Shown here in pieces: positions 1 to 64,000 of a stretch of 64,000 nucleotides of DNA. This DNA comes from Candidatus Sulfotelmatobacter sp. (lineage in GTDB: Bacteria > Acidobacteriota > Terriglobia > Terriglobales > Acidobacteriaceae). Where the stretch lies: assembly GCA_030041475.1 (NCBI GenBank), contig JASHNU010000075.1, positions 1 through 64,000 of the forward strand, written 5' to 3'. The translations under genes were made by a program, and so were the position numbers. The notes below the pieces were generated by a model. The model was not told the DNA's origin. It made no database searches and saw only the letters and a program-made list of their open reading frames with translations. How positions within the stretch are numbered: the stretch's first letter is position 1; each line of letters begins with the position of its first letter.

Positions 1-372
1 CGTGAGCGTGGCGATGCCGCTCATGCGTTGCAGGAAATTCAGGATCACGCGCTCGCAGGAGAGAATGACGCGCGCGTTGTGGCGGATCACGGCGACAGAT
101 TGTCCTTTGTGCAGGCGCACGCCGTCGAAAATTTCCGGATGCGTGGTGACTTCGTAGTGCGCGGTGACGGCGCCGTCGAGCGCGGCGTAGACGTCGAGAA
201 TGCGGGCCACGCAGCCGATGCCGGCGAGAATCGAATCCTGCTTGGCGAGGATGGTGGCCGAGGCGCGCTGATTGGCGTCGACGCAGGCGTAGCTGGTCGC
301 GTCGCGAGTGGCGCGGTCCTCGAGCAGCGCGTTCTCGAGGATGGCGGTGATGCGCCGTGAATTCCAGTCCAT
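1..372 (-). CDS. nadC: Nicotinate-nucleotide pyrophosphorylase (carboxylating), N-terminal part
   Basis: Read on the minus strand from an ATG at 370-372, the frame is open to the window edge, so only the first ~124 residues are present. The motif ERVILNFLQRMSGIATLT near the edge is the hallmark of quinolinate phosphoribosyltransferase, which converts quinolinate and PRPP to nicotinate mononucleotide in NAD synthesis. The preceding residues fit the N-terminal barrel-like domain (HKGQSVAVI). The gene lies just downstream of valS on the same strand, 41 bases away. The catalytic barrel lies outside the window. Confidence 0.9.
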   Translation of the reverse strand, partial: MDWNSRRITAILENALLEDRATRDATSYACVDANQRASATILAKQDSILAGIGCVARILDVYAALDGAVTAHYEVTTHPEIFDGVRLHKGQSVAVIRHNARVILSCERVILNFLQRMSGIATLT

Positions 373-413
373 AAGCAGGGGTCAGGGATTAGTGGTCAGT
401 TGTCAGGGTTCAG

Positions 414-3236
414 CTACTGACATCCTAATTCCCTCAGCTTCGACAGCGTCTTGTCTTTGAGCACCGCTAGTTCCTGTTGTTGCTTGCGCAGGTTCTCGAC
501 GACATTCGTCGGTGCCTTGGCCAGAAATTGCTCGTTGCCGAGTTGGCGTTGGCCATTGGCAATAGCTTTCTCCAGACGGTCCAATTCTTTCCTTTGGCGT
601 TCGCACTCGGCCTTAAGATTAATCCAGCGTTCGTGCGCCACATGAAAGTCGAATCTCGCGGTGTGCCGCGCCCCCTGCACAAGCGTTAATGGGCTGTTCA
701 CGAAGAGAATAGTCTCTACATTCGCAAGGCGCTCGACAGCACGTTGGTTTTTCTGTATGAGCCCTTGAATTTCAGGTTCGGGAGTATAAACGTGTAAGGG
801 CACCTTGGCCTTTGTCTCGACCTTCAGCTGAGCGCGTTCGTTCCTCACCCCGACGATCAAGTCCTGCAAAATGGCCATTTCGGTTTCAGCAGCGAGATCG
901 ACCTGAGATTCGTAGGCTTGCGGATAGGGGGCGAGCGCGATCGACTTGAGCGCCGGCTTGCCGTCGTGCATGGCCTGCCAGATTTCCTCCGTTATGAACG
1001 GCATGACGGGATGCAGCAGGCGCAGGGACGCGTCGAACAAATTCACAAGGTTCGAGCAGGCAATCTGTGCGAGTTTCTTGTCGACGCAGTCTTCAATGTT
1101 AAGGCGCGGCTTGATGAGTTCGAGATACCAGTCGCAGAATTCTCCCCAGAAAAAATCGTAGATGCAGTTCGCGCCTTCGTGAAAACGATAAGTGGCGAGT
1201 GCGTCGTTCACATCGGCCGCGACGCGGTTGAAGCGGGAGAGGATCCAGCGGTCTTCGAGGGTGACTGGTTGGAAGCGGGCGATGCCCTTGCTGTCGGGAC
1301 TTCGTCCCGACTGGACAGCTGAGGGCGGCTGTCCCCACATGGTTCCTTGTGAATCCCAAACGAACCCGATTCGATCCACGTTCATGAACATGAAGCGGGC
1401 GGCGTTCCAGATTTTGTTGGCGAAGGCGCGGTAGCCTTCGGTGCGGCTCTCGTTGAAGGCAATGTCGGTGCCGGGGGCGGCCATGGCCGCCAGAGTGAAC
1501 CGTGTCGCGTCGGTGCCGAAGCGCTCTATCACATCCAGCGGGTCGACGACGTTGCCTTTGGTCTTCGACATTTTTTGCCGCTCGGCGTCGCGCACGAGGG
1601 AATGAATGTAGACCTCGCGGAACGGAACACTGTCGTTCTTTTTATCAGCCCAGCCGCTAGCTTTCTTGATCGCCTCGTCCTGATGGTGCCCTTGCATGAA
1701 GTGGCAGCCGAACATAATCATCCGGGCGACCCAGAAGAACAAAATTTCGTAAGCCGTGATCAGCAGGGTGGTCGGGTAGAACACTGCCTGATCGCGCGTC
1801 TTCTCGGGCCAGCCAAGCGTAGTGAACGGCAGGAGTCCCGAGGAAAACCAGGTGTCGAGCACGTCGGGAACCTGCTCGAGTTTCTTGCCGGCGCACTTCG
1901 GGCACGTGGTCGGAGCTTCGCGGGCGACGATGACTTCTTTGCAGTCTTTATTCGTACACGTCCACGCGGGAATGCGATGGCCCCACCACAGCTGCCGCGA
2001 AACGCACCAGTCGTGGATATTGTTCATCCAGTTCAGATAGATCGTTCGATAGTTTTCGGGGACGATGCTGATTTCGCCGCTCTCGACGGCCTCTTTGGCG
2101 CGATCGGCTAGCGGCTGAATTTTCACGAACCACTGTTCAGAAAGGCGCGGCTCGATGACCGTTCCGCAGCGGTCGCACTTGCCGATGGAGAGCGTGTAGT
2201 CCTTTTCGGCGACCAGAAATCCCAGCTCGCGCAAATCGTGCAGTACTTGTTTTCTGGCTTCGAAGCGGTCCAGCCCTTTATAGCGACCGGCGTGCTCGTT
2301 CATGTGCGCGTGGTCGTCCATGACGTTGATCTGCGGAAGATTGTGGCGCTTGCCGGCTTCGAAGTCGTTGGGATCGTGCGCCGGAGTGACCTTCACCGCG
2401 CCGGTACCAAATTCGGGTTGCGCCAGCTCATCGGTGATGATCGGAATCTCGCGATTCATCAGCGGCAGCAGAACTTTTTTGCCGTGTAAATGCGTGTAAC
2501 GTTCGTCGGCCGCGTTGACGGCGATGGCGGTGTCGCCGAGCATGGTTTCTGGGCGTGTGGTCGCGACAGTAATAAATTCGGGCTTTCCTGCGGAAGATCC
2601 GTCCACAACCGGGTAGCGAATCTCCCACAATTTTCCGGCGACCTCTTCGTGCTTGACCTCGAGGTCGGAGATCGCGGTCTCGTGCCACGGGCACCAGTTC
2701 ACAATGTAGTTGCCGCGGTAGATCAGGCCCTCTTCATACAGGCGGACGAAGACCTCGCGCACGGCGTGCGAAAGATTTTCGTCCATCGTGAAGTACTCGC
2801 GGTCCCAGTCGACCGAGGCGCCCAGGCGCCGCATCTGGTCGAGAATGGCGCCGCCGTATTCGCGCTTCCACTCCCACACCCGCGCAATGAATTTTTCGCG
2901 GCCCAGGTCGCGGCGCTTCTTGCCTTCCTTGGCGAGCTGGCGTTCGACCATCATTTGCGTGGCGATGCCGGCGTGGTCGGTGCCCGGCAGCCACAGAGTG
3001 ATGAAGCCCCGCATGCGATGCCAGCGCACGATGATGTCCATCTGCGTCTGGTTGAGCATGTGGCCCATGTGCAGGCGGCCGGTGACGTTGGGCGGCGGCA
3101 GAAGGAGCGTAAAAACGGGTCGAGTTTCGCCTGCAGGAGGCGCGGGTACGGAGAAAAGTTTTTCGCGGACCCAGAAGTCGGCCCAGCGCAGCTCGATCGC
3201 GCCCGGCTCGTAGGATTTGGGCAATTCGTGAGGCAT
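414..3236 (-). CDS. valS: Valyl-tRNA synthetase
   Basis: A 940-residue class I aminoacyl-tRNA synthetase that charges tRNA-Val in the cytoplasm. The HIGH-type motif (HMGH) lies near residue 57 after PPPNVTGRL, the editing domain is in the middle, and the KMSKT signature is near residue 557. The C-terminal ~65 residues form the charged coiled-coil arm typical of ValRS. Length is normal apart from an odd stretch of about 22 residues (roughly 630-652, [19 protein letters not shown]) placed just before the conserved [10 protein letters not shown] anticodon-binding region. It is the in-frame translation of a palindromic repeat (see 1276-1345). The next features upstream are a short repeat-rich spacer and the left end of the mobile element. 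Confidence 0.97.
1276..1345. repeat. Palindromic interspersed repeat inside valS
   Basis: This stretch contains the inverted pair gtcgggacttcgtcccgac followed by ggcggctgtccccacat. The latter recurs almost unchanged inside the acyltransferase gene at about 41417-41433 (ggcggctgtccctacat). In valS it is translated without breaking the frame. Confidence 0.7.
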
Positions 3237-3351
3237 AGAAAGCAGTCAGCACTCAGGCGTCAGCAATCAGCCAGTCGAAAGCGGTCTCAACTGCGTGCTG
3301 AGTGCTGAAAGCTGAGTGCTGTTTCGAGTGTACAGGCGCAAGAAAAGAAGG

Positions 3352-3365
3352 GTCAAACCGTGCCG
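3352..3365 (+). repeat. Left 14-bp direct repeat (target-site duplication)
   Basis: gtcaaaccgtgccg directly abuts the left terminal inverted repeat. The identical 14-mer directly abuts the outer edge of the right inverted repeat at 16104-16117 in the same orientation. Paired direct repeats outside inverted termini are the footprint of staggered-cut integration. Confidence 0.93.
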
Positions 3366-3404
3366 GGGTAGGTGTATACCGACGGCAAAATGGACCCTCC
3401 CCCC
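3366..3404 (+). repeat. Left terminal inverted repeat (39 bp)
   Basis: Begins gggtaggtgtatacc and ends in a C6 run. It is the exact reverse complement of 16065-16103 over all 39 bases. The match stops at the junction with the 14-bp direct repeat, which fixes the element boundary. Confidence 0.95.
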
Positions 3405-3444
3405 TGGAGCGGGACCCGCCCGCGCTTGGGCTGAGAAAGCGAAG

Positions 3445-5043
3445 CTAAGACTTTAACCTCTTCAGGAGCTCTACAAACAAATTCTCGTCGGTCAGCCAGG
3501 TGCATTCGATGCACGCTGTCAAAGAAGCCGAAATTGTAGTGGGATGAATTGCTTTGAAGCCATGGTGTTGTCTAATGAACCAACCCAGGAGCAGGGAAAA
3601 GTCATGGCCGTGAATTTGATAACGAGCGTCATGTTTCAAGCTCGGTCGTTGCTCCAGAACGAACGATTTGACCTTATCCTGCAATTTCTCTTTGGGCCGT
3701 AGCCGAACCAAAGTTGCAATATAGTCTTTTTCTCTGAACTCTATATTGTCCTTCTTGCTGTTGTAAGCACAAAAGTCATGAAGATCAGGAACAGCACACC
3801 CGAGACCGAGATCTTGGTTCGCCATCCTAATTAGAAATGCTGTTTCGAGTGGTGCCCGAATTTGCGTCATAACAATATCGGGCCTCTTCGGAAATCCATT
3901 TGCCACCAGCCGAAACAGCTTTGCCAGGGCTCGCTCATTGAACGCGTACATCTCCAGTGCAGAGTAATCCGACAAAAGAAGCAATGAGCAATCGTAGATT
4001 GTTCCTTTCAAATAATCGAAATCAGCATCCGCAATGCAGACAACTTCGTTCACTTCAACTTCGTCATCTAGTAGGCAAGCGAGCGTTACTACTCGACCTT
4101 TGTTGCCGTCCTCTAGAGCCCGTTTCAGCACCTCACCGGTCGGAACCTCAACAGTTGCGATCTCGTAAACAGCAACGTCCGGGAGTCCAGATTCGATTAA
4201 GAAATGCTCGAAAAAGTGTTTGTCGCTCAATCCCTCAACGAAAACCTCCTGCACCTCCTTACCTTCAAGCTCGTGGAGAGCTACGATGTCATCGATAGTG
4301 CGTAACGGTTCGGCAAGCGTCAAGTGAGGGAAGTTGCTTCCTTCAACCCTGACGAAGGCAATGTCCAAGTTGGGGTCAATGTACTCAACTTTAGCATTGA
4401 AGGTCTGTCCGTTGCCGGTAGTGGCCGTCAGATTGGATTGACCCTTCGCAACATGTGCATTTGTAACTGCTATGCCGGTATCACTGACGAGAAATCCGGA
4501 GCCATGTCCTTCCGCACCACTCAGCAACAACACCGCCGAGTTTGCTCGACCAAATATCTCCTCCGAAGACAGGGCCGGTCGCATCGTTGCAGACCCGGTG
4601 CCCGCGAGAGTCGCTTGAACACTTCCTGTAAAAGTTGTGGACGCCTTTTCAAGTGTGAAGTTGAAAGTATCCGCCTGCAGGAGAAAGTAGTCTCCGTGAT
4701 AGGTTCCGTTGAACGCGATCCACTTATACGGACCTCTTGCCAGGTCCTGGTCCTTTGGCAGAAAACCATCCAGCATAATACGGGCGTGCAGTTGGTCTAC
4801 GAGTGCATGCTTGAGACAAAAGACGTTACCGCAGCCATGGTAGTACGCCTTAGGGACCTCGACTTTGTATGGAGTCTTTCCGACTACTCTTCCATTTATC
4901 TCGATGCTTGCACCTGGAGGATCACTGGTTATGGTCAGGTAGTCCTTCGCAAAACAAGTCGAAAGCAAAGATACGTGTATTGCAAGAAAGAGGCTGAGAC
5001 GTAGCAAGCTGTCTGTCACATTCGGTTTGCGCTTCAGAGCCAT
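3445..5043 (-). CDS. Chimeric ORF: secreted PEGA/trypsin-like protease N-terminus fused to a DUF4435 (TOPRIM-like) domain
   Basis: A 532-residue frame joining two unrelated parts. Residues 1-32 are a signal peptide. Residues ~35-65 (LTITSDPPGASIEING) are a PEGA motif. Residues ~160-245 match the first half of a trypsin-like protease (GHGSGFLVS, TNAHV for the histidine, DPNLDIAFVRV for the aspartate). The half with the catalytic serine is absent. From about residue 246 the sequence becomes a DUF4435 protein: RTIDDIVALHELEGK, VFVEGLSDK (TOPRIM-like Glu) and IADADFD (Asp-x-Asp). DUF4435 proteins usually start at this point, without a signal peptide. A fused product would export a normally cytoplasmic domain, so the join at about 4305 looks like a recombination scar. 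The start overlaps the end of the DUF3761 gene by 10 bases. Confidence 0.7.
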   Translation of the reverse strand: MALKRKPNVTDSLLRLSLFLAIHVSLLSTCFAKDYLTITSDPPGASIEINGRVVGKTPYKVEVPKAYYHGCGNVFCLKHALVDQLHARIMLDGFLPKDQDLARGPYKWIAFNGTYHGDYFLLQADTFNFTLEKASTTFTGSVQATLAGTGSATMRPALSSEEIFGRANSAVLLLSGAEGHGSGFLVSDTGIAVTNAHVAKGQSNLTATTGNGQTFNAKVEYIDPNLDIAFVRVEGSNFPHLTLAEPLRTIDDIVALHELEGKEVQEVFVEGLSDKHFFEHFLIESGLPDVAVYEIATVEVPTGEVLKRALEDGNKGRVVTLACLLDDEVEVNEVVCIADADFDYLKGTIYDCSLLLLSDYSALEMYAFNERALAKLFRLVANGFPKRPDIVMTQIRAPLETAFLIRMANQDLGLGCAVPDLHDFCAYNSKKDNIEFREKDYIATLVRLRPKEKLQDKVKSFVLEQRPSLKHDARYQIHGHDFSLLLGWFIRQHHGFKAIHPTTISASLTACIECTWLTDENLFVELLKRLKS

Positions 5044-5351
5044 TTGGCTACTCCGCCGTGGTGCGAGCAGGTGCCCCGCCTGCTCTGGCTGAAGCTATAG
5101 GTTCCATCGCGACATTGCGCTGTTGCTCCTTTCGGAGGTGCGGAACAATTCTCAGGCCGGGGAACCGTTTGCCCTTTGCTGTTTACGTAGGTGCCGTTAT
5201 TGGTGCAATCAGCCCGCTCTTGATTTGCTTTCGAGGTTCCAGAGGACGTATTTGTGCTTGGCTGAGGTGATGGCTGGGTCTGGGGAACTACTTGCTGCAG
5301 AAACAGGACCAGGACTAAACACGCAAGGGCGTAGGGGCGAAGGCGTCGCAT
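5034..5351 (-). CDS. Small secreted DUF3761-like protein
   Basis: 105 residues with an N-terminal signal peptide (hydrophobic YALACLVLVLFLQQVV), a Ser/Thr/Pro/Gln-rich linker, and a C-terminal cysteine-containing module ending CRDGTYSFSQ...GTCSHHGGVAKWL, typical of DUF3761. The ATG at 5351 is preceded by gggggaa, a usable ribosome site. The gene overlaps the 3' end of the Cas1 frame (5209-5376 in another frame) and the start of the chimeric protease ORF. It belongs to an apparently intrusive ~1.07-kb block (about 4305-5376) that replaced the end of cas1. Confidence 0.7.
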   Translation of the reverse strand: MRRLRPYALACLVLVLFLQQVVPQTQPSPQPSTNTSSGTSKANQERADCTNNGTYVNSKGQTVPRPENCSAPPKGATAQCRDGTYSFSQSRRGTCSHHGGVAKWL

Positions 5352-6198
5352 CTATCGTTCCCCCAAATCGGAGTAAGCTGTCACGAGCTGACGTGTCAAC
5401 GTGCGGCATTCCAAGACCAGGGTCCAAGCCAAGGCAAGCCGCCGCGAGCCTTGCCTCAGCTTCCAAGAGCGAGTACAGAAAATTCAAAATTGCATTCGGG
5501 GGATTGCAAGCTAGACGGGGTGATCCGGTGAGCGGCGACACACGTGCACCGAAACTCAGCCAATGAATAGGCAAACGCGGCAATTGATTCTTTGGAAAAT
5601 TGATCGGAAGCGAGGACCATGCAGACCAGTAGGCGCGGGCAGCTTGGGACTCAATCAGCCGGATCGTGCTGAGGCTGTCGGCGCTTGGTAAATCGGCGCG
5701 AAATCGGGCGATGACATTGGCTGTCGAAGTGTCCAAGAGTTTGTTTCGCGCAACCTCTTCCTGTGCTGCAAGCTTCCGGTTGATCAGCTCGCGGGAAATG
5801 TGTAACGCTGCGCCGGAAGAATGGGCGATGGCTTGGGCGCGGCGAAGTTTGGCGTCTGAAGGTCGGACCGGACCAGTTGTGGCCAGAACTTTGCCATTCC
5901 TTTCAAGCATCACGAAGCTGGCATCTTGGTCTGCCAGCCATTGGAGAGCGGCGAGAGAAATGAATCCGTCAGAGCCGATGATGACCAGCCGTTTCAGCCC
6001 ATGGCCGACGCGGGCAAGCCGAATTCTGCGCCGCTCGTGGCCGATACCGTCCTCGATTTCGAGATGGCCGCATTGCATTCGGACTTTGATGCCGTAGCCG
6101 GAGAGCGCCAGAACGCCACTTCTGCCGACCGGAGATTTGCGGGAAGAGACGGGTTGCGGTAGGGTGCGTGAAGCTGCCATCGGAGCTGATACCTCCAT
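5209..6198 (-). CDS. cas1: Cas1-family integrase (putative casposase), C-terminally truncated
   Basis: 329-residue ORF; residues ~27-275 are recognisably Cas1. The N-terminal beta-sandwich reads GVLALSGYGIKVR, CGHLEIEDGIG and RLVIIGSDGFISLAALQWL. The helical domain has the first catalytic Glu in LIESQAARAYWSAW (E183), then NPPNAILNFLYSLLEAEARL and the catalytic His in GLDPGLGMPHVD (H266). The frame is lost after ARDSL (residue ~275, base ~5376), exactly where Cas1 proteins continue with the catalytic DLxE motif. A shifted frame reads SDLGER and stops. What follows is antisense-free sequence belonging to the DUF3761 gene, so the third metal ligand and the C-terminal ~60 residues are missing. 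An ATG at 6180 has a GGAGG upstream and may be the true start. No cas2, other cas gene or CRISPR array is nearby, and the gene sits within terminal inverted repeats. It is probably inactive as an integrase. Confidence 0.88.
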   Translation of the reverse strand: MEVSAPMAASRTLPQPVSSRKSPVGRSGVLALSGYGIKVRMQCGHLEIEDGIGHERRRIRLARVGHGLKRLVIIGSDGFISLAALQWLADQDASFVMLERNGKVLATTGPVRPSDAKLRRAQAIAHSSGAALHISRELINRKLAAQEEVARNKLLDTSTANVIARFRADLPSADSLSTIRLIESQAARAYWSAWSSLPINFPKNQLPRLPIHWLSFGARVSPLTGSPRLACNPPNAILNFLYSLLEAEARLAAACLGLDPGLGMPHVDTSARDSLLRFGGTIDATPSPLRPCVFSPGPVSAASSSPDPAITSAKHKYVLWNLESKSRAG

Positions 6199-6366
6199 GG
6201 TGGTCAGGGCTTGTCGGCTGCTTCCAACAGTCCGGCAGGCCCGTGCAAATCAAGGATCTCCTTCATGATAAAACACTCATCACCCCAAAAGAAGGTCACA
6301 TCTGACTGAAAAATAAGATAGTTACCATAAAGTTGATCTTCGGTCACTTCCTGCTTGACATGATCC

Positions 6367-6385
6367 AAGGCTAACAGTTAGCCTT
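6367..6385. promoter_or_regulatory. Perfect 19-bp palindrome, probable operator of the toxin-antitoxin pair
   Basis: aaggctaac-a-gttagcctt is a perfect inverted repeat (9+1+9). It lies 53 bases before the likely start of the DUF4258 gene, in the 240-base divergent region between cas1 and that gene. MqsA-type antitoxins bind similar short TAAC/GTTA palindromes, so autoregulation by the downstream antitoxin is the simplest reading. It may also control cas1. Confidence 0.6.
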
Positions 6386-6437
6386 AAATCAACTTTGCGC
6401 TTGCCCTCCCCCAAGCCAGAAAACTGTGAGGAAGGTC

Positions 6438-6815
6438 ATGGATGAAGCTAGAGTCTTTGTCTACAAAGGACCGGCGGTTGATGCATCATGCAAAGCAAAA
6501 CCAGAAGCTCCCATATCTCCAGCGAACGCCATGGAGATTATCCGAGCGGCCTTCTTTGCGGGGCGAATGCAGATCACAGATCACTTTCGACAACAGGCAA
6601 TTACGCGCCGATTTGATCTGCCGGATGCAGCGAACGCGATCAGAGATGGAGTTCTTCGCGGAGACCCTGAGTTTTGTCCCGAACGTCGGAATTGGAAATA
6701 TCGGATTATTGCCGATGTGGAGGACAGGAGGTTTGAGGTGGTTGTCGCGTTAGATCCTTCAGAGGACTACGAGAGATCGCCGCTAATTGTTCTTATCACG
6801 GGTTATTGGAGGTAG
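6438..6815 (+). CDS. DUF4258-like protein, probable toxin of a type II toxin-antitoxin pair
   Basis: About 125 residues from an ATG at 6438 preceded by gaggaagg; an in-frame GTG lies at 6426. The middle carries ITDHFRQQAITRRFDLPDAANAIRDG and the end RRFEVVVALDPSEDY...PLIVLITGYWR, the pattern of small DUF4258 proteins (short alpha-beta fold, possibly RelE/BrnT-like nucleases). It is followed with a 23-base gap by an MqsA-like zinc-finger/HTH gene, a common toxin-antitoxin order. The toxin role is inferred from family and context; no catalytic residues can be assigned. Confidence 0.65.
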   Translation: MDEARVFVYKGPAVDASCKAKPEAPISPANAMEIIRAAFFAGRMQITDHFRQQAITRRFDLPDAANAIRDGVLRGDPEFCPERRNWKYRIIADVEDRRFEVVVALDPSEDYERSPLIVLITGYWR

Positions 6816-6838
6816 AACAGCACGTGAACGGAGGAAAT

Positions 6839-7465
6839 ATGGAGCGCACGGAGCACAGCGGATCCGGCTTGGAGCGGAAGTGCTACGAATGTGGCCGGGC
6901 AATGATTGGGAAGAGGGAGAACTACTCTTACCGAGAAGTTGGTCTGAAGTCGGTTGTCCTGCTTAACATCGTCGTCTACCACTGCAAATGCGGAGCAATT
7001 GTCCCAGAAATTCCCTACGCGGGAATTCTGCACAACTGTATTGCGATGAGCATCCTTGAGAAAAAGACACTTGTGTCGGGTGAAGAGATTCGCTTTCTTC
7101 GCAAGACAGCCGGTTACTCGGCTACTGAACTCGCCCGGGTGATGGGCATGGATAAGGGAACCGTGTCGCGTTGGGAAAACACAAAAAAGACCATCGGTAA
7201 GGAATCGGACCGGCTCCTTCGGCTAGTTTGTTTTGCTCGGATGATGGAACGGTTAGCCGGGGTGAATGCGAAGCAGATTGGAGACCGTGACCTGGCAAAT
7301 AACTTAGTTCGCATCCAGCAAATGGTGCGCGAGTTGAAGCTTACCGCTGTGTTGGAGCAAATCGACCCAGAGTTGGAAGCTTCGAAACCAATCCGAATTG
7401 ATCCTGAGCAGTTGGTTCTTGAGGCCATCCCAGGCTTCGTCACGCACGAGGCAACTTTACAGTAA
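6839..7465 (+). CDS. MqsA-like antitoxin: zinc-finger plus Xre-type HTH regulator
   Basis: 208 residues from the ATG at 6839, chosen because cggagg sits five bases upstream; the frame opens at 6806. The N-terminal module has CYECGRAM and CKCGA, two CxxC-type pairs spaced as in the zinc domain of MqsA/YgiT antitoxins. The middle reads LVSGEEIRFLRKTAGYSATELARVMGMDKGTVSRWEN, a standard HTH_3 domain. A helical C-terminus of ~90 residues follows. It most likely neutralises the upstream DUF4258 protein and represses the pair through the palindrome at 6367-6385. On a transposon such a pair would act as a stability module. Confidence 0.8.
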   Translation: MERTEHSGSGLERKCYECGRAMIGKRENYSYREVGLKSVVLLNIVVYHCKCGAIVPEIPYAGILHNCIAMSILEKKTLVSGEEIRFLRKTAGYSATELARVMGMDKGTVSRWENTKKTIGKESDRLLRLVCFARMMERLAGVNAKQIGDRDLANNLVRIQQMVRELKLTAVLEQIDPELEASKPIRIDPEQLVLEAIPGFVTHEATLQ

Positions 7466-7487
7466 AACAACTATTGTCCGAGCGAGC

Positions 7488-7511
7488 GCCCGCTCACTTC
7501 ACTGAGCGGGC
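7488..7511. terminator. Bidirectional hairpin terminator between convergent genes
   Basis: gcccgctca-cttcac-tgagcgggc is a 9-bp perfect stem with a 6-base loop. On the plus strand it is followed by ttcttatt, and on the minus-strand side by a mixed A/T stretch. It lies between the antitoxin stop and the stop codon (7499-7501) of the convergent 241-residue gene, which falls in the loop. Confidence 0.65.
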
Positions 7512-8224
7512 TTCTTATTGATACGGGCGCTGGGTTTTGCGAAACGAGGTCGCTGTCGCAACTCGCTTGCGGCTCTGAGTTCTGCTTCGAATCGATCCCG
7601 CATTTTTCTGAGAGCGTCCGCGTCGTGGTTCTCTTTTCCACACTTACAAAACTCATCAAAGCACTGCACCAACTCTTCGGCAGTCAATCGCTCTTTCTCG
7701 TAACAGATAACAAGTTGGAGCAGCTGGCGGTGGACCGCGTCATCCTGAAATAGTGCAATAGGTCCCTTGCCGAACGTCAGAATTCGAAGATCGCGCTCCG
7801 TTCGCGCGATTTTGTCCCACGCATCGAGGTTGCCTTGCGCATCTTTCATCCGAGTTGCCCGCAGTGATTGCCCATGGCGACGAAAGTGGAGATACTCTCG
7901 AATTCCCTCTGAATCGGGGAGCGGCGGGTCAAGCGTCAAATAGCTAAAAGCTAACGCGTTGAAGGGTGTTCCTTTATGCCGCTTATCGATCTCAATGAGC
8001 TTCTGCTCAGACCACCGTTCCAATCGCGCCCTCTTCTCAGCAATTTCCTTTGCTGCTTTCGAAAGCTGATGTTGGTTCTTAGTGCTTGCTAGTTGCTTGC
8101 TCCTTCGCTCCAGTTCAGCCATCCGGTGTTCGAACGCTTGATTCAGCTCAGCCAGCTCAAAGAACACACCGGGGAGTTTCTGCCTCCAGCTCCCCTGTTG
8201 CTGTGTCTTCCGATGTCTGCCCAC
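7499..8224 (-). CDS. Uncharacterised coiled-coil protein of the element
   Basis: 241 residues, start GTG at 8224. It is not recognised. Residues ~30-85 are highly charged and heptad-like (LNQAFEHRMAELERRSKQLA...AEKRARLERWSEQKLIEIDKRH), suggesting a coiled coil. The middle contains LHFRRHGQSLRATRM and ARTERDLRILTFGKGPIALFQDD. Near the C-terminus there are two cysteines (CKCGKEN), and the end is basic. No signal peptide or membrane segment is visible. It is divergent from the HTH-HNH-PolB operon, with 80 bases between the starts, and convergent with the antitoxin. This position suggests an element-encoded accessory or regulatory protein. Confidence 0.6.
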   Translation of the reverse strand: MGRHRKTQQQGSWRQKLPGVFFELAELNQAFEHRMAELERRSKQLASTKNQHQLSKAAKEIAEKRARLERWSEQKLIEIDKRHKGTPFNALAFSYLTLDPPLPDSEGIREYLHFRRHGQSLRATRMKDAQGNLDAWDKIARTERDLRILTFGKGPIALFQDDAVHRQLLQLVICYEKERLTAEELVQCFDEFCKCGKENHDADALRKMRDRFEAELRAASELRQRPRFAKPSARINKKPAQ

Positions 8225-8280
8225 CTCAGGATTCTAATCCGGACACAAAAAAAGATTTCACGTCCTTTTAATTCTGCAGC

Positions 8281-8308
8281 AAGAGGAGTTCATATGGTCG
8301 CATCGTGA
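8281..8308 (+). promoter_or_regulatory. Four-codon leader ORF overlapping the HTH gene start
   Basis: gaggag is followed six bases later by ATG GTC GCA TCG TGA (8294-8308). The stop codon overlaps the GTG start (8305) of the next gene. The best ribosome site therefore serves the mini-ORF, and the HTH gene could be translated by coupling. Confidence 0.4.
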
Positions 8309-8844
8309 GACGCAAACCACAACGCGGTAAGGCGCGCAAGCCGAAAGCGTCGGCAAAACGGATCCTGCCTGCGCGTGGCGGCCAAGCCACTAGAGGGAAC
8401 AACCAATCGGCTCGTGACCGTGCCCTCAAGGCCCTCTGGGCCATGCGACAGGGTGACACGCTCTCGAAAGCTGCCCGCAACAACGGTGTCAGCAGTCGTA
8501 CCGTCAAGCGTTACGTGGGATCAGCCCTCGTGCAGGATCGTCCTAGCGGGCGCATCCGCGCGACCAAGAGTGACCGGCTCATTCGCTACTTGCAGATACC
8601 GGGCCCTGATGGCCAACCACGAGACATAAACGTGCGCGGGTCGAAGACGGCGAGCAAGGTCGCGGCCTACAAAGCAGATATCAACCGTCTGTTACGCGGT
8701 GATCGCCACGCAATGGACAAGTGGCGGAGTCGAAAAATTGCCGGATTCGAACTGGTAACGGACCCCAAGGTACTCGTCGCACAAGCTCGTAAGGAGTTAC
8801 TGCCCTATTCGCTCTACCGCTCCCTCGCAGGCGGTGCCGCATGA
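8305..8844 (+). CDS. HTH DNA-binding protein of the element
   Basis: 179 residues from a GTG start. The first ~35 residues are Lys/Arg-rich. Residues ~35-75 (RDRALKALWAMRQGDTLSKAARNNGVSSRTVKRYV) form a homeodomain-like helix-turn-helix of the kind found in transposon and phage proteins. The C-terminal half (ASKVAAYKADINRLL, KWRSRKIAGFELVTD) is helical and unassigned. It is the first gene of a tightly packed operon: its stop overlaps the start of the HNH-like gene, which overlaps the polymerase start. HTH proteins are regular members of casposons, but whether this one binds the element ends or a promoter is unknown. Confidence 0.72.
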   Translation: MRRKPQRGKARKPKASAKRILPARGGQATRGNNQSARDRALKALWAMRQGDTLSKAARNNGVSSRTVKRYVGSALVQDRPSGRIRATKSDRLIRYLQIPGPDGQPRDINVRGSKTASKVAAYKADINRLLRGDRHAMDKWRSRKIAGFELVTDPKVLVAQARKELLPYSLYRSLAGGAA

Positions 8845-9137
8845 AGTTGAGGCGATCACGCATGCGCTGCTGTGCCATTTGTGGATCAACGAGGAACATT
8901 GAAGAGCATCACCTCGGGCTATTCCAACATGCTCCGTTCTTCACGATCCCACTGTGCCAGCCGCATCACCAAGCGGTGACCCTCGCCATCGTTAGGGCTG
9001 GGGTAGACCCGCGCTACACAGACATTGTTGAGGAGCGTGCACGACGCGCACGAATGGCGGCATACGTGTTTCTGTGGTTTCTCGACGAACAGTTAGCAGA
9101 AAGCGAAAACCGCAATCACCATCGGAGGTCGTTATGA
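8841..9137 (+). CDS. Small HNH-like (treble-clef) nuclease
   Basis: 98 residues. CAICG (CxxC) is followed by EEHHL and, after 15 residues, LCQPHHQAV, the spacing of an HNH motif. The second cysteine pair is CxxH rather than CxxC, so metal binding is somewhat atypical. A helical, Arg-rich segment and a Trp/Phe-rich end follow. HNH endonucleases are recurrent companions of Cas1 and PolB in casposons. The ATG overlaps the end of the HTH gene (ATGA), and its own stop overlaps the polymerase ATG (9134), so the three are translationally coupled. Confidence 0.7.
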   Translation: MKLRRSRMRCCAICGSTRNIEEHHLGLFQHAPFFTIPLCQPHHQAVTLAIVRAGVDPRYTDIVEERARRARMAAYVFLWFLDEQLAESENRNHHRRSL

Positions 9138-11185
9138 CAAACATTCACGACATTTTCGTTCGTGCCTATGCAATTCCAGCATCGGAAGACCCTGACGACA
9201 ATCGCAACCATCGTTCGAGCGATGACGCTAAGTGGCCGTCCTATGCCCTGATTTTGGATAGTGAGACCCGGATTACATTCGATCAGTCGTTAACGTTTGG
9301 CATCTTTCGCTTCTGTGAACTCAAAGACACAAAATATGTCGTTACCAGAGAAGGGATCTTCTACGCTGATGCTCTGCCCACAAAAGACCGTCAAGTCCTG
9401 CGCGCCTATGCACGAACGGCGGTGTCGGACGCTAAGTCATTTCCACCCGAATTCCCGCTCTACTCGCGGTCCGACTTTATGAAGAGAGTGTTTTGGCCTG
9501 CGATCAAGCGAAATGGTGCACTCATCTGCGGACTAAACTTGCCATTCGACCTCGCGCATCTCGCGTTGGCATGGAGTCGCGCTGAGCACAACGAATGGTC
9601 GCTTACGATGTCGCAGTACTCAAATGGAATTGAAAACAGCAATGTTCCGCGCATTTTGATAACACCGATCGACGGCAAAAAAGCATTTATCAGGTTGGCA
9701 AAACCGTGGAAACCGGACGAGTGGAAAGATAAGGGTAGATCGCATTTCCTGGATCTGAGAACACTTGGCTGGGCCTTATTCAACCGTTCTTATTCACTGA
9801 AGCGTTTGTGTGCAGAACTGCAAACTGAAAATCAAAAGATCGATCATGAACCGACCGGCGAAGTTACGATTGAAGAAATCGAATATGCCAGACAGGACGG
9901 GCGCTGCACCGTCGATGCACTCAACGCACTGAAGGAGGAATTCGACAAACATCCGATTAGCTTGAATCCCTGCCACGCATACTCGCCTGCGAGCATTGCC
10001 AAAAGTTATCTCGATGCCATGGGCCTTATCAGGCCAGCCGAGAAATTCAAGATTTCAGCGAAACACCATGGCATTGCGATGCAAACATACTATGGCGGGC
10101 GCTCGGAGACGCGCATCCGTCGTACCGAGGTCCCCGTCGTTCCTGTCGATTTCACCAGCGAATATCCGACGTGCTGCGTGCTACTGGGTCTGTTCGACAT
10201 TCTGACAGCTCGGAGAGTCACATTTAAAGACGATACTGCCAACATCCGCCGACTCATCAAATGGGTCTCTCTGAATCGTTGTTTTGACCCAAAATTGTGG
10301 AAGCAATTCAACTTCTTTGCACTCGTGCAGCCCGACAACGACATTCTGCCCGTACGTACCGTCTATGACAGCGTGACCCAGAATATCGGCAACAATTACC
10401 TGACTTCTGATACACCACTGTGGTTTGCAGGCCCCGATGTCATTGCGTCCGCAATCAGGACAGGCAAAGCGCCACGCATCATCCGCGCCGTTCGCATCGT
10501 GCCACACGGCAAACAGGCTGGCATGAAAAGCGTGAATTTGCGTGGCAGCATGGTTGAAATCAATCCGTACAAAGATGATTTGTTCCGCAAAGTCATTGAA
10601 CAACGAAAACTCTATAAGGCAGACAGGAAGCTGTATTACTGGCTCAAGATCTTTGCGAATTCGATCTACGGGTTCTTCGTTGAGCTGATTCCCGAATTGC
10701 TCAACACGAACGTTCAACTTGAAGTTTATTCGGGTGACAAGAAGTTTACCGATTCGTCAGATGTGATCGAAAAACCCGGACGTTGGTTCTTTCCGCCATT
10801 GGCATCGATGATCACGTCGGCTGGTCGTTTGCTGCTCGCGATGGCGGAGGAAAGCGTAAACCGGAAGAAAGGAACATACCTGTTCTGCGATACCGATTCG
10901 TTGGCTATTGTCAGCGCGGAGAACGGCGGCACACTGAAGATCGCTGGCGCTGAAGATCGCCGCATCCTGTCGTGGACCGAGACGCAGAAAATCGTTAACA
11001 GATTCACTTCGTTGAACCCCTACAACAGAAAAGCCGTCAAAGGGTCAATCCTCAACCTGGTAGACGCAAACTACATCGATTCCGATCCAAGCAACCCACA
11101 GCGCCAACTTTGGGGCTACAGCATAGCTGCCAAACGCTATGCACTATATGAGAAAAACACACAAACCAAACATCGCAATCGTTGA
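9134..11185 (+). CDS. Family B DNA polymerase: exonuclease, palm and fingers (N-terminal part, frameshifted)
   Basis: 683 residues from the ATG at 9134, chosen for cggagg upstream and the ATGA overlap with the HNH gene; the frame opens at 9074. The 3'-5' exonuclease motifs are Exo I LDSET (~42-45), Exo II NLPFD (~135-139) and Exo III YARQDGRCTVD (~251-261). The polymerase motifs are A VDFTSEYP (~338-345), B KIFANSIYG (~505-513) and C FCDTDS (~584-589), followed by AAKRYAL (KxY-type). All catalytic acids are present. The frame ends abruptly after YALYEKN, while the next 300 residues continue in the +1 frame. Removing one A from the A5 run at 11153-11157 joins them into a polymerase of about 985 residues. 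It presumably replicates the element or fills integration gaps. Confidence 0.88.
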   Translation: MTNIHDIFVRAYAIPASEDPDDNRNHRSSDDAKWPSYALILDSETRITFDQSLTFGIFRFCELKDTKYVVTREGIFYADALPTKDRQVLRAYARTAVSDAKSFPPEFPLYSRSDFMKRVFWPAIKRNGALICGLNLPFDLAHLALAWSRAEHNEWSLTMSQYSNGIENSNVPRILITPIDGKKAFIRLAKPWKPDEWKDKGRSHFLDLRTLGWALFNRSYSLKRLCAELQTENQKIDHEPTGEVTIEEIEYARQDGRCTVDALNALKEEFDKHPISLNPCHAYSPASIAKSYLDAMGLIRPAEKFKISAKHHGIAMQTYYGGRSETRIRRTEVPVVPVDFTSEYPTCCVLLGLFDILTARRVTFKDDTANIRRLIKWVSLNRCFDPKLWKQFNFFALVQPDNDILPVRTVYDSVTQNIGNNYLTSDTPLWFAGPDVIASAIRTGKAPRIIRAVRIVPHGKQAGMKSVNLRGSMVEINPYKDDLFRKVIEQRKLYKADRKLYYWLKIFANSIYGFFVELIPELLNTNVQLEVYSGDKKFTDSSDVIEKPGRWFFPPLASMITSAGRLLLAMAEESVNRKKGTYLFCDTDSLAIVSAENGGTLKIAGAEDRRILSWTETQKIVNRFTSLNPYNRKAVKGSILNLVDANYIDSDPSNPQRQLWGYSIAAKRYALYEKNTQTKHRNR

Positions 11186-12092
11186 CCCCAAAGCGCATGG
11201 AATTGGATTCCTGTACTCACCCCAAGACTCTCCAAAGGGCTGGGACAAAGAAGCTCCACGCTGGGTTTACCAGCTCTGGGATTACATCTTGCGAGGTGCG
11301 TTGGAGCTACCGAATAAACCACCGTCTTGGGTCAATGTTCCCCAGATGATGCGCCTTACCATCACGACGTACAACGTTCTGGAGATGCTCGGAGAATGGG
11401 AGATCGCACGTCCATACAACTTCCTGTTGCTGCCCATGGTCGATCCGCTTTATGGATTCGCATTCCATCGGCAAGCAAACGAAAAAGTGCTGCTCGTCTG
11501 CCCGTTTTCATCGAAGCAAAAGCAGTGGTTTGACCTAGAATGCGTGAACGTTTATGACGGCAAGAAATACAGGATGCTCGATTGCAAGAAGGCTAAAGGG
11601 AGCATTCGGTACAACGTGGTCTTTCCGTCACAGTTCGCACATCTCATCATTCAATATCAGCAACACCCGGAAGCGAAGAGCCTTGCGCCCGACGGATCGC
11701 CCTGCGCAACTGAAACACAGGGATTATTGCAACGTGCGCACGTGATCGCTGGCGACATTCGTTATGTTGGCAAGGAAACAGATCGCAAATGGGAAGAGGG
11801 CGAAGAAATCAGCGTGCTGGAATTTGCCGCAACCGAATACGGGCGAAGAGGGAAGGTCATCGCGAGCGATGAAGTGAAGGCGGCAATCCAGAGAATCGGA
11901 ATCAACAAGTGCGCGCGAGAGAGCGGGTTTCATCGTGCCAACTTCATTCGCAAGTTGATGCGCGATGTGCCTGTGAAACGTAACTCGTATACTGAGTTTG
12001 TACGCTGGCTAAAAGGTTGCAACGAAGTGCATCTTGACCAACCTAAAGTGCCGGAGGATAATCCTGGGGTTTCAGTCGTAAGTCGGACTTAG
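11139..12092 (+). CDS. Family B DNA polymerase, C-terminal part (thumb plus HTH-like tail) in shifted frame
   Basis: 317-residue frame overlapping the preceding ORF by 47 bases and offset by +1. From KPNIAIVDPKAHGIGFLYSP onward it reads as the direct continuation of PolB after the AKRYALYE motif, so it is the thumb region rather than a separate enzyme. Residues ~225-295 (AAIQRIGINKCARESGFHRANFIRKLMRDVPVKRNSYTEF) look like a helix-turn-helix tail. Either the gene is broken by an extra A at 11153-11157, or a +1 slip there makes the full product. Independent initiation at 11139 or 11148 has no good ribosome site. It is followed by a small secreted-protein gene after 14 bases. Confidence 0.75.
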   Translation: MHYMRKTHKPNIAIVDPKAHGIGFLYSPQDSPKGWDKEAPRWVYQLWDYILRGALELPNKPPSWVNVPQMMRLTITTYNVLEMLGEWEIARPYNFLLLPMVDPLYGFAFHRQANEKVLLVCPFSSKQKQWFDLECVNVYDGKKYRMLDCKKAKGSIRYNVVFPSQFAHLIIQYQQHPEAKSLAPDGSPCATETQGLLQRAHVIAGDIRYVGKETDRKWEEGEEISVLEFAATEYGRRGKVIASDEVKAAIQRIGINKCARESGFHRANFIRKLMRDVPVKRNSYTEFVRWLKGCNEVHLDQPKVPEDNPGVSVVSRT

Positions 12093-12106
12093 TGGAGATC
12101 CAACAG

Positions 12107-12493
12107 ATGCGGTGCTGCTTTATTGCTTTTCTTGCCTGTTTGATCGGTGCGAATGCTGCTGCGCAGTGCCCAATCCAACCACGCCAGGTATCGTTTGACC
12201 GCGTTAGAAGCAGCATTATCATTCGCTATTACAATTCAACTACTCGGGCGATCCGCGATGTGCAATTCAGTGTGACGAATGAGGACGTATCGCAGCGTAC
12301 TGTGCTCGGCGAATTCAGGGCAAACAATATTGTTCGTCCGAGACAAGAGCAAACAGTTGTTTTCCCAAACGTCTCTGGAACGGCCTTCGGAGGGAATATC
12401 GCTTTAGAAGTCGTGCGAGTGTCATTTGTTGACCGTTCGCTCTGGACTCCTGATCACGACAAACCATGCAAGATACAGAGCGTGCAACCGTAG
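12107..12493 (+). CDS. Small secreted protein, unknown
   Basis: About 128 residues from an ATG at 12107 preceded by gtggag; the frame opens at 12092. MRCCFIAFLACLIGANAAAQ is a signal peptide with a probable cleavage after AAA. The mature part has one early and one late cysteine (CPIQPRQV, KPCKIQ), consistent with a disulfide-linked beta-sandwich: SIIIRYYNSTTRAIRDVQFSV looks like strands. No family is recognised. It sits between the polymerase and the large lipoprotein on the same strand and is part of the element's cargo. Confidence 0.65.
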   Translation: MRCCFIAFLACLIGANAAAQCPIQPRQVSFDRVRSSIIIRYYNSTTRAIRDVQFSVTNEDVSQRTVLGEFRANNIVRPRQEQTVVFPNVSGTAFGGNIALEVVRVSFVDRSLWTPDHDKPCKIQSVQP

Positions 12494-12501
12494 GCATAGG
12501 G

Positions 12502-15500
12502 ATGCTGACGAAGATTATAACGAGGCTGGCCGTCGCGCTTTGCATGACCCTTGCAGTGGTCGCCTGTGGCGGCGGATCAGGTGGACAATCCGGGCAATCA
12601 CCACCACCTCCATCGTTTAGTGTCGTTGCTACGCCGTCAAATCCGTCCATAGCTCCGGGAACGTCATCCACAATTCAACTCTCCGCCGTTCCGCAAAATG
12701 GATTCAGTGGTACAGTTGCCGTCACTGTCTCGGGGCTGCCTTCTGGCCTCACAGCGACTCCTTCATCACTATCGCTCCAGAGCACACCACAAATTGTTAC
12801 GTTGATTGCTGCCAGCACCCTCGCGGATGGCAATTATTCTTTTTCTCTCAACGGGACAAGTGGGAACTTGAACAGTTCCACCACGGTGAACGTAGGCGTG
12901 GAAACTTTAGCGAATTTCACCATTATTCAGCCATTGATCCCACAGATCGTTATAAGGTTCGGATCTACGGCTCAGATACAGTTGCAGACGGAGGAACAGG
13001 GGTCGGGGCTGTCCAATTACCTGGTGAACTTTTCTGTAACTGGTGTCCCATCGGGCATCACGGCAACACTTGCGCCGAATCCCGTCACCGTCGGCGAAAC
13101 GACCACTTTGAGCGTGACCGCTCCGACGAATTCACCATGGATTCAGGGCGTCTTGATCAATGTTGTGGGCACACCTGGCGCGTCAGTAGAGACCCAGAGC
13201 CTGGCGCTTGATTTGGTGGTAGCGCCTCCCCCCGGGAGTATCCCGAACAACCAGACGAGCTATCTCCGAACGGATGATACACCGCAGTCCATCGTATATG
13301 ACGCAGCGAATCAACACATCTTTTCCAGCGACTATTTATTGAATCGAGTTGATGTCGTCTCGACGGCGAACAGGCAACTGGTGAAAAGCATTCCTGTCCT
13401 CAGCCCCCATGGACTTGCTCTCACAACAGACGGTAATGAGGTCCTCGTGGGTAGCGACTCGCAACAGGTTGAAGCCATTAGCACCAGCAGTTTGCAGGTC
13501 GTGCAGCAATGGATACTGCCTCTGTGGGAGGGGAGGACCTACGGACTATACGACCTTTTTCCGTTATCCGACGGCACCGTAGCGTTTTCTGCCCAGGGTA
13601 TTCTGAATGGTTACCTCAGCGTTTGGAATCCCACGAACAACACTACAACTGCGCTACCGGTGCCGACGGCTTTGAACCAGAATGTCTGCGTCGTAGCAGG
13701 TGCGGGTACTAACATTTTCATCGGCTCCTGCAGTGAGCCTGGAGTTGCGTCAGTCTATAACACGGCCACCAATGAGTTTTCCCCACTCCTGAACTTTCCG
13801 GGCTTTATCTACCGCGCTGCTGCTAGTCCTGACGGCTCTCAATTCATAGTGTCGGATGACACATATGGAATTGGTCTATACAACTCGCAGCTCCAGGCTG
13901 AGACGTTTCTCACTCCTCCAGATGGCTACGGCACCTTCATCTTCAGTCAAGACGGCTCGAATATCTATGTGGAAGAGGGCATCCTAGCTGTCTTTGATGG
14001 ATCAGGAAACTTTATTAACACCGCACCTTCACTTGGCACGATTCCTCCTGGAGCCGAAATCGGACCGTGTCCTGATTCGGAGACACCCTTTGCCGTCGAC
14101 TCCAGCGGAATTGTTTTTGGCTCCGCCGACCATGGCATAGCTTTTGATGATTCGACGTATTCCGTCAATTTTGGTTCCGGATTTGGTGGGTTTACGTGCT
14201 TGGGATTGACTCTAACCCCGGATTCTGGCCCGGTTAACGCAACCACATCAACGAATTTCACTTCAGTTGAGGAGTTCGGCTCAGTACCAGATGTTTGGTT
14301 CGGAGGCACTCGCGCGGCCCAGGTGAGCACTGGGCAGAGTACACCCGGCCCGTTGAGTGCTGTCGCACCAGCGGTATCACAGCCAGGCCCGGTTGACGTA
14401 AAGATCATCCAACCGAGCGGGAATGAAAGCTATAACCCCTTAGCTTTCAGTTATGGCCCTAATCTGATGTTTGTAAATGGAGACACATCAACGCCGACCG
14501 GTGGCACTACTTCCTATATCACAGGCGTAGGAATGCCCACCGATGCGAGCCAAGTACAAGTTAGCGTTGGCGGTCAGAATGCAACCATCACGAGCGCAGT
14601 GCAGGCTCCCTTCTATGGCGTCTACTTCCCGTTTTCATATCCGTATCCAGCCGTCCAACTCACGGTTACTCTGCCACCGGGTACAGGAGACCAAGACCTG
14701 GTTGTGACGACTTCTTCGGGGTCCTCGACACTGCCGAAGGCCATTCACTACGTCCAAAGCGTGACGGACTATCCCTCGCCAAATAGTCCATTCCAGTCGA
14801 TACTGTTGGATAGTACGCGCAATCAGCTTTATCTATCAGCTGGCACCCACATCGATGTGTTTTCGTTAGCGACTTCTCAATTTCTTGCTCCTTTCACTCC
14901 GCCCTCTCTAAATGGGCAAGCGGCGTTTCACGGTCTGGCACTTACGCCAGATGGTTCGCAATTGCTGGCCGCAAACTTCCCCGACGGATCGGTCGCACTG
15001 ATTAATCCGGATGAACCAAGCTCAGCAACTGCTGTTCAAGTCATTCCCCCCGGGACCCCTCTCAACCCAGGCCCCGATAATGTCGTTACCACTAATACAG
15101 GTCTGGCTTTCATAGAAGCCGCGACCCCCGATAGCGAAGGATGTGGTAACGCGGTCTACGAACTGAATTTGTCAACGTTGCAAGTGACGGCAGTGAATTT
15201 GATCAACTTGTTCTGCATACAAGCTGAAGGATTTCCGATGGCCGCATCGGCGGACGGATCAAAAGTGCTTCTCGCAACGACGGACATCAGCGGGCCGCAA
15301 CAGGTAACAGTCTACGATTCCGCAAGCAACACTTGGGCGACGAACATATCGGTAACCGAAAACTTTGGAGGCAACGCCGCAATCTCTCCAAATGGAACGG
15401 TGTTTGCGACTGGAAGTAGTCTCGTTGACGCGAACGCCAATGTGCTTGGTGCCTTGGCATGGCAGGATGTTTTCATGTCCCCAGGGCCATACCCGTCGCT

Positions 15501-15993
15501 GCGACTGGAGACGGTGTCTGATGGCGGCAGCCTTGTCTACATTCCCTACGCTAGCTTTATGCATTTCACAGTGTCTTATCCGAGCTTCGTAGATATTTTC
15601 GATGTGAATCACGGAGCGATGTTACATCGGCTGGTTTTGACCGAGCAGGTGCAGTCGGTCACGAACGCCATGGCGATCGACGCCTACGGTCAGAATATCT
15701 ACCTCATCACGAACGCCGGATTGACGATCGTGAAGGTCGCTGCGGCGCCATTGGCCATTGGAAGTGTGAGTCCGACATCCGCCTCCCCTGGAACCACGAT
15801 TACGGTTTCCGGCAGCGGTTTCCTGACCGGGGCTTCAGTGACCGCTAATGGAACAGCCGCCACATCGACACTTGTAAATGCGAACACGCTTCAAGTAGTT
15901 GTTCCTGCTCTCAGCGCAGGTCCGGTCCAGATTACCGTCACCAACCCCTCCGGTGGGATGTACGCATTAGACAACGCATTCACAGTTCCTTAG
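12502..15993 (+). CDS. Large surface lipoprotein with beta-propeller and IPT/TIG domain (cargo)
   Basis: About 1163 residues from the ATG at 12502; the frame opens at 12466. The signal sequence ends in the lipobox VVACGGG, indicating a lipoprotein. Residues ~40-240 are Ig-like repeats (FSVVATPSNPSIAPGTSST, VTVSGLPSGLTATPSSLSL). The middle and later parts contain repeated LALTTDGNEVLV / LALTPDGSQLLA units typical of YVTN/SMP-30-like beta-propellers. The last ~85 residues (ISPTSASPGTTITVSGSGF-type) are an IPT/TIG domain. It resembles acidobacterial surface proteins and ends 72 bases before the right inverted repeat, so it is carried by the element. Substrate is unknown. Confidence 0.8.
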   Translation: MLTKIITRLAVALCMTLAVVACGGGSGGQSGQSPPPPSFSVVATPSNPSIAPGTSSTIQLSAVPQNGFSGTVAVTVSGLPSGLTATPSSLSLQSTPQIVTLIAASTLADGNYSFSLNGTSGNLNSSTTVNVGVETLANFTIIQPLIPQIVIRFGSTAQIQLQTEEQGSGLSNYLVNFSVTGVPSGITATLAPNPVTVGETTTLSVTAPTNSPWIQGVLINVVGTPGASVETQSLALDLVVAPPPGSIPNNQTSYLRTDDTPQSIVYDAANQHIFSSDYLLNRVDVVSTANRQLVKSIPVLSPHGLALTTDGNEVLVGSDSQQVEAISTSSLQVVQQWILPLWEGRTYGLYDLFPLSDGTVAFSAQGILNGYLSVWNPTNNTTTALPVPTALNQNVCVVAGAGTNIFIGSCSEPGVASVYNTATNEFSPLLNFPGFIYRAAASPDGSQFIVSDDTYGIGLYNSQLQAETFLTPPDGYGTFIFSQDGSNIYVEEGILAVFDGSGNFINTAPSLGTIPPGAEIGPCPDSETPFAVDSSGIVFGSADHGIAFDDSTYSVNFGSGFGGFTCLGLTLTPDSGPVNATTSTNFTSVEEFGSVPDVWFGGTRAAQVSTGQSTPGPLSAVAPAVSQPGPVDVKIIQPSGNESYNPLAFSYGPNLMFVNGDTSTPTGGTTSYITGVGMPTDASQVQVSVGGQNATITSAVQAPFYGVYFPFSYPYPAVQLTVTLPPGTGDQDLVVTTSSGSSTLPKAIHYVQSVTDYPSPNSPFQSILLDSTRNQLYLSAGTHIDVFSLATSQFLAPFTPPSLNGQAAFHGLALTPDGSQLLAANFPDGSVALINPDEPSSATAVQVIPPGTPLNPGPDNVVTTNTGLAFIEAATPDSEGCGNAVYELNLSTLQVTAVNLINLFCIQAEGFPMAASADGSKVLLATTDISGPQQVTVYDSASNTWATNISVTENFGGNAAISPNGTVFATGSSLVDANANVLGALAWQDVFMSPGPYPSLRLETVSDGGSLVYIPYASFMHFTVSYPSFVDIFDVNHGAMLHRLVLTEQVQSVTNAMAIDAYGQNIYLITNAGLTIVKVAAAPLAIGSVSPTSASPGTTITVSGSGFLTGASVTANGTAATSTLVNANTLQVVVPALSAGPVQITVTNPSGGMYALDNAFTVP

Positions 15994-16064
15994 TGCGCAC
16001 GCGCACGCCCGCGCAAGGGGGGTGCTGCAACATGGGGGGATGTCGCGCAAAGAATTTCCCGCGT

Positions 16065-16103
16065 GGGGGGAGGGTCCATTTTGCCGTCGGTATACACCTA
16101 CCC
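16065..16103 (-). repeat. Right terminal inverted repeat (39 bp)
   Basis: Exact reverse complement of 3366-3404. It starts with a G6 run and ends ggtatacacctaccc. Outward it is followed at once by the 14-bp direct repeat. Confidence 0.95.
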
Positions 16104-16117
16104 GTCAAACCGTGCCG
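16104..16117 (+). repeat. Right 14-bp direct repeat (target-site duplication)
   Basis: gtcaaaccgtgccg, identical and in the same orientation as 3352-3365. Without the element the site would read gtcaaaccgtgccg followed by ggggggttatacccacc. Confidence 0.93.
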
Positions 16118-16293
16118 GGGGGGTTATACCCACCGAGGAAATTTTGCTCCACCCCTCAGGGGTGTAAGCCGGAGAGAGGCGTGCGTGCGCACGAGCAAGA
16201 GCAGGAGGTGATTTCTGCGATACTTACAATTCAATTTTGTACACGTGACTCAACCGTGTCTTTCCCCGTGCCTTGCCGAGTCGTGATCGTGCC
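16118..16293. other. Gene-free flank right of the element
   Basis: It starts with a G7 run and ttataccc, loosely echoing the G-run and tatacc of the inverted repeat. The rest is GC-rich hairpin-like sequence (cacccctcaggggtg). A longer open frame crossing the inverted repeat (16022-16372) shows no coding character. No gene is called here. Confidence 0.5.
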
Positions 16294-16513
16294 TCAGCTA
16301 TTTCCGGTCGTCAACGTTCCTGCCTGGATAATTGTGAAAACGATCCCCTCCGGAGCCACAGTTCGTGTGTAGCCGGAATCCAGGGAGGCGGTGGTCGGAA
16401 CCTGCGCATAGGTTAGACACCTCTGCTGAACAGTCTCTTCCGCCCAGCGCAGTGCGTTAGCGCTTGTGGCGCCAGTCGGCAGAACCGGCTTGCAGCCCTC
16501 AATCCGCCGACAT
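16294..16513 (-). pseudogene. Open frame without a start codon, possible phage-structural fragment
   Basis: On the minus strand a stop-free frame runs from about 16513 to a TGA at 16294-16296. It reads GCKPVLPTGATSANALRWAE...CLTYAQVPTTASLDSGYTRTVAPEGIVFTIIQ, which looks like ordinary protein. It has no ATG, GTG or TTG near its beginning. It begins where the 70-residue gene at 16499-16711 ends but in another frame, so it may be a frameshifted or deleted downstream gene. Function unknown. Confidence 0.35.
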
Positions 16514-16711
16514 TTCGGAAGCGGTTAGCACCGGAAGCCGCCAAGCCTCGCACTCCGGGCACCGTTCTGGTTTTTCAGTGACGTTTTCCAGCGTTTCACT
16601 CACACGCGAGCTTTCGGCGTTTTCATTGTGATTTTGGACGTAGATGGCCCCGAAAAACCACCCAATCACGAACATCCATGCCCCCACAACGAAGCAATCG
16701 AAGTACGTCAT
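16499..16711 (-). CDS. Small single-pass membrane protein, unknown
   Basis: 70 residues. ATG at 16711 is preceded by aaggagg with five-base spacing, a very good ribosome site. Residues 5-26 (CFVVGAWMFVIGWFFGAIYV) form one membrane segment. The rest is soluble with a CPEC motif and a Leu/Ala-rich end. Size and layout resemble small phage membrane proteins; no family is recognised. The sequence after it (16294-16513) reads as protein in a different frame. Confidence 0.6.
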   Translation of the reverse strand: MTYFDCFVVGAWMFVIGWFFGAIYVQNHNENAESSRVSETLENVTEKPERCPECEAWRLPVLTASEMSAD

Positions 16712-16916
16712 TAACCCCTCCTTACCCCCTCACCTCCTCTTCTTGCCCACTAAGCACGCAACAAAAAGAGTGCTGCTATGAAAGCGGGAAACGCGGGCAA
16801 ATTGGCTCATCGATACGAATATTATTTTGGGGAAAGCTGGCCCAACTCATCGGAGTCCAGTTCCGAACAACCCGTCGCGCTACCCCGCACTCTCCGCTTT
16901 GATTTCGTGGTACGAG

Positions 16917-17306
16917 TCAGACGCTCGTCTCATGCGAACCATAGCCTCGGTGTACCAAGTCGCCCTCCTGGATCAGGTTTTCTGTTTCAGCTGCACGGGC
17001 GAGGGCAATCCTTTGAAGCGTCGAGCTGACAACATCAAATGTCTTGACGTAGGGAGCTCCGTCGAAAAGTTCGTCCAGAATTTTCAATACTTCTGGATAT
17101 CCCCATGAGCTGTAAGCCTCCGCATTCCTTTTGTGATCCCAGAAACTGATGGCTGCGACTTCCAAGCCATCGGTGGCAGCCAGAGTGATCAAGTCCAGGA
17201 AGCCTTCTTGCTTTCGTAGCCAGGGAAGAATTTCGTGGTCCACGAGATTCGTAAACTCGGCGAGTGAATTCGGTTTCAGGCGCACAGCAACCTTGCGGGC
17301 AAACAT
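16917..17306 (-). CDS. Antibiotic biosynthesis monooxygenase (ABM)-fold protein
   Basis: About 129 residues from an ATG at 17306 with cggag upstream; a TTG at 17312 is in frame. FARKVAVRLKPNSLAEFTNLVDHEILPWLRKQEGFLDLITL and ISFWDHKRNAEAY match the ferredoxin-like dimeric ABM/EthD fold used by small monooxygenases and haem-degrading enzymes. The C-terminal ~35 residues extend beyond the usual domain. Its neighbours give no pathway, and the substrate cannot be inferred. Confidence 0.7.
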   Translation of the reverse strand: MFARKVAVRLKPNSLAEFTNLVDHEILPWLRKQEGFLDLITLAATDGLEVAAISFWDHKRNAEAYSSWGYPEVLKILDELFDGAPYVKTFDVVSSTLQRIALARAAETENLIQEGDLVHRGYGSHETSV

Positions 17307-17594
17307 GGGCAAGCTCCGCGATTGATGTTGCCACTCACCATCGAAATAGCTAGTAGTAAGCAGCGTCGAAATCTCTTTCCCGAGACGGGAGAACCGTCCC
17401 CCAACGGCTCCCCCACCTTGGGATTACCTTTCGGGAGATTTCGTGCAGCAATTTGCTGCAGCTCTTTCCAACAAGCAACGAAACTGTTCCCGAACTTGAC
17501 CTAACCAGCTAACGCACTGGGGGCGAAGCAGTTAGTCAAATCTCTGACCTGCCATGCTAGAATTCCCAGCACTTGTGGGGACGGGTGTTCGTGT

Positions 17595-19889
17595 ATGCAC
17601 CAGCATGAACCAGCTGGCCGGATTGTCCGTTTTGGATCCTTCGAGGCTGATCTCAAAGAAGGCAAGCTCACCAAGGCGGGGATTCGAATTCATTTGCAAG
17701 AACAGCCGTTACAGATTCTGGCGCTGTTGCTGGAGCACCCGGGTCAGCTCGTCACCAGGGAGGAAATCCGTCAGAAACTTTGGTCGCGCGATACGTTTGT
17801 GGAGTTTGACGATGCGTTGAACACCGCGATGCGGAAGCTGCGCGCGGCCTTGAACGATTCAGCTGACAATCCGAGGTTTCTGGAAACGGTCCCCCGCCGA
17901 GGCTATCGTTTTATTGCTCCCGTGGTTTGGACGCCCGAATCGCGAGCCGTGACCCCAGTCAAGTCCGGCCCGAGTCGCCACCCGTATTTTTGGCTCGCCG
18001 CCGCTCTCATTGTGGCAGGTGCAGGCGTCGCAGGATTCCGGCACTTTCGCCGGCCTGCTTTGCAAATCACTTCCAGGGACACGATCGTCCTCGCCGATTT
18101 TGCCAACAGCACGGGCGATACAGTGTTCGACGATGCACTGAAGCAGGCGCTGGCCGTGGAACTGGGACAATCTCCTTTCCTGAACGTGCTCTCCGACCGA
18201 AGAGTCAGCGAGACCTGGGGGATGATGGGCCATTCTGCGAGTGAACGCATCACGGGAGATGCCGGGCGGGAGCTTTGCCTTCGCACGGGCAGCAAGGCCG
18301 TGCTGGGCGGGATGATCTCCAGCTTGGGCAGCCATTACCTGATTGGCCTGAATGCCGTCGCCTGCAGCACGGGCGATACCCTGGTCCAAGAACAGAGCGA
18401 AGCCGCAAGCAAGGAAGAAGTTCTGAAGGCTCTGAGTCGAGCCGCTTCCATTCTACGCACTAAGCTGGGAGAGTCGCTCCCTTCGGTGCAGAAGTTTGAC
18501 GTTCCGATTGAAGTCACGACACCTTCGCTCGAAGCCCTGAAAAACTACAGCATGGGTGTCAGAGTAGCTCACGAACAGGGAGACGCGCCGAGCATTCCGT
18601 TTCTGAAGCGGGCGGTTGAACTCGACCGTAACTTCCCCATGGCGTACGCCCAATTGGCGATAGCGTACGGCAATCTCAGTCAACCGTCCGTCGCCCTGGA
18701 ATACGCGACCAAGGCATTCGAATTGAGTGACCGGGTCAGCGAACGGGAAAAACTGCGTATCTCCGCGGCTTATTTTCGTGCCACGGGAGAGGTGGAGAAG
18801 GAGGGCCAGATCTACGAACTGTGGATCGCAGACTACCCTCGTGATCCTGTTCCTCACGAGAACTTGGGGGCGAGCTACTTCAACACAGGGCAATATGACA
18901 AAGCTCTCGCGGAATTTCAGGAAGGGTCGGGGCTTGCGCCCGACCATGTCGTCAGCTACGCAAATCTTGGGGCAGCGTACCTCTGCCTGAACCGGCTGGA
19001 GGAAGCCAAAGCCACCTTTGATCAGGCGCTCGCACACAAGCTAGATGGGGGATGGTTGCGCGAGAACATGTACTATCTTGCTTTTCTGCGGGGAGATGCC
19101 GTGGAGATGGAGCGGCAAGTAGCTTGGGGTGCCGGCAAGCCCGGAGACGAAGACCCGCTGCTGTCCAAGCAATCTGACACCGAGGCTTACTATGGGCGGT
19201 TCAACCAGGCACGGGACCTTTCCCGCCGAGCGGTGGTCTCGGCTCTCCGCGCGGACTCCAGAGAAGCGGCGGCTTTCTGGCAGCTCAATGCTGCGCTGCG
19301 CGAGGCGGAGTTGGGCAACACTGCATCCGCGAGGCAAGGAGTCACGGCGGCTTTGGCGCTGTCTTCGGGGCGGGATGTGAAGGTGGCGGCAGCCCTCGCG
19401 CTGGCTCGCACTGGCGGTGCTGCCCGAGCCAAGGCCCTGGCCGAGGAACTGGGGAAGAACTACCCATCGAATACGCTGCTGATGCTCTACTGGCTGCCGA
19501 CCATCAACGCCGCCATCGAACTCAGCAAGCGTAATTCATCCCAAGCGCTTGCGGATCTGGAGGCTGCTGTTCCTTACGAACTAGGCGGAGCAGGAACGTT
19601 CATCAGCTACTTGTACCCGGTGTACGTGCGCGGCCAAGCCTATCTGCTGGCGCGCAATGGAGCGGCCGCCGCCGCCGAGTTCCAGAAAGTGCTGAATCAC
19701 CGGGGCATCGTGCAGAATTTTGTGACAGGATCACTGGCGCACCTTCAAATCGGTCGTGCTTACGCGATGGAAGGGGATACCGCAAAGGCGAAAGGTGCGT
19801 ACCAAGACTTCCTCAAACTCTGGAAAGACGCCGACCCCGACATCCTCATCCTGAAAGAAGCCAAGGCGGAGTATGCGAAGCTGCAGTAG
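17595..19889 (+). CDS. Winged-helix (OmpR/ToxR-type) membrane regulator with TPR repeats
   Basis: 764 residues. Residues ~8-105 form a Trans_reg_C winged helix (FGSFEADLKEGKL, LQILALLLEHPGQLVTREEIRQKLW, FLETVPRRGYRFIAPV). A membrane span lies at ~130-150 (FWLAAALIVAGAGVAGF). The following domain (IVLADFANSTGDTVFDDALKQAL) is the usual partner in acidobacterial regulators of this type. TPR-like helices occupy ~310-760 (AYAQLAIAYGNLSQ, PHENLGASYFNTGQYDKALAEF). There is no receiver domain, so it is a ToxR/CadC-like one-component membrane regulator. Targets and ligand are not evident. The 280-base upstream region contains no other gene. Confidence 0.85.
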   Translation: MHQHEPAGRIVRFGSFEADLKEGKLTKAGIRIHLQEQPLQILALLLEHPGQLVTREEIRQKLWSRDTFVEFDDALNTAMRKLRAALNDSADNPRFLETVPRRGYRFIAPVVWTPESRAVTPVKSGPSRHPYFWLAAALIVAGAGVAGFRHFRRPALQITSRDTIVLADFANSTGDTVFDDALKQALAVELGQSPFLNVLSDRRVSETWGMMGHSASERITGDAGRELCLRTGSKAVLGGMISSLGSHYLIGLNAVACSTGDTLVQEQSEAASKEEVLKALSRAASILRTKLGESLPSVQKFDVPIEVTTPSLEALKNYSMGVRVAHEQGDAPSIPFLKRAVELDRNFPMAYAQLAIAYGNLSQPSVALEYATKAFELSDRVSEREKLRISAAYFRATGEVEKEGQIYELWIADYPRDPVPHENLGASYFNTGQYDKALAEFQEGSGLAPDHVVSYANLGAAYLCLNRLEEAKATFDQALAHKLDGGWLRENMYYLAFLRGDAVEMERQVAWGAGKPGDEDPLLSKQSDTEAYYGRFNQARDLSRRAVVSALRADSREAAAFWQLNAALREAELGNTASARQGVTAALALSSGRDVKVAAALALARTGGAARAKALAEELGKNYPSNTLLMLYWLPTINAAIELSKRNSSQALADLEAAVPYELGGAGTFISYLYPVYVRGQAYLLARNGAAAAAEFQKVLNHRGIVQNFVTGSLAHLQIGRAYAMEGDTAKAKGAYQDFLKLWKDADPDILILKEAKAEYAKLQ

Positions 19890-19970
19890 GCCTTACAACG
19901 TCTAACAAAGCTTAATTTCTCCAGCAATCCGTGAAAGAAGTCGGAACATCTCTACGGACGGGACTTGCCC

Positions 19971-20084
19971 GATGGCATCGAACTATTGCCTGATAAGTTG
20001 TGGGAACTGGTCGAACCGTTCATCCCAGTTGGCTGCGGCTAAGCCCAAAGGCGGAAGACCGCGCCTGGCAGACCGCGTTGTTGA
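19971..20084 (+). pseudogene. IS5-family transposase N-terminal remnant
   Basis: In one frame 19971-20040 reads ELLPDKLWELVEPFIPV and then hits a stop. The neighbouring frame continues AKPKGGRPRLADRVV (20041-20080). Together they match the start of IS5/IS427-type transposases (LPDxLWELIEPLLP...PKGGRPRLxDRAA). Everything downstream of that motif is gone, and no terminal repeats were found. It is an inert fragment of about 115 bases. Confidence 0.6.
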
Positions 20085-20173
20085 TCGCCTGAGCGGTCGT
20101 CGTCGTGGTTATTTCCTTGAACTGGATGCGCCTCACGTCGAGCGCAGGCGCATTTCTTGATATAGTTTTACCC

Positions 20174-20527
20174 ATGTTCGAGAACTTTACTGCCACCGAC
20201 CGCTGGGCGAAAAAATCCGCGCACTGCGTTTATCAGGCGCAGATCGTCGCCATCGCTACGCGTCACGCCGATGCCGTGGACTACAAATTCCTGGTTGACG
20301 GACGCAAAGTGTGGGTGGCCCTGCCGCATCCCGCATGGGTGGAATACAAGAAACGCACGGGCCGCATTATTACCGACTCGCTGGGCGTGGAGATTGCCGG
20401 GCATTATCTAAAGAGCGCGCTCGAATCAGGCGAGGGCCTTGGGAGCGAGATGTATTCGCTGACTGTGGAAGAAACGCTGGCGCATCTCGATGCGGCCATC
20501 GCAGAGATGCAGGCGCAGCCGGCATAG
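20174..20527 (+). CDS. Conserved hypothetical protein (117 aa)
   Basis: From the ATG at 20174 (MFENFTATDRW); the frame opens at 20105. The core DYKFLVDGRKVWVALPHPAWVEYKKRTGRIITD suggests a small alpha-beta protein, and the C-terminal helix is acidic. No family, signal peptide or membrane segment is recognised. It is followed after 24 bases by another small gene on the same strand. Confidence 0.55.
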   Translation: MFENFTATDRWAKKSAHCVYQAQIVAIATRHADAVDYKFLVDGRKVWVALPHPAWVEYKKRTGRIITDSLGVEIAGHYLKSALESGEGLGSEMYSLTVEETLAHLDAAIAEMQAQPA

Positions 20528-20551
20528 AGTGACCTAGGAGAGAGGTGGCGT

Positions 20552-20767
20552 GTGAAAAAAGAAGCGTACGTCCTCAATATCGCAGGAGAGGACAACGTGC
20601 TCGTCGCGCAAGAGGAGGAGGCGCGGGACTTGGTGGGGTGGACTCCCGACGAATCCTCGGATGCGGTAGAGGTCCGGGCAGACGATCCTCGGCTGACCCA
20701 AGAGACAGTCGAGATTGACCCGGGCGCTGACGCATTCGCACCGGTCATAGCCATCTCCATACACTGA
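20552..20767 (+). CDS. Small acidic hypothetical protein (71 aa)
   Basis: GTG start with gagaggtgg upstream. The protein is rich in Asp and Glu (EEEARDLVGWTPDESSDAVEVRADDPRL) and has no cysteine. It is not recognised. It converges on the mutase gene with a 28-base gap. Confidence 0.4.
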   Translation: MKKEAYVLNIAGEDNVLVAQEEEARDLVGWTPDESSDAVEVRADDPRLTQETVEIDPGADAFAPVIAISIH

Positions 20768-20795
20768 AGGGTTCTGGCAAGATGGCCGTCAGGCC

Positions 20796-22412
20796 CTAAA
20801 TCACCACCGCTTCCTTGTACTCCCCGAACACGCGCCGCATGGCGTCGGCGATTTCGCCCACCGTCGCATAAGCCTCGACCCCAGCCAAAATTCGCGGCAT
20901 GACGTTCGCGCCGGATCTCGCCGCATCTTCTACACCGGCCAACGCCGCCTTCCATGGGCCTGCATCCCGCTTCGCTCTGAGCGCCCGCACGCGGTCGATC
21001 TGTTTCGGCTCGAGGGCGGGATCGATGCGCTGAATCGGGATCGCCTTTTCTTCTTCCACCTCGAACCGATTCACGCCGACGACGATTGATTCCTGGTGGT
21101 CGACCTGCCGCTGATATTCGTAGGCCGCGTTCTGAATTTCCTGCTGCACGAAGCCGCGCTCGATCGCCTTCAGCATTCCGCCGAGAACCTCAATCTTGCC
21201 GAGATACTCCGCCGCACGCTTCTCAATCTCGTTGGTCAGCGTCTCGAGGTAGTACGAGCCGGCCAGAGGATCAATGGTCTGTGGCGCGCCCGATTCATAG
21301 GCGATAATCTGCTGCGTGCGTAGCGCGATGCGGGCGGCCTGCTCGGTGGGCAGGGCGAGGGCTTCGTCGTAGGAATTCGTGTGCAGCGATTGCGTCCCGC
21401 CCATTACTGCGGCCAGCGCCTGAATCGCCGTGCGCACGATGTTGTTCTCTGGTTGCTGCGCGGTCAGAGTCGAGCCGGCGGTCTGGGTGTGGAAGCGCAG
21501 CATCCAGGAGCGCGGATTCTTCGCCTTGAAATGTTCGCGCATGATGCGCGCCCACATGCGGCGGGCGGCGCGGAACTTGGCGACTTCCTCGAGAAAGTTG
21601 CTATGCGCGTTGAAGAAGAACGACAGCCGCGGCCCGAATTTGTCGACATCAAGCCCGGCTCTGATCGCGGCTTCTACATAGGCCATGCCGTTGCCCAGGG
21701 TAAAGGCGACTTCCTGCACGGCGGTCGACCCGGCTTCGCGCATGTGATAGCCGGAGATGGAAATCGTGTTCCAGTCGGGCACGCGCTCGTTGGCCCAGGC
21801 AAACATGTCGGTGATGACGCGCATGGCCTGCTGCGGCGGATAAATGTATGTCCCGCGCGCGATGTACTCCTTGAGCACGTCGTTCTGAACGGTGCCCGAG
21901 AGCTTGCGGATGTCGCCGCCCTGCCGCTTCGCCACGGCCACATACAGCGCCAGCAGAATTGATGCCGTGGCGTTGATGGTCATCGACGTTGAAATTTTCG
22001 TCAGTTCGATGCCATCGAAGAGACGCTGCATATCCTCGATCGAGTCGATCGCTACGCCAACCTTCCCGACTTCCCCTGCCGCCATGCAATGGTCGGAATC
22101 CATCCCGATCTGTGTGGGTAAGTCGAACGCTACCGACAATCCCGTGGTTCCGTTGGCGAGGAGATATTTGTAGCGCTTGTTCGATTCCTCGGCGTCACCC
22201 ATGCCGGCGTACTGGCGCATGGTCCACAGGCGGCCGCGGTACATGGTCGCTTGCACGCCGCGCGTGAAGGGATATTCGCCGGGATAGCCGACCTCGCTTT
22301 CGTAATCCGAGCCCTTGAGATCGGCGGGCGTGTAGAGCGGGTTTACAGGAATGTGCGAGGAAGTTTCAATGTCTCTCGCACTTTCAGGAGGGGTCGTCAG
22401 TTTTTGCTTCAT
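20796..22412 (-). CDS. Methylmalonyl-CoA mutase large (substrate-binding) subunit, N-terminal domain type
   Basis: 538 residues. [35 protein letters not shown] and [18 protein letters not shown] are the acyl-CoA-binding signatures of methylmalonyl-CoA/isobutyryl-CoA mutases. [29 protein letters not shown] and [19 protein letters not shown] complete the TIM barrel. The length and the end ([18 protein letters not shown]) show that the B12-binding domain is absent; in such systems it is a separate polypeptide, not in this window. The enzyme interconverts methylmalonyl- and succinyl-CoA in propionate metabolism. Whether this copy prefers methylmalonyl- or a branched acyl-CoA cannot be read reliably here. 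Confidence 0.93.
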
Positions 22413-22535
22413 TCGATTACCCGAGAAACGGATTGCAGATCGCAGATTTCGGATTGAAGATTCATGCCGAAATGTAAAATCTGCAATCTGAAATCTTCGA
22501 TCTGAAATCGCGCTGTTGAAATGGCCGGCAAGACG

Positions 22536-22889
22536 TCACTGACGCTGGGTCTTTCTCCGGACTCTCCAGAACGAGCTTAGCCCGAACCAGGCAAAGGCTA
22601 ATGTGAAGCAAATCACAATCGCGACCCGGCCGGCGGTGGTGCGCCCGGCCTGATATTTCATGTATTCCCGGACCAGGCCAACGCCGCCAAAGGCCGCCAT
22701 AGTCAAGAAAAGGGTGCCAATGACCTCAAGCCACAGCTGATGCAGGGCGTGACCAAAGGAGCGGGCGGTGGTGCGCACCCCGGCCAGAAGGGCACTGAGC
22801 GTGCGGCTGCGCCCGGCCTGATCCCGCGCGGCATTCAACGCAACCCGCGCCGCCACCCCCAACTTTCGTAAGGCAGAAACTTTACTCAC
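22536..22889 (-). CDS. Small membrane protein, unknown
   Basis: 117 residues. There is a basic N-terminal ~45 residues, then two hydrophobic segments (LWLEVIGTLFLTMAAFGGVGLV and VAIVICFTLAFAWFGLSSFW), ending RVRRKTQRQ. No family is recognised. It is divergent from the gene at 23021, and the mutase lies downstream. Confidence 0.55.
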   Translation of the reverse strand: MSKVSALRKLGVAARVALNAARDQAGRSRTLSALLAGVRTTARSFGHALHQLWLEVIGTLFLTMAAFGGVGLVREYMKYQAGRTTAGRVAIVICFTLAFAWFGLSSFWRVRRKTQRQ

Positions 22890-23020
22890 GGCCTCGATTT
22901 TAACAGCCTTCGGCGCTACAATGACCCCACGCGCGGCCGGTGAACCGCAAGGCCCAGCGCGGCATCAAAGTAAGTGTTTACTGGTGCAGTCGACTTGTTG
23001 GGAACGGCCAGGGGCTTTTC

Positions 23021-23326
23021 GTGGATCCACAGCTCAAGCAGCTCATGAAGGAACTCGGCGACGCCATTAATGAGTCCCTGTCCGACTCGGAACAGATATC
23101 CGAGGTGGTGGGCCGCATCAAGGAAGGCGGCTATGACATTTTCCTGGTGCTGGAAGCCACCATCGGCGTCAGCAAGCAGGGCGAAAAGCCTACGGACAAG
23201 ACGTCCCTCATTACCACCCTTTCGACCAACCCCGAGTTCAAGGTGAGCGACCAGGACCTGAAATTCCTGAAGTCTTTGCGCATCAAGATCGACGAAGAAA
23301 AGCAGGACAAGGGAAAAGACAAGTAA
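23021..23326 (+). CDS. Conserved hypothetical protein (101 aa)
   Basis: GTG at 23021 is chosen because aggggc lies just upstream and DPQLKQLMKELGDAINESL reads like a natural N-terminus; the frame opens at 22940. The protein is helical, then YDIFLVLEATIGVSK, ending in a Lys/Asp-rich tail. There is no signal peptide or membrane segment. It is followed by glgC after 144 bases on the same strand. Confidence 0.6.
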   Translation: MDPQLKQLMKELGDAINESLSDSEQISEVVGRIKEGGYDIFLVLEATIGVSKQGEKPTDKTSLITTLSTNPEFKVSDQDLKFLKSLRIKIDEEKQDKGKDK

Positions 23327-23470
23327 CCGCCCTCCAGCTGCAACTCTGCCTTCAAAAATCAGCCCAAGCGACTGTGCTACCATCTACTGTTTTCTTTCCG
23401 CATCTGCCGTGCGGAAGAGAAGATTCCGGATGGCTCAACGCTGCTCAGGACCGGAATCTCAGAGGCAGTG

Positions 23471-24721
23471 ATGAAAGACACGCTGGGGGTTCTTTTGGCA
23501 GGCGGGGCTGGGGAGCGCCTCTATCCTCTCACCCGCGACCGCGCCAAACCGGCAGTTACCTTCGGCGGAATCTACCGCATCATTGACATCACCCTTTCCA
23601 ACTGCCTGAACTCCGATTTGCGCCGCGTCTACATCCTCACCCAGTACAAGGCGCTCTCGCTCAACCGGCATATCCGCGAAGGCTGGAACATTTTGGGTCG
23701 CGAGGTCGGGGAGTTCATAGAAGTGTTGCCTCCGATGAAGCGGGTGAGCGATCAGTGGTATCAGGGGACGGCCGACGCGGTGTATCAGAATATCTATTCG
23801 ATCGGCTCGGAGCAGCCCAAGTACGTGCTGATTCTTTCCGGCGACCACATCTACAAAATGGATTACGGCAAGATGCTGACGCAGCATCAGGACTCTGCGG
23901 CCGACATCACGCTGGCGACGATTCAGATCGATCCTGAGGAGACCTGCCGCTTCGGCGTCGTCGATGTGGACAAAGACGGGCGCATCAACGGTTTTGAGGA
24001 GAAGCCGAAGTCCACTGCGCTGCGCTCGCCGCTCAATCCCGCCAAGGTCGCCGGCTCGATGGGCGTTTACCTGTTCAACGCTGATGTGCTCATTCCGGTG
24101 CTGCTCAAAGATGCGGAAAATCCGCAGTCCAGCCATGACTTCGGCAAAGACATTTTGCCGAAAATGGTGGACGATTATCGCGTCTTCGCCTACGACTTCG
24201 TCGACGAAAACAAGAAGGAAGCGCTCTACTGGCGCGACGTGGGCACGCTCGAAGCCTATTACGAAGCCAACATGGATATCACTTCGGTCTCGCCGATCTT
24301 CAACCTTTACGACGCGGCATGGCCGATCCGTACTCACCAGCGGCAGTATCCGCCAGCGAAATTCGTCTTTGCCGAGGTTGGGCGCATGGGCACGGCGCTC
24401 GACTCCATCGTGTCCAACGGTTGCATCGTCTCCGGAGGAACGGTCAAGAATTCCGTGCTCTCACCCGACGTGCGGGTAAACTCCTACTCCGAAGTGGAGG
24501 ATTCGATTTTGTTCTCGCATGTCAGCGTCGGGCGCCGGTGCCGCATCCGCAAGGCGATTCTCGACCGCGATGTACACATTCCAGAAGGCACGACTATCGG
24601 CTATGACGCCGCGGCTGATCGCCAGCGTTATTTCGTCACCGAAAGCGGCATCACGGTCGTGACGCGCGACTACTCGCTGTTCGAGAATCCGGTCACCGTG
24701 GATTACTTCAGTGCTGAGTAA
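23471..24721 (+). CDS. glgC: Glucose-1-phosphate adenylyltransferase
   Basis: 416 residues. GGAGERLYPLTRDRAKPAV is the nucleotidyltransferase signature. GIYRIIDITLSNCLNSDLRRVYILTQYKA, ILSGDHIYKMDY and the C-terminal left-handed beta-helix (VSNGCIVSGG, IRKAILDRDVHIPEG) are all as in GlgC. It makes ADP-glucose for glycogen and trehalose synthesis and is usually allosterically controlled. GTG at 23468 lies one codon upstream of the ATG. No other glg gene is in the window. Confidence 0.97.
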   Translation: MKDTLGVLLAGGAGERLYPLTRDRAKPAVTFGGIYRIIDITLSNCLNSDLRRVYILTQYKALSLNRHIREGWNILGREVGEFIEVLPPMKRVSDQWYQGTADAVYQNIYSIGSEQPKYVLILSGDHIYKMDYGKMLTQHQDSAADITLATIQIDPEETCRFGVVDVDKDGRINGFEEKPKSTALRSPLNPAKVAGSMGVYLFNADVLIPVLLKDAENPQSSHDFGKDILPKMVDDYRVFAYDFVDENKKEALYWRDVGTLEAYYEANMDITSVSPIFNLYDAAWPIRTHQRQYPPAKFVFAEVGRMGTALDSIVSNGCIVSGGTVKNSVLSPDVRVNSYSEVEDSILFSHVSVGRRCRIRKAILDRDVHIPEGTTIGYDAAADRQRYFVTESGITVVTRDYSLFENPVTVDYFSAE

Positions 24722-25129
24722 CTACCTTTGTTCCCCGCGATCCCCTCGGCTGTGTTTTGTGCGAGTTTGCGTGTGACCGTGATCACCAACTGTGATCTGG
24801 GTGCTAGCTCGTTACTTGCACTCGGAGAGGTGCAAAATCGGAAGGACATCCGGGGATTTCCACAAGCCGCTGGGCGAGCTAAAGTTACCGAGGCTAAACG
24901 ATTCCGTGAAATCTTTGGTTGACATCCAGCAGCGCTGAGGACATAATCCGGTTTCATTCAAAACGATTCAAAAAGTCAATCGTGAGCCGACTAACTTTGT
25001 CTAGCCAGCCCGCGCTGAAGCGCGACCGCAAGGAATCGACTTTGGTTCTTGCATTGAGGGGGCTGCCGAACTCGCAGCGCAGGCTAGAGGTTAACCAACA
25101 ACTTTCACCACTCTGAGAAGGAGAAACCC
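24722..25129. other. Intergenic region, 408 bases
   Basis: No gene or clear RNA was seen. The last 60 bases (ggcagc... to gagaaggagaaaccc) hold the ribosome site for the gene at 25130 (gaaggaga, seven bases before the ATG). Confidence 0.4.
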
Positions 25130-25585
25130 ATGAGGCGTAGTCGTTCGAAACCCACTCTATTGATCGCTGGGCTGCTGACCGGCCTGCTGATGGCGATCGT
25201 GTCCGTCCCACTGTTAGCTCAACCCGTAGGCGAGCCGGCCTACGACCTCAGTAAAGAAGTCACACTCAGCGGCACGGTATCGACTGTGCTGCACAATGCA
25301 CCTCGCGGAATGGCCTGGGGCTCCCACCTCCTGATGGAGACAGCTTCCGGCAGGGTGGATGCCAGCCTCGGCCGCTGGGCGCTAGAGGGCAAAGGCGCAC
25401 TCTCCGTCAGTGTCGGCCAGCAGGTCGAAGTTACCGGCATCATGAGGACCCTGAAGGACAAAGAAGTCTTCGTGGCCCGCACCGTTAAAGTGAACGGAAA
25501 GGTCTACGCGGTTCGCGACCAGCACGGCATGTCGGTGTCGCCGCAGACGCGTCAACTCGCCGCTAAGAAAGGGGAGTCGCTATGA
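25130..25585 (+). CDS. Secreted OB-fold-like protein, unknown
   Basis: 151 residues with a good ribosome site (gaaggaga). Residues 1-31 are a signal peptide (LLIAGLLTGLLMAIVSVPLLAQ). The mature part KEVTLSGTVSTVLHN, VEVTGIMRTLKDKEVFVARTVKVNG has the strand pattern of a small OB-fold (BOF-like) periplasmic domain. Its stop overlaps the start of the lipoprotein gene (ATGA at 25582), so the two are co-translated and probably act together at the envelope. Confidence 0.65.
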   Translation: MRRSRSKPTLLIAGLLTGLLMAIVSVPLLAQPVGEPAYDLSKEVTLSGTVSTVLHNAPRGMAWGSHLLMETASGRVDASLGRWALEGKGALSVSVGQQVEVTGIMRTLKDKEVFVARTVKVNGKVYAVRDQHGMSVSPQTRQLAAKKGESL

Positions 25586-27624
25586 ACCGTAAACTTTACA
25601 CAGGCATTCTCGTAGCTATCGTTTGTCTGGCTTTTGGTCTGCTTACGGGCTGCAGCTCAAGCTCGCCAACATACTCAATCACCGCGGCGAGCGGATCTAC
25701 TCCGCAAACACAGACCGAGGGTGAAGCGTTTGCAGTCGCCTTGGGCGTGAATGTGACGTCCGGCACCACGCCCGCCAGCGGCGTAACCGTGACCTTCGCG
25801 GCTCCATCGTCGGGCCAGAGCTGCGCGCTGTCGGCCACAACTGCCACTACGGACTCCAATGGCAACGCGTCCGTTACCTGCACGGCCAACACAACACCCG
25901 GTGCTTACTCGGTGACGGCCTCGGTTTCCTCGACGGTGTCAACCAGCTTTGCCCTGACCAACGAAGCGCCGAGCGTGTTCGTGTTCGATGTGAACGGGCT
26001 GGAACAACCCAACGCGACCAACGGGGGCTTCATCAGCTACTACGCCGTTGCCGGCGCAGTGGCGTTTGACCTCAGCGGCAATGTCCTGGGTGGCGTGCAG
26101 GACTACAACGACGGCGTCGGTACGATATCCGTAAGCGGCGGCGATACGATCGGCGCGACAGCCACCTCCGCGAGCCTATTGACCGTCGATATGACCACCG
26201 GGACCGGAACGCTCGTAATCGACGTTTCAGCGGTCGATACCAACGTGGGCGTAGCCGGCGTAGAAACCTTCGCACTCCAGTTTGCCAACGCCAGTCACGC
26301 GGTCATAAGCCAGTTTGACGGCACGGCGACTTCCAGCGGAAGCTTCGACCTGCAGGGGACGGGGACGGCCGTTACGAACTTTGCCTTCACCCTCTCTGGA
26401 ACCGATAGCGACTACGATGCAGTCTCGTACGGCGGCGTGTTCTCGGATACCACCCCGGGCGTAGCAGCCGGCGTCATCTCAGGTACGGTTGACGTCAATG
26501 ATGACGGAACGGTGACGCCTGGCGCGGAGGGCGTTGCCAACATGACCGGTACCGACAACGGCACCTCCGGCGTCTTCGGCCGCGGCACGGCCAGCTTCGT
26601 CATCAACGGTACAACCACACTCACGCTGGTGTACTACGTCGTTGGTCCGGAAGTGATCCGCCTCATCGACATGGATACGTTCGGTACCGCTGGCGCTGGC
26701 AGTGCGGCAATCGGATCGGCCTACGGCCAGGGTGCTACTCCCGCATTCGACAGCACGGATCTGGGTACGGCTGATGTTTTCGGCTTCAACGGCAACCCGT
26801 GGGGCGAACTCTACGCTGTAGCCGGACAGGTAACTCCGGTCGGAAGCGCGGGAGTGCCGGCGGGTACATTCACGGGCGAAGCCGATCTTGACGATGACGG
26901 CATCGCTATCGTCTCCGCTGCTTCGACCGCAGGCACGTACATCATTAACCCCGATGGATACGGCAGCCTGAGCATCACCAGCGCCAACCTGGAGAACTCA
27001 ACCCAGTGGGGCGTGTACGCCACCGATCCAACTCTCAACCTGTACGATCCCAACAACACAACCGCTGGCCAGGGCGGTGCCCTGGTCATGGAAATGTCAC
27101 CGAGCGGTGCGCTGACGGCCGGCACGGGAATCATCACACCCCAAGGCGCGACTACATCCAGCGATTTCAACAGCAACAGTTACGCCTTCGGAGCGCAAGC
27201 CTATGCCGAATCGACTCTCACCGGTTGGGAATTCGATATGGTGGGGCAGGCACCGTTTGACACCACCCTCGATTTGACTGGAGCAACCGGAAGCATCAGC
27301 GATCCGTCCGGGGTCTTTGTCGCGGACACGAACGGTCAGTACACCGCGGTTCCCATTACGGGCACTGCGGCTGGCCCTGACACCTTCGGGCGTTACACAT
27401 ACTCAACAGCTCTCACCATCGGTCCCGCGGTGAGCGGCGGCACGGCCATCCCGTTTACGACGGTTATGTACGAAGCTAACGGCGGATTCGTGTTCTGGAT
27501 CGACGAGGACGACTTCGCCCTGTGGCTCGGCTCTCTCGAGGAGCAGAGCAGCAGCTCACTGGCCAAGTCCCACTTCAAGAAGGGCGTCATCTCGAAGGCC
27601 CAGACGAAGATGAAGCGCCGCTAA
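25582..27624 (+). CDS. Large Ig-like surface lipoprotein
   Basis: 680 residues. The signal sequence ends in LLTGCSSSS, a lipobox. Residues ~30-130 form a bacterial Ig-like domain (TEGEAFAVALGVNVTSGTTPASGVTVTFAAP, NASVTCTANTTPGAYSVTA). Three later segments repeat the pattern GxVDVNDDGTV / GEADLDDDGIAIV, Asp-rich loops reminiscent of calcium-binding turns. The last ~20 residues are Lys-rich. The protein resembles the lipoprotein at 59300-61045 in its repeated Gly/Ser/Thr/Asp units. It is coupled to the preceding secreted protein and ended by a strong terminator. Confidence 0.75.
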   Translation: MNRKLYTGILVAIVCLAFGLLTGCSSSSPTYSITAASGSTPQTQTEGEAFAVALGVNVTSGTTPASGVTVTFAAPSSGQSCALSATTATTDSNGNASVTCTANTTPGAYSVTASVSSTVSTSFALTNEAPSVFVFDVNGLEQPNATNGGFISYYAVAGAVAFDLSGNVLGGVQDYNDGVGTISVSGGDTIGATATSASLLTVDMTTGTGTLVIDVSAVDTNVGVAGVETFALQFANASHAVISQFDGTATSSGSFDLQGTGTAVTNFAFTLSGTDSDYDAVSYGGVFSDTTPGVAAGVISGTVDVNDDGTVTPGAEGVANMTGTDNGTSGVFGRGTASFVINGTTTLTLVYYVVGPEVIRLIDMDTFGTAGAGSAAIGSAYGQGATPAFDSTDLGTADVFGFNGNPWGELYAVAGQVTPVGSAGVPAGTFTGEADLDDDGIAIVSAASTAGTYIINPDGYGSLSITSANLENSTQWGVYATDPTLNLYDPNNTTAGQGGALVMEMSPSGALTAGTGIITPQGATTSSDFNSNSYAFGAQAYAESTLTGWEFDMVGQAPFDTTLDLTGATGSISDPSGVFVADTNGQYTAVPITGTAAGPDTFGRYTYSTALTIGPAVSGGTAIPFTTVMYEANGGFVFWIDEDDFALWLGSLEEQSSSSLAKSHFKKGVISKAQTKMKRR

Positions 27625-27682
27625 CCCGCAAACGCGCACTGCCGGAGCAATCCGGCGGTGCCCTAACATAGAGCTTCAACTG

Positions 27683-27713
27683 AGTGGCGCGCTCCGGCGC
27701 GCCACTTTTTTTT
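27683..27713 (+). terminator. Rho-independent terminator after the lipoprotein gene
   Basis: agtggcgcgc-tccg-gcgcgccact is a perfect 10-bp stem with a four-base loop, followed by eight T. Confidence 0.9.
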
Positions 27714-28002
27714 CTCAAGCCGGACTCGTGCCCGACTGTCTCGCGCGACCGCGTCGTTACCTTGCCCACGGCGCTCCACTGCTACAATTCCCTGTCCTAC
27801 AGAAGCTTACGCGCGAGAACTTTGCACTACACATTCGCGTACTGTCTTGTGGGGTCGAGTCGAGTACTGTCCTGGTGGTAGGGATGCTTCGACTGCGGCT
27901 GAGCTTCGCGATCGCGAAGCCCCAATCCTCGCTCAGCATGACAGAGTCGAGGAGATCCGATGCATTATCGCTTAGCTAGATAATTCTTCCTGGGGAGCGC
28001 AA
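27714..28002. other. Intergenic region with an interspersed repeat
   Basis: The stretch around 27885-27950 (gagcttcgcgatcgcgaagccccaatcctcgctcagcatgacag) is a degenerate copy, in reverse, of the tgtcatcctgagc repeat at 59141-59180. It precedes the sigma-factor gene. No other gene is seen. Confidence 0.5.
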
Positions 28003-28602
28003 GTGGAAGACGTCCAGGTGGTTGCCATGCTGGTTCGGCGCTGTATCGCCGGCGACGCCGCTGCCTGGGAAGAAATCGTGCGCACCTACAACCGCAGGAT
28101 TTACAACATCTGCTACCGCTTCGCGGGATCAGGGGATGACGCTGAAGACCTTACGCAGGAGGTCTTCATCAAGATGTACCGCACGCTCGCGAGTTACGAC
28201 CACACCAAGGGCGCGTTCATCACCTGGGTCACGACCATCACGCGCAACCTGCTGGTGGATCATTTCCGCAAGACCAAGCAGGACCGGGTGACCGATTCGA
28301 TGGATACGGCTGCGTCCGAGCACGAGGACGCCCAGCCGCTCAGTGAGCAAATTCAGGACCAATCCGCGCCCCCGGACGCCCATGTACGCAGCCGGGAGGT
28401 CTCGGAAACGGTCCACGCAGCCCTGGCCCGGATTTCTCCGGAGCTCCGGGAAGCAGTGATTCTAAGGGACTTACAGGATATGGACTACAAGGAAATTGCC
28501 ACCGTTCTGAAGGTGCCGGAGGGAACTGTGAAAAGCCGAATAAATCGTGGGCGGGCGGAACTAGCCCGCCTCCTACAACGTACCTATAGGCAGGTGATGT
28601 GA
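28003..28602 (+). CDS. ECF-type RNA polymerase sigma factor
   Basis: 199 residues from a GTG with tgggga upstream. Region 2 reads FAGSGDDAEDLTQEVFIKMYRTL and TWVTTITRNLLVDHFRK. A linker of ~50 acidic residues is followed by region 4 (LREAVILRDLQDMDYKEIATVLKVPEGTVKSRINRGR). It directs RNA polymerase to a stress or envelope regulon. Its stop TGA shares a base with the ATG of the next gene (28602), which encodes a zinc-finger anti-sigma factor, so the partners are made together. Confidence 0.93.
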   Translation: MEDVQVVAMLVRRCIAGDAAAWEEIVRTYNRRIYNICYRFAGSGDDAEDLTQEVFIKMYRTLASYDHTKGAFITWVTTITRNLLVDHFRKTKQDRVTDSMDTAASEHEDAQPLSEQIQDQSAPPDAHVRSREVSETVHAALARISPELREAVILRDLQDMDYKEIATVLKVPEGTVKSRINRGRAELARLLQRTYRQVM

Positions 28603-29384
28603 TGCCAGACCATACCAGCAACGGAATGCAGTGTCACGAGTTCGACCAGCTGCTCAGCGAAGCCATTGACGGCGCGCTGAGCGGGGCCGAACTTGACCGC
28701 TTCCAGGCGCATGCCCGGGTTTGCCCGGCGTGCGGCCCGCTGCTCGCCGAAGCTGAGGCGGGCCGCAACTGGCTGAAGGGTCTCACGGAGGTGGAGCCTC
28801 CAGCCGGCCTGGTGACGAAAATTCTGGCATCGACGACGGGCGTTGACACCCAGCGCCTGTCCGCAGCGGAACGCGCCACCCAACCAGGTGTCTCGTGGTG
28901 GGAGCGGTTCGAAGCCACGGTGCTTCACCCATTTCTGGCTCCGATTTGGGCGACGGTTCGCCAGCCGCGGTTTGCCATGTCGTTCGGCATGGCATTCTTT
29001 GCGCTGTCGGTGGGCCTGACAGTCCTCGGGATCAAACCCGCCGACGTTCGCCAGATCAGCCTGAAGCCCGCTGCCATCCGGCACACCTTCTACGCCACTG
29101 AGGCGCGGGTCGTGCGCTATTACGAGAACGTCCGGATCGTCTACGAGGTCGAGTCGCGGGTGCGCGAATTCCGGCGCACGGCGCCCGCCGAACCCGGCGA
29201 GACGAGCCCGGCCAAACCGAAAGGGAGCAAGAACGACACATCCCAACAGCCTGAGCAGAAGGAAGAGCGCAACTACAGCCAGAGCGATAGTCGTATCATT
29301 CTGGCCAGCGCTCACGTGAGTCAAGGTCTCAACTTTTGCGATCTGCCTGTAGTGTCGGTGACCACGTACAGGAGGTTCGTATGA
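28602..29384 (+). CDS. Membrane anti-sigma factor with zinc-finger domain
   Basis: 260 residues. The N-terminal ZAS motif is His-x3-Cys-x2-Cys (HARVCPAC) at ~34-42, preceded by CHEFDQLLSEAIDGAL. A membrane segment lies around residue 125-150 (FAMSFGMAFFALSVGLTVLGI). The outer C-terminal part is charged and low-complexity. It should hold the sigma factor from the preceding gene at the membrane until a signal. The 3' end overlaps the B-box gene by four bases (ATGA). Confidence 0.85.
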   Translation: MPDHTSNGMQCHEFDQLLSEAIDGALSGAELDRFQAHARVCPACGPLLAEAEAGRNWLKGLTEVEPPAGLVTKILASTTGVDTQRLSAAERATQPGVSWWERFEATVLHPFLAPIWATVRQPRFAMSFGMAFFALSVGLTVLGIKPADVRQISLKPAAIRHTFYATEARVVRYYENVRIVYEVESRVREFRRTAPAEPGETSPAKPKGSKNDTSQQPEQKEERNYSQSDSRIILASAHVSQGLNFCDLPVVSVTTYRRFV

Positions 29385-30382
29385 ACTGCGCCACGCACAG
29401 TGATACTGCTGCAGTGGCCTTCTGCCGCACCTGCGGCAAGCCACTCTGTAACCAATGCACCCGCGACGTTCGCGGCGTGATCTACTGCGAGTCGTGTCTG
29501 GCCGCGCGCATGGAAGGAACGGCTCCGGCGGCCGGATTTGCACCCGTCGGACAAGCGCCTTACGCACCCGTCGGTCAGGCGCCGTATGCCCCGGTCGGTG
29601 CACCGGTTGGAGTGCCGCGCCCGGCGCCGAGTTCTGGCCCGAATCCAGCTGTCGCAGGAATCCTCGCCGGATTCTTCCCCTTCGGCGTGGGCGCGGTTTA
29701 CTGCTCGCAATACGCCAAGGGATTGGCGCACCTGGTGATCATGGTGCTGCTAATTATCGGCGAAAGCTCTGATGTGCCGTGGTACCTGCACATGCTGCTC
29801 GGGCTGGGGATCGGATTCTTCTACTTCTACCAGATCATCGATTCCGTTCGGACAGCCCGGGCGATCCAGATGGGAGAGCCTGCGCCTGATCCACTGGGAC
29901 TGGCGCAGGCGTTTGGCGGCGGCGACAAGATCGAGGGAACCAAGGTTCCCGCTGGAGCGGTGGTTCTGATCGGCTTGGGGATTCTCTTCCTGCTGCACAC
30001 GGCGGGATTCTTCGAGTTCGGGCTTGATCGTTTCTGGCCGCTGCTTCTGATCGTCTTCGGCGTGTGGCTTTTTGCCAAGCAGTGGGGACTGGTCAGCAGC
30101 AATATTCAGCGATGTATGTGCGAGCGATGCCGCACACGGCGGCTGATGGCGCCCGCCATGCTGGTGACGCTCGGTGTGCTCTTCCTGCTCGATACGACCA
30201 CCCACGTAGGATTTGGCCGTACCTGGCCAGCGATCCTGCTGGTGGTTGGAGTGGTCAAGTTGCTGCAGAGTAACGCGTCGTCGGACGGCCATAGCGGCCC
30301 GCTGCCGCCGGGAATCCCGCCCAGTGCGCCGCCTCCGGCTCCGCCGCAGCCTCCGGCTTCCGGGGAGGTGAAAAATGGCTAG
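29381..30382 (+). CDS. B-box zinc-finger membrane protein with LiaI/LiaF-like helices
   Basis: 333 residues from the ATG at 29381, preceded by aggagg; an upstream in-frame start at 29336 lies inside the anti-sigma gene. Residues 1-45 are a B-box-type zinc finger (CATHSDTAAVAFCRTCGKPLCNQC, CESC). A Pro/Ala/Gly-rich linker with the repeat APVGQAPY follows. Several membrane helices come next, including a TM2-like pair and two DUF5668/LiaI-type segments (VLIGLGILFLLHTAGFFEF, LVTLGVLFLLDTTTHVGF). It overlaps the next gene by eight bases. It probably senses or shapes the membrane within the sigma regulon. Confidence 0.8.
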   Translation: MNCATHSDTAAVAFCRTCGKPLCNQCTRDVRGVIYCESCLAARMEGTAPAAGFAPVGQAPYAPVGQAPYAPVGAPVGVPRPAPSSGPNPAVAGILAGFFPFGVGAVYCSQYAKGLAHLVIMVLLIIGESSDVPWYLHMLLGLGIGFFYFYQIIDSVRTARAIQMGEPAPDPLGLAQAFGGGDKIEGTKVPAGAVVLIGLGILFLLHTAGFFEFGLDRFWPLLLIVFGVWLFAKQWGLVSSNIQRCMCERCRTRRLMAPAMLVTLGVLFLLDTTTHVGFGRTWPAILLVVGVVKLLQSNASSDGHSGPLPPGIPPSAPPPAPPQPPASGEVKNG

Positions 30383-31916
30383 CACAGTGCAACCTCCTGC
30401 GCCACCGCAGCCGCCGATGCCTCCGATGCCGCCTCCGGTTCCACCGCCGCGACACCGCTCGTTTGCCGGACCGTTTGTGCTGATCGTGGTGGGCGTGATT
30501 TTTCTCTTGGGCAACCTGCACATGCTGTCGTGGGCCCGCATTGGCACGTGGTTCGCCCACTACTGGCCGCTGCTGCTGATTCTGTGGGGCGTGATCAAAC
30601 TCCTGGAGCACCAGCAGGCGCGGCGCGAGGGAACCCGGGCGCCGGGCATCGGAGCCGGCGGCGTTTTCCTGATCATCATGATCGTGGTGTTTGGCCTGAT
30701 TGCGACTCAAATGGAGCGCGTGAACTGGTCGGGCCTGCACGACGAGCTCAACTTCGACGACAGCGATTTCTCCGACGTTTTCGCCGATTCCTTTAACTTT
30801 GACGATCACCTGGAGCAGGATTTTCCCGCCGGCGCAAGCCTGAAGGTCATCGACAATCACGGCGCGGTGAGCGTGCATGCTTCCGACGACAACAAGATCA
30901 CGGTGGTGGTTCGCAAGCGAATCAAGGCCGACAATCAGGGCGACGCGGACAAATACAATGGCGAAACCAAGCCCTCGATCACCACCATCGGTGGTCTGGT
31001 CACGCTTGACGCCCGAGTCGAAGGTGCGGGCAATCACCCGGTCGAAACCGATCTCGACATTTCTCTGCCGCGGAAAGCGCCGGTTTCAATCATTTCTCGC
31101 CGCGGCGATGTGAAGCTGGTCGGGCGCGACGGGAGCGTGGACGTTTCGACGCAGCACTCCGACACCTCGGTTGAAGACGTGAACGGCGACGTGAAGGTCA
31201 GCCAGCAAAGAGGTTCGGTGCGAGTGGAACAGGTCTCTGGTGACGCACACGTGGAAGGCCGTGTGAATGAAGTATCGGTCACCGACGTGAAGGGCTCGGC
31301 ACAACTCGATGGCGAATTCATGGAGAGCGTGAAAGTGGCGCGGATCGGAAAGACCGTGACCTTCAAGTCGTCACGCACGGATCTTGAGTTCTCTCACCTG
31401 GATGGTTCCCTGGAGCTCGACTCCGACGACCTGCGTGCCGATCAGATTGCGGGCCCGATTCATCTGACCACGCGCTCGAAGAACATTCACCTGGACCAGG
31501 TCGCAGGCGATGTGCGCCTGCAGGACAGCAACGGCACGGTCGAAGTAGGAATGCGCACGCTGGGCAATGTGCAGATTGACAGCCGCAACGGCGACATCCA
31601 GCTGGCGATTCCCGATAAAGCCGGTTTCCGTCTCGATGCGCGCACGCGCGACGGCGAGATTCAGTCGGATTTCCCCGAGTTGAAGATTAGCAACGAGGAG
31701 CACGAGAGCAAAGCCAGCGGCAGCGTAGGTAACGCCGCAGCCCACATCGTGCTCAACAACGAGCACGACGGGATTGAGATCCGCAAGCTGATGAGCGGCG
31801 GTCCGAAAGAAGGCGTAAGCGGCGGCGTTACGGGTGGAGTCGGCGGTGCAAAGCAATCGAAGCCGGCCAAGGCGTTGCCCGCACCGAAAGACAAAGTCGA
31901 GCCGACGGAAAACTGA
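30375..31916 (+). CDS. LiaF-like membrane protein with DUF4097 adhesin-type beta-helix
   Basis: 513 residues. A Pro-rich start is followed by two LiaF-type membrane segments (FVLIVVGVIFLLGNLHMLSWARIG, FLIIMIVVFGLIATQME). From ~150 a repetitive beta-rich DUF4097 domain runs to ~470 (VDVSTQHSDTSVEDVNGDVKVSQQRGSV...), forming a parallel beta-helix likely outside the membrane. The tail is Gly/Lys-rich. It is the last gene of the overlapping sigma/anti-sigma/B-box/adhesin operon and is consistent with an envelope-stress output. Confidence 0.85.
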   Translation: MASTVQPPAPPQPPMPPMPPPVPPPRHRSFAGPFVLIVVGVIFLLGNLHMLSWARIGTWFAHYWPLLLILWGVIKLLEHQQARREGTRAPGIGAGGVFLIIMIVVFGLIATQMERVNWSGLHDELNFDDSDFSDVFADSFNFDDHLEQDFPAGASLKVIDNHGAVSVHASDDNKITVVVRKRIKADNQGDADKYNGETKPSITTIGGLVTLDARVEGAGNHPVETDLDISLPRKAPVSIISRRGDVKLVGRDGSVDVSTQHSDTSVEDVNGDVKVSQQRGSVRVEQVSGDAHVEGRVNEVSVTDVKGSAQLDGEFMESVKVARIGKTVTFKSSRTDLEFSHLDGSLELDSDDLRADQIAGPIHLTTRSKNIHLDQVAGDVRLQDSNGTVEVGMRTLGNVQIDSRNGDIQLAIPDKAGFRLDARTRDGEIQSDFPELKISNEEHESKASGSVGNAAAHIVLNNEHDGIEIRKLMSGGPKEGVSGGVTGGVGGAKQSKPAKALPAPKDKVEPTEN

Positions 31917-32021
31917 ACAAACCAGGTTTCAAGGTGGCAAAGTGCCAGGGTTTCAAAGACATCTCTGAGACATCTCAGATTACCTTGAAACTCTGGCACC
32001 TTTAAACTCTAAAACTTGGGT

Positions 32022-32717
32022 TTATCGTAGCTTTTTCTGCGCCAAGTCCTCAACACGTGCCAGGACGTCATCCTCGCTCATCGCAGTCGAGTCGATGACC
32101 ACGGCGTCAGGCGCTGCCACCAGCGGAGACACGGATCGCGTACGGTCGCGGCGGTCGCGCTCACGCAGTTCTGCAGCGACGCTGGCCTCGACCTCGCCCT
32201 TTGCTTGTTGCTGCTGCAGTCGGCGTTGCTCGCGCACCACAGGGTCGGCATCCAGAAAAATCTTCAGATCGGCATCGGGGAAGACTTTAGTGCCGATGTC
32301 GCGACCCTCCATCACAATGCCGCCGCCCCCGCCCAATTCCCGCTGATGCACGACCATCCAGGCTCTGACCGCCGGATGCACAGACACCCGCGATGCGGCT
32401 TCGGTCACATCGCGCTCGCGAATGCGCGCTGAAACGTCGCGTCCGTCGAGCAGCGTGCGGTTGCCACCGACGGTGGGCTCGAGCTGAATTCGTGAGTCTT
32501 CGGCGAGTTTCACCAGCGAGGCTTCATCGTCGAACGAGACGTCTCTTTCGATCGCCTTCAGCGCGAGGGCACGATACATCGCGCCGCTCTCCAGGTTCAC
32601 ATATCCCAGTTTGCGCGCCAGCCGCGACGCGATCGTGCTTTTGCCCGCGCCAGCCGGACCGTCAATCGCGATGATAAGTTTGCGCGGCGCTGGTTGCTCT
32701 GCCGTTGTGTCGTTCAT
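32022..32717 (-). CDS. cmk: Cytidylate kinase
   Basis: 231 residues. IAIDGPAGAGKSTIASRLARKLG is the P-loop. YVNLESGAMYRALALKAI, VMEGRDIGTKVFPDADLKIFLDA and RRLQQQQAKGE match CMP/dCMP kinase, which phosphorylates CMP to CDP in the cytoplasm. Length is normal. The start ATG at 32717 gives MNDTTAEQPAPRKLI; an internal start nearer the P-loop is possible. A hairpin repeat lies just upstream. Confidence 0.96.
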   Translation of the reverse strand: MNDTTAEQPAPRKLIIAIDGPAGAGKSTIASRLARKLGYVNLESGAMYRALALKAIERDVSFDDEASLVKLAEDSRIQLEPTVGGNRTLLDGRDVSARIRERDVTEAASRVSVHPAVRAWMVVHQRELGGGGGIVMEGRDIGTKVFPDADLKIFLDADPVVREQRRLQQQQAKGEVEASVAAELRERDRRDRTRSVSPLVAAPDAVVIDSTAMSEDDVLARVEDLAQKKLR

Positions 32718-32756
32718 GCGAAGCTACAGATTGTACACGGTGAAGGCATCGGGAAG

Positions 32757-32776
32757 GGCACGGCTTTAGCCGTGCC
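32757..32776. repeat. Palindromic interspersed repeat
   Basis: ggcacggct-tt-agccgtgcc, a perfect 9-bp stem preceded by gggaa. The same unit with a slightly different loop occurs at 45333-45351. Confidence 0.8.
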
Positions 32777-32819
32777 GTAACGGTGAAAATTTGATGCTTT
32801 AGCCGCTGAGGACTCCGCA

Positions 32820-33719
32820 TCAACTGCGAGGAATCTCACCGCGTACCTGCTCGGGCGTCCATCCCATTTCGCGCAGCCTACGGATGCTCAGTGGATCATG
32901 CCGCTTGGCAAGGCGAACGCCAGCTTCGTCGCGCACAAGATCGCAGTGGTAATAGTCGGGGATGGGAAGTCCCAGCGCGCGAAAGAGAAGAATCTGTCGC
33001 GCAGTCGATTTCAGCAGATCGGCTCCGCGCACGACTTCGGTGATCCGCATAGCCGCATCGTCGACCACGACGGCGAGTTGGTAGGCCGGCACGTCGTCAC
33101 GCCGCCATACGATGAAGTCGCCGAAGTCGCGCCCGGCGATCATTTCCTGCGGTCCGAGATGCAAGTCAGCGAAGCAGATTCGCTCTCCATCGGGCACGCG
33201 AAAGCGCCAGTTCACGCCGGCTGGTTGTGAAAAATCAGCGGAGCTTCGCTCCGCCCGGCCGGGTTGAAGACCCGGCCCCACACCTGGTCTGCACGTACCC
33301 GGATATAGCGGCTCGTCATCGCCTTCATTCGGAGCGCCTGCCGCTTGGGCGACGTCTTTTCGCGAGCATGTGCACGAATAAATCAATCCCATGTCACGCA
33401 AATTCTCCCAGGCACGCAAATACCAGGCCCGGCGCTCGCTTTGCGTGTAGGGGCCAAACGGGCCACCGCGGTCCGGCCCCTCCGACCACTCGATTCCCAG
33501 CCACCGCAGATCTTCAAGCATGGCATTGGCGAACTCCGCGCGGCAGCGCGGCAGGTCCAAGTCTTCGTTGCGCAGAATCAAGACGCCGCCCCGCTCTTTG
33601 GCCCGTTGGGCCGCGATCCAGAAGGTGCGCGCGTGGCCGAGATGCAGCAATCCGGTGGGGGAAGGCGCAAGGCGGCCGCGATATTTTGAAGGGGATCTCG
33701 GAGACGGAGCCGCGGTCAT
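32820..33719 (-). CDS. gluQ: Glutamyl-Q tRNA(Asp) synthetase
   Basis: 299 residues. RGRLAPSPTGLLHLGHARTF carries the HIGH-type motif, with LRNEDLDLPRCRAEF and the YPGTCR zinc/cysteine region; the anticodon-binding domain of GluRS is absent, as in GluQRS. It glutamylates queuosine in tRNA-Asp. Residues ~146-168 (GVGPGLQPGRAERSSADFSQPAG) are extra and are the translation of palindromic repeat units (agcggagcttcgctccg and ccgggttgaagacccgg). The start overlaps the end of the phytanoyl-CoA dioxygenase-like gene (ATGA). Confidence 0.93.
   Translation of the reverse strand: MTAAPSPRSPSKYRGRLAPSPTGLLHLGHARTFWIAAQRAKERGGVLILRNEDLDLPRCRAEFANAMLEDLRWLGIEWSEGPDRGGPFGPYTQSERRAWYLRAWENLRDMGLIYSCTCSRKDVAQAAGAPNEGDDEPLYPGTCRPGVGPGLQPGRAERSSADFSQPAGVNWRFRVPDGERICFADLHLGPQEMIAGRDFGDFIVWRRDDVPAYQLAVVVDDAAMRITEVVRGADLLKSTARQILLFRALGLPIPDYYHCDLVRDEAGVRLAKRHDPLSIRRLREMGWTPEQVRGEIPRS
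33232..33292. repeat. Two palindromic repeat units inside gluQ
   Basis: agcggagcttcgctccg and gccgggttgaagacccggc are adjacent hairpins translated in frame within GluQRS. Confidence 0.65.
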
Positions 33720-34417
33720 GCGACCGCCAGCTGCAATGGACTCGCAATTAATTCCGATGCCGCATACTCAATATGCAGCACCCGCCTTGGCATGGTGGCT
33801 TGTGATTTCGAGGACGCGTGTACGATGAGGGGCCGCATCGCAACCACGCCTCCCCTGGCGACTGTGCATTCGATCGGGGAGATTCGAGAAGAGAGTTCGT
33901 GAATGGCGTCATCGCCAAGAGTACCTAGCATATGTGTCCCTGGTAAAACGCGAAGCGGCCCGTTCTGGCTGGTTGAGTCATCGAGACTGACACGCAGCGC
34001 GAGCACTTGACTGAGCACCAGCGCCGGAGCGTGCGCATACTCGATGCCCCCCTTGACCGACCATGGTCCCCAGCCGGGAAGCTCGTGACGGGTCCGCAAT
34101 GGCAAGGCCGTATCCTGGTGCCAAACAACCAGCCAGTTCGCCGTCTGCGATTTGTCGAAGAGCGTCGCGCGGAACGGAAATGCTTCGCGGCCTAGCGTGG
34201 CGCGTGCGATATCCATCAACGGCTGCTGTTGTGCGAAGTCGGCAATGGGAGCCAGCTTCAGGCCGTGCCGGATTCCCGCGCGACTGCGCCGGGGAGACAA
34301 TTCAGCTAATTGTCGTAAGACCTGATCGATACACCTTTCCGAGAAAACATCCGGAAGAATTGCAAATCCGCTTTGCACAACGGCTGCGCAATAGTCCATC
34401 AGCTCACCGTAGGGCAC
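33716..34417 (-). CDS. Phytanoyl-CoA dioxygenase (PhyH) family protein
   Basis: 233 residues. WHQDTALP gives the His-x-Asp of the 2-oxoglutarate/Fe(II) facial triad, and LIVHASSKSQ supplies the distal His. GPLRVLPGTHMLG is the double-stranded beta-helix signature of PhyH hydroxylases. An alternative start is the ATG at 34399. It overlaps the AlkZ-like gene upstream by 14 bases and gluQ downstream by four, so all three are one transcript. Substrate unknown. Confidence 0.85.
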   Translation of the reverse strand: MPYGELMDYCAAVVQSGFAILPDVFSERCIDQVLRQLAELSPRRSRAGIRHGLKLAPIADFAQQQPLMDIARATLGREAFPFRATLFDKSQTANWLVVWHQDTALPLRTRHELPGWGPWSVKGGIEYAHAPALVLSQVLALRVSLDDSTSQNGPLRVLPGTHMLGTLGDDAIHELSSRISPIECTVARGGVVAMRPLIVHASSKSQATMPRRVLHIEYAASELIASPLQLAVA

Positions 34418-35273
34418 CGCGCGGAGCCGTGGCTACTTTCTCCGGCGTGATCTGCAGCATGGATTTTCCGCCGACGTGGACGAAGCTCAATTCGCGCGCC
34501 GCCAGCAGGGCATTGACGGCGTCCTTCACCTTCGAACGGGCGACGAAGTTGCCAAAGAAAGTTTCGATCTCGGCCTGCTCCACGGCGATGAGGCAATCCA
34601 GATATTTCGACACCAGGGCCGACAGCGCTTCCGGCACGGAAAGTCCCACTCCCTCTTTCACCTCTTCGGGCGCCCAGCGGTAGAGCAAATCCCATACCGA
34701 TCCCTCGCTCTGTATGTAGTTGACGCGGGTGATGCGCAGCTTCGACCAGAGTTCCGCCAATGCCTTGTCGAGCGCCGCGGTGGAGAGGCCGCCGCCCAGC
34801 CGCTCCAACAGCTTCTGTTTCGAGATCGGACCGTCGCGCTGAATCAGCTCGAATGCGTCGCATGCCAGCGCGGAATAAGGGGACCGCGACCCCGCCTTCG
34901 GTGCAAGCTTCGGGTTGCGCTCGCCCATCAGCGCATAAAAATAAGGGAAGGCCGAAGCGGTCACGAGAAATCCGTTGTTCTCCTCGAACAGATTCGCTTC
35001 GAACGCCGCACGCTGGCGCAATAACCGCACCATCAGTTCCGTCGCCTCGGCGGCCCGCTGGTCTGCAAAGGCATGCTGCCAATCCGGCAAGCGCTCGTCC
35101 GATCCCACGAACGCGCCGATAAAAGTCGGCACCAGGAGCGGCGGCCGCTGCGGATACATCAGGCAGAAGCCGACATCTTCGAGAAACGCCCGTGCGTTTT
35201 CGATCGTGCGGATGGGCTTGCCATCCAGGCGCCATTTTTCGCGGCGAAGTTGCTGGAGTTCGAGGTCCGTCAT
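34404..35273 (-). CDS. AlkZ-related winged-helix protein
   Basis: About 289 residues from the ATG at 35273 (MTDLELQQLRREKWRL); the longer frame to 35318 starts with translated repeat sequence (cgagtcccgagtcccgag). It matches the AlkZ/YcaQ-related family of winged-helix proteins (ENARAFLEDVGFCLMYPQRPPLL, FLVTASAFPYFYALMGERNPK, ISKQKLLERLGGG). The QxQ-type catalytic motif of the YcaQ DNA glycosylase was not found, so activity is uncertain. First gene of the AlkZ-like/PhyH/gluQ cluster. Confidence 0.7.
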   Translation of the reverse strand: MTDLELQQLRREKWRLDGKPIRTIENARAFLEDVGFCLMYPQRPPLLVPTFIGAFVGSDERLPDWQHAFADQRAAEATELMVRLLRQRAAFEANLFEENNGFLVTASAFPYFYALMGERNPKLAPKAGSRSPYSALACDAFELIQRDGPISKQKLLERLGGGLSTAALDKALAELWSKLRITRVNYIQSEGSVWDLLYRWAPEEVKEGVGLSVPEALSALVSKYLDCLIAVEQAEIETFFGNFVARSKVKDAVNALLAARELSFVHVGGKSMLQITPEKVATAPRGALR

Positions 35274-35360
35274 GCGAGCTGCGAGTCCCGAGTCCCGAGT
35301 TGCAAGCGGGGCCCTCAACCTTCAGCAGCCCGCTCAGGACTCTGAACCCGCGACTCAGGA

Positions 35361-37433
35361 CTAGATTCTCTTAAACGCCTTCTGAATATCCTTCACAGAA
35401 TACCGCAGCACCACGGGCCGGCCGTGCGGGCACGACATGGGATGATCCGTCTTTGCCAACTCGGCGAGCAGCCACGCCATTTTCTGCTGCTCCAGCGGCA
35501 TGTTGACCTTGATTGCCGCATGGCAGGCGATGGAGGCAGCAATGCGCGCACGAATCTTCTCCAGATTCAGAGACTGCTCCTCGCGCGCGAACTGGTCGAG
35601 CAGTTCATGCAGCATACGCTCGACCGCCGAAGCGTCCACTCCCGCGGGAGCGACTTTGACTGCAATACTGCGCGCGCCAAAGGGCTCGGCTTCGAATCCG
35701 TTATGCGTGAGCTCGTCTGAAATTTCGCTGAACACCGCCTGCTGTGCCGGAGTCAGTTCGAGCACGATGGGCATGAGCAGGCGCTGGCTCTCGACCTTCT
35801 GCGCCGCCCGCTGCTTCAACACGCGCTCAAACAGCACCCGCTCGTGGGCCACATGCTGATCGATGATCCACAGGCCATCGTCGTTCACCGCGAGAACAAA
35901 CGAATTGCGAATCTGCCCCAACGGCTTCAGCGTTCCGAGCGACGACAGCGTCGGCTCGGCATCGTTCACTTCAAGCGGCGGTGAGCAGCCATTATCGGGA
36001 ATTGCCTCGCCGAGGACCGGAACTGAGCCCAACTGCGGAGTCTCAAGGCCACGGGCCACCGGGATCGCAGCGTTGGCCTCGACTGCGATTCCACCTTCGA
36101 ATTGAAATCGAGGGGAAATTGGCGGAGGCTCAGGTGGGCTTAGTGCGAAGCCCGCGGCTCCCGGCTCCCGGCTCTCGGCGCCAGGAAGGCGTGCGGCGGA
36201 AGGCGGAAGCCCACGTTCGTCCGACGACGGCTCCCACGGCTCGATTCCTGGCGTCAAAGATCCGGGGGTCAGTGCCTGGCTCGCGGTCGCGTGCGCGCGC
36301 ATCTCGGTCATGAACTGCGGCACCGGGCGCGCTTTCATCAGCGCGGCGCGGACGGAGTCGCGCACAAAATCATGCATCGCGGTTTGCTGGCGGAAGCGGA
36401 CTTCGGTTTTGGAGGGGTGCACATTGACGTCGACTTCGCCCGCCGGCAATTCCAGAAACAGGAGCACGACCGGATAAACCGTGGGCGGAATGATATTGCG
36501 ATACGCCTCGGTCAGTGCGTGCTGCACCAGCCGGTCGCGAATCAGCCGCCCGTTCACGAAGATGAAGATCGAATTGCGGTTCAATTTCTGAATTTCCGGC
36601 TTCGAAAGGAAGCCGTGCACGCGCATCTCGCCCGGATCGTTTTTCAGAGACTCGTCATCTCCCAGAGACTCGGACTCGTCTTCCTTTTGTCTGCGCCACG
36701 GCGGTGGCTGCGGCAGGCCGACGTGCTCGAGCGCTTGCCGCGCCGCCACTGGGATCAGTTGGTCAAGCGTTTCCTTGCCGAAGACCTGATAGACGCGCTC
36801 GCTGTATCCCCCGACCGGAGGCGCGACCAGCATGGCGTTTGTGGCCGAGTGCAGCTCGAAGTGCTTGTCGGGATGCGCCAGGGCATAGTGCGTGACCAGC
36901 GATGCAATGTGCGACAACTCAGTCGACTCCGACTTCAGGAATTTCTTGCGCGCGGGAGTATTGAAGAAAAGATCGCGAACCGTTATCGAAGTACCTTGCG
37001 GCAACCCGGCTTCTTCGACGCGCGCGATCTTGCCGCCATTGATTTCGATGACCGTGCCGGAGTCATCTTTTTCTGATGGATCTGGGGCCGCGCGCGTTTC
37101 CAGCCGAAGCCGCGAGACTGACGCGATCGAGGGCAGTGCCTCGCCGCGAAATCCGAGCGTGGCCACGCTGAGCAGGTCTTCGGCATCCTTGATCTTTGAA
37201 GTCGCGTGCCGCTCAAACGCCAGCAGGGCATCGTCGCGGACCATGCCGCAGCCGTTGTCGGTGATCTGGATAAGCTTCTTCCCACCCGCCTCTACACTGA
37301 TCTTGATCCGCGTCGCGCCGGCGTCGAGCGAGTTCTCAAGCATTTCTTTTACGACGGAAGCCGGCCGTTCGACGACCTCACCCGCGGCGATTTTGTTGGC
37401 GACGGCTTCGGAGAGAACGTGGATCTTGCCCAT
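35361..37433 (-). CDS. mutL: DNA mismatch repair protein MutL
   Basis: 690 residues. The N-terminal GHKL ATPase has KEMLENSLDAGATRIKI, ITDNGCGM and GFRGEALPSI. The transducer domain ends near residue 340 (VNVHPSKTEVRFR). A ~100-residue low-complexity linker follows. The C-terminal dimerisation/endonuclease region has IDQHVAHERVLFE (DQHA-x2-E-x4-E with Val for Ala) and the terminal CPHGRPVVLR zinc-site motif, so it is the endonuclease-active type. The linker includes repeat-derived peptide (GAESREPGAAGF). Confidence 0.97.
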   Translation of the reverse strand: MGKIHVLSEAVANKIAAGEVVERPASVVKEMLENSLDAGATRIKISVEAGGKKLIQITDNGCGMVRDDALLAFERHATSKIKDAEDLLSVATLGFRGEALPSIASVSRLRLETRAAPDPSEKDDSGTVIEINGGKIARVEEAGLPQGTSITVRDLFFNTPARKKFLKSESTELSHIASLVTHYALAHPDKHFELHSATNAMLVAPPVGGYSERVYQVFGKETLDQLIPVAARQALEHVGLPQPPPWRRQKEDESESLGDDESLKNDPGEMRVHGFLSKPEIQKLNRNSIFIFVNGRLIRDRLVQHALTEAYRNIIPPTVYPVVLLFLELPAGEVDVNVHPSKTEVRFRQQTAMHDFVRDSVRAALMKARPVPQFMTEMRAHATASQALTPGSLTPGIEPWEPSSDERGLPPSAARLPGAESREPGAAGFALSPPEPPPISPRFQFEGGIAVEANAAIPVARGLETPQLGSVPVLGEAIPDNGCSPPLEVNDAEPTLSSLGTLKPLGQIRNSFVLAVNDDGLWIIDQHVAHERVLFERVLKQRAAQKVESQRLLMPIVLELTPAQQAVFSEISDELTHNGFEAEPFGARSIAVKVAPAGVDASAVERMLHELLDQFAREEQSLNLEKIRARIAASIACHAAIKVNMPLEQQKMAWLLAELAKTDHPMSCPHGRPVVLRYSVKDIQKAFKRI

Positions 37434-37518
37434 GACTAGAGATCCCTCGGCTGCTACGGCCAGTGCTCAGTTTCGCAGATGAAGGGATGAGAAGCAAAGA
37501 TCAGTCGCAAGAAAGAAC

Positions 37519-37545
37519 GAGCGCTCCGCGATCAGCGGAGCGCTC
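37519..37545 (-). terminator. Hairpin terminator of the sedolisin gene
   Basis: gagcgctccgc-gatca-gcggagcgctc, an 11-bp perfect stem 23 bases past the stop codon. On the minus strand it is followed by gttctttctt. Confidence 0.7.
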
Positions 37546-37567
37546 TGGATTGTCGGCAACAGACGCA

Positions 37568-40500
37568 TTACTGCGCCGCCACGTTCAGCGTGAACGTCGC
37601 GCTGCCGCTGTCGCCTGACGACGTCGTGGCGTTGACGGTGACCTGGTATGGGCCCGGAGTCGTTCCTCCGTTGCTGGTGCTGCTGCTGTTGCTGCCGCTG
37701 CAGGAGCCCAGCCACAGAGTGGAGAATCCCAACAGCGCGATCAGACTCACGAGGCGCATGCCGCTAAGTGCACGCCGCCGCGAGCCCACGGTGAACAGGA
37801 CGCCGATCAGTCCCGGGAACAGAACGGCGTACAGTACTCCCGTGCCGCGGCCGAGCGGCCGCACCGCCGCCGCAGTCGGGGCCGTGGTCTGGATCATGAA
37901 GCTGACTGAGGTTTGCTGCGTGGCCAGTAACGGGCCCGTGCACGTTGACTCGGGCGCGTGGTCGAGACAGGTGTAGGTGACCGGCACCGAAGTCTGCGTG
38001 CCAGTCAGGAATGACGGTGGCCCGACCGTAAAGGTCACCGAACCGCTCTGTCCCTGCGTAACCTGTAGCTGGCCGGTGCTGCCGAGGTTCGAGGTTAGCG
38101 TGATGGTTATGGCCGTCACCGTTAGCGAGAACGTTGCGGTGTGCGACGTGCTCGGACCGGTCGCGGTGATCGTGACCGTCGAAGTTCCGGCGGGTGTGGC
38201 TCCCGAGGTTGTGACCGTTAGGCTGGTAGTGATGGCGTTGGTTCCATTCGGAGTGACCGGAGCGGCGCTGCAGGTTGCGCCCGTGGGCAGACCGCTACAA
38301 CTGAAGGTGACCTGGCTGTTGAAGCCGTCCGTCGGCGTGATGGTCACAGTGATCGGGCTGCTCGTCGCGCCTTGAACCACGCTGACGCTCGTGGGGCTTG
38401 CACCCACAGTGAAGTCCGGGCCGGTAACCGTGACCACAGTCGCGGCCGAGGTCGAGAGCCGATCGTTCGAGTCTCCGCTGTAGACCGCAATAACGCTGTT
38501 CGAGCCCTGCGGCAGCGAAGATGTCATAAACGTGGCCGTTCCGCTCGAGACGGTTCCCGACCCCAGAGCGGTGGTTGAGCCGTTATCGTAGAAGCTCACA
38601 CTTCCTGTCACAGTCGATGGAGTTACGGTCGCAGTGAACGTTACGCTTGTTCCGACGTTGACGTTGGTGCCAGGCGATACCGACATGTCGGTGGTCGTGG
38701 GAGTACGCGCCCAGATTGTCGCCAGATTAAAGGCGTCGAGCGATCCCAGGCCGGTGACTTGGTCGTAGCCCACGCCAGCGCTGTAGCCGAAGCTGCCGGT
38801 GGTGCAGTCGGGCGTTCCGGTTTCACAAGGAACAATGTTGTTGCCCGTGGTTATGTCGTGGAAAGGATTCGGGTTGTTGCCGGGCATGGTGTAGAGCGTG
38901 GGGTTGATGGGCGCTAGCCCCGTGGGCGGAGTATTGCCCACGTACTGGTTGACGAGCGCCATGATCGCGGTAAATGTTGGGGCGGCCGCAGAGGTTCCGC
39001 CGACGACATCGAAATCTCCGCCGGCGCTGTCGCGGAACCCGACCACACAGGTGCTCACGATCCCGCCCGCCCCGTTGTCCTCCGAGCAGATCAGGTAAGG
39101 ATCGTGATCCGGCGAAGCGCTGATAGCGATGTCGGGAACGTCGCGAAAGCTATTGCTGGGCACGCCCGTTCCCGTCTGCCAGGTGGGTTTGGTGAAATAA
39201 ATGCTCGCCCCGCCGCCGGACGCAGAGAGAGCGTCGTTTTCAGCTGTATCGTTCCAGGCCTCCTCGGGAATGTAAGAAAGGGCGGAGTCGACATTGTCCG
39301 TGCTTCCGGTGGTGCCGGCCCAGTATTGGGTCGCACCGGCGTTGGTGTCTGGCGGAGTTCCGGTTACCGTCCCGGCTCCATCGCCGGTGAACTCGTTCCC
39401 GCCGGCGCCGGTCACTTCAGGAATCGAAGCGGGCATGTCGACCGCGAGTCCCTGCGTAGCGACCGATTCGCTGTCGGAGTCACAGTCAGCGGCGCCCGCG
39501 TCACCGGATGCGGAAGTGAGAGTCTGCCCTTGCGTCTGCCCCTCCTGTACCCATCCTTGAACCTCTTGCGCAAAGGCCAAGCCGTTTGCCGACTCACAAG
39601 CGCCATAGCTGGTGCTGACAAATGGGGCCACTCCATTCGGCGGAGTCGTGAGCGCGTACTCTATCGCGTCCCAGACGTTGTCGAATCGGCTTTGGCAGGT
39701 ATCGCCGGCGCCGAGGCCCGCGTAGACAAAGTAAATTTGCGCGGCCTTAGCCACGCCACCCGACCATTCCAGGTCCAGATCTGATTCGAGTTCGTCTCCG
39801 GAACAACGGGTGCCCGTTCCCTCGATCAAAATCTGTTTCACGGTACTTGCGGGAAGGCCCGCGGCGCTGCGGAAATTATTCAGATCGTTCGTGTTGATCG
39901 TGCTTTGTCCAACAATGGCGATACTCTGATTGCTCCCGGTCGATCCGGCGGAATAGAGAGGGTTGATATCGTAAATGGTGGCGAAATCGCCCGGGGCGAG
40001 GTAGTGATTCCCGCTTACATACGAGGTCAAGTGTGGCTGAACCTTGACCCGGGGCTTGGGAGCGAAGTTATTCAGATGCCGCATGGCCAGCGCTGTTCCG
40101 GCCAGAGCCGCGGGCACCGAAGGATCGGTCGAGTTGGCGAAGTGCACTTCGCCGTTGACCAGATAAGTGTGTATCTCGGTAGCGAACACGCGCTCCACCT
40201 GCGCCACCGTGCCGTCGAAGGACACTTCCATGCGGTTGTTGGCGACGGACACATTCGTGAAACCCTCCGACAGCAACCAGGCCACGATCTTGTTAATGTC
40301 GCGCTGGCTCATGCCGAAGCGGTCGGCATACTCAGCCACGGTCAGGAATTTGTGGTAATTCGCGGACTTGCGGTCCTGCAGTTGGGTCAGCAGGACGTCG
40401 AGATCCTGCTGCGCCGCAGAGGACAGCTTGAACGCCAGCGTGACTCCATACATTTGCTGGCGGCCGTCCACTCGGCCCTGGTCGAACTGAGGCCTGGCCA

Positions 40501-40636
40501 GCGCATGCGTGTTGCCCGCAAGCGGGACCATCTGGCCTGTGCTGATCGCCTCCGTAATCCGGTCCGGTTGTTGTCCAAAAGCGAGACCTGCAAGAAGAAC
40601 CGACACAACTCCCAACCGCGACGCCCAAAGTTGCAT
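37568..40636 (-). CDS. Sedolisin-type (S53) protease with pro-domain and Ig-like repeats
   Basis: 1022 residues. A signal peptide comes first (VVSVLLAGLAFG). The pro-kumamolisin activation domain spans ~40-190 (LQDRKSANYHKFLTVAEYADRFGMSQRDI). The catalytic domain runs from ~210: ESDLDLEWSGGVAKAA holds the Glu/Asp pair and VVGGTSAAAPTFTAIMALVNQY the Ser of the SGTSA-type motif. Two or three Ig-like domains follow (SVSPGTNVNVGTSVTFTATVTP, SVVQGATSSPITVTI). A C-terminal membrane span is followed by a second lipobox-like stretch (LWLGSCSGSN). It is an acid-active secreted peptidase, common in Acidobacteria for protein scavenging. Confidence 0.92.
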   Translation of the reverse strand: MQLWASRLGVVSVLLAGLAFGQQPDRITEAISTGQMVPLAGNTHALARPQFDQGRVDGRQQMYGVTLAFKLSSAAQQDLDVLLTQLQDRKSANYHKFLTVAEYADRFGMSQRDINKIVAWLLSEGFTNVSVANNRMEVSFDGTVAQVERVFATEIHTYLVNGEVHFANSTDPSVPAALAGTALAMRHLNNFAPKPRVKVQPHLTSYVSGNHYLAPGDFATIYDINPLYSAGSTGSNQSIAIVGQSTINTNDLNNFRSAAGLPASTVKQILIEGTGTRCSGDELESDLDLEWSGGVAKAAQIYFVYAGLGAGDTCQSRFDNVWDAIEYALTTPPNGVAPFVSTSYGACESANGLAFAQEVQGWVQEGQTQGQTLTSASGDAGAADCDSDSESVATQGLAVDMPASIPEVTGAGGNEFTGDGAGTVTGTPPDTNAGATQYWAGTTGSTDNVDSALSYIPEEAWNDTAENDALSASGGGASIYFTKPTWQTGTGVPSNSFRDVPDIAISASPDHDPYLICSEDNGAGGIVSTCVVGFRDSAGGDFDVVGGTSAAAPTFTAIMALVNQYVGNTPPTGLAPINPTLYTMPGNNPNPFHDITTGNNIVPCETGTPDCTTGSFGYSAGVGYDQVTGLGSLDAFNLATIWARTPTTTDMSVSPGTNVNVGTSVTFTATVTPSTVTGSVSFYDNGSTTALGSGTVSSGTATFMTSSLPQGSNSVIAVYSGDSNDRLSTSAATVVTVTGPDFTVGASPTSVSVVQGATSSPITVTITPTDGFNSQVTFSCSGLPTGATCSAAPVTPNGTNAITTSLTVTTSGATPAGTSTVTITATGPSTSHTATFSLTVTAITITLTSNLGSTGQLQVTQGQSGSVTFTVGPPSFLTGTQTSVPVTYTCLDHAPESTCTGPLLATQQTSVSFMIQTTAPTAAAVRPLGRGTGVLYAVLFPGLIGVLFTVGSRRRALSGMRLVSLIALLGFSTLWLGSCSGSNSSSTSNGGTTPGPYQVTVNATTSSGDSGSATFTLNVAAQ

Positions 40637-40907
40637 ACCTGCTCCGTGTGAGATTCAAGATTAGCCAGTTGTTGTAGCTTATACGTTCATTTGCTGTGTG
40701 ATCAACCACTTGTCGGAAAGGTTGTACGGTTTTACGAAAACTTAACAACCAGGAGGCCAGGATTCGATTCTTTGCCTTCGATTGTGGCAGAAAGCGCGGA
40801 AGCATCGCCAATAGACCGGCCAAATCAGGCGATTCAGGGCAGAAACCGGGTACTGCTGTCGACGATTCCTGCCGTATACTGCCCCTGCTCGTTCGCCGTC
40901 TCACTTC

Positions 40908-42170
40908 ATGGCAACCCCCGGCGCTGGACCATCCCGCCTTGCCTACATTGACTGGATGCGCGGGCTCGCCTGCGTGCTGATGTTTCAGACCCACTGCTAC
41001 GACTCCTGGCTGGGCGGCCCGGCGCGTCAAAGCCGCTTTTTCATGTACTCGCAGCTCGGTGGGACGTTTCCTGCTCCGTTGTTTCTTTTTCTGGCGGGAA
41101 TCTCTTTCGCGTTAGTGACCGACAGGCTAAGGCAGAAAGGTCTTCCGCCTGCGCAGATCGCCCGCACTACGATCCGCCGGGGCGCGGAGATCTTCGCCTT
41201 CGGTTTGCTGCTGCGCCTGCAGGAATACGTCTTGGCCTGGGGATGGGCGCCGAAAAGTGACCTGCTGCGCGTGGATATCCTGAACACGATCGGCATGTCG
41301 ATGATGCTGATGGGCGCGGTGTGCTGGATTGTGCTGTCCAGGTCAGCCGGGCTTCGCCCGGCCGGACCCATTCGACTCCCCCTCGTTCCTCGGGCTCGCT
41401 CAGAACAGGCTTCGGGGGCGGCTGTCCCTACATCTTTTCTACCGGCTCTACAGAATCGCGTGACTCTAATCCTCGCCGCGGCCTCGACCGCACTCCTGAT
41501 TTCCCTCTTGACCCCGCTGCTCTGGACCGCCTGGCGGCCACGCTGGCTGCCCTGGCCGCTGGAGTCCTACATCGACGGTGTACACAACCTGGGCACGCCG
41601 CAGTCGTGGCTCTTTCCAATATTTCCCTGGACAGCCTTCGCTTTCGCAGGACTCGCGGTGGGATTCATTTTGATGAGCCCCTGGGCGCACGCGCGCGAGG
41701 CGCGAGTATTCATTTCTATCGGCGCCGTCGGCATCGTTTTGATCGAAGTGTCGCGCTGGCTGGACTCGATGCCATTTCATCTCTATCCCGTCTACGATTA
41801 TTGGCACACCAGTCCCAATTTTTTTCTGATTCGCCTCGGCATGTTGATGGTGATTCTAACCGCAAGCTACGCATGGTGCCGCTGGGTCATCGGGAAAATG
41901 CCAGCTGGGCCATGGCGATTCAGCCCGCTCATTCAACTGGGCCAGGCGTCGCTGCTGGTCTACTGGGTGCACATCGAGTTTGTCTACGGACGGTTGTCGA
42001 TCCTCCCTAAGCACCGAGTGGGAATCGGCGCCGCTTCGGTGGGCTTGCTGGTGATCACTCTGGCCATGCTGGGGCTGGCCTATGCGCGCACGCACACCAA
42101 GGGTTGGACCAAAGGCCGCGGCGCAGAAATTTTCGCCTGGCTGCGCCACCGCCCGGCGAACGCAGGTTGA
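40908..42170 (+). CDS. Heparan-alpha-glucosaminide N-acetyltransferase-like membrane protein (DUF1624)
   Basis: 420 residues, ten or so membrane helices. RLAYIDWMRGLACVLMFQTHCYDSW and GGTFPAPLFLFLAGISFAL carry the conserved first-loop His of the HGSNAT_cat/DUF1624 family, which moves acetyl groups across the membrane onto amino sugars. Residues ~146-177 (GLRPAGPIRLPLVPRARSEQASGAAVPTSF) interrupt the helix pattern and derive from a palindromic repeat. No glycan-pathway neighbours are present, so the acceptor is unknown. Confidence 0.82.
   Translation: MATPGAGPSRLAYIDWMRGLACVLMFQTHCYDSWLGGPARQSRFFMYSQLGGTFPAPLFLFLAGISFALVTDRLRQKGLPPAQIARTTIRRGAEIFAFGLLLRLQEYVLAWGWAPKSDLLRVDILNTIGMSMMLMGAVCWIVLSRSAGLRPAGPIRLPLVPRARSEQASGAAVPTSFLPALQNRVTLILAAASTALLISLLTPLLWTAWRPRWLPWPLESYIDGVHNLGTPQSWLFPIFPWTAFAFAGLAVGFILMSPWAHAREARVFISIGAVGIVLIEVSRWLDSMPFHLYPVYDYWHTSPNFFLIRLGMLMVILTASYAWCRWVIGKMPAGPWRFSPLIQLGQASLLVYWVHIEFVYGRLSILPKHRVGIGAASVGLLVITLAMLGLAYARTHTKGWTKGRGAEIFAWLRHRPANAG
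41346..41440. repeat. Interspersed repeat inside the acyltransferase gene
   Basis: Contains agccgggcttcgcccggc (hairpin), ctcgttcctcgggctcgctcagaacagg and ggcggctgtccctacat. The last segment is shared with the valS insertion. The whole block is translated in frame. Confidence 0.65.
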
Positions 42171-42242
42171 CATCCGCTGCGTTGCGTGGGCGCCCCATCC
42201 TAGCCGCGCTCTTGCGGTCCGAGCGAGAAATTCGGTGGGCTA

Positions 42243-44096
42243 TCAAACCGCCTCTTCCAGCAGGCAATCCGTCGGGTTCTTGTCGTCCCGCAAGCCGAGA
42301 AAAACCGGAGCGCGCAGCTTTGGGCCGGTGCCGGCAAGCTTGCCGGAAGTGATGCCGCCGGTCCATTCTGCGTATTCGACTTCCGCCACCAGCTCGGGTT
42401 TTACCCAAAACGTTTTGCGCAGGGCTTCGACCTCTCCGAAGAACGGATTCTTCTTCGTCTCCAGTTTCTTCAGCATCTGCCAGATTTCATCGAGCAGGTT
42501 TTGATCGAAGCCGGAGCCGACTTGCCCCACATGGATAAGCCGTTTTTCTTTGTCATACAGGCCGAGGACGAGCGAGCCGAAATGCGCGCGGCTTCCCTCG
42601 GGCTCGGTGTAGCCGCCGACTACGCACTCCACGCGATGGCGAATTTTGATCTTCAGCCACTCGCGGCTGCGGCGTTCTTCATAAATGCTGTGGCGTTTCT
42701 TCGCCAGAATTCCTTCCAGGCCCTTCTTTTTCGCGATCTCGAACAGGGCCTTGCCCTGGCGCTCGTAGTGATCGGAATAACGCAGCGCACCGCCTGCCGC
42801 CAGCACCGACGCCAGCTTTTTCTTGCGGTCTTCCAGCGGCACTTTCCGCCAGTCGTAGCCGTCGAGATACAGCAGGTCAAACGCGTAGTAAAGCACTGGA
42901 ACATCCGCATTCGCCGCCGCCCGCCGGCCTCCGGGGCGGAAGCCCGTGCGCTGCTGCATCAGGCTGAACGATGCCCGGCCTTCTTCATCGAGCGCGGCCA
43001 CTTCACCGTCGAGGATTGCATTCTTGGCCTCGATGAACTGCGGCAGATCTTTCAACTCCGGATATCGCGGCGTCAGGTCATTCTGATTTCGCGACACCAG
43101 ACGCGCCTTGCCATTCTCGATGAAGGTGATCGCCCGGTAGCCATCCCACTTGATTTCAAAAAGCCATTCTTCACCGTCAAAGGGCTCATCGACCGATTCG
43201 GCCAGCATGGGATGGATGGTCGTGGGCATGGGCCGCCTGACAGGGGTTGACGCGACCTCGGGAAAGCCTTTAACCACAGAGGGCACAGAAATCACGGAGG
43301 CCTTTGCCGATTCACCGTCAGACTTACCGATGGCCGGCGCGACTTTATTCTTGCGTGTCTTGTTTCCGTTGTGTTCCTCTGTGCCCTCGGTGGTTAGTTT
43401 TTTTTTCTTCTCCACGCGCGCGATCGCATCGGCCAGCCATGCCGCCTTCAGTTTTCCGCGTCCCGTGGGCCGGCTCTTCCACTCTCTGGATCCAGCATCT
43501 CCGGCAATTTCTTCCAGGGTACGGTTGGTCAGCACCGACGTGTCATAGCCTTCGATCTCATAGCCCTCGACAATGTACTGATCGTGCTTCTTGATCATCA
43601 GCCACTCTGTGCCCTTGCTGCCCGGTCGGCGGCCCTTCATCTTGACCAGAGCGAAATCTCCCCGGAGCCGCTTGCCGTGCAGACGAAACTTCAGGTCTCC
43701 CTTGGCCAGCATCGCGGCTGCGTCCTTTTCTGTCCCCGGCAGATATTTGCCGTCCTTTTGCACCGGCGAGAGCGGCTCCCACGTGCCCACATCCCACACC
43801 AGCACCGTGCCCGCCCCGTAATTGTTCTCGGGAATGTTGCCCTCGAAATCGAAATAAGAAACCGGATGATCCTCGACCTGCATGGCCAGCCGCTTGTCGG
43901 CGGGATCGAGCGACGGCCCTTTGGGCACGGCCCACGACTTCAACACTCCTTTCATTTCTAGGCGGAAGTCATAGTGCAGGCGCGTGGCGTCGTGCATCTG
44001 CACCACGAAGCGGTCCCCCGGCTGGCTCGCCACTTCCGGCGGAGGCTCCGGCGTCTCCTCGAACCGCCGCTTCCGTTTGTACTCTTCGAGTGCCAT
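42243..44096 (-). CDS. ligD: ATP-dependent DNA ligase LigD (phosphoesterase plus ligase domains)
   Basis: 617 residues. The N-terminal 3'-phosphoesterase domain reads HDATRLHYDFRLEM, VPKGPSLDPADKRLA, DFEGNIPENNYG. The ligase domain carries motif I EIKWDGYRA with the adenylated Lys near residue 311, followed by DGEVAALDEEGRASF and the OB-fold region. There is no primase-polymerase domain; in such lineages LigD-Pol is a separate gene, not in this window. It acts with Ku in end joining, but no ku gene is seen. Residues ~230-276 of the interdomain linker are translated TTEGTEE-type repeats in inverted order. Confidence 0.93.
   Translation of the reverse strand: MALEEYKRKRRFEETPEPPPEVASQPGDRFVVQMHDATRLHYDFRLEMKGVLKSWAVPKGPSLDPADKRLAMQVEDHPVSYFDFEGNIPENNYGAGTVLVWDVGTWEPLSPVQKDGKYLPGTEKDAAAMLAKGDLKFRLHGKRLRGDFALVKMKGRRPGSKGTEWLMIKKHDQYIVEGYEIEGYDTSVLTNRTLEEIAGDAGSREWKSRPTGRGKLKAAWLADAIARVEKKKKLTTEGTEEHNGNKTRKNKVAPAIGKSDGESAKASVISVPSVVKGFPEVASTPVRRPMPTTIHPMLAESVDEPFDGEEWLFEIKWDGYRAITFIENGKARLVSRNQNDLTPRYPELKDLPQFIEAKNAILDGEVAALDEEGRASFSLMQQRTGFRPGGRRAAANADVPVLYYAFDLLYLDGYDWRKVPLEDRKKKLASVLAAGGALRYSDHYERQGKALFEIAKKKGLEGILAKKRHSIYEERRSREWLKIKIRHRVECVVGGYTEPEGSRAHFGSLVLGLYDKEKRLIHVGQVGSGFDQNLLDEIWQMLKKLETKKNPFFGEVEALRKTFWVKPELVAEVEYAEWTGGITSGKLAGTGPKLRAPVFLGLRDDKNPTDCLLEEAV
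43268..43405. repeat. Inverted TTEGTEE-type repeats in the ligD linker
   Basis: taaccacagagggcacaga (about 43271-43289) and tctgtgccctcggtggtta (about 43378-43396) are near-perfect inverted copies. A further diverged copy lies at 45452-45490 (cctcgtgtcctttgtggttaaa). Confidence 0.75.
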
Positions 44097-44346
44097 ACGA
44101 ATTGCGTCCTATAAAGCTGCACCCTCAGTTTGGTGCGAAACTGCTTTGGGCAGGGCGCTTGTTCCCCAATCTTGTTACGAAAAACGGAATTCCCCAGAGC
44201 ACTCTACTCGCCGTACGGATTTGGAGTAAAGTCCTCATCCGTCAGGCTCACCTGTTCTCCAGATCAACAACAAGGGCCCATCCCAGACAGATCTCAAGTC
44301 GTTTGCTCGAATGGCGCGCACCCTCTGTCTACTCCGGGAGGACACC

Positions 44347-45279
44347 ATGAATGGTTTGTTCAGCTCCACCATCCTCGACGTGGCCGTCGGCCTCATCTTT
44401 GTCTATCTGCTCCTTGCCATCATTTGCACCACGATCAATGAGTGGTTCGCTGGCATGTTCAGTTTGCGCGCCAAGAACCTGCAATCCGCTATCGAGCAAT
44501 TGCTCGACGGACAAACTGGCGTAAACGCGGCCGCCGATACGAACTGGTTTCTGACGCAATTCTATGCACATCCCTTAATTGCCGGGATGCATAAGGGCGG
44601 AGTCTCCGGCAAAGGCCACCCAGCCTATCTCCCCTCCCGCACCTTTGCCACCGCCATTTTGGACATCGTCACCCCCGCCCAACCGGCTGCAATCGACTTT
44701 CAGGCGTTAGAAACCGGAGTTAACGGCCTTCCGAATGGCGATGTGAAGAAAGCTCTGCTCGCGTTGATCCAAAATGCCGACAAAGATATTACAAAGGCGG
44801 AGAAGAACATCGAAACCTGGTTCGACGACACCATGCAGCGCGTGGGCGGTTGGTACAAACTCGAAAGGCAGGTATGGATTGTCGGCATTGCAACGGTGCT
44901 CACCTTGGCGGCGAATGCCGACACTCTCCGCATGACTCGCGTGCTTTGGCGCAATCCCACGCAACGGGCTCAAATCGTTGAGGCCGTCAAGGCCCGCGCG
45001 GGACAATCCAATGGCAACAGCAGCAACCCTACGACTGCCGAGTTGAAGGATTTGGACTACCTTCTCGGCTGGGGGAACGACAACAAGACCGCTCCTGAAT
45101 CCGATAATTGCTGGTTGCGCTGGGCGCTACGCGTGCTCGGCTGGTTCCTGACGATCGTCGCAGTCTCTCTCGGGGCGCCGTTCTGGTTCGATTTGCTCAA
45201 CAAGATTGTTAACCTGCGCAACGCCGGGCCAAAGCCCAAAACCAGCCAGCAGCAATCGGAGGCCTCCGCAACCGGCTAA
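44347..45279 (+). CDS. Membrane protein, unknown
   Basis: 310 residues from the ATG at 44347 with gggagga upstream. Membrane segments lie at residues ~8-28 (ILDVAVGLIFVYLLLAIICTTINEW), ~185-205 (VWIVGIATVLTLAAN) and ~270-290 (LRVLGWFLTIVAVSLGAPFWF). A large soluble loop contains DITKAEKNIETWFDDTMQRVGGWYK, a motif seen in a family of bacterial membrane proteins of unknown function. Divergent from ligD with 250 bases between the genes. Confidence 0.7.
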   Translation: MNGLFSSTILDVAVGLIFVYLLLAIICTTINEWFAGMFSLRAKNLQSAIEQLLDGQTGVNAAADTNWFLTQFYAHPLIAGMHKGGVSGKGHPAYLPSRTFATAILDIVTPAQPAAIDFQALETGVNGLPNGDVKKALLALIQNADKDITKAEKNIETWFDDTMQRVGGWYKLERQVWIVGIATVLTLAANADTLRMTRVLWRNPTQRAQIVEAVKARAGQSNGNSSNPTTAELKDLDYLLGWGNDNKTAPESDNCWLRWALRVLGWFLTIVAVSLGAPFWFDLLNKIVNLRNAGPKPKTSQQQSEASATG

Positions 45280-45332
45280 GAGCATCGCTGGTCTTGGCGG
45301 CCAGAAACCGACTCATAATGGGTATGGGAAGG

Positions 45333-45351
45333 GCACGGCTTCCAGCCGTGC
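45333..45351. repeat. Palindromic interspersed repeat
   Basis: gcacggct-tcc-agccgtgc with the same gggaaggg preface as the copy at 32757-32776. It sits between two genes and is followed by a second related unit (gcgggcttcagcccctgc). Confidence 0.8.
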
Positions 45352-45505
45352 TGCTCCGCGCCGCTAGGAATGCGGGCTTCAGCCCCTGCGGTACCCGAAA
45401 ATTCTGGGCTCCAATTCGCTCATGAGCTAGGCTCTGGCCCTCGCACGACACGCGAGGTTTTCCTCGTGTAACCTCGTGTCCTTTGTGGTTAAATCCGCTC
45501 CTGAC

Positions 45506-45976
45506 ATGAACCGCGAATTCCCAGAGCACCCGCTGGTCGGCGTAGGCGCCATTATTGTCGAGAAAGATCGCGATGGAAAAGATCGCGTCGTCCTGGTCAA
45601 GCGCGCTCACCCGCCGATTCAGGGCCAATGGTCCATCCCTGGAGGCGTTCTCGAAGTCGGCGAACTGGTCCGCGATGCCGCAGTGCGCGAGGCCCGCGAA
45701 GAAACCGGGCTCATCGTCGAGGCCAGCGATCTGCTCGGCGTCTACGATCGCGTTTTATACGATGCCGAAAAGCGCGTGCAGTACCACTATGTTTTGATTG
45801 ATTTCCTCTGCCGCCCGGTGGGAGGAAAACTGCTGGCGGCCAGTGACGCCACCGAAGTCCGCTGGTTCACTCGCGACGAACTTCCCGCGCTGAACCTGGC
45901 CGAAGACACGCAGGACGTAATCCAGAAAGGATTCGAAAAACTGAAGGGCTTAGGCAGGGCAGGATCACCCGGCTAG
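45506..45976 (+). CDS. NUDIX hydrolase
   Basis: 156 residues from the ATG at 45506; the frame opens at 45476 within a repeat. The Nudix box is GGVLEVGELVRDAAVREAREETGL. HPLVGVGAIIVE and HYVLIDFLCRP frame the fold. ADP-ribose- or NADH-type substrates are likely but cannot be told apart. Its stop overlaps the end of the convergent Cache gene. Confidence 0.9.
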   Translation: MNREFPEHPLVGVGAIIVEKDRDGKDRVVLVKRAHPPIQGQWSIPGGVLEVGELVRDAAVREAREETGLIVEASDLLGVYDRVLYDAEKRVQYHYVLIDFLCRPVGGKLLAASDATEVRWFTRDELPALNLAEDTQDVIQKGFEKLKGLGRAGSPG

Positions 45977-46500
45977 TTCGGTATGTTCGGTGCGCTCAGC
46001 TTCGAGAGATCGGCGATCGTGGCGGCGTCGTCAAAGATACCGGCGGACACCACATAAGGCGTTCCTGCGGCCCCCAAGGCGAAGCTGATCTTGCGCGAGG
46101 GCTCTGTCTCGCCGGGCTTCATCCAGGAGTATTCAATCCAGGTGCCGGAGGGCTTCCGGGCCTCGTTGCAAAACTGAGCCGGATTCGGGTAGAGATTCTT
46201 GGCCTTCACGTCCTTCACTGACGCCAGCGGCGTGCCGATCAAATCCGGCCTTAAAGGATGAGCCGCGGTGACTTTCTTGTCACAGTCGAGAACAAAGATG
46301 TAGGTGTCCGCCCATATCCACGGGCTGGGCCTTTTGTTGAACTGCGTTACGTCGCCGGTCTTCGACAGGGCAGCGGCGGCTTCCCGAACTTTGGCGATAA
46401 CTTGCTGCGCGGTCGCTTTCTCCTGCCCAATCGCGATACCCGGCAGCGTGGCGATGCATAGAGCCGCTAGAAGTACGATAGCTCCCACCCTCCGTCTCAC
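45973..46500 (-). CDS. Secreted single-Cache-domain protein
   Basis: About 175 residues from a GTG at 46500 preceded by ggagg; the frame is open to 46716 but the upstream part has no coding character. The signal peptide is IVLLAALCIATLPGIAIGQ. The mature part (YIFVLDCDKKVTAAHPLRPDLIGTPLASVKDVKAKNLYP...GTWIEYSW) is a Cache_2-type sensor domain without any output domain, so it may act as a periplasmic ligand-binding protein. Confidence 0.75.
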   Translation of the reverse strand: MRRRVGAIVLLAALCIATLPGIAIGQEKATAQQVIAKVREAAAALSKTGDVTQFNKRPSPWIWADTYIFVLDCDKKVTAAHPLRPDLIGTPLASVKDVKAKNLYPNPAQFCNEARKPSGTWIEYSWMKPGETEPSRKISFALGAAGTPYVVSAGIFDDAATIADLSKLSAPNIPN

Positions 46501-46708
46501 TATGGCCCTCCCTTGAGTGACAGCAAAAAGTAAGTGCAACAGCATACGCCCTTGCCCAGACGGCCAACAATTGTTTTTGTGATGCCCGCGATCAGCGACT
46601 TCGTTGCCAGCAGTTGAATTTGAATCCAGATGGTCGGGGTCAGAGTCGTCGTGGCAAGGGCCTCGCAGGGCTAGAATGTGCGGGAAAGCGAGATAACGGG
46701 AGGGCCTG

Positions 46709-47179
46709 ATGCGCACGCGCTCGTCGAATCGACGTATCGTCGCAGTAGCCTGTTCGTTACTGTTGTTCGGCAGTCAGGCGTCCACAGGGAGGGTTTCCAT
46801 GGGGCAAAGTGGGCAATCACAAACCGAAGCCACGCGAAAGACGATTGAGGCCTTCAACGAAGTCTTCAACCGCCATGACGCGGATGGATTGGCGGCGCTC
46901 GTGACCGACGATACCGTCTTCGAAGATACGTCGCCTGCACCGGACGGGAAACGTATCGAGGGAAAAGCCGCCGTGGTCGAATTCTGGCGCAGTTGGTTCG
47001 TCCGCAATGCCGACGCCCGGTTCGACGCGGAGGAGGTCGTCGTAAGCGGGAATCGAGCGACAGTCCTGTGGGTTTATCGCAAAATGCGCAACGGCCAGCC
47101 CTGGCACCTGCGCGGCGTCGACATCTTTACCGTGCGCGAGGGAAAAGTCGCGGCCAAGCTCGCGTATGTGAAAGGCTGA
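46709..47179 (+). CDS. Secreted SnoaL/DUF4440-like protein
   Basis: 156 residues. A signal peptide (VAVACSLLLFGSQASTG) precedes a nuclear transport factor 2-like fold: TIEAFNEVFNRHDADGLAALVTDDTVFEDTSP, VVEFWRSWFVRNADARF, LRGVDIFTVREGKVAAKLAYVKG. Ligand or reaction unknown; the fold binds small hydrophobic molecules. Ribosome site gggagg. Confidence 0.75.
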   Translation: MRTRSSNRRIVAVACSLLLFGSQASTGRVSMGQSGQSQTEATRKTIEAFNEVFNRHDADGLAALVTDDTVFEDTSPAPDGKRIEGKAAVVEFWRSWFVRNADARFDAEEVVVSGNRATVLWVYRKMRNGQPWHLRGVDIFTVREGKVAAKLAYVKG

Positions 47180-47206
47180 TACCCATGATCATTAATTGTG
47201 CAGGAG

Positions 47207-47932
47207 CTAAGGCAGCCGACTCGATGATTCGTCCGGCCCAGGCGTACCATCATCCTCCCATTCGACGTCACAAGAATGGCAGCGCCAGGCGCGGCGCCGC
47301 AAAGGAACCGGAACGCCAAAGTATGCGGTGACATACGCAACAGGCTTATTCAGCTCCTGGAAAGAGACATCAAGTGATTGGCAGTTCGGGCATCGCGGTT
47401 GCTGATAGTCCCCTGTGCCAAGCGCATCAAAGCTCTCGGGAATCGGCTGGCTGAGGATTTCGGTGGCTGCCTCGGCGTCTTCCCGCGCGACTTCCAGCTT
47501 CACACCGCCCATCAGGTTTGACCAGAACCAGTCCAACCGCACCACATTGTCGTCGACCAGGACGCTCTCAATGCCTGCCGAGTCCAGGCTTCCTTTTGCC
47601 AGCAGCGCCTCTGGCAGATCGCGAAATTGGCGGAGGGTGACCATGTCGCGCAACTCCAGCTCGCCATCGGCAGCGGAGAATTCTTCTTTGGGAGGATCGG
47701 GCGGCGGTGGATCACCTGGTTTTGGAGGCGGCTCTTCCCTAACAATTACCGGACGCTGCTCGACGAATCCCGGCGAAAGGCCTCTTCTGGCCAACTCGGC
47801 ACGCAAGGCCTCGCGGGCGAGCTCGGTGAGTTCGTACGCCTCGGCAGCGACTTTCTCCAGTTCCCCGTCCAGCTGCCCGGCGTAGAACTCGGCCAGCCGT
47901 CGCCGCTCCTCCTTGGGGTCAATCAGCGCCAT
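47207..47932 (-). CDS. DUF2007 (putative signal-transducing) protein with zinc ribbon
   Basis: 241 residues. There is a helical N-terminus, a Pro-rich linker, then LRQFRDLPEALLAKGSLDSAGIESVLVDDNVVRLDWFWSNLMGGVKLEVAREDAEAATEIL, the DUF2007 pattern. A C-terminal zinc ribbon (CPNCQSLD ... CHSCDVEW) follows. Function unknown. Confidence 0.75.
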   Translation of the reverse strand: MALIDPKEERRRLAEFYAGQLDGELEKVAAEAYELTELAREALRAELARRGLSPGFVEQRPVIVREEPPPKPGDPPPPDPPKEEFSAADGELELRDMVTLRQFRDLPEALLAKGSLDSAGIESVLVDDNVVRLDWFWSNLMGGVKLEVAREDAEAATEILSQPIPESFDALGTGDYQQPRCPNCQSLDVSFQELNKPVAYVTAYFGVPVPLRRRAWRCHSCDVEWEDDGTPGPDESSSRLP

Positions 47933-48460
47933 GGGAGGAGATCATACCTCGGAAAAGATGTTGGGGTGTATCCGTCAAGATCGGCGTCAATCCGCGGATA
48001 AGTTCACCCAAACGCAGAACGGCCCGCGGACTCATTCGAGCCTGCGGGCCGCCCGGTGGACTGTTTGGGATTGACCAAGAGGTGGTCACTCTACGTGGCC
48101 TCTCAACGGCGACTCCGGGTTTCGTCTTTTGGACGACCTGACCGACCTGCGCCAGGCGGAAACAATCCTTTACTCACCGGTAGTGTGCGGGCTGTAGCTC
48201 CGGCGCATACGCTGTCCCATTTCTCGCGTTCTTTGCGAGAAGTGGGGGCGTTCCGCGCCCGAAGCCCCGCTTAGAGCGACCTGCTCTAAGTCTCAGCCAC
48301 CTCACCTGGTCTTTGGGTACTTCTACTACTGCCTTCAGAACTTGTCATCAGACCACCTCCTTTCCGGTGTACGCGCAGATTAGTATGAAACAAGCCACGG
48401 CGTCAATCGCGCGAACGTGGCGTACCACCAGAAGTAACAGGCAAAAGTAACAGGGCCGAA
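47933..48460. other. 528-base intergenic region with structured sequence and a short ORF
   Basis: GC-rich hairpins are visible: cggcccgc...gcgggccg at about 48022-48053 and ttctcgcgttctttgcgagaa near 48222-48243. A 20-codon ORF with a strong ribosome site lies at 48286-48348 on the minus strand. No known RNA family was recognised; tmRNA, RNase P and SRP signatures are absent. Confidence 0.4.
48286..48348 (-). CDS. Candidate 20-residue small protein or leader peptide
   Basis: ATG at 48348 is preceded by aaaggaggt with good spacing, one of the best ribosome sites in the window. The peptide is MTSSEGSSRSTQRPGEVAET and then TAG. It is followed by hairpin-rich sequence. It lies downstream of the quinoprotein gene on the same strand. 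Not recognised; too short for composition tests. Confidence 0.35.
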   Translation of the reverse strand: MTSSEGSSRSTQRPGEVAET

Positions 48461-50194
48461 CTAGGGCAGTCCGAACGCATAGATTGCGCTCCCAGCCGCA
48501 ATCGCCACATATTCTTTTCCGTCGACCGCGAAAGCCATGGGCGCGGCATAGACGGCGCCGCCCATCTGGAAATGCCACAGGGGCCGGAGCGTCTTGTCCT
48601 GAAAGGCAATAAAGTTGCCCTCCGCGTCCCCGCTGAACACCAGGCCGCCCGCGGTCGACAGCACGCCCGACCATGTTGGCGAGGTGTGCTGAAATTTTTC
48701 TTTCACCTCGCCAGTCGCGGGATCGATTGCTTTCAAAAATCCGAAATAAGGTTCGGCTTCCTCCGAGGGAAAATACGCGCTGCCGTAAAATGCGTGTCCC
48801 GCCTCATAGGGCTGCGGAGCGGTTGAGAAGGTGTCACACTGATCGCGCGCCGTGACGTAAAACCACTCCGTCACAGGATCGTAGGTCGGCGACATGAAAT
48901 TCGTCGTGCCGAGCGCGCCCGGACACACTGTGTGTCCCTCCAGTGTCGGTGATGCGTTCTTGTTCGCGATCGGTCGCCCCTCTGCATCTCTTGTGTCGCT
49001 CCATGTTTGCTTGCCATAAGCGGTCGCCGAGATCAGCTTTCCCGTCTCGCGATCAAGCAGGTAGAAAAATCCGTTGCGATTGGCCTGCGCGATGAGCTTC
49101 TTGCCACTGGCGTCGATAATCACCGGAACCTGGGTCGCATCCCAGTCGTGTTCGTCGTGCCTGGTGAACTGGAAATACCAGTTCAGCTTGCCGGTGTCGG
49201 CGTTAATCGCGAGCAGGGAATTGCTGTACAAATTGTCGCCGGCGCGACCCTCGCCACGATTTGACGGCGATGGATTCCCCGTCGGCCAGAAAATCTGGTT
49301 CGTCGCCGGATCGTAAGTACCTGTGTTCCACGCCGGCGCGCCGCCAACTTTCCACGAATCACCCTCCCAGGTTTCATGTCCCGGCTCACCCGGCCCGGGC
49401 ACGGTGTAGAAGCGCCATTTGCGCTTGCCGGTGTCGGCGTCGTAGGCGTCGATGAATCCGCGCACGCCATATTCACCGCCGGAGATGCCGATCACGATCA
49501 GATTGTTCACCGCCAGCGGCGCTACGGTGAAACTGTGTCCCGTACGATAGTCGGCTGCAGTCACATCCCAGACGACGGCGCCGGTCTTGGCGTCGAGTGC
49601 GATCACGTGCGCATCGAGCGTTCCGAGAAAAACTTTGTCGCCGAGGATCGCCAGTCCGCGATTCACGCGTCCGCAGCACGGGCGAATGTCTGCCGGAATT
49701 TGCCGCTGATACATCCAGATCGGCCGTCCCGTGCGCGCGTCGAGTGCGAAGGCACGGTCATCCTGCGCGGTCGCATACATAATTCCGTCCACGACCAGCG
49801 GCGTAGTTTCGAGCTTGCCCGTCGCGGCGGTTTGATACACCCACCTGGCCACAAGCGAATGCACATTGCCAAGATTGATCTGATCGAGCTTGCTGAAACG
49901 CTTCCCGGAGTAGTCGCCCGAGTAAGTCAGCCAGTTCTGGGGCTCTTTGGCCGCATTCACCAGCCGCTCAAACGTGACCTGTGCGTGGGAAACGACTCCG
50001 ATGCCGTAGATCATGGCACCAAGTGTAGCGATCGCAAACGCTCTAGCCACTCGGTGGAAGAGCGGCGCTTCAGCGCCGCGTAAGCGAGCAAGAAAATAGA
50101 GGGGCTTTAGCCCCGGTACACCAGGCCTAAAGGCCTTATTGAAACGATCGTTAGACGCGGCCCTGAAATGGCCGCTCTTCCACTCTTCCGTCAT
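48461..50194 (-). CDS. PQQ-dependent dehydrogenase (quinoprotein), periplasmic
   Basis: 577 residues. An eight-bladed propeller is indicated by W-motifs (DARTGRPIWMYQ, DAKTGAVVWDVT, DADTGKRKWRFYT). The adjacent cysteines RPCCGR form the characteristic vicinal disulfide, and HDEHDWDATQVPVI holds the catalytic Asp. There is no cytochrome domain; the next gene upstream supplies one. The ATG at 50194 overlaps the cytochrome stop (ATGA) with ggggg upstream. The first ~48 residues are translated palindromic repeat, and the signal peptide-like stretch (AFAIATLGAMIYGIGVVSHA) begins at ~50050, where a GTG could serve as the start. It probably oxidises an alcohol and passes electrons to the cytochrome. 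Confidence 0.88.
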   Translation of the reverse strand: MTEEWKSGHFRAASNDRFNKAFRPGVPGLKPLYFLARLRGAEAPLFHRVARAFAIATLGAMIYGIGVVSHAQVTFERLVNAAKEPQNWLTYSGDYSGKRFSKLDQINLGNVHSLVARWVYQTAATGKLETTPLVVDGIMYATAQDDRAFALDARTGRPIWMYQRQIPADIRPCCGRVNRGLAILGDKVFLGTLDAHVIALDAKTGAVVWDVTAADYRTGHSFTVAPLAVNNLIVIGISGGEYGVRGFIDAYDADTGKRKWRFYTVPGPGEPGHETWEGDSWKVGGAPAWNTGTYDPATNQIFWPTGNPSPSNRGEGRAGDNLYSNSLLAINADTGKLNWYFQFTRHDEHDWDATQVPVIIDASGKKLIAQANRNGFFYLLDRETGKLISATAYGKQTWSDTRDAEGRPIANKNASPTLEGHTVCPGALGTTNFMSPTYDPVTEWFYVTARDQCDTFSTAPQPYEAGHAFYGSAYFPSEEAEPYFGFLKAIDPATGEVKEKFQHTSPTWSGVLSTAGGLVFSGDAEGNFIAFQDKTLRPLWHFQMGGAVYAAPMAFAVDGKEYVAIAAGSAIYAFGLP

Positions 50195-51024
50195 TTCGCC
50201 CCCACGCTCACCAGAAACGCCACGATGTCTTCGAGATCCTTGTCGCTCAACATGTCCGCGTCGTACTTCGGCATCGCCGACTGCCTCGACTTGTGGAACG
50301 AACGCAGCGTGCTCTTGTCCAGCAGATGAATCTTCTCGTTCGTGTCCATGATCTGCACGCTGAAACTGTCTTCATTCAGCGTCGCGCCCTTGATTTCTTT
50401 CCCGTCGGCCGTCACGACGGTGACGCTTTCATACTCCTGGGGAAATTCTTTGGTAGCTTCCGTCAATCCCCAGGCCAGCTGTCGGCTGGGATTCCGCACC
50501 GAATCGACAATCGCCTCGCGCGTGCGCGACGCGCCCACGCCGGTGAGCTCCGGGCCGAACCTGCCACCTTTGCCCTCGACCATGTGGCAGAGCGAGCAAT
50601 TCGCATCGCCGAAAAACAAGTCTTTTCCGTGCGCAGCAACCCCGAGCGGCGTCGATGGGGCCCTCACTTCCTGGCTACGTATGTAAGTGATGATCTGCCA
50701 GATTTCCTCGTCGGTCATGCCGACGCCCTGACCGTTGGTCCCATTGGCCGGCATCGCCGTGCCGGGAATGCCGTTGCTGATGACCTGGAACATCTCCGCG
50801 TCGGAGTGCGTGTGCTTCTTGACAGCCCGCGTCAAATCGGGCCCGCGCCCGCCGCCGCGCGCGCCCAAACCGTGACACAGCGCGCAGTTGATGCGGAACT
50901 CATACTCGCCCGCCTTCGCAGCCTTTGCATCGCCTGCGAGCGGATTGTCGTTCTGCGCCGCCGTGTAGGCGGCGGTGCCGAGAAACATCGCAACGACCAG
51001 CGCGAAATAACATCGGTTGCCCAT
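50191..51024 (-). CDS. Di-haem cytochrome c, partner of the quinoprotein dehydrogenase
   Basis: 277 residues. The signal peptide is FALVVAMFLGTAAYTAAQ. There are two haem c sites, CALCHG (~47-52) and CSLCHM (~143-148), with distal Met candidates in PGTAMPANG and SAMPKYD. The C-terminal part (VTADGKEIKGATLNEDSFSVQIMDT) resembles the haem-associated domain found after cytochromes in Acidobacteria and Planctomycetes. It overlaps the dehydrogenase gene by four bases and is first in the operon. Confidence 0.9.
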   Translation of the reverse strand: MGNRCYFALVVAMFLGTAAYTAAQNDNPLAGDAKAAKAGEYEFRINCALCHGLGARGGGRGPDLTRAVKKHTHSDAEMFQVISNGIPGTAMPANGTNGQGVGMTDEEIWQIITYIRSQEVRAPSTPLGVAAHGKDLFFGDANCSLCHMVEGKGGRFGPELTGVGASRTREAIVDSVRNPSRQLAWGLTEATKEFPQEYESVTVVTADGKEIKGATLNEDSFSVQIMDTNEKIHLLDKSTLRSFHKSRQSAMPKYDADMLSDKDLEDIVAFLVSVGAK

Positions 51025-51255
51025 GGATCACCTGAGGGAAATTCCACGCATTCTACGCCAACGAATCACGCTTCGAGCTTTGGAAATCTGGTTCTCTGAA
51101 AAATTCCGCGGTGGTAGCAACAATCCTGCCGGACATGTCCGCCGGATATCTGACACTTGCACTTTTGGCTCTCTACACTGAAATCCTCCCCTGATTGTGC
51201 CGATTACTGCATCAGTGGCTGCTGATTCACCTGAGTGATGCAAGCTGCTGATCTG

Positions 51256-51894
51256 TCAGCCTTTCCAGCGAAAGGCATCGGGCTGAGGCAGTCCGAGATG
51301 GGCTAGCACGCGATGGGCAAACTCGCGCGCCATTTCATCCAAGGAGGCAGGCCGGTAATAAAAGGCCGGGATGAGCGGAAAGATCGTGGCCCCGGAGTCG
51401 GCTGCACGGTACAGGTTGCGGATGTGAATTTTGTGGAGCGGCGTCTCGCGCACGCACAACACCAGCGGGCGGTTCTCTTTCAGCGTAACGTCGGCCGCGC
51501 GCTCGATCAGGTGAGAGGCGATGCCGTTCGCGATGCGAGCCAGCGTGCCCACGCTGCACGGGATGACGACCATGGCATCGGCGGGATAAGAACCGCTGGC
51601 CACGTTCGCTCCAATGTCGTCGTTCGATTGCAGATGGATTTTCCCGGCAGAGCGCCTGCCGCGTGCCGGCGAAGAAGTGCCGAGGATGCGGGCGATCAAG
51701 TTGGATCGACCCTTCACGTTCAGTTCTTCGGCCATGACGCGCAGCGCGCTGTCGGAAGCAATGAAATTGACCGTTTCAATGCGCCGGTCGCGTTCGAGGG
51801 CAAGCAGGAAGTGCCGCAGAAAGATGGCTCCGCTGGCGCCGGTGGTGGCGACGGTCAGATTCTGCGGCGGCTGGTTAGTCAAAACGTATGGCAA
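51256..51894 (-). CDS. ubiX: Flavin prenyltransferase UbiX
   Basis: 212 residues. TVATTGASGAIFLRHFLLAL is the FMN-binding start. VIPCSVGTLARIANGIASHLIERAADVTLKENRPLVLCVRETPL and ATIFPLIPAFYYRP are the UbiX signatures. It makes prenylated FMN for UbiD-type decarboxylases; no ubiD is in the window. A ~25-residue insertion lies around PARGRRSAGKIHLQ, slightly longer than usual. Confidence 0.93.
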   Translation of the reverse strand: MPYVLTNQPPQNLTVATTGASGAIFLRHFLLALERDRRIETVNFIASDSALRVMAEELNVKGRSNLIARILGTSSPARGRRSAGKIHLQSNDDIGANVASGSYPADAMVVIPCSVGTLARIANGIASHLIERAADVTLKENRPLVLCVRETPLHKIHIRNLYRAADSGATIFPLIPAFYYRPASLDEMAREFAHRVLAHLGLPQPDAFRWKG

Positions 51895-51993
51895 ATCGCC
51901 TCCAGTTTCTGGCGCACGAAATTTGGAGCATAGGGAGCCTGCCCCGTCGAAGTCAAGCCAGACGGAATAGGAGCTGGTAGCTGGAAGCTATAC

Positions 51994-53607
51994 ATGGCAT
52001 CGCCCACCAATCTCCGGTCGCGCCGCAACGCCGCACAACTGCAGGCGCTGGCGGGTGTGGAGCGCGAAATCCGCAGTCAGGATTCACACAACCGGCGCAA
52101 ATATCTGCGCGAGTTCAACCACGCATTCCGCAACTACGAATCTCTGCTCGATTCCGAGCAGGTTCAGAATGCTCTGCGCGCTGCCGATGTTGTGCTCATC
52201 GGCGACTATCACGCCTTGGCCGCGGCCCAGCGCTACGCCGCGTCCATGCTCGAGCAGCGCGCCCTCACCGGCGACCGCTCCGTCGTGCTGGGTGTCGAAA
52301 CCATTTTCGCGCGCGACCAGCATATTCTCGACGAATGGTGGCGGCGCGAGATCGACGAGGCCGAACTGCGCCAGCGCATCCGCTTCGATCTCGACTGGGG
52401 ATATGACTGGTCGCCCTTCCGCGAATTGCTCGTCGCTGCGCGCGATCACGCCGAGGCTCTGTACGGCCTGGACTGCATGCCGCGTGAAGACCTGCGCAAA
52501 ATCGGAGCCCGCGATCGCCACGCCGCGGCCAAAATTTCAGAAATTCGTGAGCGTCATCCCAATGCCGTGATTTTTGTGCTCTTCGGCGAGTCGCATCTCG
52601 CCCCCGGCCACCTGCCACGGGTGCTCGAGAAGCAAATGCCGGGCGCGAAGATCCTCACGGTTCTGCAGAACGTTGACGCGCTATACTGGCGCGCCGCAGG
52701 CGAGCGCTCCGATAAAGTGGAAGCCGTCCGCGTCAATGACGACGTTTTGTGCGTGTTCAACGCCACGCCGCTGGAAAAATACGAGAGCTACCGCCTGTTT
52801 CTCGATCAATGGAGCCGCGCCGATGAAGGCCCGGACTTCGCTCCCACCATTTACAACCTGATCGACAGCCTGGCCAGCTTCCTCGAAATCAACCGTTACG
52901 CCCCGCACAACGGCACCCAGCCCAAGTTTCTGATCGACCTGCTTCCCGAGGTGCACGGCAGGTCGTCTGACGTGATGCTGCGTCGCCTGCTCAATCGCAA
53001 GGGAATGACGGAAACAGAATGCGAATCGCTGCTGGCCAGTGTCGAAGACCGCGGCAGCGCCTATCTGCCGCTGATCAATGCCTTCTACATCCGGGAAATT
53101 CAGATGGTGCATGCCGCCGAAGACGCCGCGCGCTTTCTGCATCATGCCTGCCAGGGTCTGCCGCAACGTCTGAATGGCCGGAAGCCCGACGGAACCCGAG
53201 CGAACGGGGACAGGGCCGGTGAACGCAGAACTTCGATGGACGACTTCTACGCACACGTGATCGAGCATGCGGTCGCGGACTTTGGATCGCGAGTGCTCCA
53301 TCCCTCGCGGCCCGTCCCGGCCGCCGATGAATCGCTGCAGTTGTCGCGTGCCGCGCTCGAGAAGGCCGCGCAAACTGCCAGCCGTGGGGGCGACGATAAA
53401 GCGGAATCCGCAGCGCGGGAGTGGGGCTACCGCATCGGCAGCCAGATCTACGAAGCCTATCTTGCCGGCAAAGTCGCCCCCAGCGGAGTGCGCCGCCTCT
53501 TCCTCGCCCACCTCGGCGAGTCCGGGATGGCGCGCAAAGTCTGCGCGGCAGTGATCGCAAAGCTGCGTGCCATCTCGCGTCCTTCGGCGCGTGCAGCCCA
53601 CGCTTAA
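51994..53607 (+). CDS. ChaN-like (Tiki/haem-binding fold) protein with long C-terminal extension
   Basis: 537 residues, ATG at 51994. DVVLIGDYHALAAAQRYA (~60-80) and AVIFVLFGESHLAPGHLP (~190-207) are the metal/haem-site motifs of the ChaN/TraB-like Cofac_haem_bdg fold. There is no signal peptide or lipobox, unlike typical ChaN. The ~310-residue C-terminal part is helical and unassigned. It is close to larB on the same strand. Confidence 0.7.
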   Translation: MASPTNLRSRRNAAQLQALAGVEREIRSQDSHNRRKYLREFNHAFRNYESLLDSEQVQNALRAADVVLIGDYHALAAAQRYAASMLEQRALTGDRSVVLGVETIFARDQHILDEWWRREIDEAELRQRIRFDLDWGYDWSPFRELLVAARDHAEALYGLDCMPREDLRKIGARDRHAAAKISEIRERHPNAVIFVLFGESHLAPGHLPRVLEKQMPGAKILTVLQNVDALYWRAAGERSDKVEAVRVNDDVLCVFNATPLEKYESYRLFLDQWSRADEGPDFAPTIYNLIDSLASFLEINRYAPHNGTQPKFLIDLLPEVHGRSSDVMLRRLLNRKGMTETECESLLASVEDRGSAYLPLINAFYIREIQMVHAAEDAARFLHHACQGLPQRLNGRKPDGTRANGDRAGERRTSMDDFYAHVIEHAVADFGSRVLHPSRPVPAADESLQLSRAALEKAAQTASRGGDDKAESAAREWGYRIGSQIYEAYLAGKVAPSGVRRLFLAHLGESGMARKVCAAVIAKLRAISRPSARAAHA

Positions 53608-53644
53608 GAGCCGTTCCCATCTGCTAATCTAGACCCCGCCCGGC

Positions 53645-54418
53645 TTGACGCTGATTGCTGAGTGCTTCTTGAACGCCGCATCCATCCGCCAGATTTTTGA
53701 GCAGGTCCGCAAGGGCAAGCTCACGCCGGACGCAGCAGTCGCCCGCCTGCGTCATCTGCCCTTCGAGGATCTCGGCTTTGCAAAAGTTGACCACCACCGC
53801 GCGCTGCGGGCTGGCATGCCCGAAGTCATCCTCGGGGAAGGCAAAACGCCGGCGCAAATCGCCACGATCTTCGCGCGGCTTGCGCGCCACGGCGGAAATG
53901 TTCTGGCGACGCGCGCCAGCGAGAAGCAATTTGCCGCGGTAAGAAAGAAGGTTCGCGCCGCAGAGTTTCACGAGCTTGCCCGAGCAATTGTCCTCAAGCG
54001 CGATCACGCAAAATACGGCAAAGGTGTGATCGCCGTCGTCTCCGCGGGCACCAGCGATATTCCCGTCGCCGAAGAAGCGGTCGTCACCGCCGAAATTATG
54101 GGTAACGAGGTCGAGCATTTCTACGACGTCGGCGTCGCAGGTATCCATCGCCTGCTGGCGAACCGCGAGGCGTTGACCCGGGCGCGTGTGGTCATCGTCT
54201 GTGCGGGAATGGAGGGGGCGCTGCCCAGCGTCGTCGGTGGCCTGGTCGGCGTCCCGGTGATTGCCGTGCCGACGAGTATCGGCTACGGGGCGTCGTTCAA
54301 GGGCCTGGCGGCGCTGCTTGGCATGCTGAATTCCTGCGCTTCGAATGTGAGCGTGGTGAATATCGATAACGGTTTCGGCGCGGGGTACATCGCCTCGCTG
54401 ATAAACCGCTTGCCGTGA
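53645..54418 (+). CDS. larB: Nickel-pincer cofactor biosynthesis protein LarB
   Basis: 257 residues. [56 protein letters not shown] and [37 protein letters not shown] are LarB/PurE-like signatures. LarB carboxylates nicotinic acid adenine dinucleotide in the pathway to the Ni-pincer cofactor. The start is TTG at 53645 or TTG at 53669 ([18 protein letters not shown]); neither has a strong ribosome site. larC and larE are not in the window. Confidence 0.9.
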
Positions 54419-54497
54419 TCTTGCGAAAGATTTCGCATCCAACAACCTGCCAAAAGCATTTTTGTCAATGTAAGAAATAGCTATGTTAGGAGTGGCT

Positions 54498-54920
54498 ATG
54501 TCCCAATCACTCTCTCTCGAAGCAAAGAATCTGATCGACCGCCCCAACTTCGCCCACCTCGCCACACTGATGCCGGACGGATCTCCGCTGTCGACGCCGG
54601 TTTGGATTGGACGCGAAGGCGACATGATCGTGATCTCGATAAGCGATTGGTCGCTGAAAGGGAAGAACACGAAGAAGGACCCGCGGGTTTCGCTTTCGAT
54701 TGTCGATTTCAAGAATCCCTATGAAGAATTGCAGATTCGGGGGCGGGTGGCGGAGATACGGCCCGATCCGGATTTCAAGATCATGAATCCGATTTCGCAC
54801 AAGTACATTGGGAGGCCGTTTCCGATTCACATGCAGGGTCCGGGGCGGATCGCGTTGATGATCGAAGTAGAAAAAGAGCGCTATACCCGGGTGCCGCTGG
54901 AGCACACTCCGCCGAAATAG
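54498..54920 (+). CDS. Pyridoxamine 5'-phosphate oxidase-fold protein (F420/FMN type)
   Basis: 140 residues from the ATG at 54498 with taggag upstream (an in-frame ATG lies at 54483). FAHLATLMPDGSPLSTPVWIGREGDMIVI, KGKNTKKDPRVSLSI and YEELQIRGRVAEI are typical of PPOX-class F420-dependent reductases. Cofactor is not decided by the sequence alone. Short gap after larB. Confidence 0.85.
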   Translation: MSQSLSLEAKNLIDRPNFAHLATLMPDGSPLSTPVWIGREGDMIVISISDWSLKGKNTKKDPRVSLSIVDFKNPYEELQIRGRVAEIRPDPDFKIMNPISHKYIGRPFPIHMQGPGRIALMIEVEKERYTRVPLEHTPPK

Positions 54921-54975
54921 CGAAGGGCGCGGCCGCAGCCGCGCCCCGTCACCGCTACTCAGCTCATAAGTCTGC

Positions 54976-55782
54976 TTACATTCCCTGTTGCGCACCGGGC
55001 TGGCTCGCGCCCGCGACCTGCAGCTTGTTCTCGACCGTGAAGGCGCCAAAGATCTGGTTGGCCCGCAGGCCAGCAACTTCTTTATCCATCTTTCTGTCGA
55101 CCGTGCCGTAGAGCGTCACGTGCCCGTTGGCGACGATGATGCGAATCGGCCGTGCCGGGTCCAGCGCATACTTGCTCAGCACGGAGTCACGGTAGATGGC
55201 GCGTTCGGCGCGCAGGCGCAAGCCGTCATCCATCGGGGAAACCGGTGCTACGGAGACATTGTCGATCACGTCTTTGACGCCAGGCATGTTTGCGATGTCA
55301 GCCAGAGCTTCGTCGCGGCCCACTCCGGTGCGGTCCTGGCCTTCAATCGCCACCACACCGTCTTTTACATCGATGGCGAAGTAGTCGAAGGTGCTGTCGT
55401 AGCCCGCGCGCACGTAGCGCATCTTCTTGACCAGCGTGGCTTCGAGTTGGGCGTCGGGAACACCGGGCCCGGCAACGGTGATCAGGTTGCGTACGCCCCC
55501 GACGTTCGCGATTTTGCGTGCGGCCTTGGCGGCGTCCAGCTTGCGCTGGTATAGATCGACCGTGCCGGTCAAAGTCACGATGCCGTCCTCCACACTCGAC
55601 TTCACGCCGCTGAACTGACTCTTGGCCGCCATCCTCCTGGTTACCGTGGTCTGGATCTGGTTGTCATAGCGGGCCGCCGCCGTAGGCTCGGCGAAAAGCG
55701 TCGCGCTGAGCAGCCCGACGGCCAGCAGAGAACTCACCAGTTGTACCAGTGTCTTTCTTGCAAGCATTTTTCTTGTGAACAT
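54976..55782 (-). CDS. Secreted BON-domain protein
   Basis: 268 residues with a strong ribosome site (ggaggtgaaag). Signal peptide LVQLVSSLLAVGLLSATLFA. Three BON domains at about 40-105, 110-180 and 190-258 (VEDGIVTLTGTVDLYQRKLDAAKAARKI, VKDGVVAIEGQD, VANGHVTLYGTVDRKMDKEVA). BON proteins bind membranes or polysaccharide and often respond to envelope stress. Confidence 0.88.
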   Translation of the reverse strand: MFTRKMLARKTLVQLVSSLLAVGLLSATLFAEPTAAARYDNQIQTTVTRRMAAKSQFSGVKSSVEDGIVTLTGTVDLYQRKLDAAKAARKIANVGGVRNLITVAGPGVPDAQLEATLVKKMRYVRAGYDSTFDYFAIDVKDGVVAIEGQDRTGVGRDEALADIANMPGVKDVIDNVSVAPVSPMDDGLRLRAERAIYRDSVLSKYALDPARPIRIIVANGHVTLYGTVDRKMDKEVAGLRANQIFGAFTVENKLQVAGASQPGAQQGM

Positions 55783-55991
55783 CTTTCACCTCCGTCGTTG
55801 ACGAATCTTTACGAATTAACCATCCGGTTAATTCTTCGATGAACCGCGATCGGCGAAAGATGCACGCAAGAAACGAAGATATTTTGCGATCCCAGGTCAG
55901 TGAGAGCGCAACTTTTCAGGGCGAAATGGGTTCGCAGCAGAAGCCGAAGCGTGCAGATTTGACGCTGCGTTCTGCCGCGAAAAAAGAGAGC

Positions 55992-56348
55992 CTATCTCCG
56001 CGATTGGTGGGCGCGAGCAGGGGCGGTGTTCTTCCGTTTCGGCCGATTCTTGAAAGCTGCCCCGCTGAAGCACCAGTATCCCGCCATCGATCCGCCCGCA
56101 AAGACCGACCACAAGATAGTGTTGCCCCACGAGCTGTACTTCTCCAGACCGAGATGCGCGAGGTCCCAGAACGTGAGCGGCCAGACGAACAGTCCGTAGA
56201 CTCCCAGCACCATCAGAACTGCCGCAATGCCGACGGCCAGCGCCATGGCGCCCGCCGACAGGCTCTCAAACAGGAGCATGCCCCAGTGCTGATCGGCCGG
56301 GTCGGGCCGGGCGGCATTCTCTCGCGTTCGTTTTACAAGAGGAGACAT
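55992..56348 (-). CDS. Small membrane protein, unknown
   Basis: 118 residues. Two membrane spans (SAGAMALAVGIAAVLMVLGVYGLFVW and ILWSVFAGGSMAGYWCFSG) and basic termini. The opposite-strand frame here (55839-56558) is Arg/Ser-rich and looks like a shadow. The ribosome site is weak, so the start is uncertain. Function unknown. Confidence 0.5.
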   Translation of the reverse strand: MSPLVKRTRENAARPDPADQHWGMLLFESLSAGAMALAVGIAAVLMVLGVYGLFVWPLTFWDLAHLGLEKYSSWGNTILWSVFAGGSMAGYWCFSGAAFKNRPKRKNTAPARAHQSRR

Positions 56349-56550
56349 CGGTCTGTGGGAAGAAGCACGGCGCCAAGGCGCGTGCTTCCAGTTTCGAGCA
56401 TAAAGAGCCGGTGGCAGCTCTCCAAGTTACGAAGGGCTCAAAGTCCTTGTCCAGATTGGCTTTCCCCCTTATGGGATTACCCCCGTAACTTTCTAGCCAG
56501 TAACGGGCGTTTTACGATTCCGAAGGCGAATCTTAGGGGGAAATTCGCGC

Positions 56551-59121
56551 ATGGGTGATCGTGTCACCCAATCCCGGGATCGACTCGCGCACGCTCAGCG
56601 TCTGCAGGACGCTTTGGAGAGCGGCGCCCCCCCGGCTTTTCTAACCCCTCACGATCCGCCTCCGGCCAATGATTCCTGCTCGGCGGCTTCGTGTCCGGCC
56701 CCGGCGCCGCCTAACGGTTCCTCGGCAGATTTTGCTGAGCAGAGTTTCGCCAATTCAGAAATCCGGCTGCAATTTATCGGGCAGATGTCGGAAGCTTCAC
56801 CCGATGGTGTGAGCATCGTTGATTGCGACAACCACGTGCTCTGGGCGAATGACGCGTTTCTCAAACTGTTCGGCTACGATCACGCTGAGGTACATGGGCA
56901 ATCGCTGGAGAATACGATTGTGCCTTCGGAGCGTCTGGCCGAAGTGCAATGGTCGATCGAAGCTATAGCCAAAGGTCAGAACATCACGCTGGAAACTCAG
57001 AGGCGCAAGAAAGATGGTCAGCTCGTCGATGTCACTCTCTCCATCGTGCCCTTGTTTTGGGAAGGAAAGATCGCGGGATATTCCGCCACCTACCGCGACA
57101 TTTCTGACCGCAAGCGCATGGAAGCGCTGAGTTCGGCTCTCTACCGCGTCGCGGAGAAGAGCAGCAGCGCGCACGATCTGCAGCAGTTCTTTGCCGCCGT
57201 GCATAGCATTGTCGACGAGCTGATGTACGCGCGCAGCTTCTACATCGCCCTCTACGATGAAGCCGCCGATCTCATCACTTTCCCCTATTTCGTTGACGAG
57301 CATGATGCCGCTCCGCCGCCGAAGAAAATGGGCCGCGGGCTGACCGACTTCCTCATCCGCAGCGGAGAACCCCTGCTCGCCACGCCTGAGGTGCTGCAGG
57401 GGATGGAAGACCGGGGCGAGGTCGAGCGCAACGGTTCGCGCTCGCTCGACTGGATGGGCGTGCCCTTGAAAGTGAACAACCACACTTTCGGTGCGCTGGT
57501 GGTTCAGACCTACACCAAGAACATCCGCTACGGCGAGCGCGACAAGGAGATTCTTACATTCGTGGCCCGCCAGGTCGCCAGTGCTGTCGAGATCAAGCGA
57601 AACGAGCAGGCTCTGCGCCGTTCCGAAGCTCGCTACCGCTCCCTGGTGCAGAGCTCGGTCTATGGAATCTACCGCTCCAGTCTGGAAGGGCGTTTTCTCG
57701 ACGTGAACCCAGCGCTGATTACGATGTTAGGCTATGCGTCTGCGGAAGAAGTTCTTCTGCTCGATCCCGAGAAAGACGTTTTCGCTCGCCCCGAAGAGCA
57801 CACTCATCTCATCGACGAATTCCGCCGCACCGGGCGGCTGGATGGCATAGAGGTGAAATGGCAGCGCAAGGACGGCAAGCTGATCACCGTACGCATCAGC
57901 GGGCGCGCCGTGAGCAGCGCGGACGAGCCGGCCGACGTTCTCGAAGCTATCGCCGAAGACGTGACCGACCGCCGCGTGCTCGAAGATCAGTTCCGGCAGG
58001 CGCAAAAAATGGAGGCTGTCGGACGCCTGGCCGGCGGCGTGGCGCACGACTTCAACAACCTGCTCATGGTCATCAGCGGCTACGCCGAAGTCATTCTTGC
58101 GGAACTGGACATGGCGAGTCCGCTGCACGAGAAGGCGCGCGCGATCCAGCAGGCATCCGACCGGGCCACCACGCTGACCCGCCAGTTGCTGGCCTTCAGC
58201 AGGAAGCAGCTACTGGAACTGAAAGTCGTCGACGTCAACACCATCGTAGAGGACATGGAGCGCCTGTTGCGCCCGCTCATCGGCGAAAATGTCGACCTGG
58301 TCACCAAGCTCGCAGCCGATGCCGGCCACACGCGCGCCGATGCCGGCCAACTCGAGCAAGTGTTGATGAACCTGGTGGTCAACGCCAAAGACGCCATGCC
58401 CGACGGCGGCACGCTCACCATTCAGACGCAGAGAATCTCCGTCGACGACAGCCATCGCTGGGGGCAGACCTTCATCCGCCGTGGCAGCTACGTCCTGCTT
58501 TCCGTCAGCGACACGGGCATGGGCATGGACAAGGAAACCCAGTCGCGCATCTTCGAACCGTTTTTTACCACCAAAGACAAAGGCAAAGGCACCGGCCTGG
58601 GACTCTCCACCGTCTACGGCATCGTCAAGCAGAGCGGCGGGTACGTCATGGTGCAGAGCGAAGAAGGCCGCGGCACAACTTTCCACATCTACCTGCCGCA
58701 CGTGGATGCGCCGGCCGAGAGCCATGCCGCTCCGGTCGCGCGCACCGCCATGGGCGGCACCGAGACCGTGCTGCTGGTCGAAGACGAAGAATCCGTGCGC
58801 CAACTCGTGCGCGAGACACTGACGGCCAAGGGCTATCGAGTGATCGAGGCGGAAAACGGCGAAGAGGGCGTGGCGGCCGCCGCGAAACACGAAGGAAAAA
58901 TCGATCTTGTGATCACGGACGTGGTCATGCCTGGCATCGGCGGACGCGAACTGGTCAAGCGCCTCGCAACCACGCGGCCCGACACCAAAGTCCTTTATCT
59001 CTCCGGCTATACCGAAGAAGCGATCGGCGGCGAGGGAACCATCGAGATGGGCGCCGCCTTCCTGCAGAAGCCCTTCACCCTGCAAAACCTGTCCCGCAAA
59101 GTTAGGGAAGTGCTGGGGTAG
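56551..59121 (+). CDS. Hybrid sensor histidine kinase (PAS-GAF-PAS-HisKA-HATPase-REC)
   Basis: 856 residues, no membrane segment. PAS at ~75-195 (ASPDGVSIVDCDNHVLWANDAFLKLFGY), GAF at ~205-355 (GVPLKVNNHTFGALVVQTY), a second PAS at ~360-480, HisKA with VAHDFNNLLMVISGY (phospho-His ~ residue 502), HATPase with VLMNLVVNAKDAMPDGG, DTGMGMD and GKGTGLGLSTVYGIVKQSGG, then a C-terminal receiver domain with IDLVITDVVMPGIGG (phospho-Asp ~ 790). It is a cytoplasmic sensor whose output partner is not adjacent. Confidence 0.95.
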   Translation: MGDRVTQSRDRLAHAQRLQDALESGAPPAFLTPHDPPPANDSCSAASCPAPAPPNGSSADFAEQSFANSEIRLQFIGQMSEASPDGVSIVDCDNHVLWANDAFLKLFGYDHAEVHGQSLENTIVPSERLAEVQWSIEAIAKGQNITLETQRRKKDGQLVDVTLSIVPLFWEGKIAGYSATYRDISDRKRMEALSSALYRVAEKSSSAHDLQQFFAAVHSIVDELMYARSFYIALYDEAADLITFPYFVDEHDAAPPPKKMGRGLTDFLIRSGEPLLATPEVLQGMEDRGEVERNGSRSLDWMGVPLKVNNHTFGALVVQTYTKNIRYGERDKEILTFVARQVASAVEIKRNEQALRRSEARYRSLVQSSVYGIYRSSLEGRFLDVNPALITMLGYASAEEVLLLDPEKDVFARPEEHTHLIDEFRRTGRLDGIEVKWQRKDGKLITVRISGRAVSSADEPADVLEAIAEDVTDRRVLEDQFRQAQKMEAVGRLAGGVAHDFNNLLMVISGYAEVILAELDMASPLHEKARAIQQASDRATTLTRQLLAFSRKQLLELKVVDVNTIVEDMERLLRPLIGENVDLVTKLAADAGHTRADAGQLEQVLMNLVVNAKDAMPDGGTLTIQTQRISVDDSHRWGQTFIRRGSYVLLSVSDTGMGMDKETQSRIFEPFFTTKDKGKGTGLGLSTVYGIVKQSGGYVMVQSEEGRGTTFHIYLPHVDAPAESHAAPVARTAMGGTETVLLVEDEESVRQLVRETLTAKGYRVIEAENGEEGVAAAAKHEGKIDLVITDVVMPGIGGRELVKRLATTRPDTKVLYLSGYTEEAIGGEGTIEMGAAFLQKPFTLQNLSRKVREVLG

Positions 59122-59140
59122 GGCCCCGGCGCAGTCTGCT

Positions 59141-59180
59141 TTGTCATCCTGAGCAAGCGTTCGTTGCGCAGCGAAGGATC
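59141..59180 (+). repeat. Interspersed repeat (tgtcatcctgagc family)
   Basis: tttgtcatcctgagcaagcg followed by cgcagcgaaggatct, a widespread intergenic repeat form in acidobacterial genomes. A diverged copy lies near 27885-27950 on the other strand. Confidence 0.6.
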
Positions 59181-59257
59181 TAGGCGAGCCGCGCGAGGCG
59201 GCGCGGTATCTGCGCCGCGACAAGCGCGCGTTTGGCTCGCTTCCCTATCAAAATCAA

Positions 59258-59279
59258 AGGGCCCCGTTACCGAGGCCCT
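59258..59279 (-). terminator. Hairpin terminator of the downstream lipoprotein gene
   Basis: On the minus strand agggcc-tcggtaacgg-ggccct is followed by ttgattttgat; it lies 21 bases past the lipoprotein stop. Confidence 0.6.
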
Positions 59280-59299
59280 CCCAAACGCAAACCGTTAGC

Positions 59300-61045
59300 C
59301 TAGCGGCTCTTGCCTTTTTTCAGATGTTTCCCGGCCATCGACGCCGCTCGGATCGCTACCAGGTGCTGCTGAACGGCATTCGCGCTGGCAGCCGTAGTAG
59401 CGCTCTGCGTGTCGATCGTCCCCACGGCGACCATGCCGCTGCCATCGTTGACAACGGCCAGCGAAGTGGAGTCATTTACAACGTAGGTAGCCATGCCGTA
59501 TGCGTTGTTGCCTGCGGCCACCGCTCCGTGACCTGAAATGGACGTGTCGGCCGCATACGCGCTGCTATAGCTCTGTCCGAAGCTAGTCTGTGTCGTACCC
59601 GAGATCGTGTCGTTGAAATCTATTAGCCCGCAGAGATTTGTTCCACTTGCGCCACCGCTGCAGGAACCACTACTTTCAAATGCGAATTCGGCAATATCGT
59701 CCTCTTCTGCATCGGAATTAGCCTCGTTGGTTCCCGAGAGATTCAACCCGTAACCCTGTCCAGATGCGAAGGTCGGGCTGGCACCTTGGGCGTAAGCGAC
59801 GCCGCCGGTGATTCCTCCGCCATCGATCTCCAGAATCTCCATTCCGGTCACGCCTCCGCTGGCAAAGGGGTAGAGCGCGAAGGAGCAGCTGGAGCATCCG
59901 AGTCCGCTTTGATTCACGAAACCGACCAAGGTCATAACAGACCGCCCGGAGGTCAGCGGAGTGTAGCTGCCCGACGTCAACGTCGATGGCGTCGTCGGAG
60001 AACTGCCGTTATCGTTATAGTCTTGATATCCGCTGGTGATTTCTCCGCTACCGTTGGTGACCAGAAGGCCGGCAGAAGCCTCAGGCGCAGTGTCGCCGCT
60101 GGGAGTCTGCTCCGTGTAGTCGAGTCCGGACACGCTATAGACATTATTGCCCGCCGGGATCGATGTAGCTTGCGTGAAAGCAGTTCCCGTGGTGATGAAT
60201 GCCTGGTCAGTCTCGATGAAGATCAACTGGCTCGGAGACACCGGGTAGACGTCGAAAGTAAACGTTCCAGGAGTCGTGACAAACGATGCGGTGCCGGGAG
60301 CGCTCGTACCGGAAAGCGTAATGTTCCCGCCGCTCATGGTGCAGCCAGTCGCGGTGCACGGAAGGGTTGTCGGATAGGTTGAGCCCAGGACCACATCCTC
60401 TATGCCCGCAGCCACGCCACCGCTCCCGTTGAGCGTGAACGCTCCCGCGGTCGCGAAAGGGGCACCTGTTGACGACGCACCGCTCGTACTGAATGCATAC
60501 GCTTGTCCATTAATGCTGCTTTGCGCGACGGAGGTTTGCAACTGGAAGCTGCCGCTGCCCGTCCCGCCATCGCCCGCGAGAGTCGAGTAATAGGTGATCA
60601 GGCCTCCATTGCTCGAGGAGAGCACGTAGTCGAAATAAAAAGTTCCATTCGATGCAGTTGCAAGAGTTAGCAGTCCGGAGTTGCTTTCTGGCCGGCCGTC
60701 GGCGCCCACGCTATAGCCGCCACTGGTGACTCCCACGCCCTGAGCCGGGGCAGACAACACTGAGGGTTGAACTATATCAATCGTGCCGCTCGTGATTCCG
60801 CCGCTGCCGTTGGCCGCAAACGTGCCCGCAAACGCGACGATGCCGCCGTTAACGTCCTCACCGATCACCGAGAACGCATACGTTCCACTCAGGTTGCTGT
60901 TGCTGAACCCGCCCGTCGGGGGCGCCTGGCCTTTGGGCGAGCTGCTGCTGCAGGCGACCAGGAAAGAAAGGGACAGAACGGCGGCGATGGCCAGAACGGT
61001 CTTTACACCCACACGGGATCGAATTTGGCGATTGCACAACGACAT
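59300..61045 (-). CDS. Repetitive surface lipoprotein
   Basis: About 581 residues from an ATG at 61045 with aggggg upstream; the frame opens at 61099. The lipobox is LVACSSSS. The body repeats GxFAANGSGGITSGxxDI / GAFTLNGSGGVAAGIEDV / GLLVTNGSGEITSGYQDY, about every 90-100 residues, a pattern common in acidobacterial secreted proteins. The C-terminus is basic (HLKKGKSR). Similar in style to 25582-27624. Confidence 0.75.
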   Translation of the reverse strand: MSLCNRQIRSRVGVKTVLAIAAVLSLSFLVACSSSSPKGQAPPTGGFSNSNLSGTYAFSVIGEDVNGGIVAFAGTFAANGSGGITSGTIDIVQPSVLSAPAQGVGVTSGGYSVGADGRPESNSGLLTLATASNGTFYFDYVLSSSNGGLITYYSTLAGDGGTGSGSFQLQTSVAQSSINGQAYAFSTSGASSTGAPFATAGAFTLNGSGGVAAGIEDVVLGSTYPTTLPCTATGCTMSGGNITLSGTSAPGTASFVTTPGTFTFDVYPVSPSQLIFIETDQAFITTGTAFTQATSIPAGNNVYSVSGLDYTEQTPSGDTAPEASAGLLVTNGSGEITSGYQDYNDNGSSPTTPSTLTSGSYTPLTSGRSVMTLVGFVNQSGLGCSSCSFALYPFASGGVTGMEILEIDGGGITGGVAYAQGASPTFASGQGYGLNLSGTNEANSDAEEDDIAEFAFESSGSCSGGASGTNLCGLIDFNDTISGTTQTSFGQSYSSAYAADTSISGHGAVAAGNNAYGMATYVVNDSTSLAVVNDGSGMVAVGTIDTQSATTAASANAVQQHLVAIRAASMAGKHLKKGKSR

Positions 61046-61207
61046 GACATCCCCCTGACGAACAGTTTTCGAGAGCTGCTTCTGCTTAGAGGTTAGCACG
61101 AGATCATACCGCTCAATCCAACCCGAATCCGGGAAATAAGTAGCGCCAAGCGGAAAATATTTTGAATGTAAAGAATTGTCGCAAAGCCCTTCCGGGGCAA
61201 CCCTTGC

Positions 61208-62263
61208 CTACGGATGCACTTCCACTTCCTGCGCCGCCAGCTTGCGCAGGGATTCCTCGTAAGGGGCGCGGGCGACGCCTTTTTCCGTGATGATGGCGGC
61301 GACGTAACTGGCGGGGGTCACGTCAAAGGCGGGATTCTCGACTCCCACGCCGTCGGGAGCCATCTGTTTCCCCGCAATGTGAGTCACTTCCTTGGTGTTG
61401 CGCTGCTCGATGGGAATCTGGCTGCCATCCGGGCAAGCCAGATCAACCGTGGAAATCGGCGCGGCCACGTAAAACGGAATGCCGTGCTCCTTGGCCAGAA
61501 TGGCGACCGTATACGTGCCAATCTTGTTGGCCACGTCGCCATTGGCCGCGATGCGGTCGGCGCCTACGACGATTGCGCCGATCTTGCCCTGCTTCATCAT
61601 GGCCCCGGCCATGTTGTCGGAAATGACCGTAGTCGGGATGCCGTCTTTCATCAGCTCCCAGGCAGTGAGGCGCGAGCCTTGCAGGAAGGGCCGCGTCTCG
61701 TCGGCGTAAACGTGAATCTTCTTGCCTTGCTCGACCGCCGCACGAATCACGCCGAGCGCCGTGCCGTATCCCGCGGTCGCCAGCGCACCGGCGTTACAGT
61801 GCGTGAGCACTCCGCCCTCGGCAGGCATAAGCGTCGCGCCGTGGCGGCCCATGGCCTGGTTGGCGGCGATGTCTTCGGCGTGCATACGCTGCGCTTCTTC
61901 GATCAGGTCGCGCTTGATCTGCGCGATGGGTCGGATGCGAATGCGCTCGAATTTCTCCTGCATGCGGCGGATCGCCCAGAACAAATTGACTGCAGTCGGC
62001 CGCGTCTTGCCTATGGTGTCGCAGATCTGATCGAGTTCGCGCTTGAGGTCGGCGGTGGTCTCAGCTTTGGAATTGTTCACGCCCAGCGCGATGCCCATGG
62101 CGGCAGCCACGCCGATCGCCGGCGCTCCGCGCACCACCATGGTGCGGATCGCATCCGCCACCTGCTCATGCGTCTTGCAGGTGACGTAAGTTTCTTCGGT
62201 CGGCAGCTTCGTCTGATCGAGAAAGCGTACGCCCTGGTCGGTCCATTCGAGGGTTTGGATCAT
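61208..62263 (-). CDS. mtnA: S-methyl-5-thioribose-1-phosphate isomerase
   Basis: 351 residues. [37 protein letters not shown] (catalytic Cys) and [20 protein letters not shown] (catalytic Asp) are the MtnA signatures in the methionine salvage pathway; the start is [21 protein letters not shown]. It lies 46 bases from pyrE on the same strand. Confidence 0.96.
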
Positions 62264-62309
62264 GAGTCAGTCGTTGGTCGTGAGTCGTTGGCCGTTAGCC
62301 CGTTCCGGC

Positions 62310-62951
62310 TCAATGGATCACCTTGTGTTCTGCCGTCTCCTCAGTCTGGAGAACGTGTTCCTTGCGCACCTCGTTTGCCGCGAAGATGGAAACGAACGCG
62401 GCCGGAGCCGCGGCTTTCTCCACGTTCGGCCGGCCCATAGCCTCTTCCCGCTCCACCAGGCACATCACGCCGGCGATTTCGAATCCGAACTCGCGCGCGG
62501 CCTCGATCGCTTGAATGGTCGACGCGCCCGTGGTGCAGACGTCGTCCACAATCACCACGCGCGCGCCCTTCTCGTGAAAGCCTTCGATGCGCTGCCCGGT
62601 TCCGTGCTGTTTTTCGCCCTTACGCACCAGAAATCCGCTCAGTTCGCCGCTGACCACCGAGACCGCGACCACGATCGGATCGGCGCCCATGGTCAGTCCG
62701 CCGATGGCCTGCGGCTTCCATCCCCGCGCGCGAATTTCTTCGAGAAAAACTTCGCCGGTCAGGCGCGAGCCCTTGGCATCGAGCGTAGTGGTGCGGCAGT
62801 CGATGTAGTAGTCGCTGGTCCCGCCCGACGAGAGCTTGAACTCGCCCAGCCGAAACGACTTGTGAGCCAGCGTGCTTAGCAGCTTCTGCCGCGCGGGGGA
62901 CATAAAGTTTAACGATATCACGGGAGCCGCATGGTGTAGCCCCGGACGCAT
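62310..62951 (-). CDS. pyrE: Orotate phosphoribosyltransferase
   Basis: 213 residues (a shorter start at ATG 62903, MSPARQKLLSTL, is likely). FKLSSGGTSDYYIDCRTTTLDAKG and the PRPP loop VVIVDDVCTTGASTIQAI fit PyrE, which makes OMP from orotate and PRPP in pyrimidine synthesis. Upstream of mtnA in the same orientation. Confidence 0.94.
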   Translation of the reverse strand: MRPGLHHAAPVISLNFMSPARQKLLSTLAHKSFRLGEFKLSSGGTSDYYIDCRTTTLDAKGSRLTGEVFLEEIRARGWKPQAIGGLTMGADPIVVAVSVVSGELSGFLVRKGEKQHGTGQRIEGFHEKGARVVIVDDVCTTGASTIQAIEAAREFGFEIAGVMCLVEREEAMGRPNVEKAAAPAAFVSIFAANEVRKEHVLQTEETAEHKVIH

Positions 62952-63037
62952 TCGTTCGGGGTTGCGCGCGAAGCGCGCAATGCAATCGGGTCCCGCAAGC
63001 GTGATAACCTGAAGATTACTCAGAATTGCGGCGCATT

Positions 63038-64000
63038 ATGAGATCCCACAATTCGCGTTCGTTTTTCCTTCTTCTTTTTGCAGAAATCATTGTCGGAGCT
63101 TTTGGCGTTATCCCCGCCTTTGCCGATGGAACCAAGACCTGGGAACAATCGAAGTTCGACGATCTTACCAAGGGCACAGCTACGGGCGTAGCCGTTCGCA
63201 GCGAGGGCGGCCTGGAACTGGCTCCCGCGTTCAAGCTCATCTACACAACGCCCTCGACTTACGTCTGGGCCATAGCAGCCGATGACGCCGGCAACATCTA
63301 CGCCGCCACGGGATCGCCGGCGCGCGTCTACCGCATCACGCCTGGGGGCAAAGCGACGATCATTTTCGAACCCCAGGAACTGCAGGTGCAGGCGCTGGAA
63401 GTCGCGCCGGGCGGCGCAATCTACGCCGGAACCGCGCCGGACGGTAAGGTGTACAGGATCGAACCGAAAAAGATCGAGCCGAAAAAGAATTCGGGCCAAG
63501 CCGACAGCGATTCCGGAAGCGCAGCCAAAGATTCCGCTAAGCCGTCCCTCGACCCGAACTGGATTTCGTCCGTGTATTTCGAGCCAGGAACGAAATACAT
63601 TTGGAATCTGGCGCTCGACAAGGCGGGCGATCTGTACGTCGCCACCGGAGATCACGGCGAAATCCACAAAGTTACTCCCAAGGGCGAGCATTCGCTCTTC
63701 TTCAAGAGCGACGAGACCCACATTCGCGTGCTGGCGCTCGATGGCCAGGGAAACCTGATTGCGGGCACCGACGGTAGCGGACTCATTTATCGAATCTCGC
63801 CAGGCGGCGAAGGATTCGTGCTTTACAGCGCCCCCAAGAAGGAGATTACAGCGCTGGCGCTCGACCACGACGGCAACATCTACGCAGCCGGAGTAGGAGA
63901 GAAGAAAAGCGGTGCGGGTTCCGGCTCGATGGCGCCCTCGCCGATGGTGATTGGACCAAGCGCTCCCGCCATCAGCGGCCCGCAGACGCCCGGTCTCACC
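63038..64000 (+). CDS. Secreted beta-propeller (NHL/SMP-30-like) protein, N-terminal part
   Basis: From an ATG at 63038 the frame is open to the window edge (321 residues seen). Signal peptide SFFLLLFAEIIVGAFGVIPAFA. Repeated blades follow: VWAIAADDAGNIYAATGSPARVYRI, VQALEVAPGGAIYAGTAPDGKVYRI, IWNLALDKAGDLYVATGDHGEIHKV, IRVLALDGQGNLIAGTDGSGLIYRI, ITALALDHDGNIYAAGVG. The end is not in the window. Typical of acidobacterial cell-surface or periplasmic sensor/enzyme propellers. Confidence 0.88.
   Translation, partial: MRSHNSRSFFLLLFAEIIVGAFGVIPAFADGTKTWEQSKFDDLTKGTATGVAVRSEGGLELAPAFKLIYTTPSTYVWAIAADDAGNIYAATGSPARVYRITPGGKATIIFEPQELQVQALEVAPGGAIYAGTAPDGKVYRIEPKKIEPKKNSGQADSDSGSAAKDSAKPSLDPNWISSVYFEPGTKYIWNLALDKAGDLYVATGDHGEIHKVTPKGEHSLFFKSDETHIRVLALDGQGNLIAGTDGSGLIYRISPGGEGFVLYSAPKKEITALALDHDGNIYAAGVGEKKSGAGSGSMAPSPMVIGPSAPAISGPQTPGLT

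Follow-up and report, generated by a model that had tools for sequence, protein, structure and literature searches.

Casposons and Related Cas1 Integrases

Casposons are mobile elements thought to be ancestral to CRISPR immunity. Among the described groups, the closest to the element reported here is family 3, represented by AceAut-C1 of Candidatus Acetothermum autotrophicum, in which terminal inverted repeats (TIRs) and a target site duplication (TSD) accompany cas1, polB, HNH-like and helix-turn-helix (HTH) genes, as in the acidobacterial element (PMC4046053). The C-terminus of the AceAut-C1 Cas1 comprises a zinc-binding region and an HTH, which are also found in the intact acidobacterial relatives, and it is exactly this part that the copy described below has lost.

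The casposons of Methanosarcina mazei share with the acidobacterial group the Cas1 fold and the active-site residues, a TSD of the 14-bp class, and the insertion in tandem at one target (PMC6977970, PMC9939771), tandem insertion having already been reported for M. mazei (PMC9939771). In contrast, their target is the end of a tRNA-Leu gene and the enzyme is full length, with an active site formed by E162, H232, and E247 and a C-terminal HTH that is required for activity; in fact, a casposase deleted for the HTH region only gives no integration (PMC6977970). The casposase of A. boonei requires a motif located in the leader, 9–15 bp upstream of the insertion site (PMC6614799). CRISPR spacer acquisition by Cas1-Cas2 is similar in that units are inserted with polarity at a fixed leader with a short target duplication, a likeness of working and not of membership; in contrast to spacers, the acidobacterial units are whole transposons with TIRs.

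Boundaries and Gene Content of the Acidobacterial Casposon

The window analysed here is a stretch of 64,000 nucleotides at the start of an 81-kb contig of Candidatus Sulfotelmatobacter sp. The casposon occupies positions 3366–16103 and is delimited by a left TIR (3366–3404, plus strand) and a right TIR (16065–16103, minus strand) that are identical over 39/39 bp, flanked by a TSD of 14–17 bp, GTCAAACCGTGCCG(GGG), at 3352–3368 and 16104–16120, the final three G being common with the TIR. The perfect ends described in the initial annotation were therefore found again, while the fairly recent insertion deduced from them is plausible but undated, and perfect TIRs are silent on whether the deletion discussed below preceded or followed insertion.

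The combination of TIRs and TSD with cas1, an HTH gene, a small HNH-like gene, polB, and cargo corresponds to the hallmarks of casposons (PMC4046053). The Cas1-family integrase is represented by a significant Pfam match limited to codons 1–275, and the family B DNA polymerase by motifs conserved with the relatives, in a gene that is frameshifted and matches Pfam weakly. The element is closest in architecture to the bacterial family 3, whose traits are a bacterial host and, in some members, a zinc-binding and HTH C-terminus of Cas1; the intact relatives show both and the truncated copy lacks the second.

On the left side, a cargo gene for a 532-aa protein with PEGA, trypsin-like, and weak DUF4435 matches in Pfam (3445–5043, minus strand), for which no full-length relative was found in 45 congeneric genomes, is followed by a second cargo gene on the same strand, encoding a DUF3761 protein with a signal-peptide-like start (5034–5351; PF12587, E=3.5e-26). 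Beyond cas1, two overlapping plus-strand genes at 6426–7465, DUF4258-like (6426–6815; PF14076, E=1.7e-4, below the cut-off) and MqsA-like HTH (6806–7465; PF01381, E=1.3e-6), look like a toxin-antitoxin pair. They are followed by a conserved element gene of unknown function (7499–8224, minus strand) with homologues in L050, L051, L062, and L095 and, on the plus strand, by an HTH protein kept in nearly all relatives (8305–8844; HTH_23, E=9e-5) and a small HNH-like nuclease candidate that is conserved in the relatives and has only a weak Pfam match (8841–9137).

The family B DNA polymerase is encoded on the plus strand in two overlapping open frames, 9074–11185 and 11139–12092, where the relatives have one frame of 972–999 aa. 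The first part of the gene (9137–11185) is 70% identical to the PolB of locus L047 and includes all polymerase motifs up to KRYALYEK, DFTSEYPT, ANSIYG, FCDTDS, and KRYALY being conserved with the relatives; the second (11139–12092) encodes the C-terminal part in a different frame. One extra A in the A run at about 11153–11157, due either to mutation or to a sequencing error, would explain the frameshift. No solved structure related to this PolB was found by sequence. In locus L043 (4710–9524) of another genome, beside a second casposon, only the 3′ part of polB (74% DNA identity to window 11114–12010) is found together with a window-like TIR, and this stretch is a fragment of a sister element. 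The last cargo gene of the window casposon, at 12466–15993 on the plus strand, encodes a large secreted beta-propeller/TIG protein (PF01833, E=1.2e-14).

Neither Cas2 nor a CRISPR array was seen within the casposon, no Rfam family or tRNA was found in window positions 1–20000, and the scan of viral contigs with the Cas1 protein and with the Cas1 alignment gave no match.

The Casposase Remnant

The open reading frame at 5209–6198 on the minus strand is a casposase-like Cas1, as first proposed from the letters alone; it matches PF01867 (E=8e-29) and the match ends at profile position 229 of 283. Pfam, alignment, and blastn converge in assigning only 5374–6198 to cas1, that is, codons 1–275 of about 515. 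In particular, homology to ten relatives stops after ARDSL (in HVDTSARDSL) at codon 275, base 5374, and the blastn DNA matches of several loci end at 5375–5378. The closest relatives, mostly of the same genus, show 54–77% identity across the greater part of the 275-residue query. The open frames of the relatives, mostly of about 510–530 aa, go on with ACDLMEP and what remains of the Cas1 domain, together with two CxxC pairs and, at the C-terminus, an HTH (HTH_3). About 240 residues, including the rest of the Cas1 domain, both CxxC pairs, and the HTH, are hence missing, about four times the 60 or so supposed initially.

The catalytic Glu (LIESQ) and His (PHVD) are retained. In the alignment with 6opm, a Glu located 15 residues past the His corresponds to the E of DLxE; this third catalytic residue lies beyond codon 275, so that the protein holds two of the three catalytic residues and is indeed cut before its last motif. 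The equipment expected of an autonomous casposon, a full Cas1 catalytic triad and a C-terminal HTH, is incomplete in this copy, from which the third residue, the CxxC pairs, and the HTH are absent. The impression that the C-terminus is not nearby was correct also on a larger scale, as tblastn gave nothing convincing in the window and the genome search gave nothing.

Origin of the Truncation

The preferred reading, which can be given a probability of roughly 0.87, is that of a casposon with an internally deleted cas1, now non-autonomous. The casposon sits at the -35 box of the promoter that drives valS in an acidobacterium (Terriglobia); an internal deletion of about 0.85 kb would account for the loss of the last ~240 cas1 codons and of the spacer to the next gene, by which cas1 codon 275 would have been fused to the leader of the DUF3761 cargo gene. 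The remaining 275-aa protein, devoid of the third catalytic residue and of the CxxC/HTH region, would be inactive, polB is frameshifted as well, and the outcome would be a non-autonomous derivative with intact ends, movable only by a casposase supplied in trans.

The bases that follow the break speak for this reading. Positions 5352–5375 (minus strand) hold the 5′ leader that precedes the DUF3761 gene, joined directly to the cut cas1; they contain the 10-mer TACTCCGATT, which is also present in the leader of the homologue of another genome (locus L144) at the same distance from the ATG within one base, the two leaders reading CTACTCCGATTAAAGGAGCAGGAA-ATG in the other congeneric genome and TTACTCCGATTTGGGGGAACGATAG-ATG in the window. 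Moreover, in that other genome (G016) the DUF3761 gene is located about 120 bp downstream of the C-terminal end of a casposase (95 residues, 73% identity), which indicates that the cas1-DUF3761 order predates the break and is not private to the window. The join is explained by a deletion of about 0.85 kb (730 + 120 bp) whose two ends have a few bases in common (AGCTTA/AGCTA). The size is an estimate, because no sister of this same element with an undeleted cas1 turned up, and the G016 cas1 that lies beside DUF3761 is likewise only a 3′ fragment.

The initial annotation had instead seen a loss of register at about base 5376, where the DLxE motif should follow, with a shifted frame that reads SDLGER and stops. 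That a mere shift of frame, real or a sequencing error, occurred immediately ahead of DLxE, leaving the motif in another frame while the remainder decayed, is now very improbable: SDLGER can be read and CGATTTGGGGGAA is similar to CGATTTGATGGAA of one relative, but the bases past codon 275 do not significantly resemble the sequence with which cas1 continues in 41 relatives, with a score no better than that of shuffles, the same bases match the DUF3761 leader of another genome, and the Cas1 C-terminus is absent in every frame. The SDLGER reading comes from the ribosome-binding leader of the DUF3761 gene and is best taken as a coincidence.

Equally slight is the chance of an assembly chimera in which two molecules were joined at 5374. 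Contig ends often interrupt casposon loci, and in one relative cas1 contains an N gap with duplicated bases; nevertheless, the window casposon lies on a single contig, its TIRs and TSD agree between the two sides of the cas1 junction, no other cas1 fragment is present in the genome, and the cas1-DUF3761 order recurs in another genome.

A natural short Cas1 subfamily, which the initial annotation had named as the finding that would overturn its interpretation, was rejected: among 39 loci from another genome collection, fetched with the Cas1 alignment, none ends at codon 275, 31 having an uninterrupted Cas1, one running off its contig, and seven being broken otherwise. A programmed break point shared among elements was also rejected, since L051/L092, with a small shift of frame close to codon 275, keeps its C-terminus and L056/L089 has an assembly gap (NN), so there is no common site.

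The 275 codons contain no further stop, and conserved columns are changed at 2 of 82 positions (0–6 in intact relatives), a lack of excess changes that fits, on this comparison, a recent loss. A short Cas1 retained for a function of its own, for example repressing or poisoning the full-length casposases of other elements, would also account for this preserved frame, but it is very improbable given that recent deletion explains the same pattern, no other relative stops at codon 275, and no full-length casposase is left in the genome as a target. The truncated casposase alone is ordinary transposon decay.

Mobility and a Second Element with Identical Ends

Self-mobility of the window casposon appears to be lost, since a protein devoid of both the HTH region and a catalytic residue should be inactive; the proposal that the copy could move only with a Cas1 supplied in trans agrees with the absence of these parts. 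Mobilisation in trans would be possible, and no donor is present in the assembly: no other Cas1 was found in its 112 contigs, whose completeness of 99.6% leaves slight room for a missed copy.

The second intact copy suggested for a search was therefore not recovered, but the search revealed a 1.8-kb element (G000:C58:38767-40573, corresponding to L039 2768–4574) with TIRs identical over 39–40 bp and a duplication of its own. Its genes are one for a protein of 178 aa and a frame that Pfam weakly matches as HNH/ATPase-like, and Cas1 is lacking. Neither this element nor the window casposon should have a working cas1, and both would need an external casposase. The flank of the 1.8-kb element beside TTGAC resembles another casposon end.

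Insertion at Sigma70-like Promoters

The host gene downstream of the target is valS (414–3236, minus strand), named by sequence reading and encoding a valyl-tRNA synthetase of 940 aa; the same valS start is found beside the elements of L046, L047, and L067. A promoter scan identified a sigma70-like promoter of valS, TTGACC-N18-TACACT (3327–3356, minus strand), as the only promoter-like site in 3150–3500 (0.0 expected), with the insertion at the end of TTGAC, leaving the promoter intact.

The relatives that are complete with TIRs and TSDs are L046/L063, L047/L070, L049/L074, L050/L088, L055, L062, L067, L072, L086, and L087; L079 and L084 can be added, although their TIRs are weak. TTGAC is found at one TSD edge in every complete relative except L084 (within one base in L079). 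When L079 and L084 are left out of the main count owing to their weak TIR calls, TTGAC is at the TSD edge in all ten scored elements with stronger TIRs and TAnnnT follows at 17/18 bp in nine of them; over the twelve targets scored, TAnnnT occurs at 17 or 18 bp in ten, against 0.3 expected from shuffles, targets in the same gene not being independent. In fact, the valS site is common to the window, L046, L047, and L067, another gene is the target in both L055 and L062, and L086 looks like L087, which leaves about six distinct genes among the strong cases. For most targets the promoter leads into a gene start within about 55–130 bp, and the genes, named by eye, are valS, radical-SAM-like, serine/threonine-kinase-like, HTH membrane-protein-like, and an rplU-like operon. 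A casposon-like end lies 6–9 bp from a conserved TTTGAC at 14 of 28 congeneric valS loci (0.28 expected); several other congeneric valS loci look empty, which shows that the promoter predates the insertions.

It is likely, on these data, that this acidobacterial lineage targets the sigma70 promoter itself, the integrase cutting at the -35 TTGAC and the -10 box, located some 20 bp beyond it, serving as the leader signal; successive elements would pile up with CRISPR-like polarity to one side of the promoters of housekeeping genes, most of all that of valS, and Cas1-less derivatives would move with a borrowed casposase. The targets listed for casposons in PMC4046053 are, in contrast, intergenic sites, tRNA 3′ ends, and the aEF-2 gene. 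Promoters are an apparent new target class for casposons, as no report of promoter targeting was found in the literature examined, although its novelty is not certain. If true, the promoter-anchored, polarised insertion by a Cas1 would bear on the origin of leader-proximal spacer insertion in CRISPR, and the intact relatives allow a direct test of it. The truncated casposase leads, in this way, to a bacterial group of casposons that is widespread and of which many members are intact, as well as to a non-autonomous derivative whose TIRs are identical, and this family with its target specificity, rather than the single lesion, is the part worth following.

Insertions also appear to be stacked at the target. 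Abutting the TSD, the end of an older casposon with another TIR type, resembling those of L050/L071, is found at 16120–16155 (plus strand), with no partner end in the window. In L046, L050, L062, and L087, casposon ends with other TIRs abut, by eye, the TSD away from the promoter; newer elements seem to enter beside the promoter, and older ones to be pushed away from it.
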